Source of the DNA: Pseudooceanicola endophyticus
GTDB taxonomy: Bacteria > Pseudomonadota > Alphaproteobacteria > Rhodobacterales > Rhodobacteraceae
Assembly: GCF_018760365.1 (NCBI RefSeq)
Contig: NZ_JAHIAB010000003.1
Coordinates: forward strand, 62,001 to 126,000
Length of the DNA stretch: 64,000 bases
Direction: 5' to 3'
Part shown: positions 1-64,000 of the stretch, one piece after another
Position numbering within the stretch: the stretch's first letter is position 1
How the letters are laid out: the number at the start of each line of letters is the position of its first letter
The notes under the pieces: model-generated
Seen by the model: the letters and a program-made list of their open reading frames with translations, nothing else
What the model was told of the DNA's origin: nothing
The model's database searches: none
Made by a program: the position numbers and the translations under genes

Positions 1-1
1 G

Positions 2-856
2 CTGGTCAACGTCAACACAATCCACATCTTCGATGACGATACGCTCTGGGCGGTCGACCAGGGCTCTCCGTTCTTCGGGCCGCAGGTGGATGATGCGGCG
101 GCCAAGGTGCTGCAATTCGACACCAAGACCGGCAAGCTGCTGCGCAAGATCACCCTGGGCAAGGATGTTCTGCCCGAGGGCGCCTCGCTGAACGACCTGC
201 GGCTGGATGCGGAAAACGCCTATTTCACCGATTCCGGCAAGGGTGCCATCGTCATCGTCAACCTCAAGACCGGCAAGGCGCTGCGCCGGCTGGCGGGGCA
301 TTTCTCGGTCACCGCGAACCCCGCCCGCCCGCCGATCGGCGAGAAGGGGCAGATGCTGATGAAGAAGGACGGCTCGCTGATCCATGTCCATTCCGACCCG
401 ATCGAGATCTCGCCCGATGGCCAGTGGCTGTATTACCAGCCGCTGACCGGGCCGATGTACCGGGTGCCGACCAAGGCGCTGCGCGATCCCGACCTGTCCG
501 AGGCCGATCTGGAGAAGCAGGTGGAATTCGTCTACGACACGCCGCCGCTGGTGGGCACGGCGATGGACAGCAAGGGCAACCTCTACATGGCCGAGATGGA
601 CCGCCCCCGGATCACCGTGCTGACGCCCGATGGCGCGCTGCATGTGCTGGCCGAGGATGACCGGCTCTGGGGGCCCGACGCGATGTTCATCACCGCGGAT
701 CGGGAGCTTTACGTGCCGATCCCGCAGACCGGGCGGATCGCGGCGAACCGTGGCCCGGATGGCAAGGACATGATCCAGCCGCCGTTCCACCTTTACAAGA
801 TGGCGCTGCCCGACTGGCTGGGTGACCGCGAGGCGGTTCCGCCGGTCTACCAATAA
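2..856 (+). CDS. Yellow/major royal jelly family protein (5' end outside the window)
   Basis: The reading frame is open from base 2 to a TAA at 854-856, so about 284 C-terminal residues are visible and the N-terminus is missing. The sequence looks like the beta-propeller of the MRJP/Yellow family, which is related to gluconolactonase/SMP-30-like propellers. Recurrent blade-like phrases include FDTKTGKLLRKI, LRLDAENAYFTDSG and AMDSKGNLYMAEMD. Bacterial members are often secreted, but a signal peptide cannot be judged here. It converges on the AraC gene across a strong hairpin. The substrate is unknown; the family call is fairly safe and the enzymatic role is not. Confidence 0.75.
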   Translation: MVNVNTIHIFDDDTLWAVDQGSPFFGPQVDDAAAKVLQFDTKTGKLLRKITLGKDVLPEGASLNDLRLDAENAYFTDSGKGAIVIVNLKTGKALRRLAGHFSVTANPARPPIGEKGQMLMKKDGSLIHVHSDPIEISPDGQWLYYQPLTGPMYRVPTKALRDPDLSEADLEKQVEFVYDTPPLVGTAMDSKGNLYMAEMDRPRITVLTPDGALHVLAEDDRLWGPDAMFITADRELYVPIPQTGRIAANRGPDGKDMIQPPFHLYKMALPDWLGDREAVPPVYQ

Positions 857-874
857 GGCCTGGCAGCAGGCCCT

Positions 875-903
875 GGCGCGTCCCGGGAAGGCCGGGGCGC
901 GCC
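875..903. terminator. 12-bp hairpin between convergent genes
   Basis: Bases 875-886 pair with 892-903 (12 bp including one G-T wobble) around a 5-base loop. It lies between the stop codons of the convergent MRJP-like and AraC genes. There is no T tract, so it may be a bidirectional terminator or an mRNA 3'-end stabiliser. Confidence 0.5.
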
Positions 904-909
904 TGCAGA

Positions 910-1938
910 TCAATGGCGCAGCGGCGCGGCGGTGCTGCGGCGATAGGTTGCCGGGGCGACGCCCTCCCAGCGGCGGAAGGCGCGGGTGAAGGCACTGGGT
1001 TCGGAATAGCCCAGCCGTTCGGCAATGACCGAAACGCTCAGCTTCGGTACGGCCAGGTAGCGCGCGGCCATGCGGCGGCGTTCGCCTTCAAGCAGGTCGG
1101 CAAAGCTGGTGCCGGCATCGTGCAGCCGACGTTGCAGCGTCCAGCGCGGCATCTGCAAGCGCTCGGCCACGAAATCGAGGTCGAGGCCCGGCTCCGAGAG
1201 GTTTTCGCGGATCAGCGCGGCGGTGCGGGCGGCGGTGTCGGGTTCGGCCTGGGCCATGCCGAGGCTGCGCAGGTTGCAGCACAGCAGCTCGCGCAGGGCG
1301 GCATCGGCGCCTGGCATCGCGCGGGCGCCGTCGGCCTTGCGGTAGACCAGGGCATTGGTGGCCTGGCCAAAGCGCACCGGGGCGCCGAAGGCGGCCTCGA
1401 TCTGGGCGCGGTCGCCGCAGTCGGGCTGTTCCAGGTCGATCAGCTCGGGGCTCCAGCCGGGGCCGGCGGCGTGGCGGAAGACGTTGCAGTACATCCCCAT
1501 CGTCACCAGCGCGTCCTGGCGGCGTTCGGCCACGCGCGCGGGGTCGATGCGGTAGCTCAGCCAGCACAGCCCGTCCTGCTGGCACAGGGTCGTCGTGGTG
1601 CCCTGCTGGTGCCAGGGGAAGAAGGTGGCCAGGTTCTGCGCCGCCTCGCCCAGATTGGCCGAGGAGGTGGCGATATAGCCGATCAGACCCAGCATCTGCG
1701 GGGTGAAATCCTGCCCGTAGGCCAGGCCGAAACTGCCGTCACCGGTCCTTTCGGCACCGTATTCCATCATCCGGCAATAGGTGCCCAGATCCATCTGGCG
1801 CGTCGGCGCCGAGAGGGTCTCGGGGTCGAGGCCCAGCGTGCCGAAGAAACTGTCCTGGCAAAGACCGTAGCGGCCGATGAAGCGGTCCATGCCGGTCGCG
1901 GCGGCACTCAGAACTTGCGGGGTTGAAGCGTGCTGCAT
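910..1938 (-). CDS. AraC-family transcriptional regulator, probably of ethanolamine use
   Basis: About 342 residues. The N-terminal two thirds resemble the arabinose-binding-like effector domain of OruR/ArgR-type AraC proteins. The last 90 residues form a double helix-turn-helix (LDFVAERLQMPRWTLQRRL, then VSVIAERLGYSEPSAFTRAF). I start at the ATG at 1938 because GGAGG lies 5 bases upstream; the GTG four codons earlier overlaps that ribosome-binding site. It sits just downstream of the eutBC-permease operon on the same strand, separated by a terminator, so it probably has its own promoter. Regulation of ethanolamine genes is inferred from position, as with the AraC-type EutR proteins of other bacteria. 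The effector is not shown by the sequence. Confidence 0.85.
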   Translation of the reverse strand: MQHASTPQVLSAAATGMDRFIGRYGLCQDSFFGTLGLDPETLSAPTRQMDLGTYCRMMEYGAERTGDGSFGLAYGQDFTPQMLGLIGYIATSSANLGEAAQNLATFFPWHQQGTTTTLCQQDGLCWLSYRIDPARVAERRQDALVTMGMYCNVFRHAAGPGWSPELIDLEQPDCGDRAQIEAAFGAPVRFGQATNALVYRKADGARAMPGADAALRELLCCNLRSLGMAQAEPDTAARTAALIRENLSEPGLDLDFVAERLQMPRWTLQRRLHDAGTSFADLLEGERRRMAARYLAVPKLSVSVIAERLGYSEPSAFTRAFRRWEGVAPATYRRSTAAPLRH

Positions 1939-2049
1939 CGTTCCCTCCACTCACAACTAGAGGCGTGCGATGCAACCTGGGGCGTCGGAGTGCAATCTTC
2001 GGGGCGCGCGGCGGCTTGCGAAAGGACTCATTTCTTAAGCGTTTGCCTA

Positions 2050-2085
2050 AAAATGAAACAGACCGCCCGGGGAATGGGCGGTCTG
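2050..2085 (-). terminator. Rho-independent terminator of the ethanolamine operon
   Basis: A perfect 10-bp stem (2059-2068 with 2076-2085, 7-base loop) is followed on the minus strand by TTTCATTTTTAGG. It lies about 30 bases past the permease stop codon and separates the eut operon from the AraC gene. Confidence 0.85.
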
Positions 2086-2114
2086 CAAAGTGTACAGCTC
2101 TGGGAAGCTGGGGA

Positions 2115-3476
2115 TCAGTCCTGCAGCGGATCGTGGACCTGACCGCGGGTGCGCAGCCAGGTGGCGCCGGTGCCGATGGCGACGAGCACGGCGAAGAGCA
2201 CGAAGATCTCGAAGTTGTAGATGATCATCGCGGCCATGGCGAGGCAGGCGAGGCCCAGGGCGATGGCGGGCAGCACCGGGAAGAGCGGGGCGCGCCAGGG
2301 GCGTTCCAGGCCGGGCTCGCTCTTGCGCAGCTTGAAGAGCGAGAGCATCGACATGATGTACATGACCAGCGCGCCGAAGACGGCCATGGTCACGATGGTG
2401 GCGGTCAGCGACTGGCCGGCCACCGAGATCAGGCTGTCCGAGTAGATCGCCGCGACGCCGACGATGCCGCCCGCGATGGTGGCCACGTGGGGCGTCTGGA
2501 AGCGCGGGTGCAGGGCCGAGAAGACCTCGGGCAGGAAACCGGCACGCGACAGGGCGAAGATCTGGCGGGCATAGCCCATGATGATGCCATGGAACGAGGC
2601 GATCAGGCCGAACAGGCCCAGCCACACCAGCATGTGCGTCCAGCCAGAGCCTTCGCCGACGACGCGGATCATCGCCTGGGGCAGCGGGTCGTTCAGGTTG
2701 GAAAGCTGCGTCCAGTCACCCGAACCGGCGGCAAAGATCATCACGCCGAAGGCCAGCACGACCAGCGTCAGGATGCCGGCGATATAGGCGCGCGGGATGG
2801 TGCGGTGCGGGTCGCGGGCCTCTTCTGCGGCCAGGGCCACGCCCTCGATTGCCAGGAAGAACCAGATCGCGAAGGGAATGGCGGCGAAGATGCCGCCGAT
2901 GGTCGCCACCGAGAAGGTGTCGGAGCCACCCCAGCCGCCGGCGGTGAAGTTGGCCAGCGAGAAAGCCGGAGAGACGACGCCCATGAAGACCAGCAGTTCG
3001 AAGACCGCCAGCAGCGTCACCAGCAGCTCGAAGGTGGCGGCGACCTTCACGCCCGCGATGTTGAGCGCGACGAAGATCACGTAGGCGCCAAGCGCTGCGG
3101 TCTTGGGATCAAGGCCGGGGAACTGCACGTTGAGGTAGGAGCCGATGGCCAGCGCGATGGCGGGCGGGGCGAAGAGGAATTCGATCAGCGTGGCAAAGCC
3201 CGCGATGGCGCCGCCCACGGGGCCGAAGGCACGCCGCGCATAGGCGAAGGGGCCGCCGGCGCGCGGGATCGCCGCCGTCAGCTCGGTGAAGCTGAAGATG
3301 AAGGCCGTGTACATCACCGCCACCACGATGGTGGTGATCAGGAAGCCCAGGGTGCCTGCGCTTTCCCAGCCGTAGCTCCAGCCGAAATATTCCCCGGAGA
3401 TCACCAGCCCGACGGCCAGCCCCCAGAGGTGAAATACGTTGAGGCTCTTGGCGAGCTCTGTCTTGCCTGCGGACAT
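2115..3476 (-). CDS. eat: ethanolamine permease (APC superfamily)
   Basis: A protein of 453 residues with about 12 hydrophobic segments, typical of the amino acid-polyamine-organocation superfamily. The N-terminal GLVISGEYFGWSYGWESAG segment and the PRAGGPFAYARRAFGP loop resemble the ethanolamine permease (Eat/EutP) subgroup. It is the last gene of eutB-eutC-permease and should import ethanolamine across the inner membrane for the lyase encoded upstream. AGGAG precedes the ATG at 3476. Another amine or amino acid substrate is possible on family grounds, but the neighbouring eutBC genes make ethanolamine much the likeliest. Confidence 0.9.
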   Translation of the reverse strand: MSAGKTELAKSLNVFHLWGLAVGLVISGEYFGWSYGWESAGTLGFLITTIVVAVMYTAFIFSFTELTAAIPRAGGPFAYARRAFGPVGGAIAGFATLIEFLFAPPAIALAIGSYLNVQFPGLDPKTAALGAYVIFVALNIAGVKVAATFELLVTLLAVFELLVFMGVVSPAFSLANFTAGGWGGSDTFSVATIGGIFAAIPFAIWFFLAIEGVALAAEEARDPHRTIPRAYIAGILTLVVLAFGVMIFAAGSGDWTQLSNLNDPLPQAMIRVVGEGSGWTHMLVWLGLFGLIASFHGIIMGYARQIFALSRAGFLPEVFSALHPRFQTPHVATIAGGIVGVAAIYSDSLISVAGQSLTATIVTMAVFGALVMYIMSMLSLFKLRKSEPGLERPWRAPLFPVLPAIALGLACLAMAAMIIYNFEIFVLFAVLVAIGTGATWLRTRGQVHDPLQD

Positions 3477-3566
3477 GTCCGTCTCTCTCCTGTCGGTGAG
3501 GTGTCTGGTAAGGGTCTTGGTCTTCTTGGTCTTTCCAGTGCCCCCGAAGGGGCGGGCGGCCCCGGG

Positions 3567-4355
3567 TCAGTCCGGGGCGCCAATGCCTTTGGCGGGATCG
3601 GGCGCGGCCAGGGCCGGCGCCTCTTCCTTCAGCCGGGTGCCGGTCAGGCCGCGCGCACGGGCCTCGCGGACCAGCCAGGCCAGCTTGGCGGCGGCGGTTT
3701 CATAGCTCTGGCCGCCGCTGGTGTGGATGTTGGACAGGCAGTTGCGCTCGCTGTCCTGGCGCCCGGTGCGGGGGCCGTAGGTCAGGTAGAGGCCCATGCT
3801 GTCGGCCACCGTCAGGCCCGGGCGTTCGCCGATCAGCACCGCGACCATGCCGGCCCCCAGGGCGCCGCCGATCTCGTCGCCGATGGCAACGCGGCCCTCG
3901 CGCACCAGCACGACGGGGCCAAGGGTCAGGTCCGAAAGCTGTTCGGTCACGATCTTGAGGAAAGGCGCCGCATGGGTGGCGATGGCCGCCGAGGACAGCC
4001 CGTCGCAGACCACGAAAACCAGATCCGGCGCCGGATCGGCGGGGGCCAGCGCGGCGCGGTCCGCGTCGCTCAGCCGGCGGCCCAGATCGGGGCGGCGCAG
4101 GTAGGTCGGCCGGTCGGGCGCGGCCGAGGCCATCCGCAGCACCGGCAGATCCGGCAGGCCGGCGGCAAGCGCGTCGAAATCAAGCGGCGCATGGACGGCG
4201 TCGCGGGCCCGGGCGGCATCGGCGCGGAAGGTGTTCAGCGCCCCCGTGGGCAGGCCCGCGCCATTGCGCCCCAGCCCGATGCGGGCGGGGGTGGCGGCGC
4301 GCAGCCGGGCCCAGGGATCCTGAACGGGCGTGTCGTCGGAGGGATGGTCGGTCAT
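3567..4355 (-). CDS. eutC: ethanolamine ammonia-lyase small subunit
   Basis: 262 residues, near the usual EutC length. The subunit supplies part of the adenosylcobalamin site of ethanolamine ammonia-lyase, which converts ethanolamine to acetaldehyde and ammonia. Recognisable segments are FVVCDGLSSAAIATHA, GDEIGGALGAGMVAVLIGERPGL, DSMGLYLTYGPRTGRQDSERNCLSNIH and SYETAAAKLAWL. The ATG at 4355 follows AAGGA with normal spacing; longer readings upstream overlap eutB out of frame and are not credible. It lies 32 bases after eutB and is co-transcribed with it. No microcompartment shell genes are present, so this is the non-compartmentalised form. Confidence 0.96.
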   Translation of the reverse strand: MTDHPSDDTPVQDPWARLRAATPARIGLGRNGAGLPTGALNTFRADAARARDAVHAPLDFDALAAGLPDLPVLRMASAAPDRPTYLRRPDLGRRLSDADRAALAPADPAPDLVFVVCDGLSSAAIATHAAPFLKIVTEQLSDLTLGPVVLVREGRVAIGDEIGGALGAGMVAVLIGERPGLTVADSMGLYLTYGPRTGRQDSERNCLSNIHTSGGQSYETAAAKLAWLVREARARGLTGTRLKEEAPALAAPDPAKGIGAPD

Positions 4356-4387
4356 GGCGCGATCCTTCTCGGGCGGCTCGGGCGGGG

Positions 4388-5785
4388 TCAGGCGGGCAGG
4401 GCGGCGCGGCGCCCGGCCATGGACTGGATCAGCCGGTGATCCTCGGCGCGGATGCGGCCTTGGGCATCGACGATCTGCATCTTCTCCAGCCATGCCTCGA
4501 ATTCCGGGGCGGCGCGGCGCCCGAAGCTTTCGCGCAGGTAGAGGACATCGTGATACGACAGCGACTGGTAGTTCAGCATCACGTCGTCGGCGCCCGGCAC
4601 CGCGATGAAGAAGCCGCATCCCGCATCCGAGAGCAGCGTGACCAGACCGTCCATGTCGTCCTGATCGGCATTGGAATGGTTGGTGTAGCAGACGTCGCAG
4701 CCCATCGGCACGCCCATCAGCTTGGCGCAGAAGTGGTCTTCCAGCCCGGCGCGGGTGATCTGCTTGCCGTCGTACAGGTATTCCGGCCCGATGAAGCCCA
4801 CCACCGTGTTGACCAGGAAGGGATCGAAGGCGCGCGCCACCGCATAGGCGCGGGTTTCGACCGTCTGTTCGTCCATGCCGTGATGGGCATTGGCCGACAG
4901 CGCCGCGCCCTGTCCGGTCTCGAAATACATCAGGTTCTGCCCGACGGTGCCCCGGTTCAGCGAGCGGCCGGCATCATGGGCCTCGGCCAGCATGGCCAGG
5001 TCGATGCCGAAGCCGCGGTTGGCGGCCTCGGTCCCGGCGATGGACTGGAACACCAGATCCAGCGGCGCGCCCCGGTTGATGATCTCGATCGAGTTGGTCA
5101 CGTGGGTCAGAACGCAGCTTTGCGTCGGCATCTCGTAGGACTGGCGCAGGTCGTCCAGCAGCTCGATCAGGGCGATGGCGGCGGGGACGTTGTCGGTGGC
5201 GGGGTTGATGCCGATCATCGCATCGCCCACCCCAAAGAGCAGCCCGTCGATGATGCTGGCGGCGACGCCTGCGGGATCATCGGTCGGGTGGTTCGGCTGA
5301 AGCCGGCTGCTGACCCGCCCCGGCAGACCCATGGTCGAGCGGAAGGCGGTCGTCACCTCGATCTTGCGGGCGACCGCGATCAGGTCGCGGTTGCGCATCA
5401 GCTTGCTGACGGCGGCGGCCATCTCGGGGGTGATCCCGGGGGCGAGGCGTTTCAGCGCGGCGGTATCGGCGGCGTTCGAGAGCAGCCAGTCGCGGAACTG
5501 GCCGACGGTCATATGCGCCACCGGCGCGAAGGCCGCCGCATCGTGGCTGTCGATGATCAGCCGGGTGACCTCGTCTTCCTCGTAGGGTACCAGCACCTCT
5601 TCCAGGAATTCGCGCAGCGGCAGGTCGGCCAGGATCATCTGGGCGGCAACCCGCGCCAGCTCGCTCTCGGCGGCAAGGCCGGCCAGCTCATCGCCCGAAC
5701 GCAGCGGAGAGGCGGCGGCCATCACCCGCGCGAGGCTGTCGAAGCGGAAGGTCTCCTGGCCGAGGGTCTGGCGATAGGTCGGCAT
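4388..5785 (-). CDS. eutB: ethanolamine ammonia-lyase large subunit
   Basis: 465 residues, the expected EutB size. It forms the catalytic TIM barrel of the B12-dependent lyase with EutC. Typical segments include RDLIAVARKIEVTTAFR, GRVSSRLQPNHPTDDP, GDAMIGINPATDN, CVLTHVTNSIEIINRGAPLDLVFQSIAGTE (a span in the mid-protein) and MGCDVCYTNHSNADQDDMD. The ATG at 5785 has GGAG 7 bases upstream, and the protein there begins MPTYRQTLG as in homologues; the open frame extends further but reads low-complexity sequence. It is the first gene of the operon and diverges from the rimK-type gene. No reactivase (eutA) or adenosyltransferase gene is seen nearby. Confidence 0.97.
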   Translation of the reverse strand: MPTYRQTLGQETFRFDSLARVMAAASPLRSGDELAGLAAESELARVAAQMILADLPLREFLEEVLVPYEEDEVTRLIIDSHDAAAFAPVAHMTVGQFRDWLLSNAADTAALKRLAPGITPEMAAAVSKLMRNRDLIAVARKIEVTTAFRSTMGLPGRVSSRLQPNHPTDDPAGVAASIIDGLLFGVGDAMIGINPATDNVPAAIALIELLDDLRQSYEMPTQSCVLTHVTNSIEIINRGAPLDLVFQSIAGTEAANRGFGIDLAMLAEAHDAGRSLNRGTVGQNLMYFETGQGAALSANAHHGMDEQTVETRAYAVARAFDPFLVNTVVGFIGPEYLYDGKQITRAGLEDHFCAKLMGVPMGCDVCYTNHSNADQDDMDGLVTLLSDAGCGFFIAVPGADDVMLNYQSLSYHDVLYLRESFGRRAAPEFEAWLEKMQIVDAQGRIRAEDHRLIQSMAGRRAALPA

Positions 5786-6171
5786 GCGATTCTCCGGATG
5801 GATCGGGCTGTGACACGCAAGGCTAGCAGGGCGGGCCCCGGCAGGACTTGACCGCGGAACACAAAAGCTGGGCATCCCGTCGCACCGGTTGCGGCCTGCG
5901 GTCACGTCGCCGTGAGGCGCCGCCGGATTCGGCACCCGGGCGGCGCCTTGCCGCAGCAGGCTGGACCCCGTGCCCCGACGCGATATCTTGGATGGGGTGC
6001 CGCAGGGGCAGGCGGGCGGAAAGCTGCCGCCGGTTCCCCGGCTTCGGCGTCTTCCCGGGCCGCTGCCGTGCGATCCCATCTTTTCGCCGGACGGGTTTTC
6101 GGCATAGCGACACCGAACCGTCATCGCCCCGGTGCATGACGAACAGAATCGTCTTTAGAAGGACCCTCCGA
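5786..6171. promoter_or_regulatory. 386-base divergent spacer between eutB and the rimK-like gene
   Basis: Non-coding on both strands as far as I can judge; the open frames here have no credible protein composition. It must carry the eutB promoter (minus) and the rimK-like promoter (plus). I looked for a cobalamin riboswitch upstream of the B12-dependent eutB and saw no B12-box-like element. No clear operator palindrome stands out. Confidence 0.5.
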
Positions 6172-7539
6172 ATGATGACCCCGCCGCTGCAATTTGGATG
6201 GGAAGAATGGCTCTCCCTGCCGGAGCTGAACGTGCCCGCCATCCTCGCCAAGGTGGATACCGGCGCGCGGACCTCGGCGCTGCATGCCTCCGATATCGAG
6301 GTCATCGGCCATGCCGAAAGCCCGCTGGTGCGCTTCACCCTCTATCCGGTGGCCGACAATGACGAGGTGAAGGTGCAATGCACCGCGCCGCTGGTGGACC
6401 GCCGCGATGTCACCTCTTCCAACGGCGAGAGCGAGCAGCGCTTCGTCATCCGCACCCGCATCGAGGTGGCCGGGCAGGGCTGGCCGATCGAGATCACCCT
6501 GACCGACCGCAGCACGATGGCAAGCCGGATGCTGCTGGGCCGTCAGGCGCTGCTGGACCACATCACCGTGCTGCCGACCGCCCGCCGCCTTCAGGCCGAG
6601 CTGGGCTATGGCGCCTACGACCTGCCCCAGCCCGAACCCGAGCCCGAGCGGCGCGGCCTGCGCATCGCCGTGCTGACGCGCGAGGACAACTACACCACCC
6701 GCCGCCTGGTCGAGGTCGGCAAGGCGCGCGGTCACCGGGTGGACCGGATCGACACCACACGCTGCTTCATGGCGATCAACACCCTGGCACCCGAGGTCTA
6801 TTACGACGGAGAGCGCCTGCCGCGCTATGATGCGGTGATCCCGCGCATCGGCGCCTCGATCACCACCTATGGCGCCGCCGTGGTCCGCCAGTTCGAGACG
6901 CTGGGCACCTATTGCGTCAACGGATCCGAAGGCATCACCGCCTCGCGCGACAAGCTGTTCGCGCATCAGCTGCTGGCACGCGCCGGCATCGGAATGCCCG
7001 ATACCGCCTTTGCCTCCTCTCCGAAGGACACCCGCAACCTGATCGAACTGGTGGGCGGCGCGCCGCTGATCGTCAAGCTGCTGTCCTCCTCTCAGGGCAA
7101 GGGCGTGGTGCTGGCGGAAACCAAGAAGGCGGCGGAAAGCGTGATCTCGGCCTTCCGGGGGCTGAAGGCCAACTTCCTGGTGCAGCATTTCGTCCGCGAG
7201 GCCGCCGGAGAGGACATCCGCTGCCTGGTGATCGGGGGCAAGGTGGTGGCGGCGATGAAGCGCAAGGGGGCAGAGGGCGATTTCCGGTCGAACCTGCACC
7301 AGGGCGGATCGGGCGAGCCGGTGAAGATCACCCAGCAGGAACGCCGCGTCGCGGTGAAGGCGGCGCGCACCTTCGGGCTGAACGTCGCCGGGGTGGACCT
7401 GCTGCGCGCCCATGACGGCCCCAAGGTGCTTGAGGTCAACTCCTCTCCGGGGTTCGAGGGGATGGAAGCCGTGACCGGCAAGAACCTTCCCGAGATCCTC
7501 TATCAGGACATCGAGGCCCGGCTGAAGCGGAACGCCTAG
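6172..7539 (+). CDS. rimK: fusion of retropepsin-like ATP-dependent zinc protease domain and RimK-type glutamate ligase
   Basis: 455 residues in two parts. Residues 1-150 are the RimB/DUF785 domain with the aspartic-protease-like motif [12 protein letters not shown]. Residues 161-455 are a RimK-type ATP-grasp ligase: [13 protein letters not shown], then [50 protein letters not shown] and [14 protein letters not shown]. RimK adds glutamates to the C-terminus of ribosomal protein S6; the protease partner trims them. Fusions of the two are known in proteobacteria. AAGGA lies 8 bases before the ATG at 6172; a second ATG follows at once. Its stop codon overlaps that of the convergent LysR gene. 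Poly-glutamylation of another target is possible. Confidence 0.88.
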
Positions 7540-8432
7540 GCGGGGGCGGCCAGTGCGCCGGCCAATTCCGCGCTGAACAGTCCCAGCAGCGCCGAGGCCG
7601 GGGCGGGATCGCGGGTCGCCTGCACGAAGAGGGTGGCCAGCGCCGCCTGCCCGGGCAGCAGCGCCCGCAGCCGCCCGGCCCGCAGATGCGCCTCGGCGTA
7701 ATGGGTGGGCAGGTAGCCCAGGTAGCGCCCCGAGAGGATGAACATCGCCTGGGCCTCGATGTTTGAGGCCTCTGCGCCCGAGCGGGCACCGGGAAAGCGG
7801 CTCAGCTCATGGGGGCCGGCATAGGGGCGGGTCACGAAGGGATGGCGGGCGATCTCCGCCTCGGTGATCCGGGCGCTGGCGAACAGCGGATGGGCGCGGG
7901 CACAGTAAAGCAGATGCGCCTCGTCGCGCAGCGGGCTCAGGCACAGCCCGGGCCGGGGGCCGGGATCGGGCAGCAGCGCCAGATCCAGCGTGCGCGCCTG
8001 CAGATCGCCCAGCAGCCGGTCGGGGCTGTCGATGCGGATCTCGACCCGGGCCTGGGGTGCGCGCCGCGCGATGCGGTCCAGCACCTCGGGCAGGGGCCAG
8101 CCGGGATCGCTGAGCGTGTTGTCCACCAGCCCAAGCCGCAGCGTGCCGGTGATCTGCCGCCTGAGGCCCCCCACGTGATCCTCGAACAGCGCCAGCGCAT
8201 CGAACAGCGCATCGGAGCGGGCATGGACCTCGACGCCGCGCTCGGTCAGGGCAAAGCCGCCCCGGCCGCGCTGGCACAGCCGGAAGCCCAGCCGGTCCTC
8301 CAGCGCCTTCAAATGGAAACTGACGGCGGATTGCGACAGGCCAAGCGCCTCCTGGGCGCCGGCAAAGCCGCGATGCGCCACCACGGCGCGGAACACGGCA
8401 AGGGCACGCAGGTCGCTCTGGGCCAGTTTCAT
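7536..8432 (-). CDS. LysR-family regulator, divergent from the agmatinase gene
   Basis: 298 residues with a typical N-terminal winged helix-turn-helix ([20 protein letters not shown], then [20 protein letters not shown]) and a C-terminal substrate-binding-like effector domain. The start at 8432 gives the standard LysR N-terminus; an ATG three codons earlier at 8441 is equally possible since neither has a good ribosome-binding site. It diverges from the ureohydrolase gene at 8538, and a 16-bp palindrome lies between them, so it most likely controls that gene in response to a guanidino compound or its product. The stop codon overlaps that of the rimK-like gene by 4 bases. Confidence 0.88.
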
Positions 8433-8449
8433 CGAATGCATCCAAATTT

Positions 8450-8465
8450 CTGATGTAAACATCAG
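8450..8465. promoter_or_regulatory. palindrome, probable LysR operator
   Basis: CTGATGT-AA-ACATCAG is a perfect 7-bp inverted repeat in the 105-base spacer between the divergent LysR and ureohydrolase genes. Its size and place fit an autoregulatory LysR binding site. It lies close to the LysR start codon and about 70 bases upstream of the ureohydrolase start. Confidence 0.6.
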
Positions 8466-8537
8466 TACCCAACGATTTTTCCCATGCAAGTCCCGCGCTA
8501 GGGGGAAGGAAACCTGTTGCCCCTTCCGGAGAGACCC

Positions 8538-9497
8538 ATGGCCCATGATTACGACAGCGGGCGGCTGAACCTGCCCTTCGTCGGCATTTCGACCTTCGCG
8601 AAATCCCCCTATGTGCAGGACTGGTCCGCCATCGAGGCCGATGTCGCCGTGATGGGCGCGCCCTTCGACAGCGGCACCCAGTGGCGCGCCGGGGCACGCT
8701 TCGGGCCGCGCGGCATCCGCGAGGCCTCGACGCTGTTCTCCTTCGGTCATGCCGGGGCCTATGATCACGAGGACGACGTGACCTATCTTGAGGGGGTGCG
8801 CATCGTCGATATTGGCGATGCCGACATCATCCACACCGACACCCTTGGCAGCCATGCCAATATCGAGGCCGGGGTGCGCGCGATCCTGAAGGCCGGGGCG
8901 CTGCCGGTGGTGCTGGGGGGGGATCATTCCATCAACATCCCCTGCATCAACGCCTTCTCGGAGCAGGAGCCGGTGCATCTGGTGCAGATCGACGCCCATC
9001 TGGATTTCGTCGATGAACGCCACGGCGTGCGCTTCGGCCATGGCAGCCCGATGCGGCGGGCCTCGGAAAAGCCCTGGGTCAGCGGGCTGACGCAGCTGGG
9101 GATCCGCAACGTCTCCTCCACCGCGAAGGAGGGGTACGAGGCCGCCCGCGCCAGGGGATCGGACATCCTCTCGGTCCGTCAGCTGCGCGCGCTGGGGGTG
9201 GAGGCGGTGCTGGAGCGCATTCCCGCCGGGCGCCGCTACTACCTGTCGATCGACATCGACGGTTTCGACCCCTCGATCGCGCCCGGCACCGGCACGCCTA
9301 GCCATGGCGGGTTCCTCTATTACGAGGTGCTGGAGCTGATCGCCGGGCTGGCGCAGCGCGGGCCCATCGTCGGCATCGACCTGGTCGAGGTGGCGCCGGA
9401 TTACGACCATACCGGCAGCACCGCGATCCTTGCCGCACAGATCCTGCTGAATGCCATTGGCCGGATTTTCGCGGCGCGGTCCCCTCTGGGCCGATAA
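8538..9497 (+). CDS. speB: agmatinase-type ureohydrolase
   Basis: 319 residues of the arginase/agmatinase fold. The manganese-binding motifs are present: GGDHS, DAHLD and SIDIDGFDPSIAPGTGTPSHGG. The GTGTP segment after the last metal motif is typical of agmatinases and guanidinobutyrases, which release urea from agmatine or a related guanidino compound. The ATG at 8538 follows GGAGAG with good spacing; a longer frame begins earlier but lacks support. It is controlled probably by the divergent LysR protein. Guanidinobutyrase or another guanidino hydrolase cannot be excluded from sequence alone. A second, more distant arginase-family gene lies at 49.7-50.6 kb. Confidence 0.85.
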   Translation: MAHDYDSGRLNLPFVGISTFAKSPYVQDWSAIEADVAVMGAPFDSGTQWRAGARFGPRGIREASTLFSFGHAGAYDHEDDVTYLEGVRIVDIGDADIIHTDTLGSHANIEAGVRAILKAGALPVVLGGDHSINIPCINAFSEQEPVHLVQIDAHLDFVDERHGVRFGHGSPMRRASEKPWVSGLTQLGIRNVSSTAKEGYEAARARGSDILSVRQLRALGVEAVLERIPAGRRYYLSIDIDGFDPSIAPGTGTPSHGGFLYYEVLELIAGLAQRGPIVGIDLVEVAPDYDHTGSTAILAAQILLNAIGRIFAARSPLGR

Positions 9498-9755
9498 TGG
9501 GAATCTTTGGGTCCGAGTGTTGAGATAATATCGGTTTCAGGGCCTCAGAAATGTCCGTTGACCGGACTTTTTGGCGGCCCCTGTGCCTGTCTGATTTGCA
9601 CGGCGCGGGCCGTGCTTCCCGCCCAGATTGTATTTTCGCGACCGGCCCGGGGCAAATCCGCCGCGGGCCGCGCAGGTGCTTGGAAGCCCCGGTTTTTACC
9701 GCTAAGGCCAAGGCCGCGGCCGCGGGCCGACAGGGGTTTCAGCAGCAGAGTGCAT

Positions 9756-11138
9756 ATGACAGACAGAGAGTCCTCCGCCACCGGGATGATCCGCCTCGAA
9801 GAGGAATGGCGGATGCTTCAGCAGCAGACCTCGGCAGAGGTTCGGGCCCGGCTGGCAAGGATCGTGCTTGCCCAGGCGCCCCGCATCGTGGAGGAATTCT
9901 ACGGCGTGCTTCAGCAGGACGGGGAGGTCAACCAGCTGGTGCCCGACGCGCTTGTGCAGTCACGGCTGGCCACGACCTTGCGGGACTGGCTGCTGGCGCT
10001 GTTTCCCGGCGATGAGGCGCCGGACTTCTACACCATGGCCGCGACCCAGGCGACCGTCGGCGGCATCCACGCGCGGATCAACCTTCAGGTGGCCCATGTC
10101 AACCGGGCCTGGCGCCAGCTGGGGGCGCGGCTGCAGGCGGCGATCATCCTTGAGGGCGGGGCCCCGGACGAGACGCTGGTAGCGATGCTGCGGCTGCTGA
10201 ACGGCACGCTGAACATGGCCTTCGAACTGATGGCGAGCGCCTATACCCGCGACAATCGCCGCGCCGCCAAGAGCGAGGAGGCCTACCGGCTGTTCTCGCT
10301 TGGCCAGAACCTGTCGCAGGAGCGCGAGGCGCAGCGCGCGGCGATCGCGGAATGGACCCAGAGCGTGCTGTTCCGCATCACCACCCAGCATGGCACCGGG
10401 CGGCGGGTGCCGCTGTGGCAGTCGGAATTCGGGCTCTGGCTGACCCACCGCGGCAGCGTGATCTTCGACGGTATCGCCGAGCTGGACCAGGTGCGCGACG
10501 CGATCGACGACATCGACAACACGATCCTGCCGCACCTGGCAAACGAGGGGGCGAATGCGCCGGAGATGCTGTTGCGGCTTCAGGGCCGGATCAGCGAGGT
10601 GAAGGCGCTGCTGGGCGAATGTTTCGGCGCCGCCACCCGGATCGAGGGCGGCCACGACCCGCTGACCCGGATGCTGAACCGTCGCTTCATGGACACCATC
10701 CTCGCGCGGGAGCTGACGCTGGTGCGCAAGACCGACAAGCGGCTGACGGTGCTGATGATCGACATCGACAATTTCAAGCGAATCAACGACCGCTATGGCC
10801 ATGCCGCCGGCGACACCGTGCTGGCGCTCTGTGCCCGGGCGGTGATGGATGCGGTGCGGATCAGCGATTTCGTGTTCCGCTACGGCGGCGAGGAATTCCT
10901 GCTGGCGCTGGTCGAAACTTCGGAGGCGGAGGCCCTGGGCATGGCCGAGCGCCTGCGCGCGGCGATCGGCGACCTTCAGATCCCGCTGGGCGACGGAGAG
11001 CTGGTGCGTGTCACCGCCTCGGTCGGGCTGGCCGAATACAAGGGCCATCCCGATTACCTGCGGCTGGTCAAGGCAGCCGACGAGGCGCTGTACCGCGCCA
11101 AGCAGAACGGCCGCGACCGGATCGAGACCGCCGGCTGA
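9756..11138 (+). CDS. globin-coupled diguanylate cyclase (DosC-like)
   Basis: 460 residues. Residues 20-160 resemble a protoglobin sensor: FYGVL, a DWLLALF helix and VGGIHARINL, with His105 where the proximal haem histidine of DosC-type sensors lies. A helical middle region (about 170-290) links it to a GGDEF domain starting with DPLTRMLNRRF. The active-site motif is GGEEF at 377-381, and RISD at 368-371 is placed exactly as the product-inhibition I-site. It should make cyclic di-GMP under control of oxygen or another haem ligand. The ATG at 9756 has only a weak ribosome-binding site. The 258-base region upstream is non-coding and presumably carries its promoter. It stands alone, converging on the GH3 gene. 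Confidence 0.85.
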   Translation: MTDRESSATGMIRLEEEWRMLQQQTSAEVRARLARIVLAQAPRIVEEFYGVLQQDGEVNQLVPDALVQSRLATTLRDWLLALFPGDEAPDFYTMAATQATVGGIHARINLQVAHVNRAWRQLGARLQAAIILEGGAPDETLVAMLRLLNGTLNMAFELMASAYTRDNRRAAKSEEAYRLFSLGQNLSQEREAQRAAIAEWTQSVLFRITTQHGTGRRVPLWQSEFGLWLTHRGSVIFDGIAELDQVRDAIDDIDNTILPHLANEGANAPEMLLRLQGRISEVKALLGECFGAATRIEGGHDPLTRMLNRRFMDTILARELTLVRKTDKRLTVLMIDIDNFKRINDRYGHAAGDTVLALCARAVMDAVRISDFVFRYGGEEFLLALVETSEAEALGMAERLRAAIGDLQIPLGDGELVRVTASVGLAEYKGHPDYLRLVKAADEALYRAKQNGRDRIETAG

Positions 11139-11168
11139 GGCGGTTGCGATCCGGTCCGGGGACCCCGT

Positions 11169-13469
11169 TCAGCCGTTCAGCGCATCGCCTTCGGCAACCA
11201 GTGCTGCCAGTTCCTCGTGGGTCATCGGGATGCCGGGGAATTCGGTCAGCATGGCGAAAGGGGTGCTGTAGATGCTGTTGCGGCCCGCCGGGTCGTTCAG
11301 CAGGTCCCCGGCGCGGCCCTTGACGCCGCCGCGCGCGGCAAACAGCGCCCGGATGCGCGGCCCCATCACAGGGTGTTCCATCCAGTCGCCGAACAGGGAC
11401 CAGGGACCCAGCACCACCGGCAGCGCCTCGCCGGGGACGGTGCAGGTGGCGCTCAGGCGGATGTCGCGGGACGAGGCGCCGATGCGGACCTCCAGCGCGC
11501 CGCCCGGGAAGATCCAGCGTGCCAGTTCGCTGTGCCAGTGCGCCAGGTGGCGGCGCGGCACGGCGACCTCGACGGTGCGGGCCTCTCCGGGGGAAAGGTG
11601 CAGTTTCTGCCAGCCGCGCAGCTCTTGCGGGGGGGTGACAAAGCCGTTGCCGGGGGCGCTGACATAAAGCTGGACCACTTCCGAACCGGCCCGCTCGCCG
11701 GTGTTGCGCAGGGTCAGACGGGCGCGCAAGGCGATCTCGTCCTGCGGGTCGCAGACCTCAAGGTGCAGGTCCTCGTAGGCGAAGCTGGTGTAGCTCAGGC
11801 CGTGGCCGAAGGGGTAATCGACCGCGATGTCGCGGGCGTCGTAGTAGCGGTAGCCGACAAAGATCCCCTCCGAATAGGGGGCATGCTGATGCGCCCCGGC
11901 GAAATCCAGGTAGGCGGGGCTGTCCTTCAGGCGGCGCGGAATGGTCTCGGTCAGGCGACCGCCGGGGGCGGTGTCGCCCAGCAGAACGTCGCTGATGCTT
12001 TCTCCCTGGGCCTGGCCTGTCAGCCAGAATTCCACGATGGCGGCGGCGCCGTCGCGCCACTGGGCGGTGGTGACCACGGCGCCGTTGACCAGCGAGACGA
12101 CGACCGGCGCGCGCAGCGTGCCGGCGCGGCGGGCCTCGTCCAGCGCGGCCAGAAGCGCCAGCTGCTGTTCCGGCAGGTCGATATGGCTGCGGTCGCTGCC
12201 CTCGGCCTCGGCGGCATCGGTCAGCCCGAGGACCAGCAGCACCACGTCTGCGCCCTCGGCCAGCTGCACCGCCTCGGCCAGCAGCGCGGGATCGGCGGGG
12301 CCGGGTTCCAGCCCGTAGCCCGGGGCAAACCCGGTGCTGGCGCCGGCGGCCTCCAGCCGGGCGTCGAGCGTGCCCAGAACCGGCGAGACCTGCCGGGCAT
12401 TGACCCGCGAACTGCCGGCGCCCTGAATGCGCGGGGTGCGCGCCAGCTCGCCCAGCAGGGCGAAGCGCTGGCCGGGCTGCGGGGCCAGCGGCAGGATGCC
12501 GTCGTTCTTCAGCAGCACGGTCGATTCCGCGGCCGCCCGGCGCACCAGCGCGTGATGGGCCTGCGGGTCCGGCGCGGGGGTGTCGCCCGGGGCGGTGCGT
12601 TCGGCCAGCTGGCGCAGGGTCGCGACCACCTCGTCCAGCCGGTCGGGCGTCACCCGGCCCTCGGCCAGCGCAGCTTCCAGCACCGGGCCCACCGGCCCGC
12701 CGGGCATCCTGAGGTCCATGCCCGCCATCAGCGCCGCGGGCGGATCGTAGACCCCGCCCCAGTCCGAGATGATCAGCCCGTCAAAGCCCCATTCGCCGCG
12801 CAGGATGTCGCTCATCAGCCGCGCATCCTGAGAGACATGGGTGCCGTTGATCCGGTTGTAGGAGGTCATGATCGACCAGGCGCCCGAGCTTTCCAGCGCG
12901 ATCTGGAAGTTGCGCAGGTAGATCTCCCGCAGGGTGCGCTCGTCCATGTCGGCGCTGATCCGGTTGCGGTCGGTCTCCTGGTTGTTGGCGGCGAAATGCT
13001 TGAGGCAGGCGCCGACACCCTGGCTCTGGATGCCCCGGGCCGAGGCCCCGGCCAGGCGCCCCGACAGCAGCGGATCCTCGGCGTAATATTCGAAGTTGCG
13101 CCCGCAAAGCGGGCTGCGCTTGAGGTTCAGCCCCGGGCCCAGCACCACGTCGACACCGCTGGCGCGGGCCTCTCGGGCCAGGGCCGCGCCGACGCTTTCG
13201 ATCAGCGCCTCGTCCCAGGACGAAGCCAGGGTGACGGCCGGGGGAAAGCAGGTGGCCGGGGCGCTGCGTTCCAGCCCCAGGTGATCGGGGTTCTCGTCAT
13301 CCTGCACCCTCAGACCATGCGGACCGTCGGCCAGGCGCAGCGCGCGCAATCCGGTTTCGGGTTCGGCATGGGTGGTCCAGTAGTCCCGCCCGCGCGAGAA
13401 TTTCAGCCGGTCGGCACCGGGCAGGCCGGAGGACGGGGCCGGATGGGCGGGGGCGGTCTTGCTGGTCAT
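11169..13469 (-). CDS. glycoside hydrolase family 3 (beta-glucosidase-like)
   Basis: 766 residues, a full-length three-domain GH3 enzyme: (beta/alpha)8 domain, alpha/beta sandwich and C-terminal fibronectin III-like domain (VVQLYVSAPG onwards). The nucleophile motif GLIISDWGG and the substrate-binding KHFAANNQE and RLADGPHGLR segments are visible. GAGGA precedes the ATG at 13469. No signal peptide is evident, so it is probably cytoplasmic and acts on imported oligosaccharides. It diverges from the ytfQRT-yjfF importer, which suggests that it hydrolyses that transporter's substrate. GH3 includes beta-glucosidases, beta-xylosidases and arabinofuranosidases, so the specificity is open. Confidence 0.9.
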   Translation of the reverse strand: MTSKTAPAHPAPSSGLPGADRLKFSRGRDYWTTHAEPETGLRALRLADGPHGLRVQDDENPDHLGLERSAPATCFPPAVTLASSWDEALIESVGAALAREARASGVDVVLGPGLNLKRSPLCGRNFEYYAEDPLLSGRLAGASARGIQSQGVGACLKHFAANNQETDRNRISADMDERTLREIYLRNFQIALESSGAWSIMTSYNRINGTHVSQDARLMSDILRGEWGFDGLIISDWGGVYDPPAALMAGMDLRMPGGPVGPVLEAALAEGRVTPDRLDEVVATLRQLAERTAPGDTPAPDPQAHHALVRRAAAESTVLLKNDGILPLAPQPGQRFALLGELARTPRIQGAGSSRVNARQVSPVLGTLDARLEAAGASTGFAPGYGLEPGPADPALLAEAVQLAEGADVVLLVLGLTDAAEAEGSDRSHIDLPEQQLALLAALDEARRAGTLRAPVVVSLVNGAVVTTAQWRDGAAAIVEFWLTGQAQGESISDVLLGDTAPGGRLTETIPRRLKDSPAYLDFAGAHQHAPYSEGIFVGYRYYDARDIAVDYPFGHGLSYTSFAYEDLHLEVCDPQDEIALRARLTLRNTGERAGSEVVQLYVSAPGNGFVTPPQELRGWQKLHLSPGEARTVEVAVPRRHLAHWHSELARWIFPGGALEVRIGASSRDIRLSATCTVPGEALPVVLGPWSLFGDWMEHPVMGPRIRALFAARGGVKGRAGDLLNDPAGRNSIYSTPFAMLTEFPGIPMTHEELAALVAEGDALNG

Positions 13470-13690
13470 GGGATCCTCGGATCGGGCAGGGTGGGAAGGG
13501 CTCCTGCAACAGGTCATGGGGATCGAAGAATTTCAAACCGGACCGATGGTCAGGTCGGCGCGGACGCGGGCACCTGCCCAATGCTTGATCACCGGGGGCT
13601 GCGGGGCCGGGACGGGGTGGTTGCGCAACGCCTTCCGCTGGGTCAAGAAACGCTTTACAAAAAGCATTAAATAATACTTAATCTCCCGCA

Positions 13691-13707
13691 CGAACATCTG
13701 ATGTTCG
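13691..13707. promoter_or_regulatory. palindromic operator upstream of ytfQ
   Basis: CGAACATC-T-GATGTTCG is a perfect 8-bp inverted repeat with a single central base, ending 3 bases before the GGAGG of ytfQ. This is the form expected of a FadR-type GntR operator, and a GntR gene ends the operon, so autoregulation by roadblock is likely. AT-rich promoter-like DNA lies just upstream (13657-13682). Confidence 0.6.
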
Positions 13708-13721
13708 AAGGGAGGAAATCA

Positions 13722-14675
13722 ATGAAACTAAAAGCAACGCTCCTTGCGGGCGCCGCTGTCCTGTTGCCGGTGCTGGCGCAGGCGGGGGACCTGACCGTGG
13801 GCTTTTCCCAGATCGGATCGGAATCCGGCTGGCGGGCCGCCGAGACCACGGTGACGAAACAGCAGGCCAAAGAGCGCGGCCTGACGCTCAAGTTCGCGGA
13901 TGCCCAGCAGAAGCAGGAAAACCAGATCAAGGCGCTGCGGGGCTTCATCGCCCAGGGCGTCGATGCGATCCTGCTGGCGCCGGTGGTGGCAACGGGCTGG
14001 GACCAGGTGCTGGAAGAGGCGCGCGACGCCGAGATCCCGGTGATCCTGCTGGACCGGACGGTGGATGCCCCGCAAGAGCTGTACCTGACCGCCGTCACCT
14101 CGGACCTGGTGCACGAGGGCGCGGTGGCGGGCCAATGGCTGGTCGACGCGGAGGCAGGGGAGGACTGCCGCATCGTCGAACTGCAGGGCACCACCGGCTC
14201 GTCCCCGGCGCTGGACCGCAAGAAGGGCTTCGAACAGGCCATCGCGGATCACCCGAACCTGAAGATCGTGCGCTCTCAGACCGGGGACTTCACCCGCAGC
14301 CAGGGCAAGGTGGTGATGGAAAGCTTCCTCAAGGCCGAGGCCCCGGGCAGTATCTGCGCGCTTTACGCCCATAACGACGACATGGCGGTGGGGGCGATCC
14401 AGGCCATCAAGGAGGCGGGGCTGCAACCCGGCAAGGACATCAAGATCGTGTCCATCGACGGCGTGCCCGATGCCCACCTGGCCATTGCCCACGGCGAGAT
14501 GAACGCCACGATCGAGCTGACGCCGAACATGGCGGGCCCGGCGCTGGATGCGCTGGAAGCCTATCTGAAGGACGGCACGGCGCCGCCGAAATGGATCCAG
14601 ACGGAGTCGCGCCTGTTCACCGCCAAGGACGACAACATGGCGATCTACGAAGAGAAGAAGACCCTCGGCTACTGA
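13722..14675 (+). CDS. ytfQ: sugar ABC transporter substrate-binding protein (YtfQ-like)
   Basis: 317 residues with a signal peptide (about 1-22, cleaved after LAQA). The mature protein is a periplasmic-binding-protein type I fold of the ribose/galactofuranose class: TVGFSQIGSESGWR, FIAQGVDAILLAPV, PVILLDRTVDAP, ALYAHNDDMAVGAIQAIKEAG, VSIDGVPDA. The IGSESGWR start is typical of YtfQ, the galactofuranose-binding protein. GGAGG lies 6 bases before the ATG at 13722. It heads the operon ytfQ-ytfR-ytfT-yjfF-gntR. Two hairpins follow it, which often leaves the binding protein in excess over the membrane parts. Arabinofuranose or a related sugar is possible. Confidence 0.9.
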   Translation: MKLKATLLAGAAVLLPVLAQAGDLTVGFSQIGSESGWRAAETTVTKQQAKERGLTLKFADAQQKQENQIKALRGFIAQGVDAILLAPVVATGWDQVLEEARDAEIPVILLDRTVDAPQELYLTAVTSDLVHEGAVAGQWLVDAEAGEDCRIVELQGTTGSSPALDRKKGFEQAIADHPNLKIVRSQTGDFTRSQGKVVMESFLKAEAPGSICALYAHNDDMAVGAIQAIKEAGLQPGKDIKIVSIDGVPDAHLAIAHGEMNATIELTPNMAGPALDALEAYLKDGTAPPKWIQTESRLFTAKDDNMAIYEEKKTLGY

Positions 14676-14685
14676 GGCGCCGCCG

Positions 14686-14737
14686 GGCTGTCCCGGGAAC
14701 GGGGCAGCCTGGCCCGGTGCCATGCGGGTGCCGGGCC
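14686..14737 (+). terminator. two tandem hairpins between ytfQ and ytfR
   Basis: Bases 14686-14694 pair with 14701-14709 (9 bp, one wobble), and 14711-14717 pair with 14731-14737. No T tract follows. They probably protect the 3' end of a ytfQ transcript or partly attenuate read-through into ytfR. Confidence 0.5.
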
Positions 14738-14766
14738 CTTCCCGTTGTCAGATCCGAGGTGAGCCG

Positions 14767-16293
14767 ATGTCTGTTCCCATCCGCCCCCTGCTTCACGCCA
14801 GGGGGATCAGCAAGTTCTTTCCCGGCGCGGTGGCGCTCGACGCGGTCGAGCTGAAGCTGAACCCCGGCGAGGTCCACGCCCTTCTGGGCGAGAACGGTGC
14901 CGGAAAATCGACCCTGATCAAGTGCCTGACCGGCGCCTACCGGCGCGATGGCGGCACCGTGACGCTGGACGGGCAGGACGTGTCCCCGGCCAGCACCAAC
15001 GAGGCCCAGGCGCTTGGCATCGGCACGGTCTACCAGGAGGTCAACCTGCTGCCCAACCTGACCGTGGCCGAGAACCTGTTCCTGGGTCGCCAGATGACCC
15101 GCTTCGGGCTGGTGCGGCGGCGGGCGATGAATGCCCGGGCCCGCGCCGTGCTGGAGGATTACGGCCTCAGCATCGATCCGGCCGAGCCGCTGACCTCCTA
15201 TTCCGTGGCGGTGCAGCAGGTGGTGGCGATTGCCCGCGCGGTCGAGATGTCGGGCAAGGTGCTGATCCTCGACGAACCGACCGCCTCGCTTGACCGCGAC
15301 GAGGTGCAGCTGGTCTTCGGGGTGATCCGCCGCCTGAAGGCACGCGGGCTGGCCATCGTCTTCGTGACCCATTTCCTGGACCAGGTGTTCGAGATCTGCG
15401 ACCGCGCGACGATCCTGCGCAATGGCCGGGTGGTGGGCGAACGCCTGCTTGAGGCGGTGCGCCCCGACGATATCGTGACGCTGATGCTGGGCCGCCAGCT
15501 GGAGGCCCGGGTGCAGGCGCGCCGCAGCGGCCCCGGCGGAGAGGTGCTGGTGGAGCTTGAGGGGCTGGGCCGGCGCGGCATGTTGGAGCCGGTCAGCCTG
15601 AGCATCCGTGCCGGAGAGGTGGTGGGGCTGGCGGGGCTGCTGGGCTCGGGACGGACGGAACTGGCGACGCTGCTGTTCGGCGCGGTGGCCGCCGACAGCG
15701 GCACGGTGCGCAAGCGCGGTCGGGCGCTGCGGCTGGCGCGTCCTCGCGATGCCATCGCCGCCCGATTTGCCCTGTGCCCCGAGGACCGCAAGACCCACGG
15801 CATCGTCGCGGACCTGTCGGTGCGCGACAACATCCTGCTGGCGCTGCAGGCCCGGCAGGGCTGGATGCGCCCGGTGCCGCGCGCCCGCGTCAACGAGATC
15901 GCCGAGCATTACCGCCGCGCGCTCGACATCCGCGCCGCCAGCCTCGACATGCCGATCCGGCTGCTGTCGGGGGGCAATCAGCAAAAGGCGCTGCTGGCGC
16001 GCTGGCTGGCGACCCGGCCCGACCTGCTGATCCTGGACGAACCGACGCGCGGCATCGACGTCGGCGCCCATGCCGAGATCATCGCCCTGATCGAGCGCCT
16101 GCGCGAGGAGGGCATGGCGCTGCTCATTGCCTCGTCCGAGCTGGAAGAGCTGGTGGCCTATTCCAGCCGCGTCGTGGTGCTGCGCGACCGCCGCCAGGTC
16201 GGCGCGCTGGAAGGCAGCCGGATCACCCCCGACAACATCATCGGCGCCATTGCCGCGCAGACGCCCCAGACACCGCAGGAGGTGCCGGCATGA
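14767..16293 (+). CDS. ytfR: sugar ABC transporter ATP-binding protein (two ABC domains, YtfR-like)
   Basis: 508 residues with two fused ABC domains, as in the CUT2 sugar importers. The N-terminal domain has a full Walker A (GENGAGKST), VAVQQVVAIARAV in the signature region and ILDEPTASLD. The C-terminal domain has a degenerate P-loop (LGSGRTE) but a clear LSGGNQQKALLARWL signature and ILDEPTRGIDVGA. It energises the YtfT/YjfF permease pair. The start at 14767 has GAGGTG upstream. The stop overlaps the ytfT start (ATGA). Confidence 0.93.
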   Translation: MSVPIRPLLHARGISKFFPGAVALDAVELKLNPGEVHALLGENGAGKSTLIKCLTGAYRRDGGTVTLDGQDVSPASTNEAQALGIGTVYQEVNLLPNLTVAENLFLGRQMTRFGLVRRRAMNARARAVLEDYGLSIDPAEPLTSYSVAVQQVVAIARAVEMSGKVLILDEPTASLDRDEVQLVFGVIRRLKARGLAIVFVTHFLDQVFEICDRATILRNGRVVGERLLEAVRPDDIVTLMLGRQLEARVQARRSGPGGEVLVELEGLGRRGMLEPVSLSIRAGEVVGLAGLLGSGRTELATLLFGAVAADSGTVRKRGRALRLARPRDAIAARFALCPEDRKTHGIVADLSVRDNILLALQARQGWMRPVPRARVNEIAEHYRRALDIRAASLDMPIRLLSGGNQQKALLARWLATRPDLLILDEPTRGIDVGAHAEIIALIERLREEGMALLIASSELEELVAYSSRVVVLRDRRQVGALEGSRITPDNIIGAIAAQTPQTPQEVPA

Positions 16294-17348
16294 TTTCCCA
16301 GACAACGCCTTCGGTCTTCAAGCGGGTGCTGCCGCAGCTGGTCATCCTGGCGGTGGTGCTGGCCTGCAACCTGGCAGTCTTCCCGGGCTTCTTCGCGCTT
16401 TCGGTGCATGACGGCCGGGTCTTCGGCAACCTGGTCGACGTGCTGAACCGGGGCGCCCCGGTGGCGCTTCTGTGCATCGGCATGACGCTGGTCATCGCCA
16501 CCCGGGGCATCGACCTGTCGGTGGGTGCGGTGATGGCGATCGCCGGTGCGGTGGCGGCCTCCGTGCTGGCCGGGGGGCAGGGCTGGGGCACGGCGCTGCT
16601 GGGCGCGCTGGCGGCGGGTCTGCTGTGCGGGCTCTGGAACGGCGTGCTGGTGGCGGTGCTGCGCATCCAGCCCATCGTGGCGACGCTGGTGCTGATGGTC
16701 GCCGGGCGCGGCATCGCCCAGCTGATCACCGAGGGCACCATCCTGACCTTCCTCGATCCCGGGATGATCCGGCTGGGGGCAGGGACCGTGCTGGGCCTGC
16801 CGACGCCGATCTGGATCTGGATCGGCCTGGGCGCTCTGGTGATCACGGTGGTCCGGCGCAGCGCCCTTGGGATGCTGATCGAGGCCATCGGCATCAACGA
16901 GGCGGCCTCGCGGCTGGCCGGCATCAACAGCCGGGTGCTGCTGATCTGCGTCTACGGTGTCACCGGGTTCTGCGCCGCGCTGGCCGGGGTGATCGTGGCC
17001 GCCGACATCAAGGGGGCGGATGCCAACAATGCCGGCCTCTGGCTGGAGCTGGATGCCATCCTGGCGGTGGTGATCGGCGGCAATTCCCTGCTGGGGGGGC
17101 GGTTCTCGATCCTGGCCTCGCTGCTGGGGGCGCTGATCATCCAGTCGGTCAATGCCTTCATCCTGCTGTCGGGCCTGCCGCCCGAGTTCAACCTGATCAT
17201 CAAGGCGGTGCTGATCCTGGCGATCCTGGTGATCCAGTCGCCGAAGGTGGGCCATGCGCTTTACATGCTGCGCGCCGGCGGCCTGCCGCTGGGCGGGCGC
17301 ACCAAGGCGCGCAGCCCGCTGACATCCAAGGAGGAGAAGGCGCAATGA
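16290..17348 (+). CDS. ytfT: sugar ABC transporter permease (YtfT-like)
   Basis: 352 residues, BPD_transp_2 (RbsC-type) permease with about 8-10 hydrophobic segments. The conserved MTLVIATRGIDLSVGAVMAIAG and AIGINEAASRLAGI segments are present. It overlaps ytfR by 4 bases at its start and yjfF by 4 at its end, so translation is coupled. With YjfF it should form the heterodimeric channel of the importer. Confidence 0.92.
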   Translation: MISQTTPSVFKRVLPQLVILAVVLACNLAVFPGFFALSVHDGRVFGNLVDVLNRGAPVALLCIGMTLVIATRGIDLSVGAVMAIAGAVAASVLAGGQGWGTALLGALAAGLLCGLWNGVLVAVLRIQPIVATLVLMVAGRGIAQLITEGTILTFLDPGMIRLGAGTVLGLPTPIWIWIGLGALVITVVRRSALGMLIEAIGINEAASRLAGINSRVLLICVYGVTGFCAALAGVIVAADIKGADANNAGLWLELDAILAVVIGGNSLLGGRFSILASLLGALIIQSVNAFILLSGLPPEFNLIIKAVLILAILVIQSPKVGHALYMLRAGGLPLGGRTKARSPLTSKEEKAQ

Positions 17349-18337
17349 TCCGCGCGACCCATCTGCCGCTGCTGGTGACGCTGCTCACCTTCGTCCTGGC
17401 CTATGCGCTCTGCGCCGCGCAGTATCCCGCGATGCTGTCCAGCCGGGTGATCGCCAACCTGCTGACCGACAATGCCTTCCTGGGCATCGTCGCGGTGGGC
17501 ATGACCTTCGTCATCCTGTCGGGCGGGATCGACCTGTCGGTCGGATCGGTGATCGCCTTCACCGGGGTCTTCCTGGCCGTGGTGCTGCGCGACAGCGCGA
17601 TGCCGCCGCTGCTGGCCTTTGCCCTCGCGCTGCTCATCGCCACCGCCTTCGGTGCCGCCATGGGGGCGATCATCCACTACCTGGAGATGCCGCCCTTCAT
17701 CGTCACCCTGGCGGGGATGTTCCTGGCGCGCGGCGCGGCCTATGTGCTCTCGACCGAAAGCGTGCCCATCGACAATGCGCTCTACGACACCCTTCAGGCG
17801 CTTTATATCCGGGCGCCGGGGGGCGGGCGGTTCCGGCTGATCGGGGGGATCATGCTGGCGGTCTTCCTGGCGGGGGCGCTGGTGCTGCACCGCACCCGGC
17901 TGGGCCAGAACGTCTATGCCCTGGGGGGCGGGGTCGCCACCGCACGGCTGATGGGGGTGCCGCTGGCGCGCACCACGATTGCGATCTACGCGATCTCGGG
18001 CGGGCTGGCCGGGCTCGCCGGCATCGTCTTCTCGCTCTATACCTCGGCGGGCTATTCGCTGGCCACCGTCGGCGTGGAGCTGGACGCCATCGCCGCCGTC
18101 GTCATCGGCGGCACGCTGCTGTCGGGGGGCTACGGCTATGTCGCCGGGACCTTCTTCGGCATCCTGATCATGGGGCTGATCCAGACCTACATCGTCTTCG
18201 ACGGCACCCTGTCGAGCTGGTGGACAAAGATCGTGATCGGTGCTCTGCTTTTCGCATTCATCCTGCTGCAGAAAGGTCTTACGTGGGCGACGACAAGCCG
18301 AAGGAAAGTTCTGTCTGGCTCCGCCGCGCCATCATGA
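17345..18337 (+). CDS. yjfF: sugar ABC transporter permease (YjfF-like)
   Basis: 330 residues, second RbsC-type permease of the same importer. It carries MTFVILSGGIDLSVGSVIAFTG and the loop ALGGGVATARLMGVPLARTT. The ATG at 17345 overlaps the ytfT stop, and its own stop overlaps the start of the GntR gene. Two different permeases after a two-domain ATPase is the hallmark arrangement of ytfQRT-yjfF, the E. coli galactofuranose importer. Confidence 0.92.
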   Translation: MIRATHLPLLVTLLTFVLAYALCAAQYPAMLSSRVIANLLTDNAFLGIVAVGMTFVILSGGIDLSVGSVIAFTGVFLAVVLRDSAMPPLLAFALALLIATAFGAAMGAIIHYLEMPPFIVTLAGMFLARGAAYVLSTESVPIDNALYDTLQALYIRAPGGGRFRLIGGIMLAVFLAGALVLHRTRLGQNVYALGGGVATARLMGVPLARTTIAIYAISGGLAGLAGIVFSLYTSAGYSLATVGVELDAIAAVVIGGTLLSGGYGYVAGTFFGILIMGLIQTYIVFDGTLSSWWTKIVIGALLFAFILLQKGLTWATTSRRKVLSGSAAPS

Positions 18338-19059
18338 CAGTGGTCTCTCCGGATGCCCGCCGGGCGCGGGCGTCCAACCATACCTCCTCCGTGGTCGAGC
18401 AGCTCGGCCGCGCCATCGTGGCCGGGGAATACCCGGCCGAGACCATGATCCCCCTCGATCCCGACCTGTGCGAGATGTTCGACGTCTCGCGCACCGTGAT
18501 CCGCGAGGCCAAGAAGACCCTGTCGGGCAAGGGGCTGATCCAGTCCAAGGCCAAGGTCGGCACCCATGTCCGCCCGCCCGACGACTGGAACATGTTCGAC
18601 GAGGACGTGCTGCGCTGGCACAGCGCGCTGCGCAGCCCCGGGCGTTTCTACGACGAGCTGCTGGAGATCCGGCTGATCTTCGAACCCGCCGCCGCCGCCA
18701 GCGCCGCGCGCCATGCCAATGCGGGCGACTGCGCGCGGCTGTTCTCGCTCTGCGACCTGATGGAAACCTCGGACAACCGCGCCGATTTCGCCGTCGCGGA
18801 TTACGAGTTCCACAAGCAGGTGCTGCGGCTGTCGGGCAACCGCTTCCTCGGCTCGCTGGGGGACATGGTGCAGACCGCGCTCTATGCGCTTTTCCTGGTG
18901 GAGGGAGAGCAGAACTTCCTGGCGATCCGCGCAGAGGTGGCGCAAAGCCACCGCGAGATCGCCCGCGCCATCTGCGGTGGCCTGCCCGGACCGGCGGGCG
19001 CGGCGATGGAGCGCGTGATCCGCGACGGTCACGCCCGCACCACCGGGACCGCGGGCTGA
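18334..19059 (+). CDS. GntR-family (FadR/FCD-type) regulator of the sugar operon
   Basis: 241 residues. Residues 20-85 form the winged helix-turn-helix (LGRAIVAGEYPAETMIPLDP, MFDVSRTVIREAKKTL, GLIQSKAKVGTHV). The rest is an all-helical FCD effector domain, usually metal-dependent and sugar-acid or sugar binding. The ATG at 18334 overlaps the yjfF stop by 4 bases; the frame is open upstream but that part lies inside yjfF. As the last gene of the importer operon it most likely represses it, through the palindrome at 13691-13707. Confidence 0.88.
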   Translation: MTVVSPDARRARASNHTSSVVEQLGRAIVAGEYPAETMIPLDPDLCEMFDVSRTVIREAKKTLSGKGLIQSKAKVGTHVRPPDDWNMFDEDVLRWHSALRSPGRFYDELLEIRLIFEPAAAASAARHANAGDCARLFSLCDLMETSDNRADFAVADYEFHKQVLRLSGNRFLGSLGDMVQTALYALFLVEGEQNFLAIRAEVAQSHREIARAICGGLPGPAGAAMERVIRDGHARTTGTAG

Positions 19060-19188
19060 GGGCAGGGTTGCGGACCCCGATCCGGGGTCTTGATCCGGGG
19101 GGCGCCGCGTGGCAGACCTTCGTTCAGAGGACGACCTCCCCGCAACGGGCAGATGGCCGGGACGACCCGGCAGCAGCAGGAGGTTGCC

Positions 19189-19644
19189 ATGCGCTCCCCT
19201 TTAGACCGTCTGCGTCATACCCTGTGTTTCGAGGTTCTGGCGCTGCTGATCATGATCCCGCTCGGGGCCGCGCTGTTCGGCCAGCCGCTGGGCGATATCG
19301 GCGTGGTGGGCGCGGTCAGTGCCACCGTCGCGGCGATCTGGAATTACGTCTACAACCTGATGTTCGACCACGCGATGCTGCGGCTGAGCGGTGGCACCCG
19401 CAAGGGGCCGGTGGTGCGGGTCGGCCATGCGGTGGGGCTCGAGATCACGCTGCTGCTGATGCTGCTGCCCTTCATGAGCTGGTACCTGGGCGTGCCGCTG
19501 TGGCAGGCGCTGATCATGGACCTGTCCTTCGCGGCCTTCTACACGGTCTACGCCCTGGGCTTCAACTGGGGCTACGACCGGCTGTTCCCGCTGCCCGAAT
19601 GGCGCGATCCGCCCGCTGCCGGGCCGGAGGGGGACCGGGCCTGA
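19189..19644 (+). CDS. PACE-family efflux transporter (AceI-like)
   Basis: 151 residues with four hydrophobic segments arranged as two bacterial transmembrane pair repeats. Glu15 in the first helix (TLCFEVLALL) coincides with the essential glutamate of AceI, and the motif YNLMFDHAMLR and the second-repeat segment FYTVYALGFNWGYDRLFP are typical. Family members export chlorhexidine, acriflavine-like biocides and some polyamines in exchange for protons. AGGAGG lies 6 bases before the ATG at 19189. It is monocistronic and convergent with the next gene. The physiological substrate is not shown. Confidence 0.88.
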   Translation: MRSPLDRLRHTLCFEVLALLIMIPLGAALFGQPLGDIGVVGAVSATVAAIWNYVYNLMFDHAMLRLSGGTRKGPVVRVGHAVGLEITLLLMLLPFMSWYLGVPLWQALIMDLSFAAFYTVYALGFNWGYDRLFPLPEWRDPPAAGPEGDRA

Positions 19645-19672
19645 CCGCCCCCTGATCGCCCGGGGGTCAGGC
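19639..19672. terminator. hairpin over the two convergent stop codons
   Basis: Bases 19639-19646 pair perfectly with 19665-19672, with three further G-C pairs inside across one bulged base. It spans the stop codons of the PACE gene and of the beta-lactamase-fold gene, with no T tract. Probably a shared bidirectional 3'-end structure. Confidence 0.45.
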
Positions 19673-20818
19673 CGCCATCTCGGTGGCCAGCGCCGCCTGC
19701 ACATCGGTGACGAAGCGGCCCGACATGCCCTCGTAGGCGGTGTTGGTCAGCGCCACCGCCACCAGCCCCGATGCCGGGTGCATCACCCAGTTGTGGCCGT
19801 AGACCCCGCCCCATTGCAGCGCGCCCGCCGGCAGCGCCGTTTCGGCCCGGGCGGGATCGCGGACCAGCGCCCCGGCCATGCCCCAGTCCCAGCCGGGCCC
19901 GGAACTTTCGAGGCCGTCCAGCTGCCCCTGCAGCATCCGGGCGCCCGCCTGCGGGCCCAGCAGGGGTGCACCGCCCTGGCAGATCACTTCGAGGAAACGC
20001 AGCACCTCGGCGGCGGTGCCCGCCATGCCGGCCCCGCCCGAGGGGTAGGAGCCCGCGTCATGGATCCGCCCTGGCGCGAAGGTGACGCCGGTGTCGGGGG
20101 CATCGAGCGGCAGCATCTGGCCCTCTGCGATCTCCGCCGGGGCACCGGGGCCGTTGCCGTAGGGCGTGACCAGCCGCGCCGGATCGCGCAGCGCGAAGCC
20201 GGTATCGCGCAGCCCCAGCGGGGCGGCGACCAGGCGCTCCAGCTCCTTCGCCAGATCCGCGCCGGTGGCGGCCTCGACCACCGCGCCCAGCACGTCGAGG
20301 CCCAGCGAATACTGCCAGCGCGTGCCCGGTTCGAACCCAAGTGGCACCCGGGCCAGGCGGCTGAGGTTCTCGGCCAGCGCCAGCCCGGGCTGGTCCAGCC
20401 CGTCCGACACCCGGTGGTGGTGATAGGGGCTGTGCGGTGGCTCCTGGAACCCGTAGCTCAGCCCCGAAGTGTGGCTGAGCAGCTGGTTCAGGGTGATCGC
20501 GGGGGCGGTGCCGTCGGCCAGCCGGGGCCGGAAGTCCGGCAGCCAGCGGCTGAGCGGGGCGTCGAGGTCCAGCACCCCGTCCTGCGCCAGCCGCAGCACC
20601 GTCGCGGCGACGAAGGGCTTGCTGACCGAGGCCAGCCGAAAGATCGCATCCGCCCGCATCGGCCGCCCCGAGGCACGATCCGCGACCCCCGCGGCCCGGC
20701 TGTAAAGCGGCGTGCCCTGCCGCGACACCATCACCACGGCGCCGACCAGCCGCTGCTGGTCCAGAGCGCTGTCCAGCGCGGCATCAAGGCGGGCGTCAAG
20801 GGAAGAAGAGGGCATCAT
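19667..20818 (-). CDS. serine hydrolase, class C beta-lactamase/esterase fold
   Basis: 383 residues. The catalytic SVSK tetrad start (Ser64, Lys67) lies in FRLASVSKPFVAATV. The YSLG tyrosine motif (WQYSLGLDVLG) and a GHNW segment replacing the usual KTG box are visible. Proteins of this kind are mostly esterases or peptidases (EstB-like) rather than true beta-lactamases. There is no signal peptide, so it is probably cytoplasmic. GGAG precedes the ATG at 20818; a second ATG follows directly. The substrate is unknown and the neighbours offer no clear hint. Confidence 0.88.
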   Translation of the reverse strand: MMPSSSLDARLDAALDSALDQQRLVGAVVMVSRQGTPLYSRAAGVADRASGRPMRADAIFRLASVSKPFVAATVLRLAQDGVLDLDAPLSRWLPDFRPRLADGTAPAITLNQLLSHTSGLSYGFQEPPHSPYHHHRVSDGLDQPGLALAENLSRLARVPLGFEPGTRWQYSLGLDVLGAVVEAATGADLAKELERLVAAPLGLRDTGFALRDPARLVTPYGNGPGAPAEIAEGQMLPLDAPDTGVTFAPGRIHDAGSYPSGGAGMAGTAAEVLRFLEVICQGGAPLLGPQAGARMLQGQLDGLESSGPGWDWGMAGALVRDPARAETALPAGALQWGGVYGHNWVMHPASGLVAVALTNTAYEGMSGRFVTDVQAALATEMAA

Positions 20819-20911
20819 CGTCAGATCTCCGGCAGGGGCGGCACGCAGTTAAGCCCGCAGGCCCGGCAGGGACAAGGGGAAGGCCGGGAAGGGGCACGAA
20901 CGACCGTTATG

Positions 20912-20961
20912 TGCAAAAATTCCATGCACTGAGCGAATAATTTCAATTTTCATGCAAAAAT
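20912..20961. repeat. direct repeat TGCAAAAAT upstream of the NCS1 permease
   Basis: TGCAAAAAT occurs at 20912-20920 and 20953-20961, exactly 41 bases (about four helical turns) apart. The first copy also lies in an imperfect palindrome, GTGCA-N9-TGCAC. The pair is 83-133 bases upstream of the permease start in an AT-rich stretch and could bind its regulator. Confidence 0.4.
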
Positions 20962-21044
20962 GCGGAACCCGAAGGGGTCCTGGCGGTTGACCTCTGTCCA
21001 CAGACGGCGTTTGTGGGCCCCCCCGAGGCTACGTAAAGAAGAAG

Positions 21045-22817
21045 ATGAACCAGACAGTTCCGCCTGCAACGACCCTTCCCTGCACACCCGTTTCTGCCAC
21101 GCCCTCCTCCAGACCGCGCCATCTGCGCAATGCGATCCCGCCCGCCGCCCGCCATGTCCGGGGCTGGCGCTACTTCGCGGGGCTTTTCGGAGGCGAACAT
21201 ATCGCAGCCACGGAATTCGTGATCGGCGTCACCTTCGTGACCATGGGGGTCGGTACCCGCGAACTGCTTCTGGGCCTGCTGATCGGCAACATGCTGGCGG
21301 TCGCCAGCTGGATGCTGGTCACCACCCCCATCGCGGTCGAGACCCGCCGCTCGCTGTTCAGCTACCTTGAACAGATCACCGGCCCGTGGTTCAGCAAGCT
21401 CTACAACAGCGCCATCCTGCTGTTCTACGGCGCGCTGGCCGCCGCGATGATCACCGTTTCCGCCTATGCGGTGCGCTTTGCCTTCGGGCTGCCGGTTCAG
21501 CTGCATGCCTATCCGACCTCGGTGGCCTTCGTCGTCATCACCCTGGCGCTGAGCGCGGTGGTGATCGTCGTCGCCGCCCGGGGCTTCGAGGCGATGGCGA
21601 ATTTCGCGACCATCTGCGCGCCCTGGATGCTGGCCTGCTTCATCTGCGGCGGCGCCGTGGCACTGCCGCTGCTGGCGCTTCAGGCCAATGGCCACACCGG
21701 TCTGGGCGGGCTGTCGGGCTTCCTCGATACCGCCGATGCGACGATCTGGAAGGGCACCACGCCCGAGGGCAAGCCCGGCATCTCGGTCTGGGAGGTCGCG
21801 GCCTTCGCCTGGGCCAACGGGGCCATGGTGCACCTGGGCCTGATCGACATGGCAACCTTCCGCTTCGCGCATCGCAAGTGGTACGGGGCCTTTTCGGGGA
21901 TCGGGATGTTCCTGGGGCATTACGTCGGCTGGCTGTCGGCGGGCCTGATGGGCGCAGGCGCCGCGGTGGTCGTCGGCAGCTCGCTGCTGGTGCTCGATTC
22001 CGCCGATGTGGCCTTTGCCACCCTGGGCTACGTCGGCGTGCTGGCGGTGATCTGTGCCGGCTGGACCACGGCGAATGCCTGCCTTTACCGCGCGGGTCTC
22101 GCGGCCAGCGCCCTGATGCCCTCGATGCCGCGGGGCCGGGCGACGGCGATCATCGGCGTGCTGATCGCCGTAGCCGCCTGCTTCCCCTTCGTGGCGCAAT
22201 CGGTGATGCCGCTGACGGTCTACGGCGCGATCCTGCTGTGCCCGGTCGGCGCCATCGTCATCGCCGAGCATTACCTGCTGCCGCGCCTGGGCCTGACCCG
22301 CTACTGGTCGCGCTACCTTGGCCAGTCGATGAACTATGCGGCGCTGCTGGTCTGGGGCGTGGCACTGGCCTTCGCGGCGACCATGGTGGTGACCGGCTGG
22401 ATGAGCTTCTACTACATCTTCCTGCCGGAATACCTGATCGCCCTGGCGCTCTATCCGCTGGTCGCGGCCCGCATGGGCGCGCGCGACACCTGGCCCAAGG
22501 ACGAGGCGCGCCAGGCCGAGCGCGAGGCCGTGCTGCAGCGGTTCGAGGAAAAGCGCCTGGCCGAGCATGAGGAGGACCAGGAGGAGGACCCCTCGAACGA
22601 GCATACCGCGCGGCTGGCGAAATGGCTGCTGTTCGGGGCCGGGGCGGTGCTGGCGATCATGATCGCCATGGCGGTGCGGCTGGCACTTTATGCCGGTGAT
22701 CCGGCGCTGCTGGGCACCATGCGGCAGGATTATTTCCTGACGGCCGTGGCGCTGACCTTCACCTATTTCCTGATGGCGCTGGCCGCGATGCGGGCCACCG
22801 ACGCGCCCGAGGGCTGA
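21045..22817 (+). CDS. NCS1-type nucleobase/cation symporter-like permease
   Basis: 590 residues with about 12 hydrophobic segments, related to purine-cytosine permeases. The N-terminal part (GGEHIAATEFVIGVTFV, then TPIAVETRRSLFSYLEQITGP) matches the family core. A charged, glutamate-rich segment (about 485-525, AEREAVLQRFEEKRLAEHEEDQEE in part) precedes the last two helices, which is unusual in the family and makes the protein longer than the common 400-500 residues. The ribosome-binding site at AAGAAG is modest. It is monocistronic. The substrate could be a purine, pyrimidine, allantoin or another nitrogen heterocycle. Confidence 0.8.
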   Translation: MNQTVPPATTLPCTPVSATPSSRPRHLRNAIPPAARHVRGWRYFAGLFGGEHIAATEFVIGVTFVTMGVGTRELLLGLLIGNMLAVASWMLVTTPIAVETRRSLFSYLEQITGPWFSKLYNSAILLFYGALAAAMITVSAYAVRFAFGLPVQLHAYPTSVAFVVITLALSAVVIVVAARGFEAMANFATICAPWMLACFICGGAVALPLLALQANGHTGLGGLSGFLDTADATIWKGTTPEGKPGISVWEVAAFAWANGAMVHLGLIDMATFRFAHRKWYGAFSGIGMFLGHYVGWLSAGLMGAGAAVVVGSSLLVLDSADVAFATLGYVGVLAVICAGWTTANACLYRAGLAASALMPSMPRGRATAIIGVLIAVAACFPFVAQSVMPLTVYGAILLCPVGAIVIAEHYLLPRLGLTRYWSRYLGQSMNYAALLVWGVALAFAATMVVTGWMSFYYIFLPEYLIALALYPLVAARMGARDTWPKDEARQAEREAVLQRFEEKRLAEHEEDQEEDPSNEHTARLAKWLLFGAGAVLAIMIAMAVRLALYAGDPALLGTMRQDYFLTAVALTFTYFLMALAAMRATDAPEG

Positions 22818-22852
22818 CCCCTCGGCCCCGGCAGCGCCGGGACCGAGAGACG

Positions 22853-22890
22853 CAGGGCGTGATCCCGGGGCAGACCCGGATCACGCCCTG
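22853..22890. terminator. 13-bp hairpin between convergent genes
   Basis: A perfect 13-bp stem, 22853-22865 with 22878-22890, lies between the permease and the lipoprotein gene that point at each other. There is no T run; it is probably a shared 3'-end structure. Confidence 0.55.
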
Positions 22891-22897
22891 TCACGTT

Positions 22898-23095
22898 TCA
22901 GGGATGGCCGCCGCCGCCGCCACCGCCCGGGCCGCCGGCAAAGCCGCCACCCATGCCGCCGCCGAAGCCGCCACCGCCGCCACCGAAGCCGCCGCCGCAG
23001 GGACCCAGGCCGAAGGGCCCGCAACCGCAGGCGCTGAGGCTCAGCACGGCCACCAGGCCAAGCGCGCCCAGCAGGACGCGTTTACTCGAAAACAT
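22898..23095 (-). CDS. small glycine-rich lipoprotein
   Basis: 65 residues. A lipoprotein signal peptide ends in the lipobox LSAC (Cys23), so the mature protein is only about 43 residues and almost entirely glycine with phenylalanine, proline and two more cysteines (CGCGPFGLGPC). GGAG lies 9 bases upstream of the ATG at 23095. No function can be assigned; similar short glycine-rich lipoproteins are widespread and may be spacers or surface-exposed tethers in the envelope. The lipobox, the ribosome-binding site and the hairpin at its 3' end make it likely to be real. Confidence 0.75.
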   Translation of the reverse strand: MFSSKRVLLGALGLVAVLSLSACGCGPFGLGPCGGGFGGGGGGFGGGMGGGFAGGPGGGGGGGHP

Positions 23096-23252
23096 TGCAC
23101 TTTCTCCTTTGTGCTTTCGCGAAAGCCCGGGTTGAACGCAGAGGCGGGTCGTTTCCGTCGCGCTGACGTCGCGGCTGCCGCGACCGGGGGCCGTCAGAGA
23201 CGGTTTGAACCCGGTGGCGAACACGCTACCGTTGGCGCGAGGCGGGCGCCAG

Positions 23253-24725
23253 ATGCCCCGGAGCCCGTTAGACCGCATGACCCAGCATCCAGATCCCCGA
23301 ACCGCATCCTCCCGTCCCGTGCCCGATGCCGGACCGCCCGGACGGGCCCGGATCGTGATGGGCAGCTGCCTGGGGCTGATCGTGGCGCTGAACCTGCTGC
23401 ACGGGCTGGGGCTGAACGGCCCGGTGGTCTGGGCGGCGAACCTGCTGACCATCGCGGTTCTGGCAATGCTGGCGCCGCAGGTGCGCGGCTCGCGCCATGT
23501 TTTCATGGCGATCTCGGTGCTGATCACGGGCGTGGCCTGGCTGCTGCTGGACGATCCCGGCCCGGCGCTGGCCGCAGGGCTGGCGCAGGGCAGCTTCATC
23601 GTCGCCTTCTTCTGTGCCCTGGCCAGCCTGCAGCACGTTGCGGGGCGTTCACCGGCGATCGCGCGGGCGGCGGCCTTCCTGGCCAGCCAGCCACCGGGGC
23701 GGCGCTACCTGGCCCTGGGCTTTGGCGCCCAGGTCTTTGCCCTGATGCTGAATTACGGTGCGTTGTCTCTGCTGGGCACCATGGCGCGCCGCTCGGCCGA
23801 GCGGGAGGCAGATCCGGCGGTGCGCGCGCTGCGCACGCGGCGGATGCTGCAGGGCGCGCAATGCGGCTTCAGCGCCTCGCTCTGCTGGTCGCCACTGGCC
23901 TTCGCCACGGTCATCACCTCGGCGCTGGTGCCGGGTGCAGAGCTGGGCAACGTGGTGCTGCACGGGCTGGGCTCGGCGCTGATCCTGGTGATCATCGGCT
24001 GGCTGGTGGACCGGCGGCTGAAATATTCCCTGCCCAGCGGCACCGTCATCGCGCCCCCCGACCAGAGCAGCGCGCGCGACGTGCGATCGCTCTGGCCGCT
24101 GCTGTGGCTGCTGCTGGGGGTGGCGGTACCGGCGGGCCTGATGGATGTCTTCGCGGGCGTGCCGCCGTCGCGTTCGGTGCTGGGGCTGGTGCCGCTGATC
24201 GCCGCGATCTGGGTGCTGGTCGAGGCCCCCCGGGGCCGGCGCATCCGCGAACTGGGCGCGCGCGGCCATCACTACCTGTTCCGCGACCTGCCGAACTTCA
24301 AGGGAGAGCTGACGCTGCTCAGCACGGCGGGCTTCATAGGCAGCGTTGCCGGGGCGCTGCTGGCGCAGTGGATCGCCACCGCCGGCTTCGACCTGAGCGC
24401 CGTGCCCGCGCGCCTGCTGCTGGTGCTGCCGCTGCTGCTGGTGCCGCTGGCCGGCCAGCTGGGGCTGAACCCGATCCTGTTCGTGTCGATGTTCGCGCAG
24501 CTTCTGCCGGCCCCTGCCGCACTTGGCATCACGCCGATCTCGATGGTGCTGGCGCTGACCGGGGGCTGGGCGCTGACGGCGCCGACCTCGCCCTTCACGG
24601 CTTCGGTGATGATCATCTCGCGCCTTGGCGGGGTTTCCCCGCGCGAGGTCGCGCTGCGCTGGAACGGGGTCTTCGTGGCGCTGGCCGCCCTTGGCCTGGC
24701 GATCTGGGTGCAGATCCTGGCCTGA
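23253..24725 (+). CDS. polytopic inner-membrane protein of unknown function
   Basis: About 490 residues with some 11-12 hydrophobic segments; I do not recognise the family with confidence. Features seen are a long N-terminal set of helices, a cytoplasmic-looking middle loop (VDRRLKYSLPSGTVIAPPDQ) and a C-terminal half with LGLNPILFVSMFAQLLP and GGWALTAPTSPFTASVMIISRLGG. The two-part layout with NP and APTSPFT helix-break motifs recalls ion-transporter-superfamily carriers such as SLC13-like or citrate/arsenite permeases. The start is uncertain: ATG at 23253 has GAGG 10 bases upstream, ATG at 23277 has GGAG 13 bases upstream. It stands alone, convergent with hmuR. Confidence 0.75.
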   Translation: MPRSPLDRMTQHPDPRTASSRPVPDAGPPGRARIVMGSCLGLIVALNLLHGLGLNGPVVWAANLLTIAVLAMLAPQVRGSRHVFMAISVLITGVAWLLLDDPGPALAAGLAQGSFIVAFFCALASLQHVAGRSPAIARAAAFLASQPPGRRYLALGFGAQVFALMLNYGALSLLGTMARRSAEREADPAVRALRTRRMLQGAQCGFSASLCWSPLAFATVITSALVPGAELGNVVLHGLGSALILVIIGWLVDRRLKYSLPSGTVIAPPDQSSARDVRSLWPLLWLLLGVAVPAGLMDVFAGVPPSRSVLGLVPLIAAIWVLVEAPRGRRIRELGARGHHYLFRDLPNFKGELTLLSTAGFIGSVAGALLAQWIATAGFDLSAVPARLLLVLPLLLVPLAGQLGLNPILFVSMFAQLLPAPAALGITPISMVLALTGGWALTAPTSPFTASVMIISRLGGVSPREVALRWNGVFVALAALGLAIWVQILA

Positions 24726-24732
24726 GGGGGAA

Positions 24733-24758
24733 CGGGGCGATCCGGCAGGACCGCCCCG
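24733..24758 (-). terminator. hairpin after hmuR
   Basis: CGGGGCG (24733-24739) pairs with CGCCCCG (24752-24758), with partial pairing inside. It lies 22 bases past the hmuR stop, between convergent genes, and is followed on the minus strand by TT. Likely the end of the haem operon. Confidence 0.5.
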
Positions 24759-24779
24759 AAGCTGTTCTTCAAAACCGGA

Positions 24780-26795
24780 TCAGAAGGTCCGCGACAGCGT
24801 CAGGCGGAAGTCGCGACCGGATTCCGGGTAGGACGCGGAGCTGGTCGTGTACTGGGTCACGTAGTACTTGTCGAAGACGTTATCGATGCCGAAATCGACG
24901 CGCATCCCGCCCATCGGACGGCCCTCGGGGACGGTGTAGCTGACGGCGATGTCGTTCACGCCCCAGCCGGCCTGATGCAGGTCGTTGAGGTCCTGCGCCA
25001 CGCCGCCGCGCAGGGTCCAGCTGACATCCAGCCCGTTGGCGAAGGTCTTGCCCAGCGTCAGGCGGCCCTGATCGGTCAGAGCATAGGGATAATCGCTGTC
25101 CCCCGAAGAGGTCCGCTGACGGTATTTGTTCGAGAAGCTCGTGACCATCGAGGCGCGGGTGTAGAAGCCGCTGGCCAGACGGTAGCCCAGCTGCGCCTCA
25201 AGCCCGGAACTGCTTTGCAGCTCGTAGGCGGTGCTCGGGTAGCTGTTGGCGTCCCAGACGTCGATCTTGTAGACCCCGATCGAGGCCTCCAGCCCGTCGC
25301 CCGAGGTGATCACGCTGTCGCCATGGTAGCGCAGCCCGGTCTCCCAGGTGCGGCTGTGCGAGGTGTCCTCGCCCCAGTATTTGCCGTTGCTCCAGGTGTT
25401 GCCGGCATATTCCGGCAGCGTCAGCCCTTCGCCATAGGTGAAGGAGGCATAGCCGGTGAAGCCGTGGCCCAGACCCTTTTCAAGCCCCAGACCGGCGGTG
25501 CGGGCGGTCGAATCCATGTCGTCGAGGTCGGCGCCGGTGCTGCTGTGCAGGTTGGTAAGCTGCTGATGCTCGATCCGGGCACCGGCAGAGAGGCTCCAGT
25601 CCTGGCCAAAGTCCATCTGGTCCATGGCAAAGAGCGCGGTGCGGTCGTATTCGCCATCCCCGGCGACGCCGCTCATCACGCCATCATGGTCCTGATGCGC
25701 GAAGGAGACGCCGGCGCGCAGCGTGTGATCCACCGACCCGGTGCTGAAGCGCGCGGTGTTGGTGGCGGCCAGCGTGTCGGTGTCGACGTCGTAATCCCCC
25801 GCGAACATCGAGGAGATCATCGAGAGACCCTCGATATGGTATTGCTGACGGGATCGCGCATAGCTGACCTCAAGATCCACCAGCGGGTTCGAGGCGGGCT
25901 TGTAGGTATAGCTCAGCTTGGCGACATTGCCGGTGCGGTCGCGGTTCACGTTGCCGAAGATCGACAGCATGGAGGCGGTCGCATAGGGCACGTTCTGCTG
26001 CACGCTTTCGGAGCGGTCGTAGCTGAAGGTCAGCGCCTGATCGCGGTTCTCGCCAAAGCGGTAGCGCGCCTTCAGCAGCAGCGAGGGCACGTTGTAGCCG
26101 CCCAGGTCGATCTCGTCGCCATGGCCGTCCTCGCGGTTCTCGGAATAGCTGCGCGAGTAGTTGGCAAGGAAGTCGAAGTTCTCGTTCGCCTGCCAGGCCA
26201 GGGTGGAAGAGGTTTTCCAGCCGTTGCCGTTGGAATTGGCGCCCAGCACCTGGCGGAACTTGAAGCCGGGGGTGTCGCCGGTCAGATCGGCGGCGTTGAT
26301 CGTCTCCATCGCCACGGTGCCGCCCAGAATGCCCGAGCCGTATTCCAGCGAGGCCAGCGGCCCTTTCAGCACCGAAACCTGCTTCAGCAGCAGCGGATCG
26401 ACGACCTGGCCCGCGTTGTCGCGGTAGTAGTTGCCGCCGGCGGTCGACACCCCGTCCAGCGCGGTCACGACGTTCTGGGAATCCGGCATCGCCGAGTTGC
26501 CGCCATAGCCGCGAATGCTGATCGAGGAATGCAGCAGGTCGCTGGAGCGGGTGGTGGTGACGCCGGGCACGTCCTCGACCGCCTCGGCGACGGAGGTGGC
26601 CTGCTTCTTCTGCATCGCCTCCTGGGTGATGGTGGCGGTGCCCGAGGTGCCGGCGGGGCCGGTATCGGTGTCATCGGCCACGGTGATGGCATCAAGGGAG
26701 GTGGTCTCCTGCGCCTGGGCGAGGGGGATCACACCGGCGGACAGCAGAAGGCCAAGGGCCGTTGTCACGGCCAGCCGGTGACGGACATGCGTCAT
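24780..26795 (-). CDS. hmuR: TonB-dependent haem receptor
   Basis: 671 residues. A signal peptide (cleaved near AQAQE, about residue 28) is followed by a TonB-box-like region (TTSLDAITV), a plug domain (AEAVEDVPGVTTTRSSDLLHSSISIRGYGG) and a 22-strand barrel ending in the aromatic-terminated RDFRLTLSRTF, as outer-membrane proteins require. It is the last gene of hmuS-T-U-V-R, 62 bases after hmuV, with GGAG upstream of the ATG at 26795. It should take up haem or haemin from the outside with TonB/ExbBD, which are not in this window. The haem assignment rests mainly on the operon. Confidence 0.92.
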   Translation of the reverse strand: MTHVRHRLAVTTALGLLLSAGVIPLAQAQETTSLDAITVADDTDTGPAGTSGTATITQEAMQKKQATSVAEAVEDVPGVTTTRSSDLLHSSISIRGYGGNSAMPDSQNVVTALDGVSTAGGNYYRDNAGQVVDPLLLKQVSVLKGPLASLEYGSGILGGTVAMETINAADLTGDTPGFKFRQVLGANSNGNGWKTSSTLAWQANENFDFLANYSRSYSENREDGHGDEIDLGGYNVPSLLLKARYRFGENRDQALTFSYDRSESVQQNVPYATASMLSIFGNVNRDRTGNVAKLSYTYKPASNPLVDLEVSYARSRQQYHIEGLSMISSMFAGDYDVDTDTLAATNTARFSTGSVDHTLRAGVSFAHQDHDGVMSGVAGDGEYDRTALFAMDQMDFGQDWSLSAGARIEHQQLTNLHSSTGADLDDMDSTARTAGLGLEKGLGHGFTGYASFTYGEGLTLPEYAGNTWSNGKYWGEDTSHSRTWETGLRYHGDSVITSGDGLEASIGVYKIDVWDANSYPSTAYELQSSSGLEAQLGYRLASGFYTRASMVTSFSNKYRQRTSSGDSDYPYALTDQGRLTLGKTFANGLDVSWTLRGGVAQDLNDLHQAGWGVNDIAVSYTVPEGRPMGGMRVDFGIDNVFDKYYVTQYTTSSASYPESGRDFRLTLSRTF

Positions 26796-26857
26796 GTAGG
26801 GTCTCCAGTAGAGCGGTTCTTGGGGTCTGGGCTGGCTTTTGCTGGCGGTCGGGGGCC

Positions 26858-27649
26858 TCAGGTGGCTGCGGACTGCGGCAGCAGCCAGGGCCGGGCACCC
26901 GGGGGGGCCGTGTTGGTGCGCAGCGCGCAGCCGTAACAGGCCGAAAGATCGTGGTCGGTCAGCACCTCTTCGGGGCGACCGGCGGCGCGTAGGCGACCGG
27001 CCTGCAACAGCACCACCCGGTCGGCATACATCGAGGTCAGGTTGAGGTCATGCATCACCGCCACCACGCCGCCGCCCGCACGGGCATAGTCATGGGCCAG
27101 CTGCATGATGCTGAGCTGATGGCCGATGTCGAGCGCCGAGACCGGCTCGTCCAGCAGCAGCCAGCGGGGAGCGCCCTCCAGCACCGGCTCCCAGATCTGG
27201 ACCAGCACGCGGGCCAGCTGGGCGCGCTGACGTTCGCCCCCTGAAAGCTGCTGAACCATGCGGCCCTCGTGGCCGGCAAGGCCGACGCGGGCGATGGCGG
27301 CGCGCACCAGCGTGGTCGGATCGCCGGGATGGGCGCGGGCCAGTCCCGCGCTCAGACCCAGGCGGACCAGCTCCAGCAGGGTGAAGGGAAAGGCGACCTC
27401 GGCCGATTGCGGCAGCACGGCGCGCAGCTGGGCCTGACGGGCGGGCGCCAGATCGCGCAGGTCCAGCCCGTTCAGCCGGATCTCTCCGTCATAGGCGCGC
27501 GCGCCCGAAAGCGCCGACAGCAGCGACGTCTTGCCCGAACCGTTCGGGCCGACGATGGCCGTCACCTCTCCGGGACGGGCGGTGAAATCCACGTCGTGCA
27601 GCACGCGGCGCTGGCCGTAGCGCAGGTTCAGGGATTTGGCACTCAGCAT
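26858..27649 (-). CDS. hmuV: haem ABC transporter ATP-binding protein
   Basis: 263 residues, a single ABC domain of the FecE/HmuV type: Walker A GPNGSGKT (34-41), signature LSGGERQRAQLARVL, Walker B WLLLDEPVSALD and a switch histidine in VMHDLNL. HmuV drives haem import through HmuU. It starts 4 bases after the hmuU stop codon. Confidence 0.95.
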   Translation of the reverse strand: MLSAKSLNLRYGQRRVLHDVDFTARPGEVTAIVGPNGSGKTSLLSALSGARAYDGEIRLNGLDLRDLAPARQAQLRAVLPQSAEVAFPFTLLELVRLGLSAGLARAHPGDPTTLVRAAIARVGLAGHEGRMVQQLSGGERQRAQLARVLVQIWEPVLEGAPRWLLLDEPVSALDIGHQLSIMQLAHDYARAGGGVVAVMHDLNLTSMYADRVVLLQAGRLRAAGRPEEVLTDHDLSACYGCALRTNTAPPGARPWLLPQSAAT

Positions 27650-27653
27650 TGCA

Positions 27654-28727
27654 TCAGCCCTCCAGCAGGGCGCGGTTGCGCATCAGGATCCACAGGAAGA
27701 ACGGCCCGCCCAGGGTCGCGGTGACGATGCCGATGGGCAGTTCCGCCGGCGCGACCAGGGTGCGCGACAGCATGTCGGCCAGCAGCAGCAGGATCGCCCC
27801 CAGCAGCGCCGCATTGGGCAGCAGGCCCCGGTGTTCCGGCCCCTGCACCAGCCGCAGCAGATGCGGCACGACGATGCCGACAAAGCCGATGCCCCCGGTG
27901 ATCGCGACCGAGGCCCCGACCGAGGCCGCGACGCTCAGGATCGCGATGCGTTTCATCTTCTGGATGTCGACGCCCATGTGCAGCGCCACCGCCTCTCCCA
28001 GCGACAGCGCATCGAGGGCGCGGGCCAGGAAGGGGGCGGCCAGCAGGCCCGCCGCGATCAGCGGCCCGGCGACCAGCAGCTTGGCCCAGGTCGCCCCGGC
28101 GACCGAGCCCATGCTCCAGAACGTCAGGTCGCGCAGCTGGTTGTCGGTGGCGCGGTACAGGATCAGCCCGGTCAGCGCCCCGGTCAGCGCCGCCAGCGCG
28201 ATCCCCGCCAGCAGCATCGTCGCGACCGAGGTCCGCCCGCCGCGCGTGGCGATCATATACAGCACCAGCGTTGCCGCCCAGCCGCCCAGGAAGGCCGCCA
28301 GCGGCACCAGCGCGCCCTCGGTCATTGCCAGAAGCGGCGCCGGAAGCAGCCCGCCCAGCACGATGGCCGCCACCGCGCCCAGCCCCGATCCGGCGGAAAC
28401 GCCGACCAGCCCGGGATCGGCCAGCGGGTTGCGGAACAGCCCCTGCATCACCGCCCCCGAGACCGCCAGCGCCGCGCCCACCAGCGCGCCGGTCAGCACC
28501 CGAGGCATCCGGATGTCCCAGACGATGGTCATCTCGGCGAGCGAGGCCTGCGCCAGCCCGAAGCGCGCCAGCAGGGCGCCGATCACGTCGGTCTGCCCGG
28601 CGGCACCCCAGCCCAGGCCCGCCAGCATCACCAGCACAAGGCCCAGCACCAGCAGGGCGCGCAGCGTCGCGGCCCGGGCGCGCCGGTCGCCGGAGGTCAT
28701 AGGTTCCGAGGGGCTGAGGATCGCCAT
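27654..28727 (-). CDS. hmuU: haem ABC transporter permease
   Basis: 357 residues, FecCD/BtuC-type permease with about ten helices. Typical segments are RMPRVLTGALVGAALAVSGAVMQGLFRNPLADPGLVGVSAG (spanning helices 2-3) and GGIGFVGIVVPHLLRLV. It forms the inner-membrane channel of the haem importer with HmuV and HmuT. The ATG at 28727 lies 3 bases after the hmuT stop; an internal ATG nine codons on is an alternative. Confidence 0.95.
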   Translation of the reverse strand: MAILSPSEPMTSGDRRARAATLRALLVLGLVLVMLAGLGWGAAGQTDVIGALLARFGLAQASLAEMTIVWDIRMPRVLTGALVGAALAVSGAVMQGLFRNPLADPGLVGVSAGSGLGAVAAIVLGGLLPAPLLAMTEGALVPLAAFLGGWAATLVLYMIATRGGRTSVATMLLAGIALAALTGALTGLILYRATDNQLRDLTFWSMGSVAGATWAKLLVAGPLIAAGLLAAPFLARALDALSLGEAVALHMGVDIQKMKRIAILSVAASVGASVAITGGIGFVGIVVPHLLRLVQGPEHRGLLPNAALLGAILLLLADMLSRTLVAPAELPIGIVTATLGGPFFLWILMRNRALLEG

Positions 28728-28730
28728 GGC

Positions 28731-29570
28731 TCAGGAGGCTCCGGCCAGCAGGGCGGCGTGCAGGGTGCGGGCGAATGCGGCGGTGCGCGGGCCGAAGCCA
28801 AGGGCGGCGGGATCGACGCGCACCAGCGCGCCCCGGTCACCGGCGGGGGTGCGGGCGACCGCCGGCAGCGACAGGATGTCGGCGTCAGAGCTGTCCATCT
28901 GCCGCGCGCCGGTCGATGTCATCATCAGGATCACCTCCGGGGCGGCGGCGATCAGCGCCTCGTCCGAGAGGATCCGGTAGCCGTCGAAGGAGCCGGCCAT
29001 GACATTCGTCGCGCCCGCAAGCGTCAGGATGCCGTCGGCGCCGGTATGGCCACCCGCGACGGTCAGCCGCCCGGCCTGATCCGAGAGCACGAAAAGCACG
29101 CGCGGATGCGGGCCCTTCGCCACTTCGGCGGCAAGGGTTTCGAAGGCCGCGGCCTCCTGGCGGGCGAGCGCCTCGGCCTTGTCGGGCAGGTCGACGGCGG
29201 CGCCGATGGTGCGGATCTCGGCCAGCACGCTCTCGGCGGTGTAGCCGTCATGGACCTCGATCAGGGGCAGGGCGGTGGCGCGCAGCTGGTCCAGCACCTC
29301 GGGCGGGCCGGCGCTGTCGCGGGTGATCACCATGTCGGGGCCGACCGACAGCACCCCTTCGGCGGAAAGCTGGCGCATGTAGCCGACATCGGGCAGCGCC
29401 AGCGCCGCTTCGGGAAAGCGCGAGGTGCTGTCGCGCGCGATCACCCGGTCTCCGGCGCCCAGGGCGAACAGCGTCTCGGTCACCGCGCCGCCGATGGCGA
29501 CGATCCGGTCGGCGGCGGGGGCCGCCACCGGCAGGATGGCCAGCAGCAGCGCGCTCAGAAGCGGTTTCAT
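28731..29570 (-). CDS. hmuT: periplasmic haem-binding protein
   Basis: 279 residues with a signal peptide of about 19 residues (LLLAILPVAAPA). The mature part is a type III (BtuF/TroA-like) binding protein: RIVAIGGAVTETLFALGAGDRVIARDSTS, PDVGYMRQLSAEGVLSVGPD and a long connecting helix. This is the HmuT/PhuT class that hands haem to HmuUV. The start codon overlaps the hmuS stop (ATGA). Confidence 0.94.
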   Translation of the reverse strand: MKPLLSALLLAILPVAAPAADRIVAIGGAVTETLFALGAGDRVIARDSTSRFPEAALALPDVGYMRQLSAEGVLSVGPDMVITRDSAGPPEVLDQLRATALPLIEVHDGYTAESVLAEIRTIGAAVDLPDKAEALARQEAAAFETLAAEVAKGPHPRVLFVLSDQAGRLTVAGGHTGADGILTLAGATNVMAGSFDGYRILSDEALIAAAPEVILMMTSTGARQMDSSDADILSLPAVARTPAGDRGALVRVDPAALGFGPRTAAFARTLHAALLAGAS

Positions 29571-30622
29571 TCGGCGGCCTCGCGCAGCGAGGGGATGGCA
29601 TCGAGGATGGCGTGCCAGCCGTCCAGCGTCTCGTCGGTCTCGGTGCGCTGGCCGAAGCACTGGAAGATCAGCTCTCCGCGCGCATCGAAGGCCTCGATCG
29701 AGGTGGCGGGACCGCGCTTGGTGGGTTTCTCGACCACGTAGACCTCGGCGATATGGTCGTTGCGCAGGTGGATGTTCACCTCCGGGTCCAGCACGTTCAG
29801 CCAGGGGCCCATGGGTTTCAGCGTGTCGAAAGTGCCCCAGTGGATCTGGATATGGCCGCGGTTGCCGACGAAGAAGCCGACCCGCTGATGCGCGGCGGAA
29901 ACGGCCTCAAGCCAGTCGGCAACGGCGCTGACGGCGACGCGGCGGGCGAAGGGCGCCCCGGCCATGCGGTAGGCGCCAAGGCGGTTCATCCCGAGGCGCG
30001 TGCAGATCCGGTTGAACTGGTGCGTGTCGGTCATCTTGCGCCATTCGGCCACCAGCGCCTCGCGCTTGCCGGGGGCGGGGCGGGCGCCTTCGGGGGCGGG
30101 GGGCGCGTGCGGGTCGATCTCGGGCGACTGGTCGTCCAGGCGCAGCTCCGCGATCAGCGGCGCCCAGGCCTCGGTGTTGGACTCCTCGCGCAGGTAGATC
30201 TTCTGGAGCGCCTCGCCGTAGCGGTCGAAGACCTGAAGCGAGCGGCGCAGGCCCTTCGCGGTCTCTTCCTCGACGGCGAAACCGTAGGTCCAGTATTTCG
30301 GGAACAGGCGGGTGTCGATCTCCTTGCCCAGCACGAAGGCGGCATGGGCGCCGGAATGGTAGTCGCCGAAGGTGCCGACGCGTTCGAGCACGCAGGAGTC
30401 GTTGCGGGTCAGCGACATGATGCGCCCCAGACGCGCCATGTTGGGCATCAGCACATCGGGATCGGCGGCGATGCGGGTGACGCTGAAGGGGGCCGGGGCG
30501 CCGGTATGGGCGGCGACCAGCGCGGCTTCGGAGACGTTCAGGGAAGCGGCCAGGTCGCGCGCGCGCAGCGTGCTGTCGCGACGGGCGGCGCGGAGGGTTT
30601 CGGCGGGGGGGCAGGCGCGCAT
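29567..30622 (-). CDS. hmuS: haem-degrading/haem-trafficking protein HmuS
   Basis: 351 residues, the usual length of HemS/HmuS/ChuS proteins, which consist of two repeats of one fold and bind haem in the cytoplasm. Recognisable parts are LRARDLAASLNVSEAALVAAHTG at the N-terminus, MSLTRNDSCVLERVGTFGD, FVGNRGHIQIHWGTFDTLKPMGPWLNVLDPEVNIHLR and IAEVYVVEKPTKRGPATSIEAFD. It heads the haem operon. The ATG at 30622 has AAGG upstream and gives the expected N-terminus. The probable promoter and iron-responsive box lie about 210 bases upstream, so the mRNA leader is long. Confidence 0.95.
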   Translation of the reverse strand: MRACPPAETLRAARRDSTLRARDLAASLNVSEAALVAAHTGAPAPFSVTRIAADPDVLMPNMARLGRIMSLTRNDSCVLERVGTFGDYHSGAHAAFVLGKEIDTRLFPKYWTYGFAVEEETAKGLRRSLQVFDRYGEALQKIYLREESNTEAWAPLIAELRLDDQSPEIDPHAPPAPEGARPAPGKREALVAEWRKMTDTHQFNRICTRLGMNRLGAYRMAGAPFARRVAVSAVADWLEAVSAAHQRVGFFVGNRGHIQIHWGTFDTLKPMGPWLNVLDPEVNIHLRNDHIAEVYVVEKPTKRGPATSIEAFDARGELIFQCFGQRTETDETLDGWHAILDAIPSLREAAE

Positions 30623-30834
30623 GGCGGACCTTTCGCAGGACAAGGGGGCCGGACCCGCGGGCGGGCCGGACATGGGGCAGGATGCGGAAGCAGCCTTCGG
30701 GGACGGGGACAGGCAGAACGCGTCTGCGCAACGCCACGAGGGGCGGCGGTGGCGGGGCCTGCGGTCCGGTGTCGGTGAAATGGGAAAGGGGCTAGCTGCC
30801 GATCCGGCGCTTGCTGATCTCTGCCTATTATTCC

Positions 30835-30849
30835 TGACAAATATTGTCA
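30835..30849. promoter_or_regulatory. TGA-N9-TCA box (RirA-type iron operator) over the hmu promoter
   Basis: TGACAA-ATA-TTGTCA is a perfect 6-bp inverted repeat that matches the iron-responsive IRO consensus TGA-N9-TCA bound by RirA in alphaproteobacteria. A consensus -35 element TTGACA on the minus strand (30850-30845) overlaps its upstream half; the -10 is less clear (TAATAG or TAGGCA). Binding here would block haem-operon transcription when iron is plentiful. Confidence 0.65.
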
Positions 30850-30850
30850 A

Positions 30851-31329
30851 TATTTTCGCGTGGGGTTTTTGACCGTCGGGACTTGCGTTGCGTCAGCTTT
30901 GGGCAGGGCGCGACCGTGCCGCGGGGGCGCGGCGGCCCGAACGGCATTCCATGCGGTGGCGGATGTCTTCAGGCCGCGGCCAGGGGCCCGGGCGCATGTG
31001 GATCAGGCGGTCCGCCGCCGGCGCGGCCCCGGGATGAGCAACTTGCCGCTTCCGGCCCGTCAGGATGATTGACCGTATCCGTACCATCTTCCACACTTGA
31101 TCCGAGGCCGGTGTGTTTCCCTCAATCCGCCGTGAGACGCGCTCCCCGTTTCCATGGTCACCGGCCTCGCCTTTTGACCCGACGCCCGGGTCTTTGTCCG
31201 AGGCGACAGTTGCGTAGCGTCACCCTGGGCGCTATGCACCGCATCAATTTCAGCGCGCATCCATTTGGACTGACTCGGCTTCGGGCGCCTGGACATCTTT
31301 GGGAGAGGATGTGGCGCCCGGGGCCGTTT
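30851..31329. other. non-coding gap between the hmu promoter and a LysR gene
   Basis: About 480 bases with no protein I can support; the short open frames are arginine- and glycine-rich and have no ribosome-binding site. It holds an imperfect hairpin at 31282-31320 (8-bp outer stem, 5-bp inner stem) just beyond the LysR stop codon, which may end that transcript. No tRNA or known small RNA is recognised. Confidence 0.4.
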
Positions 31330-32238
31330 TCAGAACAGCCCCTTCATAAGGCTGTTGAGCCACAGGATCCCCGCGTCGCTGCGGAAATTCGAATGGTAGT
31401 GGGTGCGCACGTCGATGGGGGGAAAGATCTCGGGCATCTCCATGGTGCGGAACTCCCGGCTTTCGACCAGACGGGTGGCGACCGAGGCGGGGTAGATCGC
31501 CGCCAGGTCGGTGGAGCGCACGATCTCGGGGATGACCGAGAAGTGTTCGATCTGCGCGCGGATGGTGCGGAAGATGCCGTGCTGTTCCAGCACCGCGCGC
31601 ACGGTCTGGTAGCCGGTCGCATTCACCGCCACCTCGACGAAATCCAGTGTCAGAAGGCTGTGCGGCGTCAGGTGGGTTTCGCTGCAGGGATGGCCGTCGC
31701 GTACGATGCAGACAAAGCGGTCGTCCAGCAGCAACATGCTTTCGAACTCGGGCGGCGAGAGGTCGGGCAGGAAGCCGAAGGCCATGTCCACCTGGCCCGA
31801 GCGCAGCTTGGCCTCGATCTCTTCGGCCTCAAGCTGGACGGAGCGGATGCGCACCCCCGGTGCATGGGTCAGCAAGGGCGCCAGCAGCCGCGGCAGCACG
31901 TAGCTTTCCGAGATGTCCGACATCGCCACCGTGAACACGCGCGCGGATTTCTGCGGATCGAAACTGCCGTGCACCGTCATGGTCTCGCGCAGCGTGTCGT
32001 GGCAGGACTTGAACGGAATGTAGAGCCGGCGGGCGGCGGGGGTCGGCTCCATCCCCTTGCCGATGCGGGTGAACAGCGGGTCGTCGAACTGTTCGCGCAG
32101 CCGTTTCAGCGCATGGCTGACCGCCGGCTGGGTCAGGTTCAGCCGGTCGGCGGCGGCGGTGACAGAGCGCTGATCCCAGAGCGCCAGGAAGACGCGGACC
32201 AGGTTCAGATCGAAGGTGTTGAAATTCATCTGGCTCAT
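31330..32238 (-). CDS. LysR-family regulator, divergent from a flavin-reductase gene
   Basis: 302 residues. The N-terminal helix-turn-helix (LVRVFLALWDQRSVTAAADRL, LTQPAVSHALKRLREQFDDPLF) and the sequence that follows (RIGKGMEPTPAARRLY) belong to the NodD/PnbR-like group, which often senses aromatic compounds. It diverges from the flavin-reductase-domain gene across a 64-base gap and probably controls it. The start at 32238 has only a poor ribosome-binding site; ATG at 32229 is an alternative. Confidence 0.88.
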   Translation of the reverse strand: MSQMNFNTFDLNLVRVFLALWDQRSVTAAADRLNLTQPAVSHALKRLREQFDDPLFTRIGKGMEPTPAARRLYIPFKSCHDTLRETMTVHGSFDPQKSARVFTVAMSDISESYVLPRLLAPLLTHAPGVRIRSVQLEAEEIEAKLRSGQVDMAFGFLPDLSPPEFESMLLLDDRFVCIVRDGHPCSETHLTPHSLLTLDFVEVAVNATGYQTVRAVLEQHGIFRTIRAQIEHFSVIPEIVRSTDLAAIYPASVATRLVESREFRTMEMPEIFPPIDVRTHYHSNFRSDAGILWLNSLMKGLF

Positions 32239-32302
32239 GCCTGAAATTAGGACAATTCATCCAGGTTATCAAGCTGCACGCCCTATGGTGCCGGGACCCA
32301 GA

Positions 32303-32911
32303 ATGGACGGCGTCATGACTCATCTTTCCTTCGACCCTGCCACCCTCGACGACCGCGACGTCTACAAGCTGCTGAGCGGGGCGATCCTGCCGCGTCCCAT
32401 CGCGGTGATCACCAGCCGCTCGCCCGAGGGGGTCGACAATGCCGCCGCCTTCAGCTTTTTCGGCGTGCTGAGCCATGCGCCCGCCACCGTCGCCGTCGGG
32501 ATCGAGCCGCGCCCCGATGGCAGCCGCAAGGACACCGCCCGCAACATCCTGGAAACCGGGGTGTTCACCCTGCACATTCCCGATGTCGCCATGGCCCGCG
32601 CCGTGCAGGAGATCGCCGCGCCGCTGCCGCCCGAGGCCGACGAGATCGCCCTGGCCGGGCTGGAGACGGCACCGGGCACCCATGTTGCCTGTCCGCGCCT
32701 GCTGGCCGCCCCGGTGGCACTGGAATGCCGCTTCCGCCAGCGGCTGGAGCTGGGACCGGCCCGCGACATCCTTGTGGGCGAGGTGCTGGGCATCTTCATC
32801 CGCGAGGGCGCGGTGAACGACCGCCTGCATGTCGATGCCGGCGCGCTGGATGCGCTCGGGCGGCTGGGCGGCGCCAGCTACGTGACCACCCGCGACCGGT
32901 TCGAACTCTAG
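32303..32911 (+). CDS. flavin reductase-like domain protein
   Basis: 202 residues with the FMN-binding split-barrel of the flavin reductase-like family: GAILPRPIAVITSRSPEGVDNAAAFSFFGVLSHAPATVAVGI and KDTARNILETGVFTLHI. Such proteins bind FMN, reduce free flavin or act as oxygen-dependent oxidoreductases. ATG at 32303 follows GGGA; ATG at 32315 is equally possible. Divergent from the LysR gene, which likely regulates it. It lies on the opposite strand from, and outside, the Rieske operon, which has its own smaller flavin reductase, so it need not be part of that pathway. Confidence 0.85.
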   Translation: MDGVMTHLSFDPATLDDRDVYKLLSGAILPRPIAVITSRSPEGVDNAAAFSFFGVLSHAPATVAVGIEPRPDGSRKDTARNILETGVFTLHIPDVAMARAVQEIAAPLPPEADEIALAGLETAPGTHVACPRLLAAPVALECRFRQRLELGPARDILVGEVLGIFIREGAVNDRLHVDAGALDALGRLGGASYVTTRDRFEL

Positions 32912-32988
32912 GCCCGGTCGATGCCGGGGCAGGGCAGAGACCACTGCCCCGACATTTTCGGCGCGGGTGGAAAGGTTGCGGTTGATTT

Positions 32989-33004
32989 GGATATGATCTT
33001 TTCC
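32989..33004. promoter_or_regulatory. TetR operator copy 1, upstream of tetR
   Basis: GGATATGATCTTTTCC matches the perfect palindrome at 33717-33732 in 14 of 16 bases and, like it, is followed by TAA. It lies 13 bases before the TetR start codon, suited to autorepression. Confidence 0.75.
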
Positions 33005-33017
33005 TAATAATGCGACC

Positions 33018-33662
33018 ATGACCCAGATGACCCAGCCCAGGATGACCCAGACCGCCTTGCCCGAGCCCCGCAGTGCCGGCCCCGGCCGCCCGCGGGAATT
33101 CGACCTTGCCCAGGTGCTGGACCGGGCGGTTCTTGTGTTCCGCGAAAAGGGCTACAACGCCGCTTCGATCGGTGATCTCTGCGCCGCGACGAAACTGTCC
33201 TCGGGCAGTCTCTACAAGGCCTTCAAGGGCAAGCAGGGGATCTTCCTTGCCGCTCTGGCGCGTTATGTGAGCGGTCGCGATGCGGTGCTTGCGGCACGCC
33301 TCTCGGAGGCGCCCAGCGGACGGGCGGAACTGCGCGCCTTCATCTCGGTCTATGTCGAGGCCAGCCAGGGCGCGGAGGGGCGCACGGGCTGCATGGTCGT
33401 CGCCGCCCTGGCCGAGATCACCACGTTCGATCCGGCCCTGTCCGAGCCGGTGCGCCAGGCCTATGGCCGGCTTGAGGCGCGCATTCTGGGGATCTTCGCG
33501 CGCGGGCAGGCCGATGGCACGCTGCGCGTCTGCGGCGATCCGGTGACCCGGGCGCGGCTGCTGCTCTATACGCTGCAGGGGATGCGGCTGGCCGGCAAGG
33601 TCGGCTGCGCCGAGGCCGGCACCGCGCATCTGGTGGACGAGGTCCTGCAGCTTTTCGACTGA
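33018..33662 (+). CDS. TetR-family repressor of the adjacent MFS exporter
   Basis: 214 residues. Residues 30-75 form the TetR helix-turn-helix (VLDRAVLVFREKGYNAASIGDLCAATKLSSGSLYKAFKGKQGIFL). The C-terminal half is a helical ligand-binding domain containing GCMVVAALAEI, seen in AcrR-type regulators. The start is at 33018; it has no clear ribosome-binding site, and an in-frame ATG eight codons later is possible. Matching operator sequences precede both this gene and the MFS gene, a strong sign of a repressor/efflux pair. Confidence 0.9.
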   Translation: MTQMTQPRMTQTALPEPRSAGPGRPREFDLAQVLDRAVLVFREKGYNAASIGDLCAATKLSSGSLYKAFKGKQGIFLAALARYVSGRDAVLAARLSEAPSGRAELRAFISVYVEASQGAEGRTGCMVVAALAEITTFDPALSEPVRQAYGRLEARILGIFARGQADGTLRVCGDPVTRARLLLYTLQGMRLAGKVGCAEAGTAHLVDEVLQLFD

Positions 33663-33716
33663 CCCCGCGTTTCCCTTGCGGCCCGCAGCCCCCGCCTCCC
33701 TTGCTGACCTCATTTC

Positions 33717-33732
33717 GGAAATGATCATTTCC
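33717..33732. promoter_or_regulatory. TetR operator copy 2, upstream of the MFS gene
   Basis: GGAAATGATCATTTCC is a perfect 16-bp palindrome 18 bases upstream of the MFS start codon and 8 bases before its AGGA ribosome-binding site. Together with the copy at 32989-33004 it predicts co-repression of tetR and the exporter. Confidence 0.8.
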
Positions 33733-33750
33733 TAAAGCTCAGGATCCTTC

Positions 33751-35010
33751 ATGACAGAACGCACGCATTCCCCGCAGGCCCTGGCGCAAGTCGCGGCCCG
33801 GAAACCGGCCCAAATTCCGGCCCAGGATCCGGTTCAGGTTCAGCTACGGTCGCCGGGGCTGGCCGTCTCTCTTCTTCTGGCGCTGGCCTGTGGGGTGCTG
33901 GCCGCCGATATCTACTATGCCCAGCCGCTGGTGGGGCTGATCGCGGCCAGCCTCGGCCTTCCCGCGCCGCTCGCCGGGCTGGTGGTGACGCTGACCCAGC
34001 TGGGCTACGGGCTGGGGCTGATCCTGGTGGTGCCGCTGGCCGACATCTTCGAGACCCGACGCCTGGTCCTGACACTGGTGGGGCTGAGCATCCTGGCCCT
34101 GGTCGCGACCGCCCTGGCGCCGACTGCGGGGGCCTTCCTGGCGGCGGCCTTCTGCACCGGTCTGGGCGCCGTCGCGGTGCAGGTCCTGGTGCCCTATGCC
34201 GCGCATCTGGCGGATGAGGCAAGCCGGGGCCGGGCGGTCGGCAATGTGATGGCCGGGCTGATGCTGGGCATCATGCTGGCCCGCCCTCTGTCCAGTTTCC
34301 TGGCCGGCCTGGCGGGCTGGCAGGGGGTCTTCCTGCTGGCGGCGGCGGCGCTGGTGCCGCTGGGACTGGTTCTGCGGCTGAAATTGCCGGAACGCCGCCC
34401 CGCAGGCCGGATGGGCTATGGCGCGCTGATGCGCTCGATCCTCAGCATCGCCGCGACGACGCCGGTCCTGCAGCGCAGGGCGCTGTACCAGGCGGCAATG
34501 TTCGGGGTCTTCAGCCTGTTCTGGACGGTGACGCCGCTGTTGCTGGCCAGCCCCGCCATCGGGCTGGGGCAGGGCGGCATCGCGATCTTCGCGCTGGTCG
34601 GGGCGGCCAGCGTCCTGGCCTCTCCGATCGCCGGTCGGATCGCCGACCGCGGCTGGGGGCGCCCGGCGACCCGGCTGGCGCTGCTGGGCGGCATGGCAAG
34701 CTTTGCCCTGTGCCTCGTGCTGCCTGAGGCGCCCCGCCCGGCCATCGCCCTGCTGATCGTGGCGGCGCTGCTGCTGGATTTTGCGGTGACCACCAATCTG
34801 GTGCTGGGCCAGCGAGAGATCTTCCTGCTGGAGGCCGCCATCCGCGCCCGGCTCAATGGCATCTACATGGCGACCTTCTTCCTGGGCGGGGCCCTGGGAT
34901 CGGCGCTTGGCGTCTGGGCCTATGCCGCGGGCGGGTGGCACATGGCGGCCCTGCTGGGGCTGGCGGCGCCGACGCTGGCCTTCCTCTTTGCGCTGAGCGA
35001 GCGGCGCTAG
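33751..35010 (+). CDS. MFS transporter (drug or metabolite exporter)
   Basis: 419 residues with 12 hydrophobic segments after a hydrophilic alanine/glutamine-rich N-terminus of about 35 residues. ADIYYAQPLVGLIAASLGLP in helix 1 and the helix 2-3 loop PLADIFETRRLVL fit the major facilitator drug-exporter group. AGGA lies 6 bases before the ATG at 33751. It is controlled by the upstream TetR protein and ended by a strong terminator. The substrate is unknown. Confidence 0.9.
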   Translation: MTERTHSPQALAQVAARKPAQIPAQDPVQVQLRSPGLAVSLLLALACGVLAADIYYAQPLVGLIAASLGLPAPLAGLVVTLTQLGYGLGLILVVPLADIFETRRLVLTLVGLSILALVATALAPTAGAFLAAAFCTGLGAVAVQVLVPYAAHLADEASRGRAVGNVMAGLMLGIMLARPLSSFLAGLAGWQGVFLLAAAALVPLGLVLRLKLPERRPAGRMGYGALMRSILSIAATTPVLQRRALYQAAMFGVFSLFWTVTPLLLASPAIGLGQGGIAIFALVGAASVLASPIAGRIADRGWGRPATRLALLGGMASFALCLVLPEAPRPAIALLIVAALLLDFAVTTNLVLGQREIFLLEAAIRARLNGIYMATFFLGGALGSALGVWAYAAGGWHMAALLGLAAPTLAFLFALSERR

Positions 35011-35032
35011 GGACGGGCGCTCCGAAACGGCG

Positions 35033-35059
35033 AAGGCCGGCGCGGGGCGCCGGCCTTTT
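35033..35059. terminator. bidirectional terminator between the MFS and amidase genes
   Basis: An 11-bp perfect stem (35033-35043 with 35047-35057) around a GGG loop, flanked by AA on the left and TTTT overlapping the right arm. It serves the MFS gene and, on the other strand, the end of the twelve-gene catabolic operon. Confidence 0.9.
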
Positions 35060-35067
35060 GCGCAACT

Positions 35068-36168
35068 TCAGCCGCGGATCAGGGCCGCGACGGCGCAGAC
35101 CAGCGCATCCGCGCCCCTGGCACCGACCAGTTGCAGCGACACCGGGGCTCCGTTCAGCGGCGCAAGCGGCATCGCCAGCGCCGGGTGGCCGCTGAGGTTG
35201 AAGGCGCGCACGTTGCGGGTCACCGCGACGGCGGTGGGATCGCGGCGCGCCAGTTCCAGAGTCGGCGGTGCATCGGCCAGCGTCGGCAGGGCGATCACCT
35301 CGGCCTGTCCCAGCAAGGCGTCGATCTGGGCGGTGATGCGGGCACGCACGGCTTCGGCCCGGGCGATTTCGTCCGCGTCGACATCCGCGCCGGCGGCGAT
35401 GCGCGCGGCGACGGCCGGATGCACCTTGCCGGTCTCCAGAAGCGGCCCGGAGGCGGCCCAGTTCTCGGCATTGATCAGGCTGACGCCGGCTTCGAAGGCT
35501 TCGGCGGCAGCCGGAAGCTCGGCCTCATGCACGGCGATCTCCGGGGTCCGCAGCGCGGCGCGCACGGCGGCGTCGATGGCGGGGGTGGCCTGTCCGGACA
35601 GGTAGGCGACGCGGGCGGTCTTGATCCGGCGGGCCACGAAGCCCGGATCCATCGCCGCCATCGCCCATTCCAGGTCTTCCAGGGTCGCCGCGAAGGGGCC
35701 GACGCAATCGAGGCTGCTTTCGGCGGGCATCACGCCCTTGCGGCTGAGCCGCCCGTAGCTGGGCTTCAGCCCCCAGACGCCGCAGCAGGCCGCCGGGATG
35801 CGGACCGATCCGCCGGTGTCGGTGCCGATGGCGATGCGGGCGCTGCCCTCGGCCACCGCCGCCGCACTGCCCGAGGAGGACCCTCCGGGGATCAGCTCGG
35901 GGAACTGCGCATTGACCGCGGTGCCCGCGTGATCGTTGATCCCCGAGACGCCAAAGGCCAGCTCGTGCAGAGTGGTCTTGCCGAGGACATGGCCCCCTGC
36001 GGCCAGCAGGCGCTCCACCACCTCGGCATGGGCCGGGGCGGGGGGGGCGTCCTCCAGCGCCGGGCAGCCGGCGCGGGTGGGGAAGCCTGCAATGTCGATC
36101 GAATCCTTCACCGCGATGGCAGGCCCGGCGGGATCGCCCAGCGACAGGCGCGTGACATAGGTGGTCAT
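35068..36168 (-). CDS. amidase signature family hydrolase (IacH-like)
   Basis: 366 residues, shorter than most amidases (450-500) but with the full Ser-cisSer-Lys triad: Lys21 in AIAVKDSIDIAG, the cis-serine in PGGSSSGSAAAVA and the nucleophile in GTDTGGSVRIPAACCGVWGLKPSYGR. It would hydrolyse a linear amide to acid and ammonia. It is the last gene of the catabolic operon, and its ATG overlaps the stop of the 72-residue gene upstream. In the indole-3-acetate cluster of Pseudomonas an amidase-like protein, IacH, lies beside IacI, as here. Its real substrate is not determined by the sequence. Confidence 0.88.
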   Translation of the reverse strand: MTTYVTRLSLGDPAGPAIAVKDSIDIAGFPTRAGCPALEDAPPAPAHAEVVERLLAAGGHVLGKTTLHELAFGVSGINDHAGTAVNAQFPELIPGGSSSGSAAAVAEGSARIAIGTDTGGSVRIPAACCGVWGLKPSYGRLSRKGVMPAESSLDCVGPFAATLEDLEWAMAAMDPGFVARRIKTARVAYLSGQATPAIDAAVRAALRTPEIAVHEAELPAAAEAFEAGVSLINAENWAASGPLLETGKVHPAVAARIAAGADVDADEIARAEAVRARITAQIDALLGQAEVIALPTLADAPPTLELARRDPTAVAVTRNVRAFNLSGHPALAMPLAPLNGAPVSLQLVGARGADALVCAVAALIRG

Positions 36169-36383
36169 CGCGCGCCCTCCACCAGTTCGCTCCCGGCTTC
36201 GGCCAGCAGGGTGGCCTCGGCCAGGAATTCGGCCTCGGGCAGGCCGGCGGCCAGCACCTCGCCGTCGCGGTCCAGGCCGAAGCGCAGCATGGGTCGGCCG
36301 AACGGGTCCACCCATTGCTGGATCACGGTCACGTCCACGTCCTGGAAACGGTAGACCTGCCACATTTCGGTTTTATGGGTCAT
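36165..36383 (-). CDS. hypothetical 72-residue protein coupled to the amidase
   Basis: 72 residues, rich in valine, glutamate and alanine, with no domain that I recognise. It reads MWQVYRFQDVDVTVIQQWVD then a short repeat-like LPEAEFLAEATLLAEAG tail that is probably helical. Its TGA overlaps the amidase ATG (ATGA) and it starts 18 bases after the NTF2-like gene, so it is almost certainly translated. In the iac cluster of Pseudomonas putida a small protein of unknown role (IacB) is also part of the operon, but I cannot claim homology. It might be an enzyme accessory subunit. Confidence 0.75.
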   Translation of the reverse strand: MTHKTEMWQVYRFQDVDVTVIQQWVDPFGRPMLRFGLDRDGEVLAAGLPEAEFLAEATLLAEAGSELVEGAR

Positions 36384-36401
36384 GACTGCGCTCCGCCCGG
36401 T

Positions 36402-36971
36402 TCAGGGTTTCATCAGCACCGAGGCGGACGGGTAGTCCGAGGCCCAGGTGGCCGGCAGCGGGGCGACAAAGACGTTCTCGGTGCGGTTGCGGGTGTAGCG
36501 CCAGACGCCATCGTCGCATTTCTTGAACGCGTTGAAGAGCCGCGAGGAGCGCAGCAGCGCCTTGCCGTCGGAGAACAGCCAGGGCTGCATGTGGACCCAC
36601 TGGCCGGTGGCGGTCAGCCCGTCCTCGGAGACATGGATCTGTTCGGAGGTCACGTAGTGGCAGTTCAGGATCAGCGCCGGATCCTGCTTCTGGCCCCAGA
36701 AGCCCTCGAAGTGGCGGCGCACGGCGGCCTTGCCCTCGGCGCGCCCGAACTGGCCGTCGTAATATTCGCCGACGCCTTCCCAGACGGCTTCCTCGGCGAA
36801 CAGCTCCATGATCAGGTCGATGCGCTCGGCATCGTCCTTGACGCCATATTCGGGCAGCGGCGTGTCGCAGAGGAACATGTAGCGCATCTGGACGTTGCGG
36901 ACCTCGTTGGCGGCTTCGAGGTTCTCGATGCGGCGGGTCAGCGCCTGGAGGGTGTCTTGCATGTCGGTCAT
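36402..36971 (-). CDS. NTF2/SnoaL-like protein (IacI-like)
   Basis: 189 residues of the SnoaL-like/ring-hydroxylating beta-subunit-like fold: IENLEAANEVRNVQMRYMFLCD, DLIMELFAEEAVWEGVGEYYDGQFGRAEGKAAVRRHFEGF and the C-terminal WRYTRNRTENVFVAPLPATW. Such proteins act as hydratases, isomerases or cofactor-free hydrolases on ring compounds. GGAAG precedes the ATG at 36971. It lies between the flavin reductase and the 72-residue gene. A SnoaL-like protein, IacI, is a member of the indole-3-acetate cluster, which fits this operon. Its reaction is unknown. Confidence 0.82.
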   Translation of the reverse strand: MTDMQDTLQALTRRIENLEAANEVRNVQMRYMFLCDTPLPEYGVKDDAERIDLIMELFAEEAVWEGVGEYYDGQFGRAEGKAAVRRHFEGFWGQKQDPALILNCHYVTSEQIHVSEDGLTATGQWVHMQPWLFSDGKALLRSSRLFNAFKKCDDGVWRYTRNRTENVFVAPLPATWASDYPSASVLMKP

Positions 36972-36987
36972 GGGTCTTCCGTGGAAA

Positions 36988-37503
36988 TCAGAGAGAGGGA
37001 TTTTGCGCGGGCGCCGGGGCGCCCAGGCGGTGGAAGTTGCGGTCGAAATAGACCAGGCTCTGGCTGTCGTCGCGCAGCTCAAGTGCCTCGACCCGGCCGA
37101 GGATCACGCTGTGGGTGCCGACCTCCTCGATGCCGCTGATGCGGCAGTCGCAGCGCACCATGGCATCCTTCAGAGCGGGTGCGCCGGTCGCCAGCGTCGC
37201 CCAGTCCTGGCCTTCGAAGCGCTCTTCGGGCGACAGGCCCGGGCGGCCGAACCGCATCGCCAGCTCGGCATGGTCATGGCCCAGCACGTTGACGCAGAAG
37301 ACGCCGTTGGCGATCAGCAGGTCATGCGCCGACGAGCCGCGGTTGACGCAGACCAGCAGGGTCGGCGGCGTGTCGGTGACAGAGCAGACCGCCGAGGCGG
37401 TGATGCCGTGGCGCCCGGCCGCGCCGTCGGTGGTGATGATGTTCACGGCCGCGCCAAGGCGCGACATGGCCTGCCGGAAGGCCGTCTGATCGGGATGGGT
37501 CAT
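36988..37503 (-). CDS. flavin reductase component (IacG/HpaC-like)
   Basis: 171 residues, a short-form NAD(P)H:flavin oxidoreductase: FRQAMSRLGAAVNIITTDGAAGRHGITASAVCSVTDTPPTLLVCVNR and FCVNVLGHDHAELAMRF. It should supply reduced FMN or FAD to the acyl-CoA-dehydrogenase-like monooxygenase at the head of the operon, making a two-component flavin monooxygenase. It starts at 37503, four bases after the reductase stop codon. In the iac cluster the same job is given to IacG. Confidence 0.9.
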   Translation of the reverse strand: MTHPDQTAFRQAMSRLGAAVNIITTDGAAGRHGITASAVCSVTDTPPTLLVCVNRGSSAHDLLIANGVFCVNVLGHDHAELAMRFGRPGLSPEERFEGQDWATLATGAPALKDAMVRCDCRISGIEEVGTHSVILGRVEALELRDDSQSLVYFDRNFHRLGAPAPAQNPSL

Positions 37504-37507
37504 GACG

Positions 37508-38458
37508 TTACAGGTCCAGGACAAGTTTTTGGGATTTCGCACGCGAGCAGCAGAGCATGATCTGGTCGCCCTCGGCCTTTTCCGCGTCGGTCAGGAAACT
37601 GTCGCGGTGATCGGCCTCGCCCTCAAGCAGGTCGCACAGGCAGGTGCCGCAGATGCCCTGCTCGCAGGAGACTTCGACCGCGATGCCGATGCCTGTCAGG
37701 GCCTGCACGATGGTCTGGTCGGGGCCCACGGTCACGGTCTGGCCCGATTGCGCAAGCTCCACCTCGAAGCTGTCGCCGCCGGTCTCGACCTCGACCGAGA
37801 AGTATTCCTTGTGCAGCTGCGCCTCCGGATAGCCGCGATCAGCCGCCGAGCGCAGCACGAAGTCCATAAAGCCCGCGGGGCCGCAGGTATAGACATGGGC
37901 GCCGGTGGCGGGATCGGGCAGGTCGGTGGCGGGATCGAAGGGACGGGTCGCGTCCTCTCCGCTGTCGAAATGCAGCGTCACGTTTGCGGCCCAGGGGGCG
38001 GTCGCCATTTCCGCAAGGAAAGCGGCGCTGTCCTTTTCGCGGGCGCAGTAGTGCAGCGCGAAGGGGCGGCCCTGGGTGTGCAGCGCATGGGCCATCGCGA
38101 TCATCGGGGTGATGCCGATGCCGCCGCCCATCAGGACGGAAAAGGCGGCATCCTCGGCCAGCGGAAAGAGGTTGCGGGGTTCCCCGATGCGGATCGTCGC
38201 GCCTTCGGCAAAGCCGGCGTGGATGGCGGCGGACCCCCCGCGCGAGGCGGGGTCCTTCAGCACGCCGATGCGGTAGAGCGCGCCTTCGGCGGGATCGCCG
38301 CAGAGGGAATACTGGCGCACCAGGCCCTGGCCGATCTCGACGTCGATATGGGCGCCGGGGGTGAAGGGGGGCAGCGGCGCGCCGTCAGCCGAGACGAGGT
38401 CCAGCACGACGATGTCGCGGGCCTGGGACTGGCGCCGGGTGATGGTGGCTTCGATCAT
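37508..38458 (-). CDS. dioxygenase reductase, phthalate-reductase type (IacF-like)
   Basis: 316 residues with the order flavin-binding (RQYSLCG), NAD-binding (MGGGIGITPMIAMAHAL, YTCGPAGFMDFV) and C-terminal plant-type [2Fe-2S] ferredoxin domain (CEQGICGTC with the fourth Cys in LCCSR). This is the VanB/phthalate dioxygenase reductase layout. It passes electrons from NAD(P)H to the Rieske oxygenase encoded just upstream. AAGGA lies 8 bases before the ATG at 38458. Two hairpins separate it from the beta subunit gene. Confidence 0.93.
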   Translation of the reverse strand: MIEATITRRQSQARDIVVLDLVSADGAPLPPFTPGAHIDVEIGQGLVRQYSLCGDPAEGALYRIGVLKDPASRGGSAAIHAGFAEGATIRIGEPRNLFPLAEDAAFSVLMGGGIGITPMIAMAHALHTQGRPFALHYCAREKDSAAFLAEMATAPWAANVTLHFDSGEDATRPFDPATDLPDPATGAHVYTCGPAGFMDFVLRSAADRGYPEAQLHKEYFSVEVETGGDSFEVELAQSGQTVTVGPDQTIVQALTGIGIAVEVSCEQGICGTCLCDLLEGEADHRDSFLTDAEKAEGDQIMLCCSRAKSQKLVLDL

Positions 38459-38508
38459 TGTGGCGTCCTTGTCTTTTAACGGGTCGGAACGGAAACGGGG
38501 CGAAAGAC

Positions 38509-38579
38509 GGGTCCGGCGCTGCGGGCCGGACCCCAGTCGGGGAAACCGGTCGGGCCCAAGGGGGAGGAAGGCCCGACCG
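38509..38579 (-). terminator. two tandem hairpins between dioxygenase beta and reductase genes
   Basis: Bases 38547-38556 pair with 38570-38579 (10 bp) and 38509-38517 pair with 38525-38533 (9 bp), both perfect. They begin 7 bases after the beta-subunit stop codon and have no U tract. They probably stabilise the alpha-beta mRNA end or damp read-through to the reductase. Confidence 0.6.
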
Positions 38580-38585
38580 CAGCGA

Positions 38586-39080
38586 TCACAGGATGTAGGA
38601 GATGCCCGACAGCGTGTGATCGGCATTGATCAGGCGCACGACCTTGCGGGCGATCTTCAGGCCCGCGCCTTCGCGCACCAGGGTGAACTCCACGTCGGCG
38701 ACATGGGATTTCATCCGTTCGCGGCGGTATTCGGTCAGCGTCTGCATGCAGCGCAGCTCGATGGTGACGCCATCGTCCGACAGCAGCCGGAAGCGCGACA
38801 GCGCGCGCACGGTGCGTGCCAGCGGCGAGGCCGAGACGGAGTCCCCGCCCATCATCCGCTCGACCCGCTTCGCGCGCATCACCGCGTCGTCATAGGCGTA
38901 GTTCAGATGCGCCTCGAAATCGGTCACGCCGGGTTCGACGGGCACGATGTACTTGGCATCCGCGCTCCACATGCCCAGCCAGTCGTCGAATTCGCGCTGA
39001 TCGAGGCGGTCGGCCTCAAGCCAGACGAAGGCCATGGCATCCAGCAGCGCGGTATCTTTCACGGGAGTCATCATGTCCAT
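38586..39080 (-). CDS. aromatic-ring-hydroxylating dioxygenase beta subunit (IacD-like)
   Basis: 164 residues, the standard size of the small structural subunit of Rieske dioxygenases: FVWLEADRLDQREFDDWLGMWSADAKYIVPV, VERMMGGDSVSASPLARTVR and the C-terminal IARKVVRLINADHTLSGISYIL. It forms alpha3beta3 oligomers with the preceding gene product. The ATG at 39080 lies 3 bases after the alpha stop, with GGAGG 8 bases upstream; two more ATGs follow. Confidence 0.94.
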   Translation of the reverse strand: MDMMTPVKDTALLDAMAFVWLEADRLDQREFDDWLGMWSADAKYIVPVEPGVTDFEAHLNYAYDDAVMRAKRVERMMGGDSVSASPLARTVRALSRFRLLSDDGVTIELRCMQTLTEYRRERMKSHVADVEFTLVREGAGLKIARKVVRLINADHTLSGISYIL

Positions 39081-39083
39081 GTC

Positions 39084-40343
39084 TCAGGCCTCCATCAGTT
39101 TCTTCCACTGCCGGTAGGCAGCGCGCATGCCGATCTCGGAGCTGACATCGCCCTTGACGGTGCCCTCTGCGGTCGGTTCCTCGGTCTCGGTCGAGCGGTT
39201 CAGCAGCAGCCAGAGCTCCTTGCCGCCCTGGGCGCCCTGCTGGACGCGGTCCCAGACCTCGGCGTCATCGGGGCTGCCAAAGCCCATCGGGCCCTGGAAG
39301 AACTCGTGGATGCGCAGGCGTTCGCGGTTCGCGATCTCGGGGCCGCCGTCCATGGCAAGGGCGATGTGGCGCACCTCGGTCTCGGTGACGGACACCGGCT
39401 GGAGGACACGGAAGAACGCGGCAGAGCAGCCGAGGTTGGGGAACAGGTTCACGTTGAAGCCCGAACCGCCGACGGCGCGGATGATGCGGCGCACCTGCTG
39501 CTCTTCGTGACCCTCGTCGCGCAGCGCCTGGGCAAGATCGGCGAACTTGTCGGGGATCGGTGCGTCGAGGTTTTCCTCAAGGTCGACCAGCTCGGGCATC
39601 ATGATCATGACCGAGTGGCCATTGCCCAGATCCTCGACCCAGCCGCCCTTGTTCATGATGTCGAACTGCTCTTCGGTCTCGACATCGGTCAGCTTCAGGA
39701 AGGGCTTGTGCACCAGCGGGAAATGGTAGGCGTCGGTGGTGTTCTCAAGCTGGATCTTCCAGTTGCCCGGGAACGAGAACTTGTGTTCGCCATTGGCCTT
39801 CACCGGGTAGCCGGCGCCCTGTTTCATGAACAGGTCGATCCATTTCTTGGCGCCCGCCAGGAAGTCCTCGAGCGGCTCGATCTCGTCGTTGAAGGTGGCG
39901 AAGACCAGGCCGTTGTAGGTCTCGGTGCGCAGGGCTTTCAGGCCCAGCTTGCCGCGTTCCAGCTTGCCGGCATAGCTTTCCTCGTAGGGCACGCCGCGCA
40001 GGCTGCCGTCGAGGCCGTAGGCCCAGCCGTGGTAGGGGCAGACGAAGGAGTTGGTCTTGCCCTTGGACACTTCGCACACGGTTGCGGCGCGGTGACGGCA
40101 GCGGTTCAGCAGGACGTGGATGTTCTTCTTGCGGTCGCGGGTGACGATCACCGGCTCAAGACCGACGCGGGCGCGCTTGTAGCTGCCGGGCGTCGCGATT
40201 TCGCTCTCGTGCGCGACCCAGACCCAGGTCTTCGTGAAGATCTTGTCCATCTCTGCTTCGAACAGACCGGGGTCCGTGTACAGAGTGGTCAGGGCCTTGT
40301 CGTCCTGGACGAGCGCGGCGAAGGGCGTGTCCAAATCTTTCAT
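39084..40343 (-). CDS. Rieske aromatic-ring-hydroxylating dioxygenase alpha subunit (IacC-like)
   Basis: 419 residues. The Rieske [2Fe-2S] motif CRHRAATVC...CPYHGW lies at about 80-110, and the mononuclear iron ligands are in NTTDAYHFPLVH at about 205-216, with the third acidic ligand further on. It inserts both atoms of oxygen into an aromatic or heteroaromatic ring. GAGGA precedes the ATG at 40343. It is followed directly by its beta subunit and, beyond hairpins, by its reductase. The catalytic domain length fits the benzoate/anthranilate-like and IacC-like groups. The substrate cannot be read from sequence; the operon suggests an indole-type acid. Confidence 0.94.
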   Translation of the reverse strand: MKDLDTPFAALVQDDKALTTLYTDPGLFEAEMDKIFTKTWVWVAHESEIATPGSYKRARVGLEPVIVTRDRKKNIHVLLNRCRHRAATVCEVSKGKTNSFVCPYHGWAYGLDGSLRGVPYEESYAGKLERGKLGLKALRTETYNGLVFATFNDEIEPLEDFLAGAKKWIDLFMKQGAGYPVKANGEHKFSFPGNWKIQLENTTDAYHFPLVHKPFLKLTDVETEEQFDIMNKGGWVEDLGNGHSVMIMMPELVDLEENLDAPIPDKFADLAQALRDEGHEEQQVRRIIRAVGGSGFNVNLFPNLGCSAAFFRVLQPVSVTETEVRHIALAMDGGPEIANRERLRIHEFFQGPMGFGSPDDAEVWDRVQQGAQGGKELWLLLNRSTETEEPTAEGTVKGDVSSEIGMRAAYRQWKKLMEA

Positions 40344-40374
40344 GTGGGGGTCCTCAGGTTGAAGGGGCGGGGAT

Positions 40375-40436
40375 GACCGGCAAGGGGCCCCGGCACGATG
40401 ACGCGGGGGCGTCATCGCTGGCCGGGCAGGCCGGTC
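40375..40436 (-). terminator. nested hairpin between ABC permease and dioxygenase alpha genes
   Basis: An inner 9-bp perfect stem (40396-40404 with 40409-40417, GGGG loop) lies within an outer 7-bp pairing (40375-40381 with 40430-40436). No U tract follows on the minus strand. It marks the border of the transport and dioxygenase modules. Confidence 0.55.
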
Positions 40437-40449
40437 GGAAGGGATCAGA

Positions 40450-41256
40450 TCAGAACAGGAAGCGGCGGAACCATTTCCGGGTCGCCATGCGGAAGGCCCG
40501 GTCGAACAGGTAGCCCAGGATGCCGAGGGAGATGATGCCCACGAACACCCAGTCGGTGCGCCCGAAGTTGCGCGCGGTCCAGATCATCGAGCCAAGGCCG
40601 GTCTGCGCCGAGACGATCTCGGCCGAGACGACGGTCAGGAAAGAGTTGCCCATGGCGATGCGGGCGCCGGTGATCATGAAGGGCACGGCCGAGGGGAAGA
40701 TGACGGTGGTCATCTCGGTCAGCTTGCTGGCCCCCATGGAACGGGCGGCCTGCAGGCGCAGCTGGTTGACGTTTTCCACCCCGGCGATGGTGTTGATCGT
40801 CACGATGAACACGGTGCAGTAGAAGATCAGCGCGATCTTGGTGATCTCGCCCGGGCCAAGCCAGATGACGGCCAGGGTCACGAAGGCGATCGGCGGGATG
40901 AAGCGGAAGAACTCGATCCAGGGATCGCAGAGCAGGCGGACGATCTGGAAGCGGCCCATGAACAGGCCGAGCGGCACGCCGATGATCACGCCCGCGGCCC
41001 AGCCGGCGGCGATGCGCCAGGCCGAGGCCCCGATCGCCACGAAGAGAGAGCCGTCGGCGATCATCTCGCCGGTGGTCTTGGCGACGCTCCAGGGCGAAGG
41101 CAGGAACAGCGGAGAGGTGTTCATCGCGCCAATGTGCCAGGCCAGCACGCCGATCACGACCGAGAGCACGCCGATCAGGACGCGTTTCATTCCCTCTCCC
41201 ATTGAGAAGCCAGTCCTTGCACCACGTGTCGGGGTCTGCTGGGTGGCGTCGGTCAT
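40450..41256 (-). CDS. NitT/TauT-type ABC transporter permease
   Basis: 268 residues with about six helices and the BPD_transp_1 signature region (EITKIALIFYCTVFIVTINTIAGVENVNQLRLQAARSMGASKLTEM). This is the SsuC/TauC group that imports sulfonates, nitrate, taurine, phthalates and other aromatic acids. The ATG at 41256 overlaps the ATPase stop codon. As part of the catabolic operon it should import the growth substrate. Confidence 0.92.
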   Translation of the reverse strand: MTDATQQTPTRGARTGFSMGEGMKRVLIGVLSVVIGVLAWHIGAMNTSPLFLPSPWSVAKTTGEMIADGSLFVAIGASAWRIAAGWAAGVIIGVPLGLFMGRFQIVRLLCDPWIEFFRFIPPIAFVTLAVIWLGPGEITKIALIFYCTVFIVTINTIAGVENVNQLRLQAARSMGASKLTEMTTVIFPSAVPFMITGARIAMGNSFLTVVSAEIVSAQTGLGSMIWTARNFGRTDWVFVGIISLGILGYLFDRAFRMATRKWFRRFLF

Positions 41257-42053
41257 GTTGCCGGTTCCTCTTCTCGGTTCAGGCCCTGCTGTTCGAGGGC
41301 ACGTTTGACCTCTTCGCCGATGTCGTCGCGCAGCCGGCGGAACAGCTCCAGGCATTCGGGGCTGGCGGCGTCGCGGGGGTGCGGCAGGTCGATGGGCTGG
41401 ATGGTCTTGATCCCGGCACGCGGGCCGGCGGTCATCACCACGACGCGGTCGGCCAGCAGCAGGGCCTCCCAGATGTCATGGGTGACGAAGACGATGGTGC
41501 AGCCGGTCTTGCGCCAGAGCCGGTCCAGCTCTTCCTGAAGCACTTCGCGGGTCTGCGCGTCCAGCGCGCCGAAGGGTTCGTCCATCAGCACGACGGAGGG
41601 TTCGTTGATCAGCACCCGGGCGATCTGCGCGCGCTGGCGCATCCCGCCCGACAGCTCTTTCGGGAATTTGTCGGCGGCGTGGGCAAGGCCCACCATGCCG
41701 ATGAAATGTTCCGCCTTCTTCGCGCGTTCGGCCTTGGCCACGCCGCGGATCTTCAGGCCGTATTCGACGTTCTCGCGGATCGTCAGCCAGGGGAACAGCA
41801 CCTCGGCGGACTGGAAGACGACGCCGCGGTCGAGACCGGGCTTGGTCACCCGGTCTCCGCCAACGGAGATGCTTCCAGCGACCGGGAGGAACCCGGCGAT
41901 GGCGTTCAGAAGCGTGGACTTGCCGCAGCCCGAAGGGCCCAGCAGGCAGACGAATTCGCCAGGCTTGATGTCGAGGTTGACGTTCGAGACGATCTGCGCC
42001 GTCCCGAACGAGATCCCGACATGGCCAAGCTCGATGGAAGCTCCGTTGGACAT
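41253..42053 (-). CDS. NitT/TauT-type ABC transporter ATP-binding protein
   Basis: 266 residues, single ABC domain of the SsuB/TauB type: Walker A GPSGCGKST, signature LSGGMRQRAQIARVL, Walker B VVLMDEPFGALD and switch His in FVTHDIWEALLLADRV. It lies 5 bases after the binding-protein gene and overlaps the permease gene by 4 bases. Confidence 0.94.
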   Translation of the reverse strand: MSNGASIELGHVGISFGTAQIVSNVNLDIKPGEFVCLLGPSGCGKSTLLNAIAGFLPVAGSISVGGDRVTKPGLDRGVVFQSAEVLFPWLTIRENVEYGLKIRGVAKAERAKKAEHFIGMVGLAHAADKFPKELSGGMRQRAQIARVLINEPSVVLMDEPFGALDAQTREVLQEELDRLWRKTGCTIVFVTHDIWEALLLADRVVVMTAGPRAGIKTIQPIDLPHPRDAASPECLELFRRLRDDIGEEVKRALEQQGLNREEEPAT

Positions 42054-42058
42054 GTGGC

Positions 42059-43015
42059 TTATCCCTTGTAGAAGCCGCGCTGCATGTAGTCGCGGTAGGG
42101 GACCAGTGCGTCGGTCACCTTGTTGTCGACGAGGAACTGCGCGATGCTGTCAAAGCTCTTGAAGTCCGCGTCGGTGAAGTCACGCACCGTCAGGGTCATG
42201 TCCTTGGAGACGGTCAGCGTGGTGTCGACCGGGATGTGGGTCACGGCCTTGACGGCCTCGGCGGCGCGTTTGGGGTCGTTCTCCATCACCTCGGAGCCGC
42301 GGGCGACGGCGCGCAGCACGGCCTGAAGCTCATCGGGGGCGCTTTCCAGGATGGCCTGGCTGGCGTTGGCCCAGATGGTGTCGGTATAGCCCACATCGCG
42401 CGAGGTCAGGGCGATCTTGGCGCCCTGGGCGACGGCGGTGGCGGGCCAGGGTTCCCAGGCGAAGAAGGCGTCGATATCGCCGCGCATCAGCAGGGCGGGC
42501 AGTTCCGGCGGGCCCGAGGGGACCATCTTGAGGCTTTTCGCATCCAGGCCGAAATGCGCGATCGTCAGGCCCGTGCAGTAATCCGAGATGGAGCCGGGGA
42601 TGACGCCGAAGGTCTTGATGTCCTTGGGGCTTTCGATGCCGGGGCGCAGCACCAGCTTGACGTAGAGGCCCGAGTAGTAGACCACCGCCAGCGGGCGGAT
42701 CTCGGCGCGGTTCATGCGCACCATGGTGGTGGATTCCGATGCCGAGGCCAGATCCACCTGGCCCGCCACGAGGGCGTTCATCGCCTCGCCGCCGCCCGAG
42801 TAGGTCTGCAGGTTCACCTTGACGCCCTCATCCTTGAAGTAGCCCTCGTGCTGGGCGACGAAGAAGCCCGAGAACACCGGGTCCGAGCCGACGCCGATGC
42901 GGATCGTCGTGCCGGCCGCGCGGGAAAGCGAGGGGGCAGAGAGCACCAGGCCGGAGGCGGCGAGCCCGGCGGTGGAGGCCATGAAACCACGGCGAGAGAT
43001 GTTCGTTTTTGTCAT
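42059..43015 (-). CDS. NitT/TauT-type ABC transporter substrate-binding protein
   Basis: 318 residues with a Tat-type signal peptide (SRRGFMASTAGLAASG, cleaved near residue 33). The mature part is an NMT1/SsuA-like type II binding protein: IGVGSDPVFSGFFVAQHEGYFKDEGV, ALVAGQVDLASASESTTMVRM and AFFAWEPWPATAVAQG. Relatives bind aromatic acids, sulfonates or thiamine precursors. AGGA precedes the ATG at 43015. It heads the transport module of the operon and gives the operon its own high-affinity uptake. Confidence 0.92.
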   Translation of the reverse strand: MTKTNISRRGFMASTAGLAASGLVLSAPSLSRAAGTTIRIGVGSDPVFSGFFVAQHEGYFKDEGVKVNLQTYSGGGEAMNALVAGQVDLASASESTTMVRMNRAEIRPLAVVYYSGLYVKLVLRPGIESPKDIKTFGVIPGSISDYCTGLTIAHFGLDAKSLKMVPSGPPELPALLMRGDIDAFFAWEPWPATAVAQGAKIALTSRDVGYTDTIWANASQAILESAPDELQAVLRAVARGSEVMENDPKRAAEAVKAVTHIPVDTTLTVSKDMTLTVRDFTDADFKSFDSIAQFLVDNKVTDALVPYRDYMQRGFYKG

Positions 43016-43055
43016 GTCGCGTCCTGTTGGAAGTGGTTGTCTTGTTGAGATTTTG

Positions 43056-43084
43056 GCGTCGGGCCCGGGGCGGGGGCCCGACGC
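43056..43084 (-). terminator. 11-bp hairpin between V4R and binding-protein genes
   Basis: Perfect 11-bp stem, 43056-43066 with 43074-43084, 7-base loop. The flanking run is T on the plus strand and so A in the operon mRNA, which argues against rho-independent termination in the sense direction. More likely a processing or stability element. Confidence 0.55.
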
Positions 43085-43091
43085 GGCGGTG

Positions 43092-43601
43092 TCACCGGGA
43101 CAGGGTGAAATGGCAGATGCCGGTCCCGGTCATGGCGTGGCAGCTGGTCTCCTCGACCCGGACGGCTTCGGCATTCAGCAGAAGCGGGCCGATGGCGGTC
43201 AGGATGCCACGGATGGCGCCGCAGACGGGCTGGTCGGACCGGCCGATGCCCATCGCGAAGGGGCTGTTGCGCACCTGGACGTCGATGCGGTCGGCAGACA
43301 CCGCCCCGAACGTCCAGATGCCCCACCCGAGTTCGCCCGAGGTGTCGGCAATGGTCTTCATCATCGCGTCGGGATCGACGGCGCCGCTGTCGCGGTAGGC
43401 CTTGACGGATTTGCCGCCGAATTCCGCGACCGAGGCACAGAGCGCCTCGACCGCCTCCTGCCGCGCGGCAGGCGAAAGCCGCGCGAACATCCCCATCAGC
43501 GCATCGGGGCGCATCATCAGGTAGCGGATCGCTCCGTCGCGCATCTCTCCGGCATCCGGGGTGATGGCGAGGCGCTGGTGGAAGGTTTGCGACAGATCCA
43601 T
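43092..43601 (-). CDS. stand-alone V4R-domain protein
   Basis: 169 residues. The C-terminal half carries the V4R (4-vinyl reductase) pattern: VRNSPFAMGIGRSDQPVCGAIRGILTAIGPLLL and VRVEETSCHAMTGTGICHFTL, with cysteines in the usual places. V4R domains bind small hydrophobic or aromatic ligands, for example in XylR/DmpR sensors and in BchJ. Here the domain has no attached regulator or DNA-binding part. It lies 13 bases after the monooxygenase gene, with GGAGG 8 bases before the ATG at 43601. A role as ligand carrier, enzyme partner or sensor is possible; none is established. Confidence 0.75.
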   Translation of the reverse strand: MDLSQTFHQRLAITPDAGEMRDGAIRYLMMRPDALMGMFARLSPAARQEAVEALCASVAEFGGKSVKAYRDSGAVDPDAMMKTIADTSGELGWGIWTFGAVSADRIDVQVRNSPFAMGIGRSDQPVCGAIRGILTAIGPLLLNAEAVRVEETSCHAMTGTGICHFTLSR

Positions 43602-43614
43602 CGGCGCGGCCTCC

Positions 43615-44823
43615 TTACGGGTAGCCCGCCGGGGCCGGCAGACCCGAAAGCACGGCGCCGGCGTTTTCCATCGTGACGTCGTTCAGCGCCGCGTGCTGGG
43701 TGACGACCAGGCAGTCGCGCAGGATGCGCTGCATCTGGTGGCCTTCCTGGATTGCCGCCATGCCGCTGATGCGGAAGCAGTGCTGGATCGTGTCGGTGGC
43801 CGCGCGCGCGGCGTGGCTGGCCGAGAGCCGCAGCAGGTTGTTGGTTTCAGGCGAAACCTCGGCATTGTGCGCCAGCTCGTCCCAGGCCTTCTCGGCCATC
43901 TCGTAGTAATAGGCGCGGGCGGCGCGCATACGGGCCTCGCCCTCGGCCAGGCCGGTGCGGAAATAGGCGCGGTCGGCCAGGCGGGGGGCGCCGGGCATCA
44001 GCTTGGCGCCACCGGACATCTGCGTCGCCAGGTCCAGCGCGGCGCGCGCCAGGCCAAGGTTGCAGGCGGCGTGCACCTGGGCCTGGAAGGCCAGCGGCGG
44101 GTAGCGGTAGAGCGCCTCGTCGTAGATGCCCATGGCGCCGCGCTTGCAGGTCCACATGTCGGGATAGAAGCGGTCCTTGACCTGGGTGTCATGGCTGCCG
44201 GTGCCCTGCATCCCCATCACGTCCCAGGTCTCGATGATCTCGACCTCGGCGGCGGGGGCGACGGCCATCAGCACCTCGGGGGGCAGGCCCTCGGCGGCGC
44301 GCTGGACCGAGTCCGAGCCGACGATGCCGACACCGATCCAGTCCGCGCCCATGCAGCCGCTGGCGAATTTCCAGCGCCCCGAGACCTGCCAGCCGCCGTC
44401 AACGCGTTCGGCCTTCTGCAGCGGGTAGAGACCGCCGGCATAGACCTGATCCGGGCCGGTGGCATAGATCTCTGCCTGGGCCTCGTCGGGGAGGGCGGCG
44501 ATGTAGGTGTTGGCGGAACCGAAGGCCGCGACCCAGGCCGCCGAGCCGTCCACTTCGCCGATCTTCTCGACCATCTTCAGGAAGTGGTGCGGTGCCATGG
44601 CATCGCCGCCGAATTTCGTCGGCGTCGCCGAGCGGAAGATGCGGGCTTTCTTCATCATGGCGACGATGTCGCGCGGTACGTGGCGTTTCTGGTGGATCTC
44701 GTCCCGGCGGCTGCGGATCTCGTCCAGCAGGGCCAGGAATTCCGGCTGCTGCGTGAGTTTCGAGAAATCGACAGCCTCTTCCACGGGGCCGGGCGGCTGG
44801 GCAAGGGCATTGAGCTGATTCAT
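43615..44823 (-). CDS. acyl-CoA-dehydrogenase-like flavin monooxygenase (IacA-like)
   Basis: 402 residues of the acyl-CoA dehydrogenase fold, in the group (DszC, HpaB-like, IacA, IifC) that uses free reduced flavin as oxygenase cofactor. Visible parts are RRDEIHQKRHVPRDIVAMMKKARIFR, FLKMVEKIGEVDGSAAWVAAFGSANTYIAA, GGWQVSGRWKFASGCMGADWIGVG and the C-terminal helical bundle ending near HAALNDVTMENAG. With the flavin reductase in the operon it would hydroxylate an aromatic ring. It is the first gene, with GAGG upstream of the ATG at 44823. In the indole-3-acetate and indole pathways such an enzyme catalyses the first oxidation. Confidence 0.88.
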   Translation of the reverse strand: MNQLNALAQPPGPVEEAVDFSKLTQQPEFLALLDEIRSRRDEIHQKRHVPRDIVAMMKKARIFRSATPTKFGGDAMAPHHFLKMVEKIGEVDGSAAWVAAFGSANTYIAALPDEAQAEIYATGPDQVYAGGLYPLQKAERVDGGWQVSGRWKFASGCMGADWIGVGIVGSDSVQRAAEGLPPEVLMAVAPAAEVEIIETWDVMGMQGTGSHDTQVKDRFYPDMWTCKRGAMGIYDEALYRYPPLAFQAQVHAACNLGLARAALDLATQMSGGAKLMPGAPRLADRAYFRTGLAEGEARMRAARAYYYEMAEKAWDELAHNAEVSPETNNLLRLSASHAARAATDTIQHCFRISGMAAIQEGHQMQRILRDCLVVTQHAALNDVTMENAGAVLSGLPAPAGYP

Positions 44824-45177
44824 GGCGAACCTCGTGTTGGCGTTTGATCCAAGTCAAACCGAGGCAAAAAGAATAAATACAATAGATTGTCATAATTAAC
44901 TGTATGCACGGTTTTCATATATGGGGCCGGGCTGTGCAGCGTCCCGGATCATGGGGTGCTCCGGGGTCGATTTAAAATTATAATAAAAACAATTGCTTGA
45001 ATCCGGGCTGTCAGAGCGGCCACGGGCTGTGCCGAAGGCGGAACCTGACGCCACCGTCAATGCCGTCTCGCCACTGTGAGGTGGCGTGAGTGCAGGGGAT
45101 TGCTTTTGAATTGAGCAGGCTGCGCAAGAAATGTTCAGGGAAAAATCATGTTTCACCGGAATGCGGGGGCGGGAAAC
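44824..45177. promoter_or_regulatory. AT-rich promoter region of the catabolic operon, with inverted repeat ACAAT-AG-ATTGT
   Basis: Non-coding. At 44879-44890 a perfect 5-bp inverted repeat ACAAT-AG-ATTGT lies about 56 bases upstream of the first gene, inside a strikingly AT-rich tract (44866-44925) that should hold the operon promoter. It could be the site of an activator or MarR-like repressor, but no regulator gene is next to it. A second AT-rich patch lies at 44970-44998. Confidence 0.5.
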
Positions 45178-45181
45178 GCAA

Positions 45182-45205
45182 AACGCCGCGCTTGCGCGCG
45201 GCGTT
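45182..45205 (-). terminator. rho-independent terminator of the arginase/CUT2 operon
   Basis: Perfect 10-bp stem (45182-45191 with 45196-45205, 4-base loop) followed on the minus strand by TTTGCGTTTCC. It lies 24 bases past the stop codon of the binding-protein gene. Confidence 0.8.
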
Positions 45206-45229
45206 CGGGGGCCGACTCGCGATGCGAAA

Positions 45230-46213
45230 TCAGTCCTTGGGCCAGGGCTTGCAGACCTGATCGACATTGGCCGCGGTCACCATCGGGTGCGGCACGTAGT
45301 GCGACTTGGCCATCTCCTTGCCGTTGAAGTAGTCGGTCAGGCTCTGGACGGCATAGGTCGCCTCGTCGACGGGGGATTGCAGGACGGTGCCGTACTGCTT
45401 GCCGGACTTGATGTTCTGGATGCCGACGGGTTCGCAACCGCCGCCGATCATCGCCATCTTCGTCGGGTCCATCCCGGCGCGCTCGGCGGCGATCAGCACG
45501 CCCTGCATCATGATGTCCTCGGCGGCATAGACGCCCTTGATCTGGTCGCCGTACTTGGTGAACAGGCCGGCCGCCGCCTGGGTGGAGGTGCCGGTGTCCC
45601 AGTTGCCCGGCTGGGAGCCCAGGATCGTCAGGTCGGGCGCCAGCTTGGCCAGGGTCTCGGTGAAGCCCTTGGTCATGGAGATCGTCTGGGCCTGCCCGAT
45701 GATGCCGGTGATCAGGATCACGCCGCCCTTCTTCTCCATGCCCTTGTCGTCGAAGGCCTTGACCATCAGCTGGGCGGCCTTGGCGCCCTGTTCCTCGTAG
45801 TTGCCGCCGGAATACTGGACCCAGAGGTCGTCCATCTTCTGATCCGGCTGCACGTCGGTCAGCAGCAGCGGGATGCCGGCGCGCTTGACCTTGCGCATGG
45901 AGGGGAAGAGCGCGGTGCCGTCGATGGTCCACAGCAGGATCGCGTCGGGCTTCTTGGCGATGGCCTGGTCGATCTGGGTGGCCTGCTGGGCGGCGTCGAA
46001 CTTGTTGGTGACGACCTCCAGGTCGATCCCGGCTGCGGCGGCCAGCTTGCGGATCTGGCCGTTGTAGACGGCGCAGTATTCGCAGATGTCGTCGGCGCCG
46101 AGGAAGATCACCTTCTTGCCCTCCTGCGCGCCCTCTGCCGAAGCGGCGCCGGCCAGGGCCAGCAGGCTGCCGGTCAGCAGCGTGCCAAGGGCGGTGCGAA
46201 GCGTCTGTTTCAT
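45230..46213 (-). CDS. CUT2-type ABC transporter substrate-binding protein
   Basis: 327 residues with a signal peptide (LLTGSLLALAGAASA, cleaved near 26). The mature protein is a type I periplasmic binding protein of the ribose class: QIDQAIAKKPDAILLWTIDGTALFPSMRKVKRAGIPLLLTD and GVYAAEDIMMQGVLIAAERAG. Near the start of the mature chain lies ADDICEYCAVYNGQIRKLA, a CxxC pair that is uncommon in sugar-binding relatives. It is the last gene of the operon, 37 bases after the permease gene. The ligand is unknown and need not be a sugar, given the arginase-like gene in the operon. Confidence 0.85.
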   Translation of the reverse strand: MKQTLRTALGTLLTGSLLALAGAASAEGAQEGKKVIFLGADDICEYCAVYNGQIRKLAAAAGIDLEVVTNKFDAAQQATQIDQAIAKKPDAILLWTIDGTALFPSMRKVKRAGIPLLLTDVQPDQKMDDLWVQYSGGNYEEQGAKAAQLMVKAFDDKGMEKKGGVILITGIIGQAQTISMTKGFTETLAKLAPDLTILGSQPGNWDTGTSTQAAAGLFTKYGDQIKGVYAAEDIMMQGVLIAAERAGMDPTKMAMIGGGCEPVGIQNIKSGKQYGTVLQSPVDEATYAVQSLTDYFNGKEMAKSHYVPHPMVTAANVDQVCKPWPKD

Positions 46214-46250
46214 GGAATTCCCTTTCCTGTTGGTCTCTTGATTTTGGAAG

Positions 46251-47207
46251 TCAGTGGGCGGCGCGGCTGCGGCGCAGCCACTGGCCCGGGGCGCCGTCGA
46301 CCAGCACCGCAACCAGCAGCACCGCGCCGTTCAGCAGCATCACCACCGGAGAGCTGGCGCCGATCAGCCCCAGCCCGTTGTTGAGCACGCAGAGCACCAG
46401 CACGCCGATCGCCACGCCGAAGGGGCGCCCGACGCCCCCCGAAAGCGCGATGCCCCCGAGGATCGCCGCCGAAGCCGCCTGCAGCAGCAGGTTCGCCCCG
46501 AAGGTCGAGGAGGCACGCCCCAGCGTGATCGCCAGCAGGGCGCCGGCGAGGGCGGCGAACAGGCCGCTGGCGATGAAGGCCGATAGCACCGCCGAGGCGA
46601 CATTGGCCCCCGACATGGTGGCGGCCTTGCGGTGGCTGCCGGCGGCGATGATGTCGCGGCCCAGCCGGGTGATGGCCAGCGCCACGCCGACGGCTGCGAA
46701 CAGCGCGATGGTGATCACCGAGCGCGGCGAAAGGACCGAAAGCCAGCTGGCGTTGAAGGCATCGGTCAGGTCGTAGTTGGAGAAGCTGACGCCCTGGCCG
46801 CCCTCCAGCCAGACGGCGAAGCCCGACAGCAGGATCATCACGCCCAGCGTGGTCACGAGAGAGGACACCTGAAGCCGCAGCGTCAGCAGCCCGTTCAGGG
46901 CGCCGACCCCGGCGCCGAAGGCGAGCGCGGCGGCCAGGCCCACGAAGGCATTGCTTTCGCCCAGCTTCAGCATGATCAGCCCGGAAACCGCGACCATGGC
47001 GCCGCCGGAAAGGTCGAATTCCCCCACCAGCATGGTCAGCGCCAGGCCCAGGGCGACCAGCCCCAGCAGGCTGAAGCTTTCACCCAGCGAATAAAGGTTG
47101 CCCGGCGCCAGGAAGTAGCTGTTGGCGAGGGTAAAGATCAGCCCCATGGCGATCAGCAGCAGCCAGCGCAGCAGCATCAGGGGATTGTCGGCAAACTGTC
47201 GGAACAT
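46251..47207 (-). CDS. CUT2-type ABC transporter permease
   Basis: 318 residues, RbsC-type permease with about eight or nine helices. The conserved loop appears as MLVGEFDLSGGAMVAVSGL and the coupling region as AAGSHRKAATMSGANV. It pairs with the second permease at 47223-48203 to make a heterodimeric channel. AAGGA lies 8 bases upstream of the ATG at 47207. Confidence 0.88.
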   Translation of the reverse strand: MFRQFADNPLMLLRWLLLIAMGLIFTLANSYFLAPGNLYSLGESFSLLGLVALGLALTMLVGEFDLSGGAMVAVSGLIMLKLGESNAFVGLAAALAFGAGVGALNGLLTLRLQVSSLVTTLGVMILLSGFAVWLEGGQGVSFSNYDLTDAFNASWLSVLSPRSVITIALFAAVGVALAITRLGRDIIAAGSHRKAATMSGANVASAVLSAFIASGLFAALAGALLAITLGRASSTFGANLLLQAASAAILGGIALSGGVGRPFGVAIGVLVLCVLNNGLGLIGASSPVVMLLNGAVLLVAVLVDGAPGQWLRRSRAAH

Positions 47208-47222
47208 GGCGGGGGTCCTTTC

Positions 47223-48203
47223 TCAGCGCTTCTTGCGCGACAGCAGCGCGCCGGCGGTGACCGCCACGAGAACCGCCAGCCCCTTGATCATGAGCTGCAC
47301 CTCGTAGGCGAAGTTGTTGACGAGCAGGATGTTGGTCAGCACGGCCAGGAACAGCGTGCCGGCGGCGACGTCGATGATGCGCCCCCGTCCGCCCGAGATG
47401 GCGACCCCACCCACCAGCATTGCGGCGATGGCGCTGAAATCCAGATCGGCGCCGACGCGCATGTTGCCGGTGCCCGACTGCGCGGCGATCAGCGCGCCGG
47501 CCATGGCGGCACCGGCACCGGCCAGCACGTAGGACAGCACGACGACGCGGCGGGTGCGCAGGCCGGCCAGCTCGGCGGCGGCGGGGTTGGTGCCGCGCAG
47601 GCGCAGCTCCCAGCCGGTGCGCGACCGTTGCAGAAGCAGTTCTGCCACCACGACGACCACGAGGAAGATCACCGCCTGCCAGGGAATGCCCGGCAGGATC
47701 GCGCCATTGCCAAGCCAGCTAGGTCCGCCGGTGGCCAGCACGGTGCGGCCGCCGGAAAACGCCGTCGCCAGACCGGCGATCAGGGAAGAGGCGGCGATGG
47801 TGGTGATGATCGCGTTGCAGCGCAGCAGGCCGACCACGATGCCCTGGATCAGCCCGAAGACCACGCCCAGGGCCAGGCTGCCCAGTAGCGCCCCGATCAC
47901 GCCCAGACCCGAAAGCTGGATGTAGATGATCGAGGCGAAGGCGGCGGTGCTGCCCAGCGACAGTGCGAAGAGGTTGCCGCTGATGGTGACCGAGGCCAGC
48001 CCCACGGCGGCGATCCCCACCGTCGAGGCGGCATAGAGGATCGAGGCGATGTTGGAGGCGGTGGCGTAATTGTCCACCGTCAGGCAGGCCAGCAGGAACA
48101 TCGCGACCGTGGCGATCTGGATCACCGTGGCCTGCACCCGGGCCGGTGCGAACAGGCCCGAGAGCGGACCGGGCAGGGGGGCGGAACGGGATTGCGTGCT
48201 CAT
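47223..48203 (-). CDS. CUT2-type ABC transporter permease
   Basis: 326 residues, second RbsC-type permease: VGLASVTISGNLFALSLGSTAAFAS in place of the usual GIDLSVG motif, and LRGTNPAAAELAGLRTRRVVVL as coupling region. The ATG at 48203 overlaps the stop of the ATPase gene. The altered signature (SGNLFALSLG) separates it from ordinary ribose permeases. Confidence 0.88.
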   Translation of the reverse strand: MSTQSRSAPLPGPLSGLFAPARVQATVIQIATVAMFLLACLTVDNYATASNIASILYAASTVGIAAVGLASVTISGNLFALSLGSTAAFASIIYIQLSGLGVIGALLGSLALGVVFGLIQGIVVGLLRCNAIITTIAASSLIAGLATAFSGGRTVLATGGPSWLGNGAILPGIPWQAVIFLVVVVVAELLLQRSRTGWELRLRGTNPAAAELAGLRTRRVVVLSYVLAGAGAAMAGALIAAQSGTGNMRVGADLDFSAIAAMLVGGVAISGGRGRIIDVAAGTLFLAVLTNILLVNNFAYEVQLMIKGLAVLVAVTAGALLSRKKR

Positions 48204-49714
48204 GCCGCCACCTCGTCCGGTCCGTGCAGGATGTCGTGCAGGATGCTGTCGGCATCGACCTCGGCGCGGGCCGCGTCGCGCACCATGGCGCCCCGGTAGA
48301 AGGTGATCACCCGGTCGGAGGCTTCCAGAACCTCCTCCAGGTCGGTCGAATAGAAGAGCAGGGTCATCGCGTCACGCTCTGCTAGGGCCCGGAGGCGGGC
48401 GTAGATTTCGCTGCGCGCGCCGATGTCGACGCCGCGCGTGGGTTCGTTGAGCAGCAGAAGCCGCGGCCCAAGCGCCACCGCCTTGCCCAGCGACACCTTC
48501 TGCTGGTTGCCCCCCGACAGGGTCGAGACCTCGTGCGGCAGGCGGGCGGGGTCGATGGCAAAGCTTTGCGCCAGCTCGGTCGCAAGCGCGGTCACGGCAG
48601 AGGGCAGCACCCGTCCGGCCCGCGACACCCGGCCCAGCACCTGGCTGACCAGGTTGGTGCCGATCGGCGCATCCAGGAAGACGCCGCGCGCGGCGCGATC
48701 CTCCGAGACATAGGCGATCCCGGCGGCATAGGCCTCGGGTATGCTGCGGGGGGTGGCCTCGGTGCCGTCCAGCGACAGGGTGCCACGGGTGCCGGGCTTC
48801 AGCCCCGCAAGGCTTTCCAGCAGCATGTCCGCGCCCGAACCCAGCTGACCGACCAGCGCCACGATCTCTCCGGGCTGGACGCTCAGGTCGGGGGCGGCGA
48901 AGCGGCCGGGCAGCGACCAGTCCTTCAGAGCCAGCCGGGGCGCGACGCCCACGCGGGCGTGACTGGGGGCGATCTCTCCGGTCTTGACCTCGTGGCCGAT
49001 CATCGCGCGCACCAGCGCGTCGCTGGTCAGATCGGCGGTGTCGGCGGTCAGGATGTGGCGGCCGCTGCGCAGCACCGTCACCCGGTCGGTCAGGGCGAAG
49101 ATCTCGTTCAGGCGGTGCGAGATGATGACGATGGTGGTCGCATTCTCGCTTTTGAGGCGGCGCAGCACCGCGAAGACCTTCTCGATCTCTCCGTCCGAGA
49201 GGGTGGCGGTGGGTTCGTCCAGCAGCAGCACCCGGGCGCCCCGGGCGATGCCGCGGGCGATCTCGACCAGCTGGCGTTCGGCCAGGGTCAGCTTTTCGGC
49301 CAGCAGGTCCAGGGGCACATGCTGCAGCCCCACCGCGTCCAGGGTCTGGCGCACATGGGCGCGGAACGGGCCGCGCCGGTAGAGGGCGCGCACGTCGCGC
49401 GCGCCCATCATCACATTGTCGATCACCGAGAGATGCGGAATGATCGACAGCTCCTGGTGCACGATGGACAGCAGCGCCGGATCGACGGGCCTGCCCAGCG
49501 GCACGATCTGCCCGGCGATGCCCAGCTCTCCGTCATCGGGGGTGACGAAGCCGCCGAGGATCTTGACCAGCGTGCTCTTGCCGGCGCCGTTCTCTCCGCA
49601 CAGACCGTGGATCTCTCCTTCGGCCAGGTCGATGTCCATGCCGCGCAGGGCCTGCACGCCGCCATAGCTCTTCTTCAGGCCGCGTGCGCTGAGGAGGGGC
49701 GCGCGTGTGGTCAT
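48200..49714 (-). CDS. CUT2-type ABC transporter ATP-binding protein (two ABC domains)
   Basis: 504 residues. Domain 1 has Walker A GENGAGKST, LTLAERQLVEIARGIARGARVLLLDEPTATLSD and the switch ISHRLNEIF. Domain 2 has the degenerate P-loop GQLGSGADM, signature LSGGNQQKVSLGKAV and LLLNEPTRGVDIGA. It energises the two permeases downstream. Its ATG at 49714 overlaps the stop of the arginase-family gene, tying hydrolase and transporter into one translational chain. Confidence 0.9.
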   Translation of the reverse strand: MTTRAPLLSARGLKKSYGGVQALRGMDIDLAEGEIHGLCGENGAGKSTLVKILGGFVTPDDGELGIAGQIVPLGRPVDPALLSIVHQELSIIPHLSVIDNVMMGARDVRALYRRGPFRAHVRQTLDAVGLQHVPLDLLAEKLTLAERQLVEIARGIARGARVLLLDEPTATLSDGEIEKVFAVLRRLKSENATTIVIISHRLNEIFALTDRVTVLRSGRHILTADTADLTSDALVRAMIGHEVKTGEIAPSHARVGVAPRLALKDWSLPGRFAAPDLSVQPGEIVALVGQLGSGADMLLESLAGLKPGTRGTLSLDGTEATPRSIPEAYAAGIAYVSEDRAARGVFLDAPIGTNLVSQVLGRVSRAGRVLPSAVTALATELAQSFAIDPARLPHEVSTLSGGNQQKVSLGKAVALGPRLLLLNEPTRGVDIGARSEIYARLRALAERDAMTLLFYSTDLEEVLEASDRVITFYRGAMVRDAARAEVDADSILHDILHGPDEVAA

Positions 49715-50583
49715 TGCGCTGTGCCCACCAGCGGCAGGGCCGAGAGGCTGCGCGACAGCGAGATCAGCTTCCACGGCAGGTATTCGGCGATCGCCAGGCC
49801 CACGACATCGGTTTCGCCGGCGACGGCGCCCAGGATCTCGATGACCTGCGACAGCTCAAGCTTGCCGGTGGCGACACCCTCGAAGGCATCGGCGGGCACG
49901 TCGGGGCGGTTGAACAGCAGATCGTCGCGCAGCGCCGGGTCCAGCACGTCGACGTCGAAATGCACCGCGACATGGCGCGCGCCGCTGGCCTTCAGCCACT
50001 CCAGCACCGGGGCGGGGCCGCCGGCCAGCGCTTCGGGGCCGATGACGGTCATGTCGCGGTCCTTCAGATAGGCCGATTCCTGTGCCATCAGGTCATTGAC
50101 GCCGACATAGAGAACCCGCGCGGGATCGACCGGCTTTTTCACGGCGGCGGTGAAATCGGCATCGCCGTCGCCCATCAGCATGGCCAGCACATGGGCATGG
50201 GCGTGGCTGAACTGCGACTTGTTCATGATGTCGGGATGGGCATCGACCCAGATCACCGCCAGATCGTCGTAGCGTTCGTTCAGGTAGGCGATGGGCGCAA
50301 GATCCACCAGGCAATCGCCGCCGACGGTCAGGATCGCTGCCGGATCATGGCTGCGGATCGCGGCTTCGGCCGCCTGCAGCTGGGTCAGCAGCGCGGCGCG
50401 GGACTTGATGCCGTCGACGGGCGCACGCTCGCCGTCCAGCGGCACTTCGATCACTTCGCGCGGACCTGCGGTCTGGGGCAGCATGGCATCGAGGATCAGC
50501 GCGCCGGTGCGGTAGGCGGGCTCGTCTCCGCCCTGCCACTGCGGCATGACGAGGCGCAGGGTGTCTTGCGGCAGAATGGGCAT
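49711..50583 (-). CDS. arginase-family hydrolase with Cys in place of the first metal-binding His
   Basis: 290 residues of the ureohydrolase fold. The metal motifs read GGDC (normally GGDHS), VDAHPDI and HFDVDVLDP, so two of three are intact while the first His is a Cys. HAHAHVLAML replaces the arginase loop around the catalytic His. Closest types are arginase-like rather than agmatinase-like proteins; it is clearly distinct from the ureohydrolase at 8.5-9.5 kb. The ATG at 50583 has GGAG 7 bases upstream; an earlier TTG overlaps it. It heads the operon with the ABC importer, so it probably acts on the imported compound, perhaps a guanidino or formimino compound. Confidence 0.82.
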   Translation of the reverse strand: MPILPQDTLRLVMPQWQGGDEPAYRTGALILDAMLPQTAGPREVIEVPLDGERAPVDGIKSRAALLTQLQAAEAAIRSHDPAAILTVGGDCLVDLAPIAYLNERYDDLAVIWVDAHPDIMNKSQFSHAHAHVLAMLMGDGDADFTAAVKKPVDPARVLYVGVNDLMAQESAYLKDRDMTVIGPEALAGGPAPVLEWLKASGARHVAVHFDVDVLDPALRDDLLFNRPDVPADAFEGVATGKLELSQVIEILGAVAGETDVVGLAIAEYLPWKLISLSRSLSALPLVGTAQ

Positions 50584-50587
50584 GGGG

Positions 50588-50618
50588 GTCTCCAATCGTC
50601 TGTACTTGCGATGGAGAC
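50588..50618 (-). promoter_or_regulatory. hairpin masking the ribosome-binding site of the arginase-family gene
   Basis: In the mRNA (minus strand), GTCTCC from 50618-50613 pairs with GGAGAC at 50593-50588, which contains the Shine-Dalgarno. The pairing extends to 10 bp with a single bulged U and a 10-base loop. If the transcript begins upstream of 50618, translation of the whole coupled operon could be gated here. Confidence 0.55.
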
Positions 50619-50782
50619 AGGATGCGTCTTCGGGGCCGGGGGGTCTCTGCCTGCGCGGCCAGAAAGTCGGACTGGACCGCCATCCGGGCGGCCCGCAGGG
50701 TCGAAAAGCTGGCCGTGCAGTCCGAGTGCGCGCCCGGGTTCTGCCCTAGTCTGGCGAAAACAACACCAGCAAGGAGACCCTG

Positions 50783-51130
50783 ATGTACACGGTCGCATTT
50801 ATCATGAAACGCAAGCCCGGCATGACGCTGGAGGCTTTCCTGGACTACTATCGCGACCGCCACGGTCCCCGCATGGTCGAGCTGATCAAGGATCGCGGCC
50901 TGATCGCCTATGAGCATTTCCCCTTCGACGCCGCCCAGACCGAAGGCCGCTACCTGGCCTCCGAAGGCCCGGCGTATGATGCGGTTTCCGTCTACAGCTT
51001 CGAGACCGAGGCCCAGGCCGAGGAATGCTGGGCACTGCCCGAGGTGATCGAGGACAGCGCCGCCTTCATCGATTTCGACACCATGGTGACGCTGCCCACG
51101 GCGCGGCGCACGGTGTTCATGTTCGGCTGA
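50783..51130 (+). CDS. EthD-domain (dimeric alpha/beta barrel) protein
   Basis: 115 residues, the EthD branch of the dimeric alpha/beta-barrel superfamily: MTLEAFLDYYRDRHGPRMVELI at the N-terminus, AYDAVSVYSFETEAQAEECWA in the middle, and a second-strand region ending in RRTVFMF. Members are found in degradation clusters and act as small monooxygenases, isomerases or stabilising partners. AAGGAG lies close before the ATG at 50783. It diverges from the arginase-family gene across 199 bases and so may share its regulation. Confidence 0.82.
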   Translation: MYTVAFIMKRKPGMTLEAFLDYYRDRHGPRMVELIKDRGLIAYEHFPFDAAQTEGRYLASEGPAYDAVSVYSFETEAQAEECWALPEVIEDSAAFIDFDTMVTLPTARRTVFMFG

Positions 51131-51186
51131 ACCGACGGGGGCATCCGGGCCCGTGATCCGGAAGCGGGGCGCCTTCGAGGCGCCGC

Positions 51187-51213
51187 AGGGGCGTGCACCG
51201 GCGCGCCCCTTTC
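51187..51213 (+). terminator. terminator after the EthD gene
   Basis: 10-bp stem (51187-51196 with 51201-51210, one G-U pair) followed by TTTCTGCATTT. A second small hairpin (51168-51174 with 51178-51184) lies directly upstream. Confidence 0.7.
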
Positions 51214-51491
51214 TGCATTTCACATTCCGTATTTGATATTCAATTAGAGTGGCATTTCTCGCTCAATCCCCGATGAATTGGAATAAAATTCCCTCAACTT
51301 TAAGAAATGAATATCACGGGAGTGTTATTGCAATTCGATTTTCGTGAAAGGTTTCTTCGAATTTGAGCGGATTGTCGCAGGCCCGCCTGCGTCATATTGC
51401 AGCAGGGCGCCACGCTTCCACTGGGGCAACGCGGAATTTGATTTCTCATCTTGGTCCCCGTGCGCGTTCCGCATATCAAATAGGGAGTACC
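51214..51491. promoter_or_regulatory. AT-rich promoter region of the dehydrogenase operon with separated inverted repeat
   Basis: Non-coding, unusually AT-rich at 51220-51370. TATTTGATA at 51230-51238 is the exact reverse complement of TATCAAATA at 51474-51482, 244 bases apart start to start, the latter just before the ribosome-binding site of the first dehydrogenase gene. A small inverted repeat GGAAT-AAA-ATTCC lies at 51280-51292. These could be sites of a regulator that loops DNA. Confidence 0.45.
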
Positions 51492-52088
51492 ATGATGTCC
51501 GACATACCCAACCGGCCCTCCGGCACAGGCGCGCACATCCCAGCCGGCGTCCCGGACCGCCCCGCGGCGGCCCGCGGCGGTTTCCGGCGCCGCGATTTCC
51601 TGCTGACCTCGGCCATGACGGGCCTGGCGGTCAGCCTGGGTGCCACCCCCGGCCTCGCGGCCACCGCCGGGGCAGATGCAGAGGGGTTCGGAACGATCAG
51701 CGCCTTCGTTACCGGACAGGCCACGCTGAACCCGGCGCTTGTGCAGCGCGCCTTCACCCAGCTTGTCGCGCTGGACGGCGGCTTTGCCGACAAGCTCTCG
51801 GCGCTGCAGACCGCCATCAAGGACAGCGGCGCAGACAGCATCGACGCCTTCCTGGCCACCGCTCCGGCGCAGGATCTGCGCGATACCATGACCACGATCA
51901 CCGCCGTGTGGTACCTGGGCTATACCGGCACGCCGGATCCGTCGCAGGAAAAGGATGACGCGAAATTCGTCACCTACCGCGACGCGCTGATGTGGGGCCC
52001 CACCAGCGACGCGACGCCGATCCCCACCTATTCGCAGCACAACCAGAACTACTGGGCCAAGCCCCCGGCAAGCATCGCCAAGGACTGA
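51492..52088 (+). CDS. FAD-dependent dehydrogenase small (gamma) subunit, Tat-exported
   Basis: 198 residues. A twin-arginine signal (FRRRDFLLTSAMTGLAVSLG) is followed by a conserved domain of the sorbitol/glucose dehydrogenase small subunit family: FVTGQATLNPALVQRAFTQLVALDGGFADKL, WYLGYTG and YRDALMWGPTSDATPIPTY. This subunit escorts the folded FAD subunit through the Tat pathway as a hitchhiker partner. GGGAG lies 5 bases before the ATG at 51492. It is first of a three-gene operon gamma-alpha-beta. Confidence 0.9.
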   Translation: MMSDIPNRPSGTGAHIPAGVPDRPAAARGGFRRRDFLLTSAMTGLAVSLGATPGLAATAGADAEGFGTISAFVTGQATLNPALVQRAFTQLVALDGGFADKLSALQTAIKDSGADSIDAFLATAPAQDLRDTMTTITAVWYLGYTGTPDPSQEKDDAKFVTYRDALMWGPTSDATPIPTYSQHNQNYWAKPPASIAKD

Positions 52089-52143
52089 GGCGCCCCGCGC
52101 CCGTTTCGCCCAAGCCCAATTCCCGAACCGGATTACCCATCAC

Positions 52144-53733
52144 ATGGCAAACCAATATGATGCCGATGTCATCGTCATCGGCTCCGGCACCGTCGGCAGC
52201 AACGCTGCCTACGAGCTGGCCAAGCAAGGCAAGTCCGTCATTATCCTCGAGGCCGGTGTCCGCATCCCTCGCTGGAAACTGATCGAAAGCTTCCGCAACT
52301 CTCCGCGCCGCCAGGACTACAACGGTCCCTATCCGGACCAGCCCTGGGCGCATACCTCCTCCTCCCACGAATATGTCGAGAATGTCGGCGGCTTCCCGAT
52401 GGTCGCGAACTTCCTCAAGCTGGTGGGCGGTTCCACCTGGCACTGGGGCGGCGCGACCTGGCGCTTCATTCCCGACGACTTCAAGATGAAGTCCACCTAT
52501 GGCGTCGGCCGCGACTGGCCGATCTCCTATGACGATCTGGAACCCTGGTACGTCAAGGCGGAATGGGAAATCGGCGTCGCCGGCAACATGAACGAGGACC
52601 AGTCGGGCGCGCGCCCGGGCCAGACCTGGCCGCCCCGGTCCAAGGACTTTCCGATGCCGGCGCAGAAGAACAGCTACATGCTGGACACCTTCAAGAACGC
52701 CATCGCCCCCATGGGCTATGATGTCGTGGCCGAACCCTCGGCGATGATGAGCGGCAGCTACCGTGGCCGTCCGGGCTGTGTCGGCAACAACAACTGCGCC
52801 CCGGTCTGCCCGATCGGCGCCAACTACTCGGGCGTGTTCCACGCCGACCTCGCGGTCGAGGCAGGCTGCAAGCTGATCACCGACGCCACCGTCGACAAGA
52901 TCATCAAGGGCGCGGACGGCAAGATCGAAGCCGTGCACTACAAGTCCTCCGACGGCTCCGAGGCGACGCTGTCGGCCAAGACCTTCGTGCTGGCGGCCCA
53001 TGGCTACGAAAGCCCCAAGCTGCTGATCATGTCCGATGTCGGCAACAAGAACGACATGGTCGGGCGCAACCTGATGCCGCACCTCGGCCTCGGCGTCGAT
53101 TTCTTCTCCGAGGACGCCGTCTGGCCGGGCCGTGGCCCGATCCAGCAGGGCGCCATCTTCACCTACCGCGATGGCGAGAGCCGCTCGCGCCACTCCGGCA
53201 TGAAGCACGCGGTGAACAACTTCGTCCCGAACGAGAACATCACCAAGCGCCTGCTGAAGAAGGGCGTTCTGGGCTCGCAGCTGGATGACCGGATCCGTCA
53301 CGACAGCGCCCGCTACATGAGCCTTTACACCATGTTCGAGACGCTGCCCGATCCCGCCAACCGGGTGCAGCCGGGCGACAAGACCGATGCCCTTGGCAAT
53401 CCCAACATCCGCCTGACCTACAACGTGGACGACTATGCCCGTGGCGCCATCGATCCCTGCATCGGCGACTACCAGAAGTTCGTGCAGGCGATGAACGGCG
53501 AGACGCTGAACATGTCGCGCGACCTTGCGAACCACGACCACATCATGGGCACCACGATCATGGGCGCCAGTGCCGAGGATTCGGTGGTCGACAAGGATTG
53601 CCGCAGCTGGGAGCACGAAAACCTCTTCATCGTGGGCACCGGCAACCTGCCGTCCTCGTCTGTGGTGAACCCGACGCTGACCGCCGTCGCCCTGGCGATC
53701 CGCGCCGCCGACACCATCGCGAAGGAGGTGTGA
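52144..53733 (+). CDS. FAD-dependent dehydrogenase catalytic (alpha) subunit, GMC family
   Basis: 529 residues of the GMC oxidoreductase family. The FAD site is VIGSGTVGSNAAYELAKQG with ILEAG; the C-terminal signature is SSSVVNPTLTAVALAIRAAD. Cys212, Cys218 and Cys222 in CVGNNNCAPVCPIGA match the place of the [3Fe-4S] cluster of bacterial FAD glucose dehydrogenase. It has no signal peptide and is exported with the gamma subunit. It oxidises a sugar, sugar alcohol or aldonate in the periplasm and passes electrons through its Fe-S cluster to the cytochrome subunit. The ribosome-binding site is weak. Which substrate it uses cannot be told: glucose, sorbitol, fructose and gluconate enzymes are all related. 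Confidence 0.92.
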   Translation: MANQYDADVIVIGSGTVGSNAAYELAKQGKSVIILEAGVRIPRWKLIESFRNSPRRQDYNGPYPDQPWAHTSSSHEYVENVGGFPMVANFLKLVGGSTWHWGGATWRFIPDDFKMKSTYGVGRDWPISYDDLEPWYVKAEWEIGVAGNMNEDQSGARPGQTWPPRSKDFPMPAQKNSYMLDTFKNAIAPMGYDVVAEPSAMMSGSYRGRPGCVGNNNCAPVCPIGANYSGVFHADLAVEAGCKLITDATVDKIIKGADGKIEAVHYKSSDGSEATLSAKTFVLAAHGYESPKLLIMSDVGNKNDMVGRNLMPHLGLGVDFFSEDAVWPGRGPIQQGAIFTYRDGESRSRHSGMKHAVNNFVPNENITKRLLKKGVLGSQLDDRIRHDSARYMSLYTMFETLPDPANRVQPGDKTDALGNPNIRLTYNVDDYARGAIDPCIGDYQKFVQAMNGETLNMSRDLANHDHIMGTTIMGASAEDSVVDKDCRSWEHENLFIVGTGNLPSSSVVNPTLTAVALAIRAADTIAKEV

Positions 53734-53735
53734 TC

Positions 53736-55151
53736 ATGGCATTTTCCGCGAAATCGGGCCTTGCGGCCCTGGCGCTGGCTGGTCTGGCGGCCACGTCGGC
53801 GCTTGCCGATGACAGCGATCTGGTCAAGCGCGGCGAATACCTGACCACGGCGGCCGACTGCGCCGCCTGCCACACCGCCCCGACGGGCGGCAAGGCCTTC
53901 GCCGGGGGCTATGCGATCTCCTCTCCGATGGGAGAGATCATCGCCACCAACATCACCCCCTCCAAGGATTACGGCATCGGCAACTGGAGCGAGGCGCAAT
54001 TCGCCAAGGCGGTCCGTCAGGGCGTGGCGCCGGGCGGCGTGCACCTGTATCCGGCGATGCCCTATCCCTCCTATGCCAAGCTCACGGATGACGACATCGC
54101 GGCGATCTACGCCTACCTGATGAAATCCGTGGCCCCGGTGGATGAGGCGCCGGCGAAGAAGACCCAGCTGGGCTTCCCGTTCAACATCCGCGCGATGATG
54201 ATCGGCTGGAACATGATGTTCACCCCGGGCACCGGCTGGACCCCGCCCAAGGGCCTGACCGATGAGCAGGAGCGCGGCGCCTATCTGGTGCAGGCGCTGG
54301 AACACTGCAGCACCTGCCACACGCCGCGCGGCTTCCTGATGAACACCCAGAACGCCAGCTTCCTGGGCGGGGCGTCGCTGGGCAGCTGGCGGGCGCCCAA
54401 CATCACCCCCGACAAGGCCACCGGCATCGGCACCTGGTCCGAGGATGACATCGTCTCCTACCTGCGCGACGGCCATGCCACCGGCAAGGCCTCGGCCGCC
54501 GGGCCCATGGCCGAGGCGATCGACCATTCGATGCGTCACCTGAGCGAGGCCGACCTAAAGGCGATGGCCGCCTATCTGAAGGTGGTGCCCGCGATCTCGA
54601 CGCCCGAGGATGCGCCGACCCGCGCCGCCGCCGACGCGCTGACCAAGGTGGCCCTGACCAGCTACGAGACCACCAGCTGGACCGGCCAGCCGGATTCGCT
54701 CGCCAAGCATGACACCACCGATGCGGCGACGCTCTACAACGGTGGCTGCGCGGCCTGCCACGGTGTTGACGGCAAGGGGGCCAAGGACGGGCACTTCCCG
54801 GATCTGACCACGGCGTCTTCGGTGACCTCGAAGGATCCGTCGAACCTGGTGATGACCATCACCGACGGCATCAGCCGCCACGATGGCACCGGCTATACCG
54901 CCATGCCTGCCTTCCGCAACGATCTGGACAATGACCAGATCGCGGCGCTGACGACCTATGTCTCTTCCACCTTTGGTGGCTCGGACGTGAAGGTCGACGG
55001 GGCGAAGGTGGCGCAGATCCGCGCCGGTGGTCCGGCCCCCTGGCTTGCCACCAACGCCGGCTGGCTGACCTGGGTCGCCATCGTCGTGGCCGTTGTCGTG
55101 GTGCTGCTGATCATCGCGCTGATCGTCGGTCTGACCCGCCGCCGCGCCTGA
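53736..55151 (+). CDS. triheme cytochrome c subunit (beta) of the dehydrogenase
   Basis: 471 residues with a signal peptide (to about residue 24), three CxxCH haem motifs (CAACH, CSTCH, CAACH) and a C-terminal membrane anchor (VAIVVAVVVVLLIIALIVGL followed by RRR). It takes electrons from the FAD subunit and delivers them to ubiquinone or the respiratory chain, as in the membrane-bound alcohol, gluconate and sorbitol dehydrogenases. AAGGAGG within the end of the alpha gene lies before the ATG at 53736. A strong terminator follows. Confidence 0.95.
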   Translation: MAFSAKSGLAALALAGLAATSALADDSDLVKRGEYLTTAADCAACHTAPTGGKAFAGGYAISSPMGEIIATNITPSKDYGIGNWSEAQFAKAVRQGVAPGGVHLYPAMPYPSYAKLTDDDIAAIYAYLMKSVAPVDEAPAKKTQLGFPFNIRAMMIGWNMMFTPGTGWTPPKGLTDEQERGAYLVQALEHCSTCHTPRGFLMNTQNASFLGGASLGSWRAPNITPDKATGIGTWSEDDIVSYLRDGHATGKASAAGPMAEAIDHSMRHLSEADLKAMAAYLKVVPAISTPEDAPTRAAADALTKVALTSYETTSWTGQPDSLAKHDTTDAATLYNGGCAACHGVDGKGAKDGHFPDLTTASSVTSKDPSNLVMTITDGISRHDGTGYTAMPAFRNDLDNDQIAALTTYVSSTFGGSDVKVDGAKVAQIRAGGPAPWLATNAGWLTWVAIVVAVVVVLLIIALIVGLTRRRA

Positions 55152-55175
55152 CCGGCGCTGCCACCGCTTGAAACG

Positions 55176-55206
55176 AAACGGCCCGGAGCATCCTCCGGGC
55201 CGTTTT
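55176..55206. terminator. terminator between the dehydrogenase and nik operons
   Basis: Perfect 13-bp stem, 55176-55188 with 55193-55205, loop CATC, with T residues at the right end and A residues at the left. It serves both convergent operons. Confidence 0.92.
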
Positions 55207-55217
55207 CCCTTGGGGCG

Positions 55218-55634
55218 TCAGGCGCCGTCGCGGGGGGCAGAGGGGATGATCACCACCTCGCCGTTCTGCACGTTGCGCTGCGCCACCAGATGATCGGTGA
55301 AATGGCGCACCTCGCCGACCTGTCCCTTCAGGATCGACACCTCGAGGCAGGTGTGGTGATCCAGATGGACATGCAGAGAGGAGACCGCCAGGTCGTGATG
55401 GTCGTGATGCGCCGAGGTCAGCCGCTGCGAGACCTCGCGCGAATGGTGATCGTAGGTATAGATCAGCGCCGCGATGCAGGGGGTTTCGGGGGCGGCCTCG
55501 ACCCGGGCGCGGGCCAGCCCGGCGCGGGTCATGTCGCGGATCGCCTCGGAGCGGTTGGCATAGCCGCGCTCGCGCATCAGCGCATCCAGCTCTGCCATCA
55601 GCTCATCGTCAAGCGTCACTGTCACCCGCTGCAT
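55218..55634 (-). CDS. nikR: nickel-responsive repressor NikR
   Basis: 138 residues. The N-terminal ribbon-helix-helix (MQRVTVTLDDELMAELDALM, then YANRSEAIRDMTR) binds DNA; the C-terminal ACT-like domain carries the nickel ligands, the His of SAHHDHHD and the His, His and Cys of SSLHVHLDHHTCLE. The ATG at 55634 has GGAGG 8 bases upstream and gives the standard N-terminus; an ATG at 55670 overlaps the nikE stop but lies too early. It ends the nik operon and should repress it through the site at 60649-60676. Confidence 0.96.
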   Translation of the reverse strand: MQRVTVTLDDELMAELDALMRERGYANRSEAIRDMTRAGLARARVEAAPETPCIAALIYTYDHHSREVSQRLTSAHHDHHDLAVSSLHVHLDHHTCLEVSILKGQVGEVRHFTDHLVAQRNVQNGEVVIIPSAPRDGA

Positions 55635-55666
55635 TCCGGCACCTCCCGTCGGTCTGTTGCCCCCCG

Positions 55667-56485
55667 TCATCCCACGTTTCGCGCCCGGTCTTCAACCTCT
55701 CGCGGGGGCGGGAAGGGCGGCAGAATGGCGGTGCGCAGCCGTACCGAGGCCGGATGCATCAGCGTTTCCAGCCGCCCCGATGCGGCTTCCTCGACAATGC
55801 GGCCCTCGTCCATTACCAGCACCCGGTCGGCAAAACGGCGCACCAGCCGCAGGTCGTGGGTGACAAAGAGGAAGGCCATGCCGGTCTCGCGCCGCAGCCG
55901 TCTCAGCAGCGCCAGCGCGCTGGCCTGAAGATGGATGTCGAGGTTCGAGACCGCCTCGTCCAGGATCACCAGCCGGGGTCGGGGCGCCAGGGCACGGGCA
56001 ATGCAGACCCGCTGCAACTGGCCGCCGCTCAGCTGGGAAGGACGCATCGCGGCCATTTCGGGGGGCAGCTCGACCTGCTCCAGCAGCTCGGCCACCCGGG
56101 CGCGGCGCCCGGTGCGATCCAGCGGCGTCAGGTGGCGCAGCGGCTCGGCGATGATCCGGCCCACGGTGAAGCGCGGATTGGTGGCGGAAGGGGAATCCTG
56201 GAACACCATCTGCACGGCGGCCCGCATCCGGGCGCGTGCGGTGCGATCCAGATCCGGCAGGGCGGTGCCCTCGAACAACACCTCTCCGGTGCTTGGCGCC
56301 TCAAGCCCGCTCAGCAGCCGGGCGAGGGTGCTTTTGCCGCAGCCCGAACGGCCCAGCAACGCCAGCGTCTCGCCCTCGGCGATCGACAGGCTGGCATCTG
56401 AAAGCGCGCTGCGGGCGCGCGCCGGGCCCAGCAGGGCGCGGCTGTGGTAGGTCTTCGACAGGGCGCGGGCGGCAAGCAGGCTCAT
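55667..56485 (-). CDS. nikE: nickel ABC transporter ATP-binding protein NikE
   Basis: 272 residues, OppF-type ABC ATPase: Walker [10 protein letters not shown], signature [15 protein letters not shown], Walker [12 protein letters not shown] and switch FVTHDLRLV. Paired with NikD to power nickel import. The ATG at 56485 overlaps the nikD stop. Confidence 0.93.
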
Positions 56486-57261
56486 CGGGCGGGCTCCGGA
56501 TCATAGAGCGAAAGATGCGCGTCGATCAGCATCCGGCTGACCGGGTGGCGGGGGGCGTGGAACAGATCGCCCACCGGCGCCTGTTCGACGATCCGGCCCC
56601 GATCCAGCACCGCGACCTCATCCGCCAGCCGGGCGACGACGCCCATGTCATGGGTGATCAGCAGCATCCCCAGCCCGTGCCGGGCCTGCGCGTCGGCCAG
56701 CAGGTCAAGGATGCGTGCCTGCACCACCAGATCGAGGTCGGTGGTGGGTTCATCGGCGAAAAGGTAGGGCGCCTCGCTCAGCAGTGCGAGGGCGATCATC
56801 ACCCGTTGCAACATGCCGCCGCTCATCTCGAAGGGGTAAAGCGGCAGGATCTGTTCGGGCGTCTCGATGCCGACGCCGCTCAGGGTGTCGTGGACGCGGC
56901 GGGCGTCCCAGTCCCGCCCGAGCGCGCGCAGCGTTTCCTGCACATGGTCCCGCATGGAGCGCAGCGGGTTGAAGGCGCTGCGCGGGTTCTGCAGGACCGA
57001 GGCGACGATGCGCCCGCGCAGGGCCTTCGGGGCGGCGGGGCGGCCATCCAGCCGGATCTCTCCGCCGCTCAGGCGCAGGCCGGGCGAGAGCACCCCGAGC
57101 GCGGCGGAAACCGCGGTCGATTTGCCCGACCCGCTTGCCCCCACCAGCGCCAGCACCCGCCCCGGCACGAGGGTCAGCGAGAGATCGTCGAGGACCCTGC
57201 GCGGGGCCGGGCCGGTTGTTGTGACGCTGAGCGCTTGCAGCGCAAGTCCGGGGGCGGTCAA
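56482..57261 (-). CDS. nikD: nickel ABC transporter ATP-binding protein NikD
   Basis: 259 residues, OppD-type ABC ATPase: Walker [23 protein letters not shown], signature [15 protein letters not shown], Walker [12 protein letters not shown] and switch LITHDMGVV. No ATG or GTG is available near the conserved N-terminus; the frame begins with TTG at 57261, whose TTGA overlaps the nikC stop exactly as the ATGA overlaps at the other nik junctions. That makes TTG the likely start and implies low, coupled initiation. Confidence 0.92.
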
Positions 57262-58106
57262 TGGCCATGTCCTTCGACAAGATGGGGATCGAGGCGGTCG
57301 CGCAGCGCATCGCCCAGCACGTTGAAGGCCATGACCGACAGGAACAGCGTCAGCCCGGGCCAGAAGATCAGCATCGGGGCGGTCCACACGAAGCTGCGCG
57401 CGTCCGCGATCATGACACCCCATTCCGGGGTCGGCGCCTGCACGCCCAAGCCCAGGAAGGACAGGCCCGAGACATGCAGCATCATGTGCCCGATATCGAG
57501 CGTCGCCAGCACCACCAGCTGCGAAAACGTCGCCGGCAGAAGATGTTCCAGGAAGATGCGCAGGCGGCTGGCGCCGGCCAGTTGCGCGGCCAGCAGGAAA
57601 TCGCGATGGCGCATCGACAGCACGATGCCCCGGGTGATGCGCGCGTACCAGGCCCAGTGCGACAGGGCGATGGCGATGATCACATTGACCAGCCCGGTGC
57701 CCAGCATGCCGATCATGAACAGCGCCAGGATCAGCGTCGGGAAGGTCATGAAGACATCGGCCACCCGCATGATCACCTGATCTGTGCGCCCGCCCGCATA
57801 GCCCGCAAGCCCGCCGATCCCCAGGCCAAGTCCCAGGATCAGCGCCATGGTCACCGCGACGCAGCCCAGCGACACCCGGGTCCCGACGACGAGGCGCGAC
57901 AGGATATCCCGGCCCAGATGGTCGGTGCCCAGCCAGTGCGCCGCATCGGGCGCCTGAAGCCGGTGCGGCAGGTCGATGGCATTCGGATCCCAGGGCACCA
58001 GCGCCGGGCCGGCCAGCGCCGCCAGCACCAGGACCGCGATCATCAGCCCCGACAGCGCCAGCAGCGGGCGGCGCGCGACGGGGGCAAGGGATGGCGAAAG
58101 GCTCAT
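57258..58106 (-). CDS. nikC: nickel ABC transporter permease NikC
   Basis: 282 residues, DppC/OppC-type permease with an N-terminal helix, a periplasmic loop containing [25 protein letters not shown] and the coupling helix region REFLL-like [26 protein letters not shown]. Together with NikB it forms the nickel channel. It overlaps nikB and nikD by 4 bases each. Confidence 0.93.
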
Positions 58107-59047
58107 GCCGGTTCCTCCGGGGTTTGGCGGATGCGCGGATCGGCCAGCGCATAGAGGATGTCGACGATCAGGTTGCAGAGCACGAAGATCACCACCATCA
58201 TCAGCGTGAAGGCCTGGATCACCGGATAGTCGCGGTTCAGGATCGCCGAGACCGCGTAGCGCCCGACGCCGGGCCAGCCGAAGATGCTCTCGATCACCAG
58301 AACGCCGCCCAGCATTTCGCCGATATGCATCCCCGTGGCGGTGATCACCGGCAGCCAGGCGTTGCGCAGCACATGGCGGCGCTCGACCCGGCGGGGCGGC
58401 AGGCCGCGCAGCAGGGCGTAGCGGACATGGCGCTGGCCGGCGACTTCCAGCATCGAGGCGCGCAGCAGCCGGGCGTTGATCGCCAGCGACATGAACGCGA
58501 CCGAGATCACCGGCAGGATCAGGCTGGCCGGTCCCGCGCGGCCCATCGGCGGCAGCCAGCCCAGGTGGACGGAAAAGACCACCACCAGCAGGAAGCCCAG
58601 CCAGAAGTTCGGCACCGAAACACCCAGGAAGGCCACCAGCCGCGCGATCTGGTCGGGCCAGCGGTCGCGGTGGCGCGCGGCCCAGATCCCCATCGGCACG
58701 GACACCGCCAGCGTGAAGGCCAGCGCCAGCGCCGCCAGTTCAAGCGTCGCGGGCAGGAAATGCAGCAGGTCGGGCAGCACCGGGCGCTGCAGCGCGTAGG
58801 AGATGCCGAAATCGCCCTGCAGCCCGCGCCCCAGCCAGTGCAGGTACTGGGTCAGGATCGGCTGGTCGAGGCCCAGCATGGTGCGGGCCTCTGCCAGCGC
58901 CTGCGGTGTCGGCGGCACTTTCGACAGCCGCAGGTAGTCCATTGCCGGATCGCTCGGACCCAGCCGCAGCATCAGGAAGATGACCAGCGAGGCGCCCAGC
59001 AGCATCGGCACCAGAAGGATCAGGCGGCGCAGGATGTAGGCGCGCAT
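58103..59047 (-). CDS. nikB: nickel ABC transporter permease NikB
   Basis: 314 residues, DppB/OppB-type permease: [35 protein letters not shown] at the N-terminus (a longer hydrophobic span) and the coupling region [42 protein letters not shown] overlaps the end of nikA, which stops 1 base before this start codon. Confidence 0.93.
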
Positions 59048-59048
59048 C

Positions 59049-60638
59049 TCAGCCGGCCTCCGGGGTCAGGCGCTCGAAGGGGATCTCGCTCGACATGGCG
59101 CCGAAGACCAGCGGGCCGACCTCGGGGCGGGCGACGGCCATGGCGGTGGCATAGGTCAGCGGCAGGTAGACGGCGGCCTCGTGGAAGCGGGTCAGCAGGT
59201 CACGGTACAGCGCCTGGCGCTGCTCCGGGTCGGTCGAGGTCAGCACGGTTTCGATCTTCGCGTCGATCTCGGCCTTGTCGGGCAGGCCCAGCTGCGCCTG
59301 GTAATCCGCATGGGAGGGCAGCCGCATGGAGCTGAGGAAGGCATGGGGATCATAGGGCGCGCCCCAGGTGCGGTTGAAGATCATGTCGAAACGACCGTCG
59401 CGCTGGCGGGCGTAGATGCTGCTTTCCTCCTCGCCGGTCAGGCGCACGCCAATGCCGACCTGCGCCAGCTGGGCCTGAAGGATCTCGGCCTTGGCCTTGG
59501 CGACGGCATCGGTGCCCACAAAGCACAGCTCCAGCAGCAGATCCTGCCCGGCCTTGCGGCGCGGCGCCCCGGGGGCGGTTTCCTCCCAGCCGTCGTCCTG
59601 CAGCAGGGCGCGGGCGCGGTCGGGATCATGGCCGTAGGGCTTCAGCCCGATATCGGCATAGGGGACGTTCGGCGCGAACAGCGTGTCGGCGCGCTGCTCG
59701 GTGCCGTGCAGCACCGTCTCGATCATCATGTCCTTGTCGACGGCATGGTTGATCGCCCGGCGCACCGAGAGGTCCCGCGTCGCGCCCCGGTTGGTGTTCA
59801 GCGCCAGGTCGCTGGTCTCCATCGGCGCAGAAAGCCCGGTGGTGAACTGCCCCGAGCGCGCCAGTTCCGCGAAGGTATCGGGCGAAAGCGGCCCGTCCAG
59901 CCCGTAGACCATGTCCACCTGATCGGTGCGCAGCGCGATGGCGCGGGTGTTGGGATCGGGCATGACCTTGACGGTGATGCCGTCGTAAGCCGGGGCCGGG
60001 CCCCAGTAATGCGGGTTGCGGGTGAAGATGTCATGCTCGCCCAGCGAAGTTTCGGCCAGCACCCAGGGGCCGGTGCCGATCGGGGCGGTGATGCCGTCCT
60101 TCGTGCCGCCGTCGCGGAACTGCGAGGGGGCGACGAAGCGGAAGGGGCGCGGCAGTGCCAGCTCCTGCAAGGCGGGATAATACGGGTCCTTCAGGCGCAG
60201 ACGCAGGGTGAAGGGGGCCAGCACCTCGGCCTTGGTGATCTGGTTCGCCAGCTCCAGCCAGGCATGGCGGGCGCGGTTCGCCAGCACCGCGTCGACATTC
60301 GCCTTGGCGGCGGCGGCATCGAAGGCTTCACCGTTCGAAAAACGCACGTCCTCGCGCAGGGTGAAGGTATAGTCGCGCCCGTCCTGCGAAACCTCCCAGG
60401 CGCTGGCCAGCGCCGGGGCGACGGTGCCGTCGGGCTGGTAGCGCACCAACGCGTCATAGACCATTCCTTGCGCGAACATCTGGTTGGGCGCGTAAAGATG
60501 CGGGTTCAGCGGCCCGACGTTCTGCGCCCAGGCAAAGCGCAGCACGCCCGGCGATGGGCTGCGCGCGCGGACCGGAAGAGGCAGGGACAGCAGTACGCCG
60601 GCCAGCGGCAGGCCCAGGACGGAACGGCGGGAATACAT
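59049..60638 (-). CDS. nikA: periplasmic nickel-binding protein NikA
   Basis: 529 residues with a signal peptide of about 25 residues. The mature protein closely follows E. coli Nik[92 protein letters not shown] and [16 protein letters not shown]. The His in [10 protein letters not shown] corresponds, by my recollection, to His416, the direct nickel contact. It binds chelated nickel and delivers it to NikBC. AGGA lies between the NikR operator and the ATG at 60638. Nickel presumably serves urease or hydrogenase encoded elsewhere. Confidence 0.97.
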
Positions 60639-60648
60639 CGGAGATCCT

Positions 60649-60676
60649 GTATGATAAAATTAGAAAAACGTCATAC
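60649..60676. promoter_or_regulatory. NikR operator
   Basis: GTATGA-N16-TCATAC, an exact match to the known NikR consensus. It ends 10 bases upstream of the nikA start codon, directly against its ribosome-binding site, so the nik transcript leader must be very short or the operator must lie downstream of the transcription start. Confidence 0.95.
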
Positions 60677-60771
60677 TGGGTCTGCGTAGCGCTTCGCCCC
60701 CGGGGGCGCAAGCGGCTTTGCCCCTCCCGTCGCGGCGGGGCGGATCTGTCGCGGGGGGCTGCGCGGGCGTC

Positions 60772-61200
60772 TCAGCCGGTTTTGCGGCGCACGTACAGCT
60801 CCAGCCGGTGATGCACGATCTCGTAGCCGAGGGCCTCGGCGATCTCGGCCTGGAGGCGTTCGATCCGGTCGTCGCGGAATTCCATGACCAAGCCGGTGTC
60901 GATGTCGATCAGGTGGTCGTGATGGGCGGCCTCGGCATGTTCGAAACGCGCCGGCGTGCCCTCGAACTGGTGGCGCTGGATGACGCCCTGGGCCTCCAGC
61001 GCGGTCAGGGTGCGATAGACCGTCGAAAGCGACAGCCCCGGCACCAGCGCCTCGGCGCGGCGTTGCAGCTCGGCCGCCTCGGGGTGGTCCTCTGCCTCGG
61101 CCAGGACACGCAGCAGGGCGGCGCGCTGGCGGGTGATGCGGACCCCGGCGCGGCGCAGCGCCTCGGTCAGTTTGCGGGTGCGGGGATCGTCGATGCTCAT
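60772..61200 (-). CDS. mur: Fur-family regulator, probably manganese-responsive Mur
   Basis: 142 residues. Typical Fur helix-turn-helix (RRAGVRITRQRAALLRVLAE, SLSTVYRTLTALEAQGVIQRH) and metal-binding core (FEHAEAAHHDHLIDIDTGLVMEF). The CxxC pair that binds structural zinc in many Fur proteins is absent (IDIDTG instead), as in alphaproteobacterial Fur/Mur proteins. It diverges from sitABCD across a symmetrical operator, the arrangement reported for Mur in Rhodobacterales. The start at 61200 has a weak ribosome-binding site; the frame is open further upstream. A zinc (Zur) or iron role is less likely given the target genes. Confidence 0.85.
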   Translation of the reverse strand: MSIDDPRTRKLTEALRRAGVRITRQRAALLRVLAEAEDHPEAAELQRRAEALVPGLSLSTVYRTLTALEAQGVIQRHQFEGTPARFEHAEAAHHDHLIDIDTGLVMEFRDDRIERLQAEIAEALGYEIVHHRLELYVRRKTG

Positions 61201-61225
61201 GCCCGGTTTCTGGGCCGGGCATTCC

Positions 61226-61272
61226 CATCTGTCAAGCCAGTTGCGAATGGATCGCATCTGGCTTGACAGATG
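61226..61272. promoter_or_regulatory. large symmetrical operator between mur and sitA
   Basis: CATCTGTCAAGCCAG (61226-61240) is the exact reverse complement of 61258-61272, a 15-bp perfect inverted repeat with a 17-base centre. The centre holds a second palindrome, TGCGA-N5-TCGCA (61242-61256), resembling the manganese-responsive MRS/Mur box. Each arm contains an outward-facing TTGACA, so both divergent promoters appear to have their -35 elements in the arms. Confidence 0.65.
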
Positions 61273-61317
61273 CAACTGGTTCCGAGATGCAGAAGCTACA
61301 GGCGAAGGGAGAGTGAG

Positions 61318-62205
61318 ATGATCACAAGACGCTCTGTGGTGGCGGGGTTGGCGGGTATGGCCTTGGCGGGTCGGCTCGGCGCGGCGCCCCGGCTGAAGGT
61401 GGTGACCACCTTCACGGTGATCGCCGACATGGCCCGTCAGGTCGCGGGCGAGGCCGCCGAGGTGGTCTCCATCACCCGGCCCGGGGCCGAGATCCACGGC
61501 TACCAGCCGACCCCACGGGATCTGGTGCGCGCCCAGGGGGCGGACCTGATCCTGTGGAACGGGCTGGGGCTGGAACGCTGGTTCGAACAGTTCATGTCGA
61601 ACCTTAAGAACGTACCGGAAGCCACTGTTTCAAAAGGAGTCGATCCGATTTCCATCTCGGGTGGGGAATACCAGGGCAAGCCCAATCCCCATGCCTGGAT
61701 GGCACTTTCCTCGGCTGAACTCTACATCGACAATATCCGCGATGCCCTGTCCGTGGCAGATCCCGGTCAGGCCGCGACCTATGCGGCCAATGCCCGGGCC
61801 TACAAGGCCAGGATGGCCGCTGTCATCGGCCCGCTGCGCGCCGCCGCCCGGGCGCTGCCGGAAGAAAAGCGCTGGCTGGTCACCTCGGAAGGGGCGTTTT
61901 CCTATCTGGCGCGGGATTTCGCCCTGAAGGAGCTGTACCTCTGGCCGATCAACGCCGATGCCCAGGGCACGCCGCAACAGGTCCGCGCGGTGATCGACCG
62001 GGTCCGGGCCGAGGCGATCCCGGTGGTCTTCTCGGAAAGTACGGTCTCCGACAAGCCGGCGAAACAGGTCGCCCGCGAAACCGGCGCGCGCTATGGCGGG
62101 GTCCTCTATGTCGACAGCCTCAGCGGGCCGGAGGGGCCGGTGCCAAGCTACCTCGACCTGCTGCGGGTGACGGCGGAAACCATCGTGACGGGGCTGTCGT
62201 CATGA
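61318..62205 (+). CDS. sitA: manganese ABC transporter substrate-binding protein
   Basis: 295 residues, cluster A-I metal-binding protein (SitA/MntC/TroA type), with an N-terminal signal that contains RR (MITRRSVVAGLAGMALAG). The four metal ligands are visible: His in EIHGYQPTP, His in PNPHAWM, Glu in VFSESTV and Asp in LYVDSLS. His-His-Glu-Asp is the Mn/Fe pattern rather than the zinc one. GGGAGAG precedes the ATG at 61318. First gene of sitABCD, controlled from the operator upstream. Confidence 0.94.
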   Translation: MITRRSVVAGLAGMALAGRLGAAPRLKVVTTFTVIADMARQVAGEAAEVVSITRPGAEIHGYQPTPRDLVRAQGADLILWNGLGLERWFEQFMSNLKNVPEATVSKGVDPISISGGEYQGKPNPHAWMALSSAELYIDNIRDALSVADPGQAATYAANARAYKARMAAVIGPLRAAARALPEEKRWLVTSEGAFSYLARDFALKELYLWPINADAQGTPQQVRAVIDRVRAEAIPVVFSESTVSDKPAKQVARETGARYGGVLYVDSLSGPEGPVPSYLDLLRVTAETIVTGLSS

Positions 62206-62972
62206 GCGCCGCGCCCGATGTGGCCGGTCTGCAGGCCGAGGGCCTCTCGGTCACCTATCCAAACGGCCACACGGCGCTGCGCGACGCCAGCTTCCGCCTG
62301 CCGCAGGGCAGCATCACCGGGCTTCTGGGGGTGAACGGGGCGGGCAAGTCGACGCTGTTCAAGGCGCTGATGGGGTTCGTTCCGCTGAGCGCGGGCCGTG
62401 TTCAGATCCTGGGAGAGAGCGTGGCGCGCGCCCGCAAGGCCCAGGCCGTCGCCTATGTGCCCCAGTCCGAGGAGGTCGACTGGAGCTTTCCGGTGCTGGT
62501 CGAGGACGTGGTGATGATGGGCCGCTACGGCCACATGGGGCTGCTGCGTCGGCCCCGCGCCGCCGATCGCGCGGCGGTCGATGCCGCCCTGGCCCGGGTC
62601 GAGATGACCGACTTCCGCCACCGCCAGATCGGTGCCCTGTCGGGCGGGCAGCGCAAGCGGGTCTTCCTGGCCCGCGCCCTGGCCCAGGATGCCCGGGTGA
62701 TCCTGCTGGACGAACCCTTCACCGGCGTCGACACCGGCACCGAGGCGCAGATCACCGCGCTGCTGCGCGCGCTGCGCGAGGAGGGGCGGGTGATGCTGGT
62801 CGCGACCCACAACCTTGGCACCGTGCCCGCCTTCTGCGACCGGGTGGTGATGGTGCGCGGCACCGTGCTGGCCGAGGGGCCCACGGAGCAGGTCTTCACC
62901 CCCGAGATCCTGCACGCGACCTTCGGCGGCCCCGGCACCGCCTGGGGGCTGGTCGCCGGAGGGGCGGCATGA
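62202..62972 (+). CDS. sitB: manganese ABC transporter ATP-binding protein
   Basis: 256 residues, single ABC domain: Walker A GVNGAGKST, VPQSEEVDWSFPVLVEDVVMMGRYGHMG, signature LSGGQRKRVFLARAL, Walker B ILLDEPFTGVD. The DWSFPV segment is characteristic of the Mn/Zn/Fe group. Starts in the sitA stop (ATGA). Confidence 0.94.
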   Translation: MSAAPDVAGLQAEGLSVTYPNGHTALRDASFRLPQGSITGLLGVNGAGKSTLFKALMGFVPLSAGRVQILGESVARARKAQAVAYVPQSEEVDWSFPVLVEDVVMMGRYGHMGLLRRPRAADRAAVDAALARVEMTDFRHRQIGALSGGQRKRVFLARALAQDARVILLDEPFTGVDTGTEAQITALLRALREEGRVMLVATHNLGTVPAFCDRVVMVRGTVLAEGPTEQVFTPEILHATFGGPGTAWGLVAGGAA

Positions 62973-63778
62973 TCCTGCTGGAACCCTTTTCCTACGGCTA
63001 CATGACCAACGCGATCTGGGTCTCAACGCTGGTGGGGGCGGTCTGCGCCTTCCTGTCGGCCTTCCTGGTGCTGAAGGGCTGGTCGCTGATCGGAGATGCG
63101 CTGTCGCATGCGGTGGTGCCGGGGGTGGCGGGCGCCTACATGCTGGGCCTGCCCTTCGCGCTTGGCGCCTTCCTGTCGGGCGGGCTGGCGGCGCTGGCCA
63201 TGCTGGGCCTGAAACGGCTGAGCGGCCTGAAGGAGGACGTGGTGATCGGCCTGATCTTCACCGCCTTCTTCGGGCTGGGGCTGTTCCTGGTCTCGCTCAA
63301 TCCCATGGCGATCTCGGTTCAGAGCATCATCATGGGCAATATCCTGGCGATCACCCCCGCCGACACGCTGCAACTGGCGCTGATCGGGGGGCTGTCGCTG
63401 CTGGTGCTGCTGGTGAAATGGCGCGACCTGATGGCCGTCTTCTTCGACGAGGGGCACGCGCGTTCCATCGGGCTGAACGTGCGCGGGCTTCAGGTGCTGT
63501 TCTTCACGCTGCTCTCGGCCTGCACGGTGGCGGCGATGCAGACGGTCGGCGCCTTCCTGGTGATCGCACTGGTGGTCACCCCCGGCGCTACCGCCCTGAT
63601 GCTGAGCACGCGGTTCTCGCGGGTGCTGATGCTGTCGGTGGGCATCGGAGCGGGCAGCGCGGGGTTGGGCGCCTACCTCAGCTATTTCCTCGACGGGGCC
63701 ACGGGGGGCGTCATCGTCTGCCTGCAAACGCTGGTCTTCCTGCTGACCTTCTTCCTGAACAGGAGGCCCGTGCGATGA
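62969..63778 (+). CDS. sitC: manganese ABC transporter permease
   Basis: 269 residues, ABC-3 family permease with about eight helices: LVGAVCAFLSAFLVLKGWSLIGDALSHAVVPGVAGAYMLG and QTVGAFLVIALVVTPGATALMLS. Overlaps sitB and sitD by 4 bases each, so the four genes form one coupled operon. Confidence 0.94.
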   Translation: MILLEPFSYGYMTNAIWVSTLVGAVCAFLSAFLVLKGWSLIGDALSHAVVPGVAGAYMLGLPFALGAFLSGGLAALAMLGLKRLSGLKEDVVIGLIFTAFFGLGLFLVSLNPMAISVQSIIMGNILAITPADTLQLALIGGLSLLVLLVKWRDLMAVFFDEGHARSIGLNVRGLQVLFFTLLSACTVAAMQTVGAFLVIALVVTPGATALMLSTRFSRVLMLSVGIGAGSAGLGAYLSYFLDGATGGVIVCLQTLVFLLTFFLNRRPVR

Positions 63779-64000
63779 GCGAGACACTGCTGCTGCCGTT
63801 CCAGTTTCCCTTCCTTCAGAACGCCTTCCTTGTGGTGCTGCTGATCGCGCCGGCGGCGGCGATGCTCAGTTGCTTCCTGGTGCTGAAGGGCTGGGCGCTG
63901 ATGGGCGATGCCACCGCCCATGCGGTGCTGCCCGGCGTCGTGCTGGCCTATGTGGCGGGGCTGCCGCTTTTGCTGGGGGCCTTCGCGGCGGGGCTGTTCT
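63775..64000 (+). CDS. sitD: manganese ABC transporter permease (3' end outside the window)
   Basis: The first 75 codons are visible. The protein begins MSETLLLPFQFPFLQNAF and continues with SCFLVLKGWALMGDATAHAVLPGVV, the same ABC-3 permease segment as in sitC. Its ATG overlaps the sitC stop. The frame is open to the window edge; a paired second permease is normal for sitABCD. Confidence 0.92.
   Translation, partial: MSETLLLPFQFPFLQNAFLVVLLIAPAAAMLSCFLVLKGWALMGDATAHAVLPGVVLAYVAGLPLLLGAFAAGLF

Follow-up and report, generated by a model that had tools for sequence, protein, structure and literature searches.

A second iac-type operon in Pseudooceanicola endophyticus with an importer and a probable LysR-type regulator of its own

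Iac and iad are the two types of aerobic auxin degradation defined in PMC9613470. As described there, a dehydrogenase (IacE in iac, IadJ in iad) completes the oxidation to dioxindole-3-acetate, and the usual regulator of iac-like loci is the MarR-type IacR, in place of which PsJN has a LysR-type protein. Plants inactivate auxin to 2-oxindole-3-acetic acid (oxIAA; PMC10374108). We analysed a window of P. endophyticus DNA, by which we mean the whole 64 kb stretch, and compared one operon in it with the iac-like loci as delimited in PMC9613470.

The iac clusters that we compared (Pseudomonas putida 1290 type; Klebsiella variicola plasmid, L003; the canonical cluster of the same genome, L013) have homologues of IacA, C, D, F, G, H and I in common with the window. 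Unlike them, the window has no IacB, IacE or MarR-type IacR and a different gene order, and it adds a LysR gene, a NitT/TauT importer, a V4R protein, a 72-aa protein and a monooxygenase with the residues Y-C-A at three signature positions. The LysR-regulated iac genes of Paraburkholderia and Caballeronia (PsJN, LB400 type; L004, L118) include the IacA branch closest to the window monooxygenase. A LysR gene lies by the monooxygenase gene in L004, L007 and L118, and those of L004 and L007 are 45–46% identical to that of the window. L004 differs from the window in its IacE- and IacB-type genes, EthD-family gene and MFS transporters, and neither V4R nor a NitT/TauT importer was found there.

The nearest relatives of the Rieske alpha subunit come from iac-type clusters of Methylobacterium, Bradyrhizobium, Rhodopseudomonas and an Acetobacteraceae MAG (L021–L023, L027, L029, L034). 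All six have SnoaL and 72-aa genes as in the window but, unlike it, an IacE-type short-chain dehydrogenase (6/6), an IacR-type MarR gene (5/6) and two further ABC ATPases (5/6). L021 combines a window-like monooxygenase and LysR gene with a retained IacE and looks intermediate. With the iad locus of Variovorax (IadCDE, IadJ, IadFGHI) the window shares a Rieske oxygenase, a reductase and an importer component (for auxin in iad); in that locus, unlike in the route proposed below, the Rieske enzyme is described as acting first and the product as anthranilate (PMC9613470, PMC10374108, PMC12633357).

The twelve-gene operon and its relatives

Positions 35068–44823 of the window hold 12 ORFs, all on the minus strand and read from 44823 to 35068, with intergenic gaps of −4 to 127 bases, which form one tight operon. 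The earlier note had described this operon with the same coordinates, and Pfam recovered the families that it had named for 11 of the 12 genes, including the NitT/TauT-type importer and V4R protein inside the operon. The first gene encodes an IacA-type flavin monooxygenase of the acyl-CoA-dehydrogenase-like family (402 aa; 43615..44823), followed by a stand-alone V4R protein of 169 aa (43092..43601). An NMT1 substrate-binding protein (42059..43015), an ATPase (41253..42053) and a BPD permease (40450..41256) make up a complete NitT/TauT-type importer set, with one NMT1/SsuA-type binding protein, one permease and one ATPase; SsuA/TauA models match these proteins with scores under the model cut-offs. 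Then come the IacC-type Rieske alpha subunit (419 aa; 39084..40343), the IacD-type beta subunit (38586..39080), an IacF-type oxygenase reductase with NAD and 2Fe-2S domains (Fer2/NAD; 37508..38458) and an IacG-type flavin reductase (Flavin_Reduct; 36988..37503), all assigned by Pfam and homology. A SnoaL-like protein (SnoaL_4; 36402..36971), the 72-aa protein (36165..36383), known by homology from alphaproteobacterial iac-type loci, and an IacH-type amidase (35068..36168) complete the operon. A scan for sigma-70 promoters returned no site (mean of shuffles 0.9), and four terminator-like sites were found, against a mean of 5.4 in shuffles.

A genome search for the same gene order found all 12 genes likewise ordered in Rhizobium rhizoryzae (L001), Celeribacter neptunius (L016) and Poseidonocella (L017); the arrangement is therefore not due to chance. 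Three further Alphaproteobacteria carry reduced forms of the operon. Sugar-type ABC genes, which lie upstream of the operon in the window (45230 onwards), were absent among the nine upstream ORFs scanned in L001, L016, L017 and L018. A different sugar-type importer is present at the Shinella locus (L020).

Neither IacE nor IacB is encoded within the operon, be it in the window or in the six related loci. Within the 64 kb, queries from Klebsiella and from the canonical cluster of the same genome found no homologue of IacE, IacB or MarR-type IacR at E≤1e-5, so that three genes of the iac-like definition (iacB, the iacE short-chain dehydrogenase and iacR) are missing, as the earlier note had claimed for IacE. 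A complete canonical iac cluster with IacE lies elsewhere in the genome (L013), and the operon is its paralogue. Canonical-type clusters with IacE occur in four of the six whole genomes searched (G000, G001, G002, G003), where their IacE could supply the missing step; for R. rhizoryzae the search covered its plasmid. The genomes of Phyllobacterium (G004) and Shinella (G005) contain no IacE orthologue, the best dehydrogenase being 36% identical. Since short-chain dehydrogenases with 30–36% identity to IacE are plentiful in every genome searched, an unrelated one could replace IacE in these two. In Poseidonocella, such an enzyme (31% to IacE) is encoded directly after the LysR gene.

The oxygenases and the small proteins

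The alpha subunit is 67% identical to IacC of K. variicola and the beta subunit 48% to its IacD, and the two genes are adjacent, as the iac-like definition has it. In a tree in which L004, L119 and L102 form long branches, the alpha subunit groups with the IacC proteins of iac clusters. It deviates from the columns conserved in IacC at only 9 of 177 positions, and it matches K. variicola IacC with 598 bits (tblastn) as against 154.6 bits (phmmer) for the best solved Rieske chain. Membership of the iad type was rejected on this distance from the solved chains, which did not include IadD under its own name, and on the absence of iad markers: the IorB and IotA proteins of La 6, taken for iadA/iotA and iadB/iorB, had no match in the window.

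The monooxygenase, which represents the iacA marker of an iac-like locus, falls in the Burkholderiales-type IacA branch (support 100/99), in a tree where L119 is a long branch whose union with L004 may be spurious. A further tree places it in a separate clade of eight rows (support 100/100). It is 56% identical to the L004 homologue of the IacA branch and 43% to an IacA of P. putida, and is also similar to phenol-type hydroxylases. In none of these trees did the window protein fall in another characterised pathway, the outcome that the earlier note had named as refuting its reading, and the other operon enzymes match the iac set as well; the iac kinship put forward there is supported.

The monooxygenase clade carries the signature [YF]-C-[AS] where the other monooxygenases have V-F-F, and none of 83 other rows has it. 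Its version in the window is Y220, C226 and A379, in which two Phe are exchanged for smaller residues. The signature adjoins His377, the counterpart of a HsaA His in the alignment; residues 220, 226 and 379 are candidate active-site-region positions. The contrast between the altered monooxygenase and the little-changed alpha subunit may in part reflect general evolutionary speed, because the canonical clade of the same lineage also deviates more in the monooxygenase (6/79) than in the alpha subunit (6/178).

The SnoaL-like protein corresponds to the iacI marker and is 33% identical to IacI, a weak but consistent match. Since a small ORF precedes the amidase gene, an AtzE/AtzG-type pair was considered and rejected: the amidase scored 178.5 bits against the AtzE cut-off of 425.75, and Pfam gave no match for the 72-aa protein. 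The 72-aa protein was also considered as a stand-in for IacB, to which it shows no likeness on visual comparison.

The LysR gene, its boxes and the V4R protein

No MarR-type regulator adjoins the operon, as previously remarked; a LysR-type gene is present instead (31330..32238, minus strand). Its homologue lies beside the operon in all six related loci (L001, L016–L020) and by the related monooxygenase gene in L021. Divergent from it is a flavin-reductase-like gene (PF01613; 32216..32911, plus strand, probable start 32315), which also occurs in L001, L016 and L017. The operon limits drawn earlier hold for the 12 genes but are too narrow, as these two genes accompany the operon. Between the pair and the operon lie a TetR regulator gene (33018..33662, plus strand), probably outside the system, and the adjoining gene of an MFS transporter (33751..35010, plus strand); neither was found in L016 or L017.

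A 16-bp LysR-type box is common to the region upstream of the operon (AATTATGACAATCTAT; 44882..44897, minus strand, 58 bases upstream of the monooxygenase start) and the gap between LysR and the probable PF01613 start (AATTAGGACAATTCAT; 32245..32260, plus strand). With a matrix from sites of five other genomes, the two window sites rank first and second in the 64 kb (26.0 and 25.0; next 15.3), in a test that was not fully blind, the training sites having been chosen by eye from upstream sequences compared alongside that of the window. With up to one mismatch, a pattern built from sites including the window's own matched three times in the whole genome and its reversed control once. In the canonical cluster of the same genome the best matrix score was 11.8. 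The matrix fails in AT-rich loci: 27 of 84 control loci had a site scoring at least 20, compared with 2 of 53 where GC exceeded 0.6. For La 6 (16.8) and G019 (17.8) the site is just the highest-scoring one of its locus, which on its own is no proof. Judged from these sequences, the LysR protein is the probable regulator of the operon.

The V4R protein has the fold of the sensor domain of the phenol regulators DmpR, MopR and PoxR, with 13–18% identity. Those regulators also have AAA+ and HTH domains, whereas the window protein consists of V4R only. The sensor domain of those regulators has a Cys/Glu/Cys/Cys zinc site. In the V4R protein, three zinc-type cysteines (C127, C154, C163) occur without exception in the 52 rows compared and align with cysteines of MopR; they are spaced by 27 and 9 residues, compared with 26 and 8 in DmpR. 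E151, also invariant, stands three residues before C154, and Glu172 of DmpR, as printed in PMC7264223, five before Cys177. Its probable ligand is an aromatic substrate or product. A lone phenol-sensor domain in a catabolic operon and the unnamed 72-aa protein of alphaproteobacterial iac loci are also notable here. Our searches of the open-licence literature found no description of V4R proteins in catabolic operons, of LysR/ABC variants of iac or of a bacterial oxIAA pathway, which does not prove their absence in print.

A proposed route and its alternatives

Taken together, these findings make it likely that the window carries a second, paralogous iac-type operon under LysR control, which would convert an auxin-family indole acid to catechol without IacE and IacB. 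The NitT/TauT importer would bring in an indole-3-acetate-type acid, and the IacA-type monooxygenase with the IacG-type flavin reductase would form a 3-hydroxy-2-oxindole acid. The IacCD-type oxygenase with its IacF-type reductase, the IacI-like SnoaL protein and the amidase would take this product to catechol, which would enter ring cleavage; the IacE and IacB steps would be left out. The substrate is perhaps 2-oxindole-3-acetate. In R. rhizoryzae, catB, catA and pcaD (muconate cycloisomerase, catechol 1,2-dioxygenase and enol-lactonase) lie within ~5 kb downstream of the operon and score above the NCBIfam cut-offs. In P. endophyticus the best catechol 1,2-dioxygenase score is 144 bits against a cut-off of 392 (TIGR02439), and the best catechol 2,3-dioxygenase match lies just under its cut-off (302.5 against 320.2).

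A second isozyme set for ordinary indole-3-acetate (IAA), with the IacE step provided in trans by the canonical IacE or another short-chain dehydrogenase, is possible but in our view somewhat doubtful. It would agree with the clear relationship of both oxygenases to IacA and IacC, with the co-resident canonical clusters in G000–G003 and with Xanthobacter agilis, in which the two iac-type sets are close neighbours on a single contig, the second having no reductase, flavin reductase or amidase of its own, as if these were shared. Against it stand the separate LysR gene, a box not found in the canonical cluster, the operon's own importer, the altered monooxygenase residues and the operon core in two genomes without an IacE orthologue. 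IAA itself becomes less likely as the substrate in view of the canonical cluster in the same genome and the altered monooxygenase.

A further alternative, which appears unlikely, is a substrate among the indole or oxindole acids whose side chain differs, such as an oxindole derived from indole-3-lactate or indole-3-pyruvate, or an oxIAA conjugate that the amidase would open. The two smaller residues in the monooxygenase signature would suit such a compound. Related monooxygenase genes share one region with genes for an HpcH/HpaI-type aldolase, an FAD-linked oxidase and a cyclase on the La 6 plasmid, and one lies near an HpcH homologue in G019; in Xanthobacter, the product of the gene directly upstream of the monooxygenase gene passes the cut-off of a model for L-lactate dehydrogenase. 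However, the little-changed Rieske subunit argues that its substrate is the usual one, and neither the aldolase nor the FAD-linked oxidase of La 6 has a homologue in the window.

A non-indole pathway, for an aromatic amide or other N-aromatic acid, is very improbable: the amidase, importer and SnoaL families are generic and the monooxygenase resembles phenol-type hydroxylases, but the oxygenases, reductases, SnoaL protein and amidase all match the iac set and both trees agree. Of the variant indole or aromatic-amide route suggested by the earlier note, the iac kinship and the variant route stand, while the aromatic amide is supported by no more than the amidase gene, and canonical iac clusters also have an amidase (iacH).

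A conserved operon in which iac oxygenases occur without the completing dehydrogenase, in company with a canonical cluster, suggests another branch of auxin degradation that is entered from a different compound. That this second cluster appears to bring an importer and a regulator of its own and lacks one of the usual enzymes suggests that the bacterium feeds on a close chemical relative of auxin. We tentatively propose, as a version with a rather low probability, that the operon is dedicated to oxIAA. A re-specialised monooxygenase would hydroxylate C3 directly and so by-pass IacA and IacE, its product would enter the IacCD (catechol) route here and an isatin-type route on the La 6 plasmid, and the stand-alone phenol-sensor protein would serve to sense uptake or product; the Shinella form would act on dioxindole-3-acetate. 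If oxIAA were the entry compound, the end product of auxin inactivation in plants could be reused by bacteria, and surveys of genomes based on IacC/IacD pairs would take some loci for IAA degraders that serve other compounds.

The Shinella locus retains both Rieske subunits, the reductase, the SnoaL and 72-aa proteins and LysR. No monooxygenase of the operon family was found in this genome (best match E 1.6e-5 over 92 residues), a pattern expected of a user of dioxindole-3-acetate. An amidase (47% identity) is encoded ~11 kb from the alpha subunit on the same contig, so Shinella may have kept more of the set than the locus suggests.

Gene content and conservation of the operon

The operon (44823-35068, minus strand) encodes, in order, an IacA-type flavin monooxygenase, a V4R protein, a NitT/TauT-type substrate-binding protein, an ATPase, a permease, Rieske alpha and beta subunits, a reductase, a flavin reductase, a SnoaL-like protein, a 72-aa protein and an amidase. 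Intergenic distances are -4 to 127 bases, and a Pfam search agreed with the gene families. Queries with IacE, IacB and the MarR regulator IacR found no homologue anywhere in the 64-kb window, bearing out the earlier note's claim that IacE and an adjacent IacR are missing. Upstream on the same strand, 45230-49773 holds a sugar-type binding protein (Peripla_BP_4), two permease-like ORFs (judged by eye) and ATPase homology.

Among the best 78 of at least 580 relatives (L016-L093) and in Rhizobium rhizoryzae (L001), the 12-gene order recurs unchanged in R. rhizoryzae, Celeribacter neptunius (L016) and Poseidonocella (L017). Xanthobacter (L018), whose contig also carries a canonical-type set upstream of the operon, has the order monooxygenase-V4R-binding protein-ATPase-permease-alpha-beta-SnoaL-72aa-LysR; Phyllobacterium (L019) has this order minus V4R and importer. 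The stretch examined in Shinella (L020) reads alpha-beta-reductase-SnoaL-72aa-LysR; a search of that genome found no monooxygenase of this family, and an amidase homologue (47%) lies ~11 kb from the alpha gene. V4R and importer are present or absent together across the seven loci, counting the window. Immediately before the Shinella operon (L020:2919-9786) are genes for a sugar-type ABC importer, a xylose-isomerase-like TIM barrel and Gfo/Idh/MocA proteins, perhaps for glycoside use, or perhaps by coincidence. The 72-aa family (window member 36165-36383, minus strand, without a Pfam match) occurs near SnoaL in alphaproteobacterial iac-type loci (also L001, L016-L023, L027, L029 and L034), with nine residues invariant across 19 rows.

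Homologues of the window LysR gene (31330-32238) lie close to the operon in each of L001 and L016-L020, and locus L021 has one close to its monooxygenase. A PF01613 gene adjoins the LysR gene in L001, L016 and L017; a TetR-MFS pair separates LysR/PF01613 from the operon in the window and not in L016 or L017. The window has a 16-bp box in two places, upstream of the monooxygenase and in the LysR/PF01613 gap. With a matrix trained on seven sites drawn from five other genomes, these two boxes ranked first and second (26.0 and 25.0; third-best 15.3), and a matrix including them picked out, upstream of the Shinella alpha gene, a site on which it had not been trained (23.9). At up to one mismatch, the P. 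endophyticus genome held three matches, two of them the window boxes (reversed pattern: one), and the best score in its canonical iac cluster was 11.8. Comparable scores arise by chance in AT-rich control loci, so the argument is limited to GC-rich loci. We infer that LysR binds these boxes.

Kinship of the oxygenases

By tblastn, the annotated iac cluster of a Klebsiella variicola plasmid matched the window at 67% (IacC), 48% (IacD), 51% (IacF), 52% (IacG), 50% (IacH), 33% (IacI) and 41% (IacA) identity. In the best 40 of 938 plasmid records, alpha-subunit identity drops from 53% to 36% with no values between, so the IacC family stands apart. Three Pseudomonas iac loci (L042, L051, L056) carry a second iacC-D-F set, nearly identical or close.

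The earlier note, which read the operon as a variant iac route, had proposed oxygenase trees and a search for the same gene order as checks; the trees agree with iac kinship. The window alpha subunit groups with L001 and L016-L020 (seven rows, support 100/99; 40 of 97 rows in the tree), next to Methylobacterium IacC-type proteins. The window monooxygenase shares a branch with Paraburkholderia/Caballeronia proteins (100/99; 37 of 90 rows), outside which the canonical IacA of its own genome falls. We regard this branch as LB400/PsJN-type IacA because the iac set is otherwise complete in locus L004, whose protein is 51% identical to P. putida IacA, in agreement with the 50% printed for LB400, and because the order MFS-monooxygenase-flavin reductase in locus L118 resembles the iacT2AG arrangement given for LB400 in a passage of PMC11676955. 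By sequence, the operon looks like a mosaic, with monooxygenase and LysR from one iac lineage and the Rieske, SnoaL and 72-aa genes from an alphaproteobacterial one.

Departures were counted at alignment columns in which 95% or more of the remaining rows agree. The window-type alpha subunit departs at 9 of 177 and the monooxygenase at 13 of 88; five control clades show 0-6 departures in each (of 165-178 and 74-79, respectively), the own-lineage canonical clade having the highest count in both. Monooxygenase residues 220/226/379 are V-F-F in 74 of 90 rows and [YF]-C-[AS] in seven (window, L001, L002, L016-L019), to which C226 is confined; L021 has Y-F-F. Two residues before position 379 is His377, whose aligned counterpart in HsaA is a His that we presume to be catalytic in HsaA/HPAH. 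An eighth monooxygenase, from genome G019, has the identical signature and joins the other seven in one clade (100/100).

Substrate and product of the route

According to passages in PMC9613470 and PMC7225977, IacA forms 2-hydroxy-IAA, IacE converts this to dioxindole-3-acetate (DOAA), and DOAA then becomes catechol in a step that depends on iacC and in which iacCDF take part. In the iad route, the first two steps are described as those of a Rieske enzyme and the dehydrogenase IadJ (PMC12633357, in part). Unlike both, the window operon has no dehydrogenase; compared with iac, its first oxygenase is altered and its Rieske enzyme little changed. A substrate with C2 already oxidised would account for all three features, and the Shinella form may then be entered at DOAA.

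A serious rival is that the substrate is IAA, with IacE acting in trans. The P. endophyticus genome has two IacC-type genes (four more Rieske matches reach only 27-36%), the second inside a complete canonical cluster, iacH-A-B-I-C-D-E-F-G, ended by a convergent MarR gene (contig 8, about 27.2-35.0 kb; L013:6224-13989). Six whole genomes with the window-type alpha subunit were searched, and R. rhizoryzae on its plasmid only. Four of the six (G000-G003, the first being P. endophyticus) have a second IacC-type subunit (61-65%) and an IacE at least 51% identical to that of P. endophyticus; Phyllobacterium and Shinella have neither (best IacE match 36%). Of 394 genomes in the family, 12 encode an IacC-type subunit at E<=1e-140, the window type in P. 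endophyticus only and the other matches at 61-65% identity; in the class sample, 2 of 385 genomes, P. endophyticus included, have any. In Xanthobacter agilis (L018:1-3992; G003 contig 28), a single contig carries two IacC-type genes separated by ~11 kb, and the intervening DNA includes genes for a porin and an L-lactate-dehydrogenase-type protein.

Ring-cleavage genes downstream of the operon favour catechol or a relative as product. In R. rhizoryzae these are catB (531 bits, cut-off 335), catA (446.5, cut-off 392) and pcaD (296, cut-off 256), and in Phyllobacterium a divergent intradiol dioxygenase (best model 178 of 359 bits) and a muconate cycloisomerase (418 bits, cut-off 335). No catA exceeded the model cut-off in the P. 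endophyticus genome.

The monooxygenase and V4R in other settings

On plasmid pLA6_001, which had no Rieske alpha match, the monooxygenase and its LysR (45%) share a region with a lower-pathway-like set of MarR, PF04199 cyclase, HpcH aldolase, FAD-linked oxidase and IorB/IotA genes, and V4R (44%) adjoins a TRAP importer. IorB/IotA genes are named as iad markers in a passage of PMC9613470. Genome G245, taken as the La 6 strain because monooxygenase and coordinates are identical, also has a canonical iac cluster, located on a different contig. G019 has GntR-TRAP-V4R-HpcH and, on the opposite strand, monooxygenase-LysR-flavin-reductase homologue (38%). Loci L158, L160 and L161 combine V4R with HpcH and FAD-linked oxidase without a close monooxygenase, and V4R is therefore not tied to the window-clade enzyme. 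In the window type, La 6, L158 and G019, its neighbours are genes for importers.

Locus L151 (CP031586.1, 38000-76000), on a marine plasmid, carries an iad-like set, an IacA-type monooxygenase and V4R beside a TRAP importer, with no Rieske alpha match. On a Caballeronia sp. SBC2 plasmid (L007), no Rieske pair was found in the stretch examined; an IacA-type monooxygenase accompanies flavin reductase, HpcH-type aldolase, FAD oxidoreductase, thiolase and AMP-binding genes, perhaps another iac/iad hybrid.
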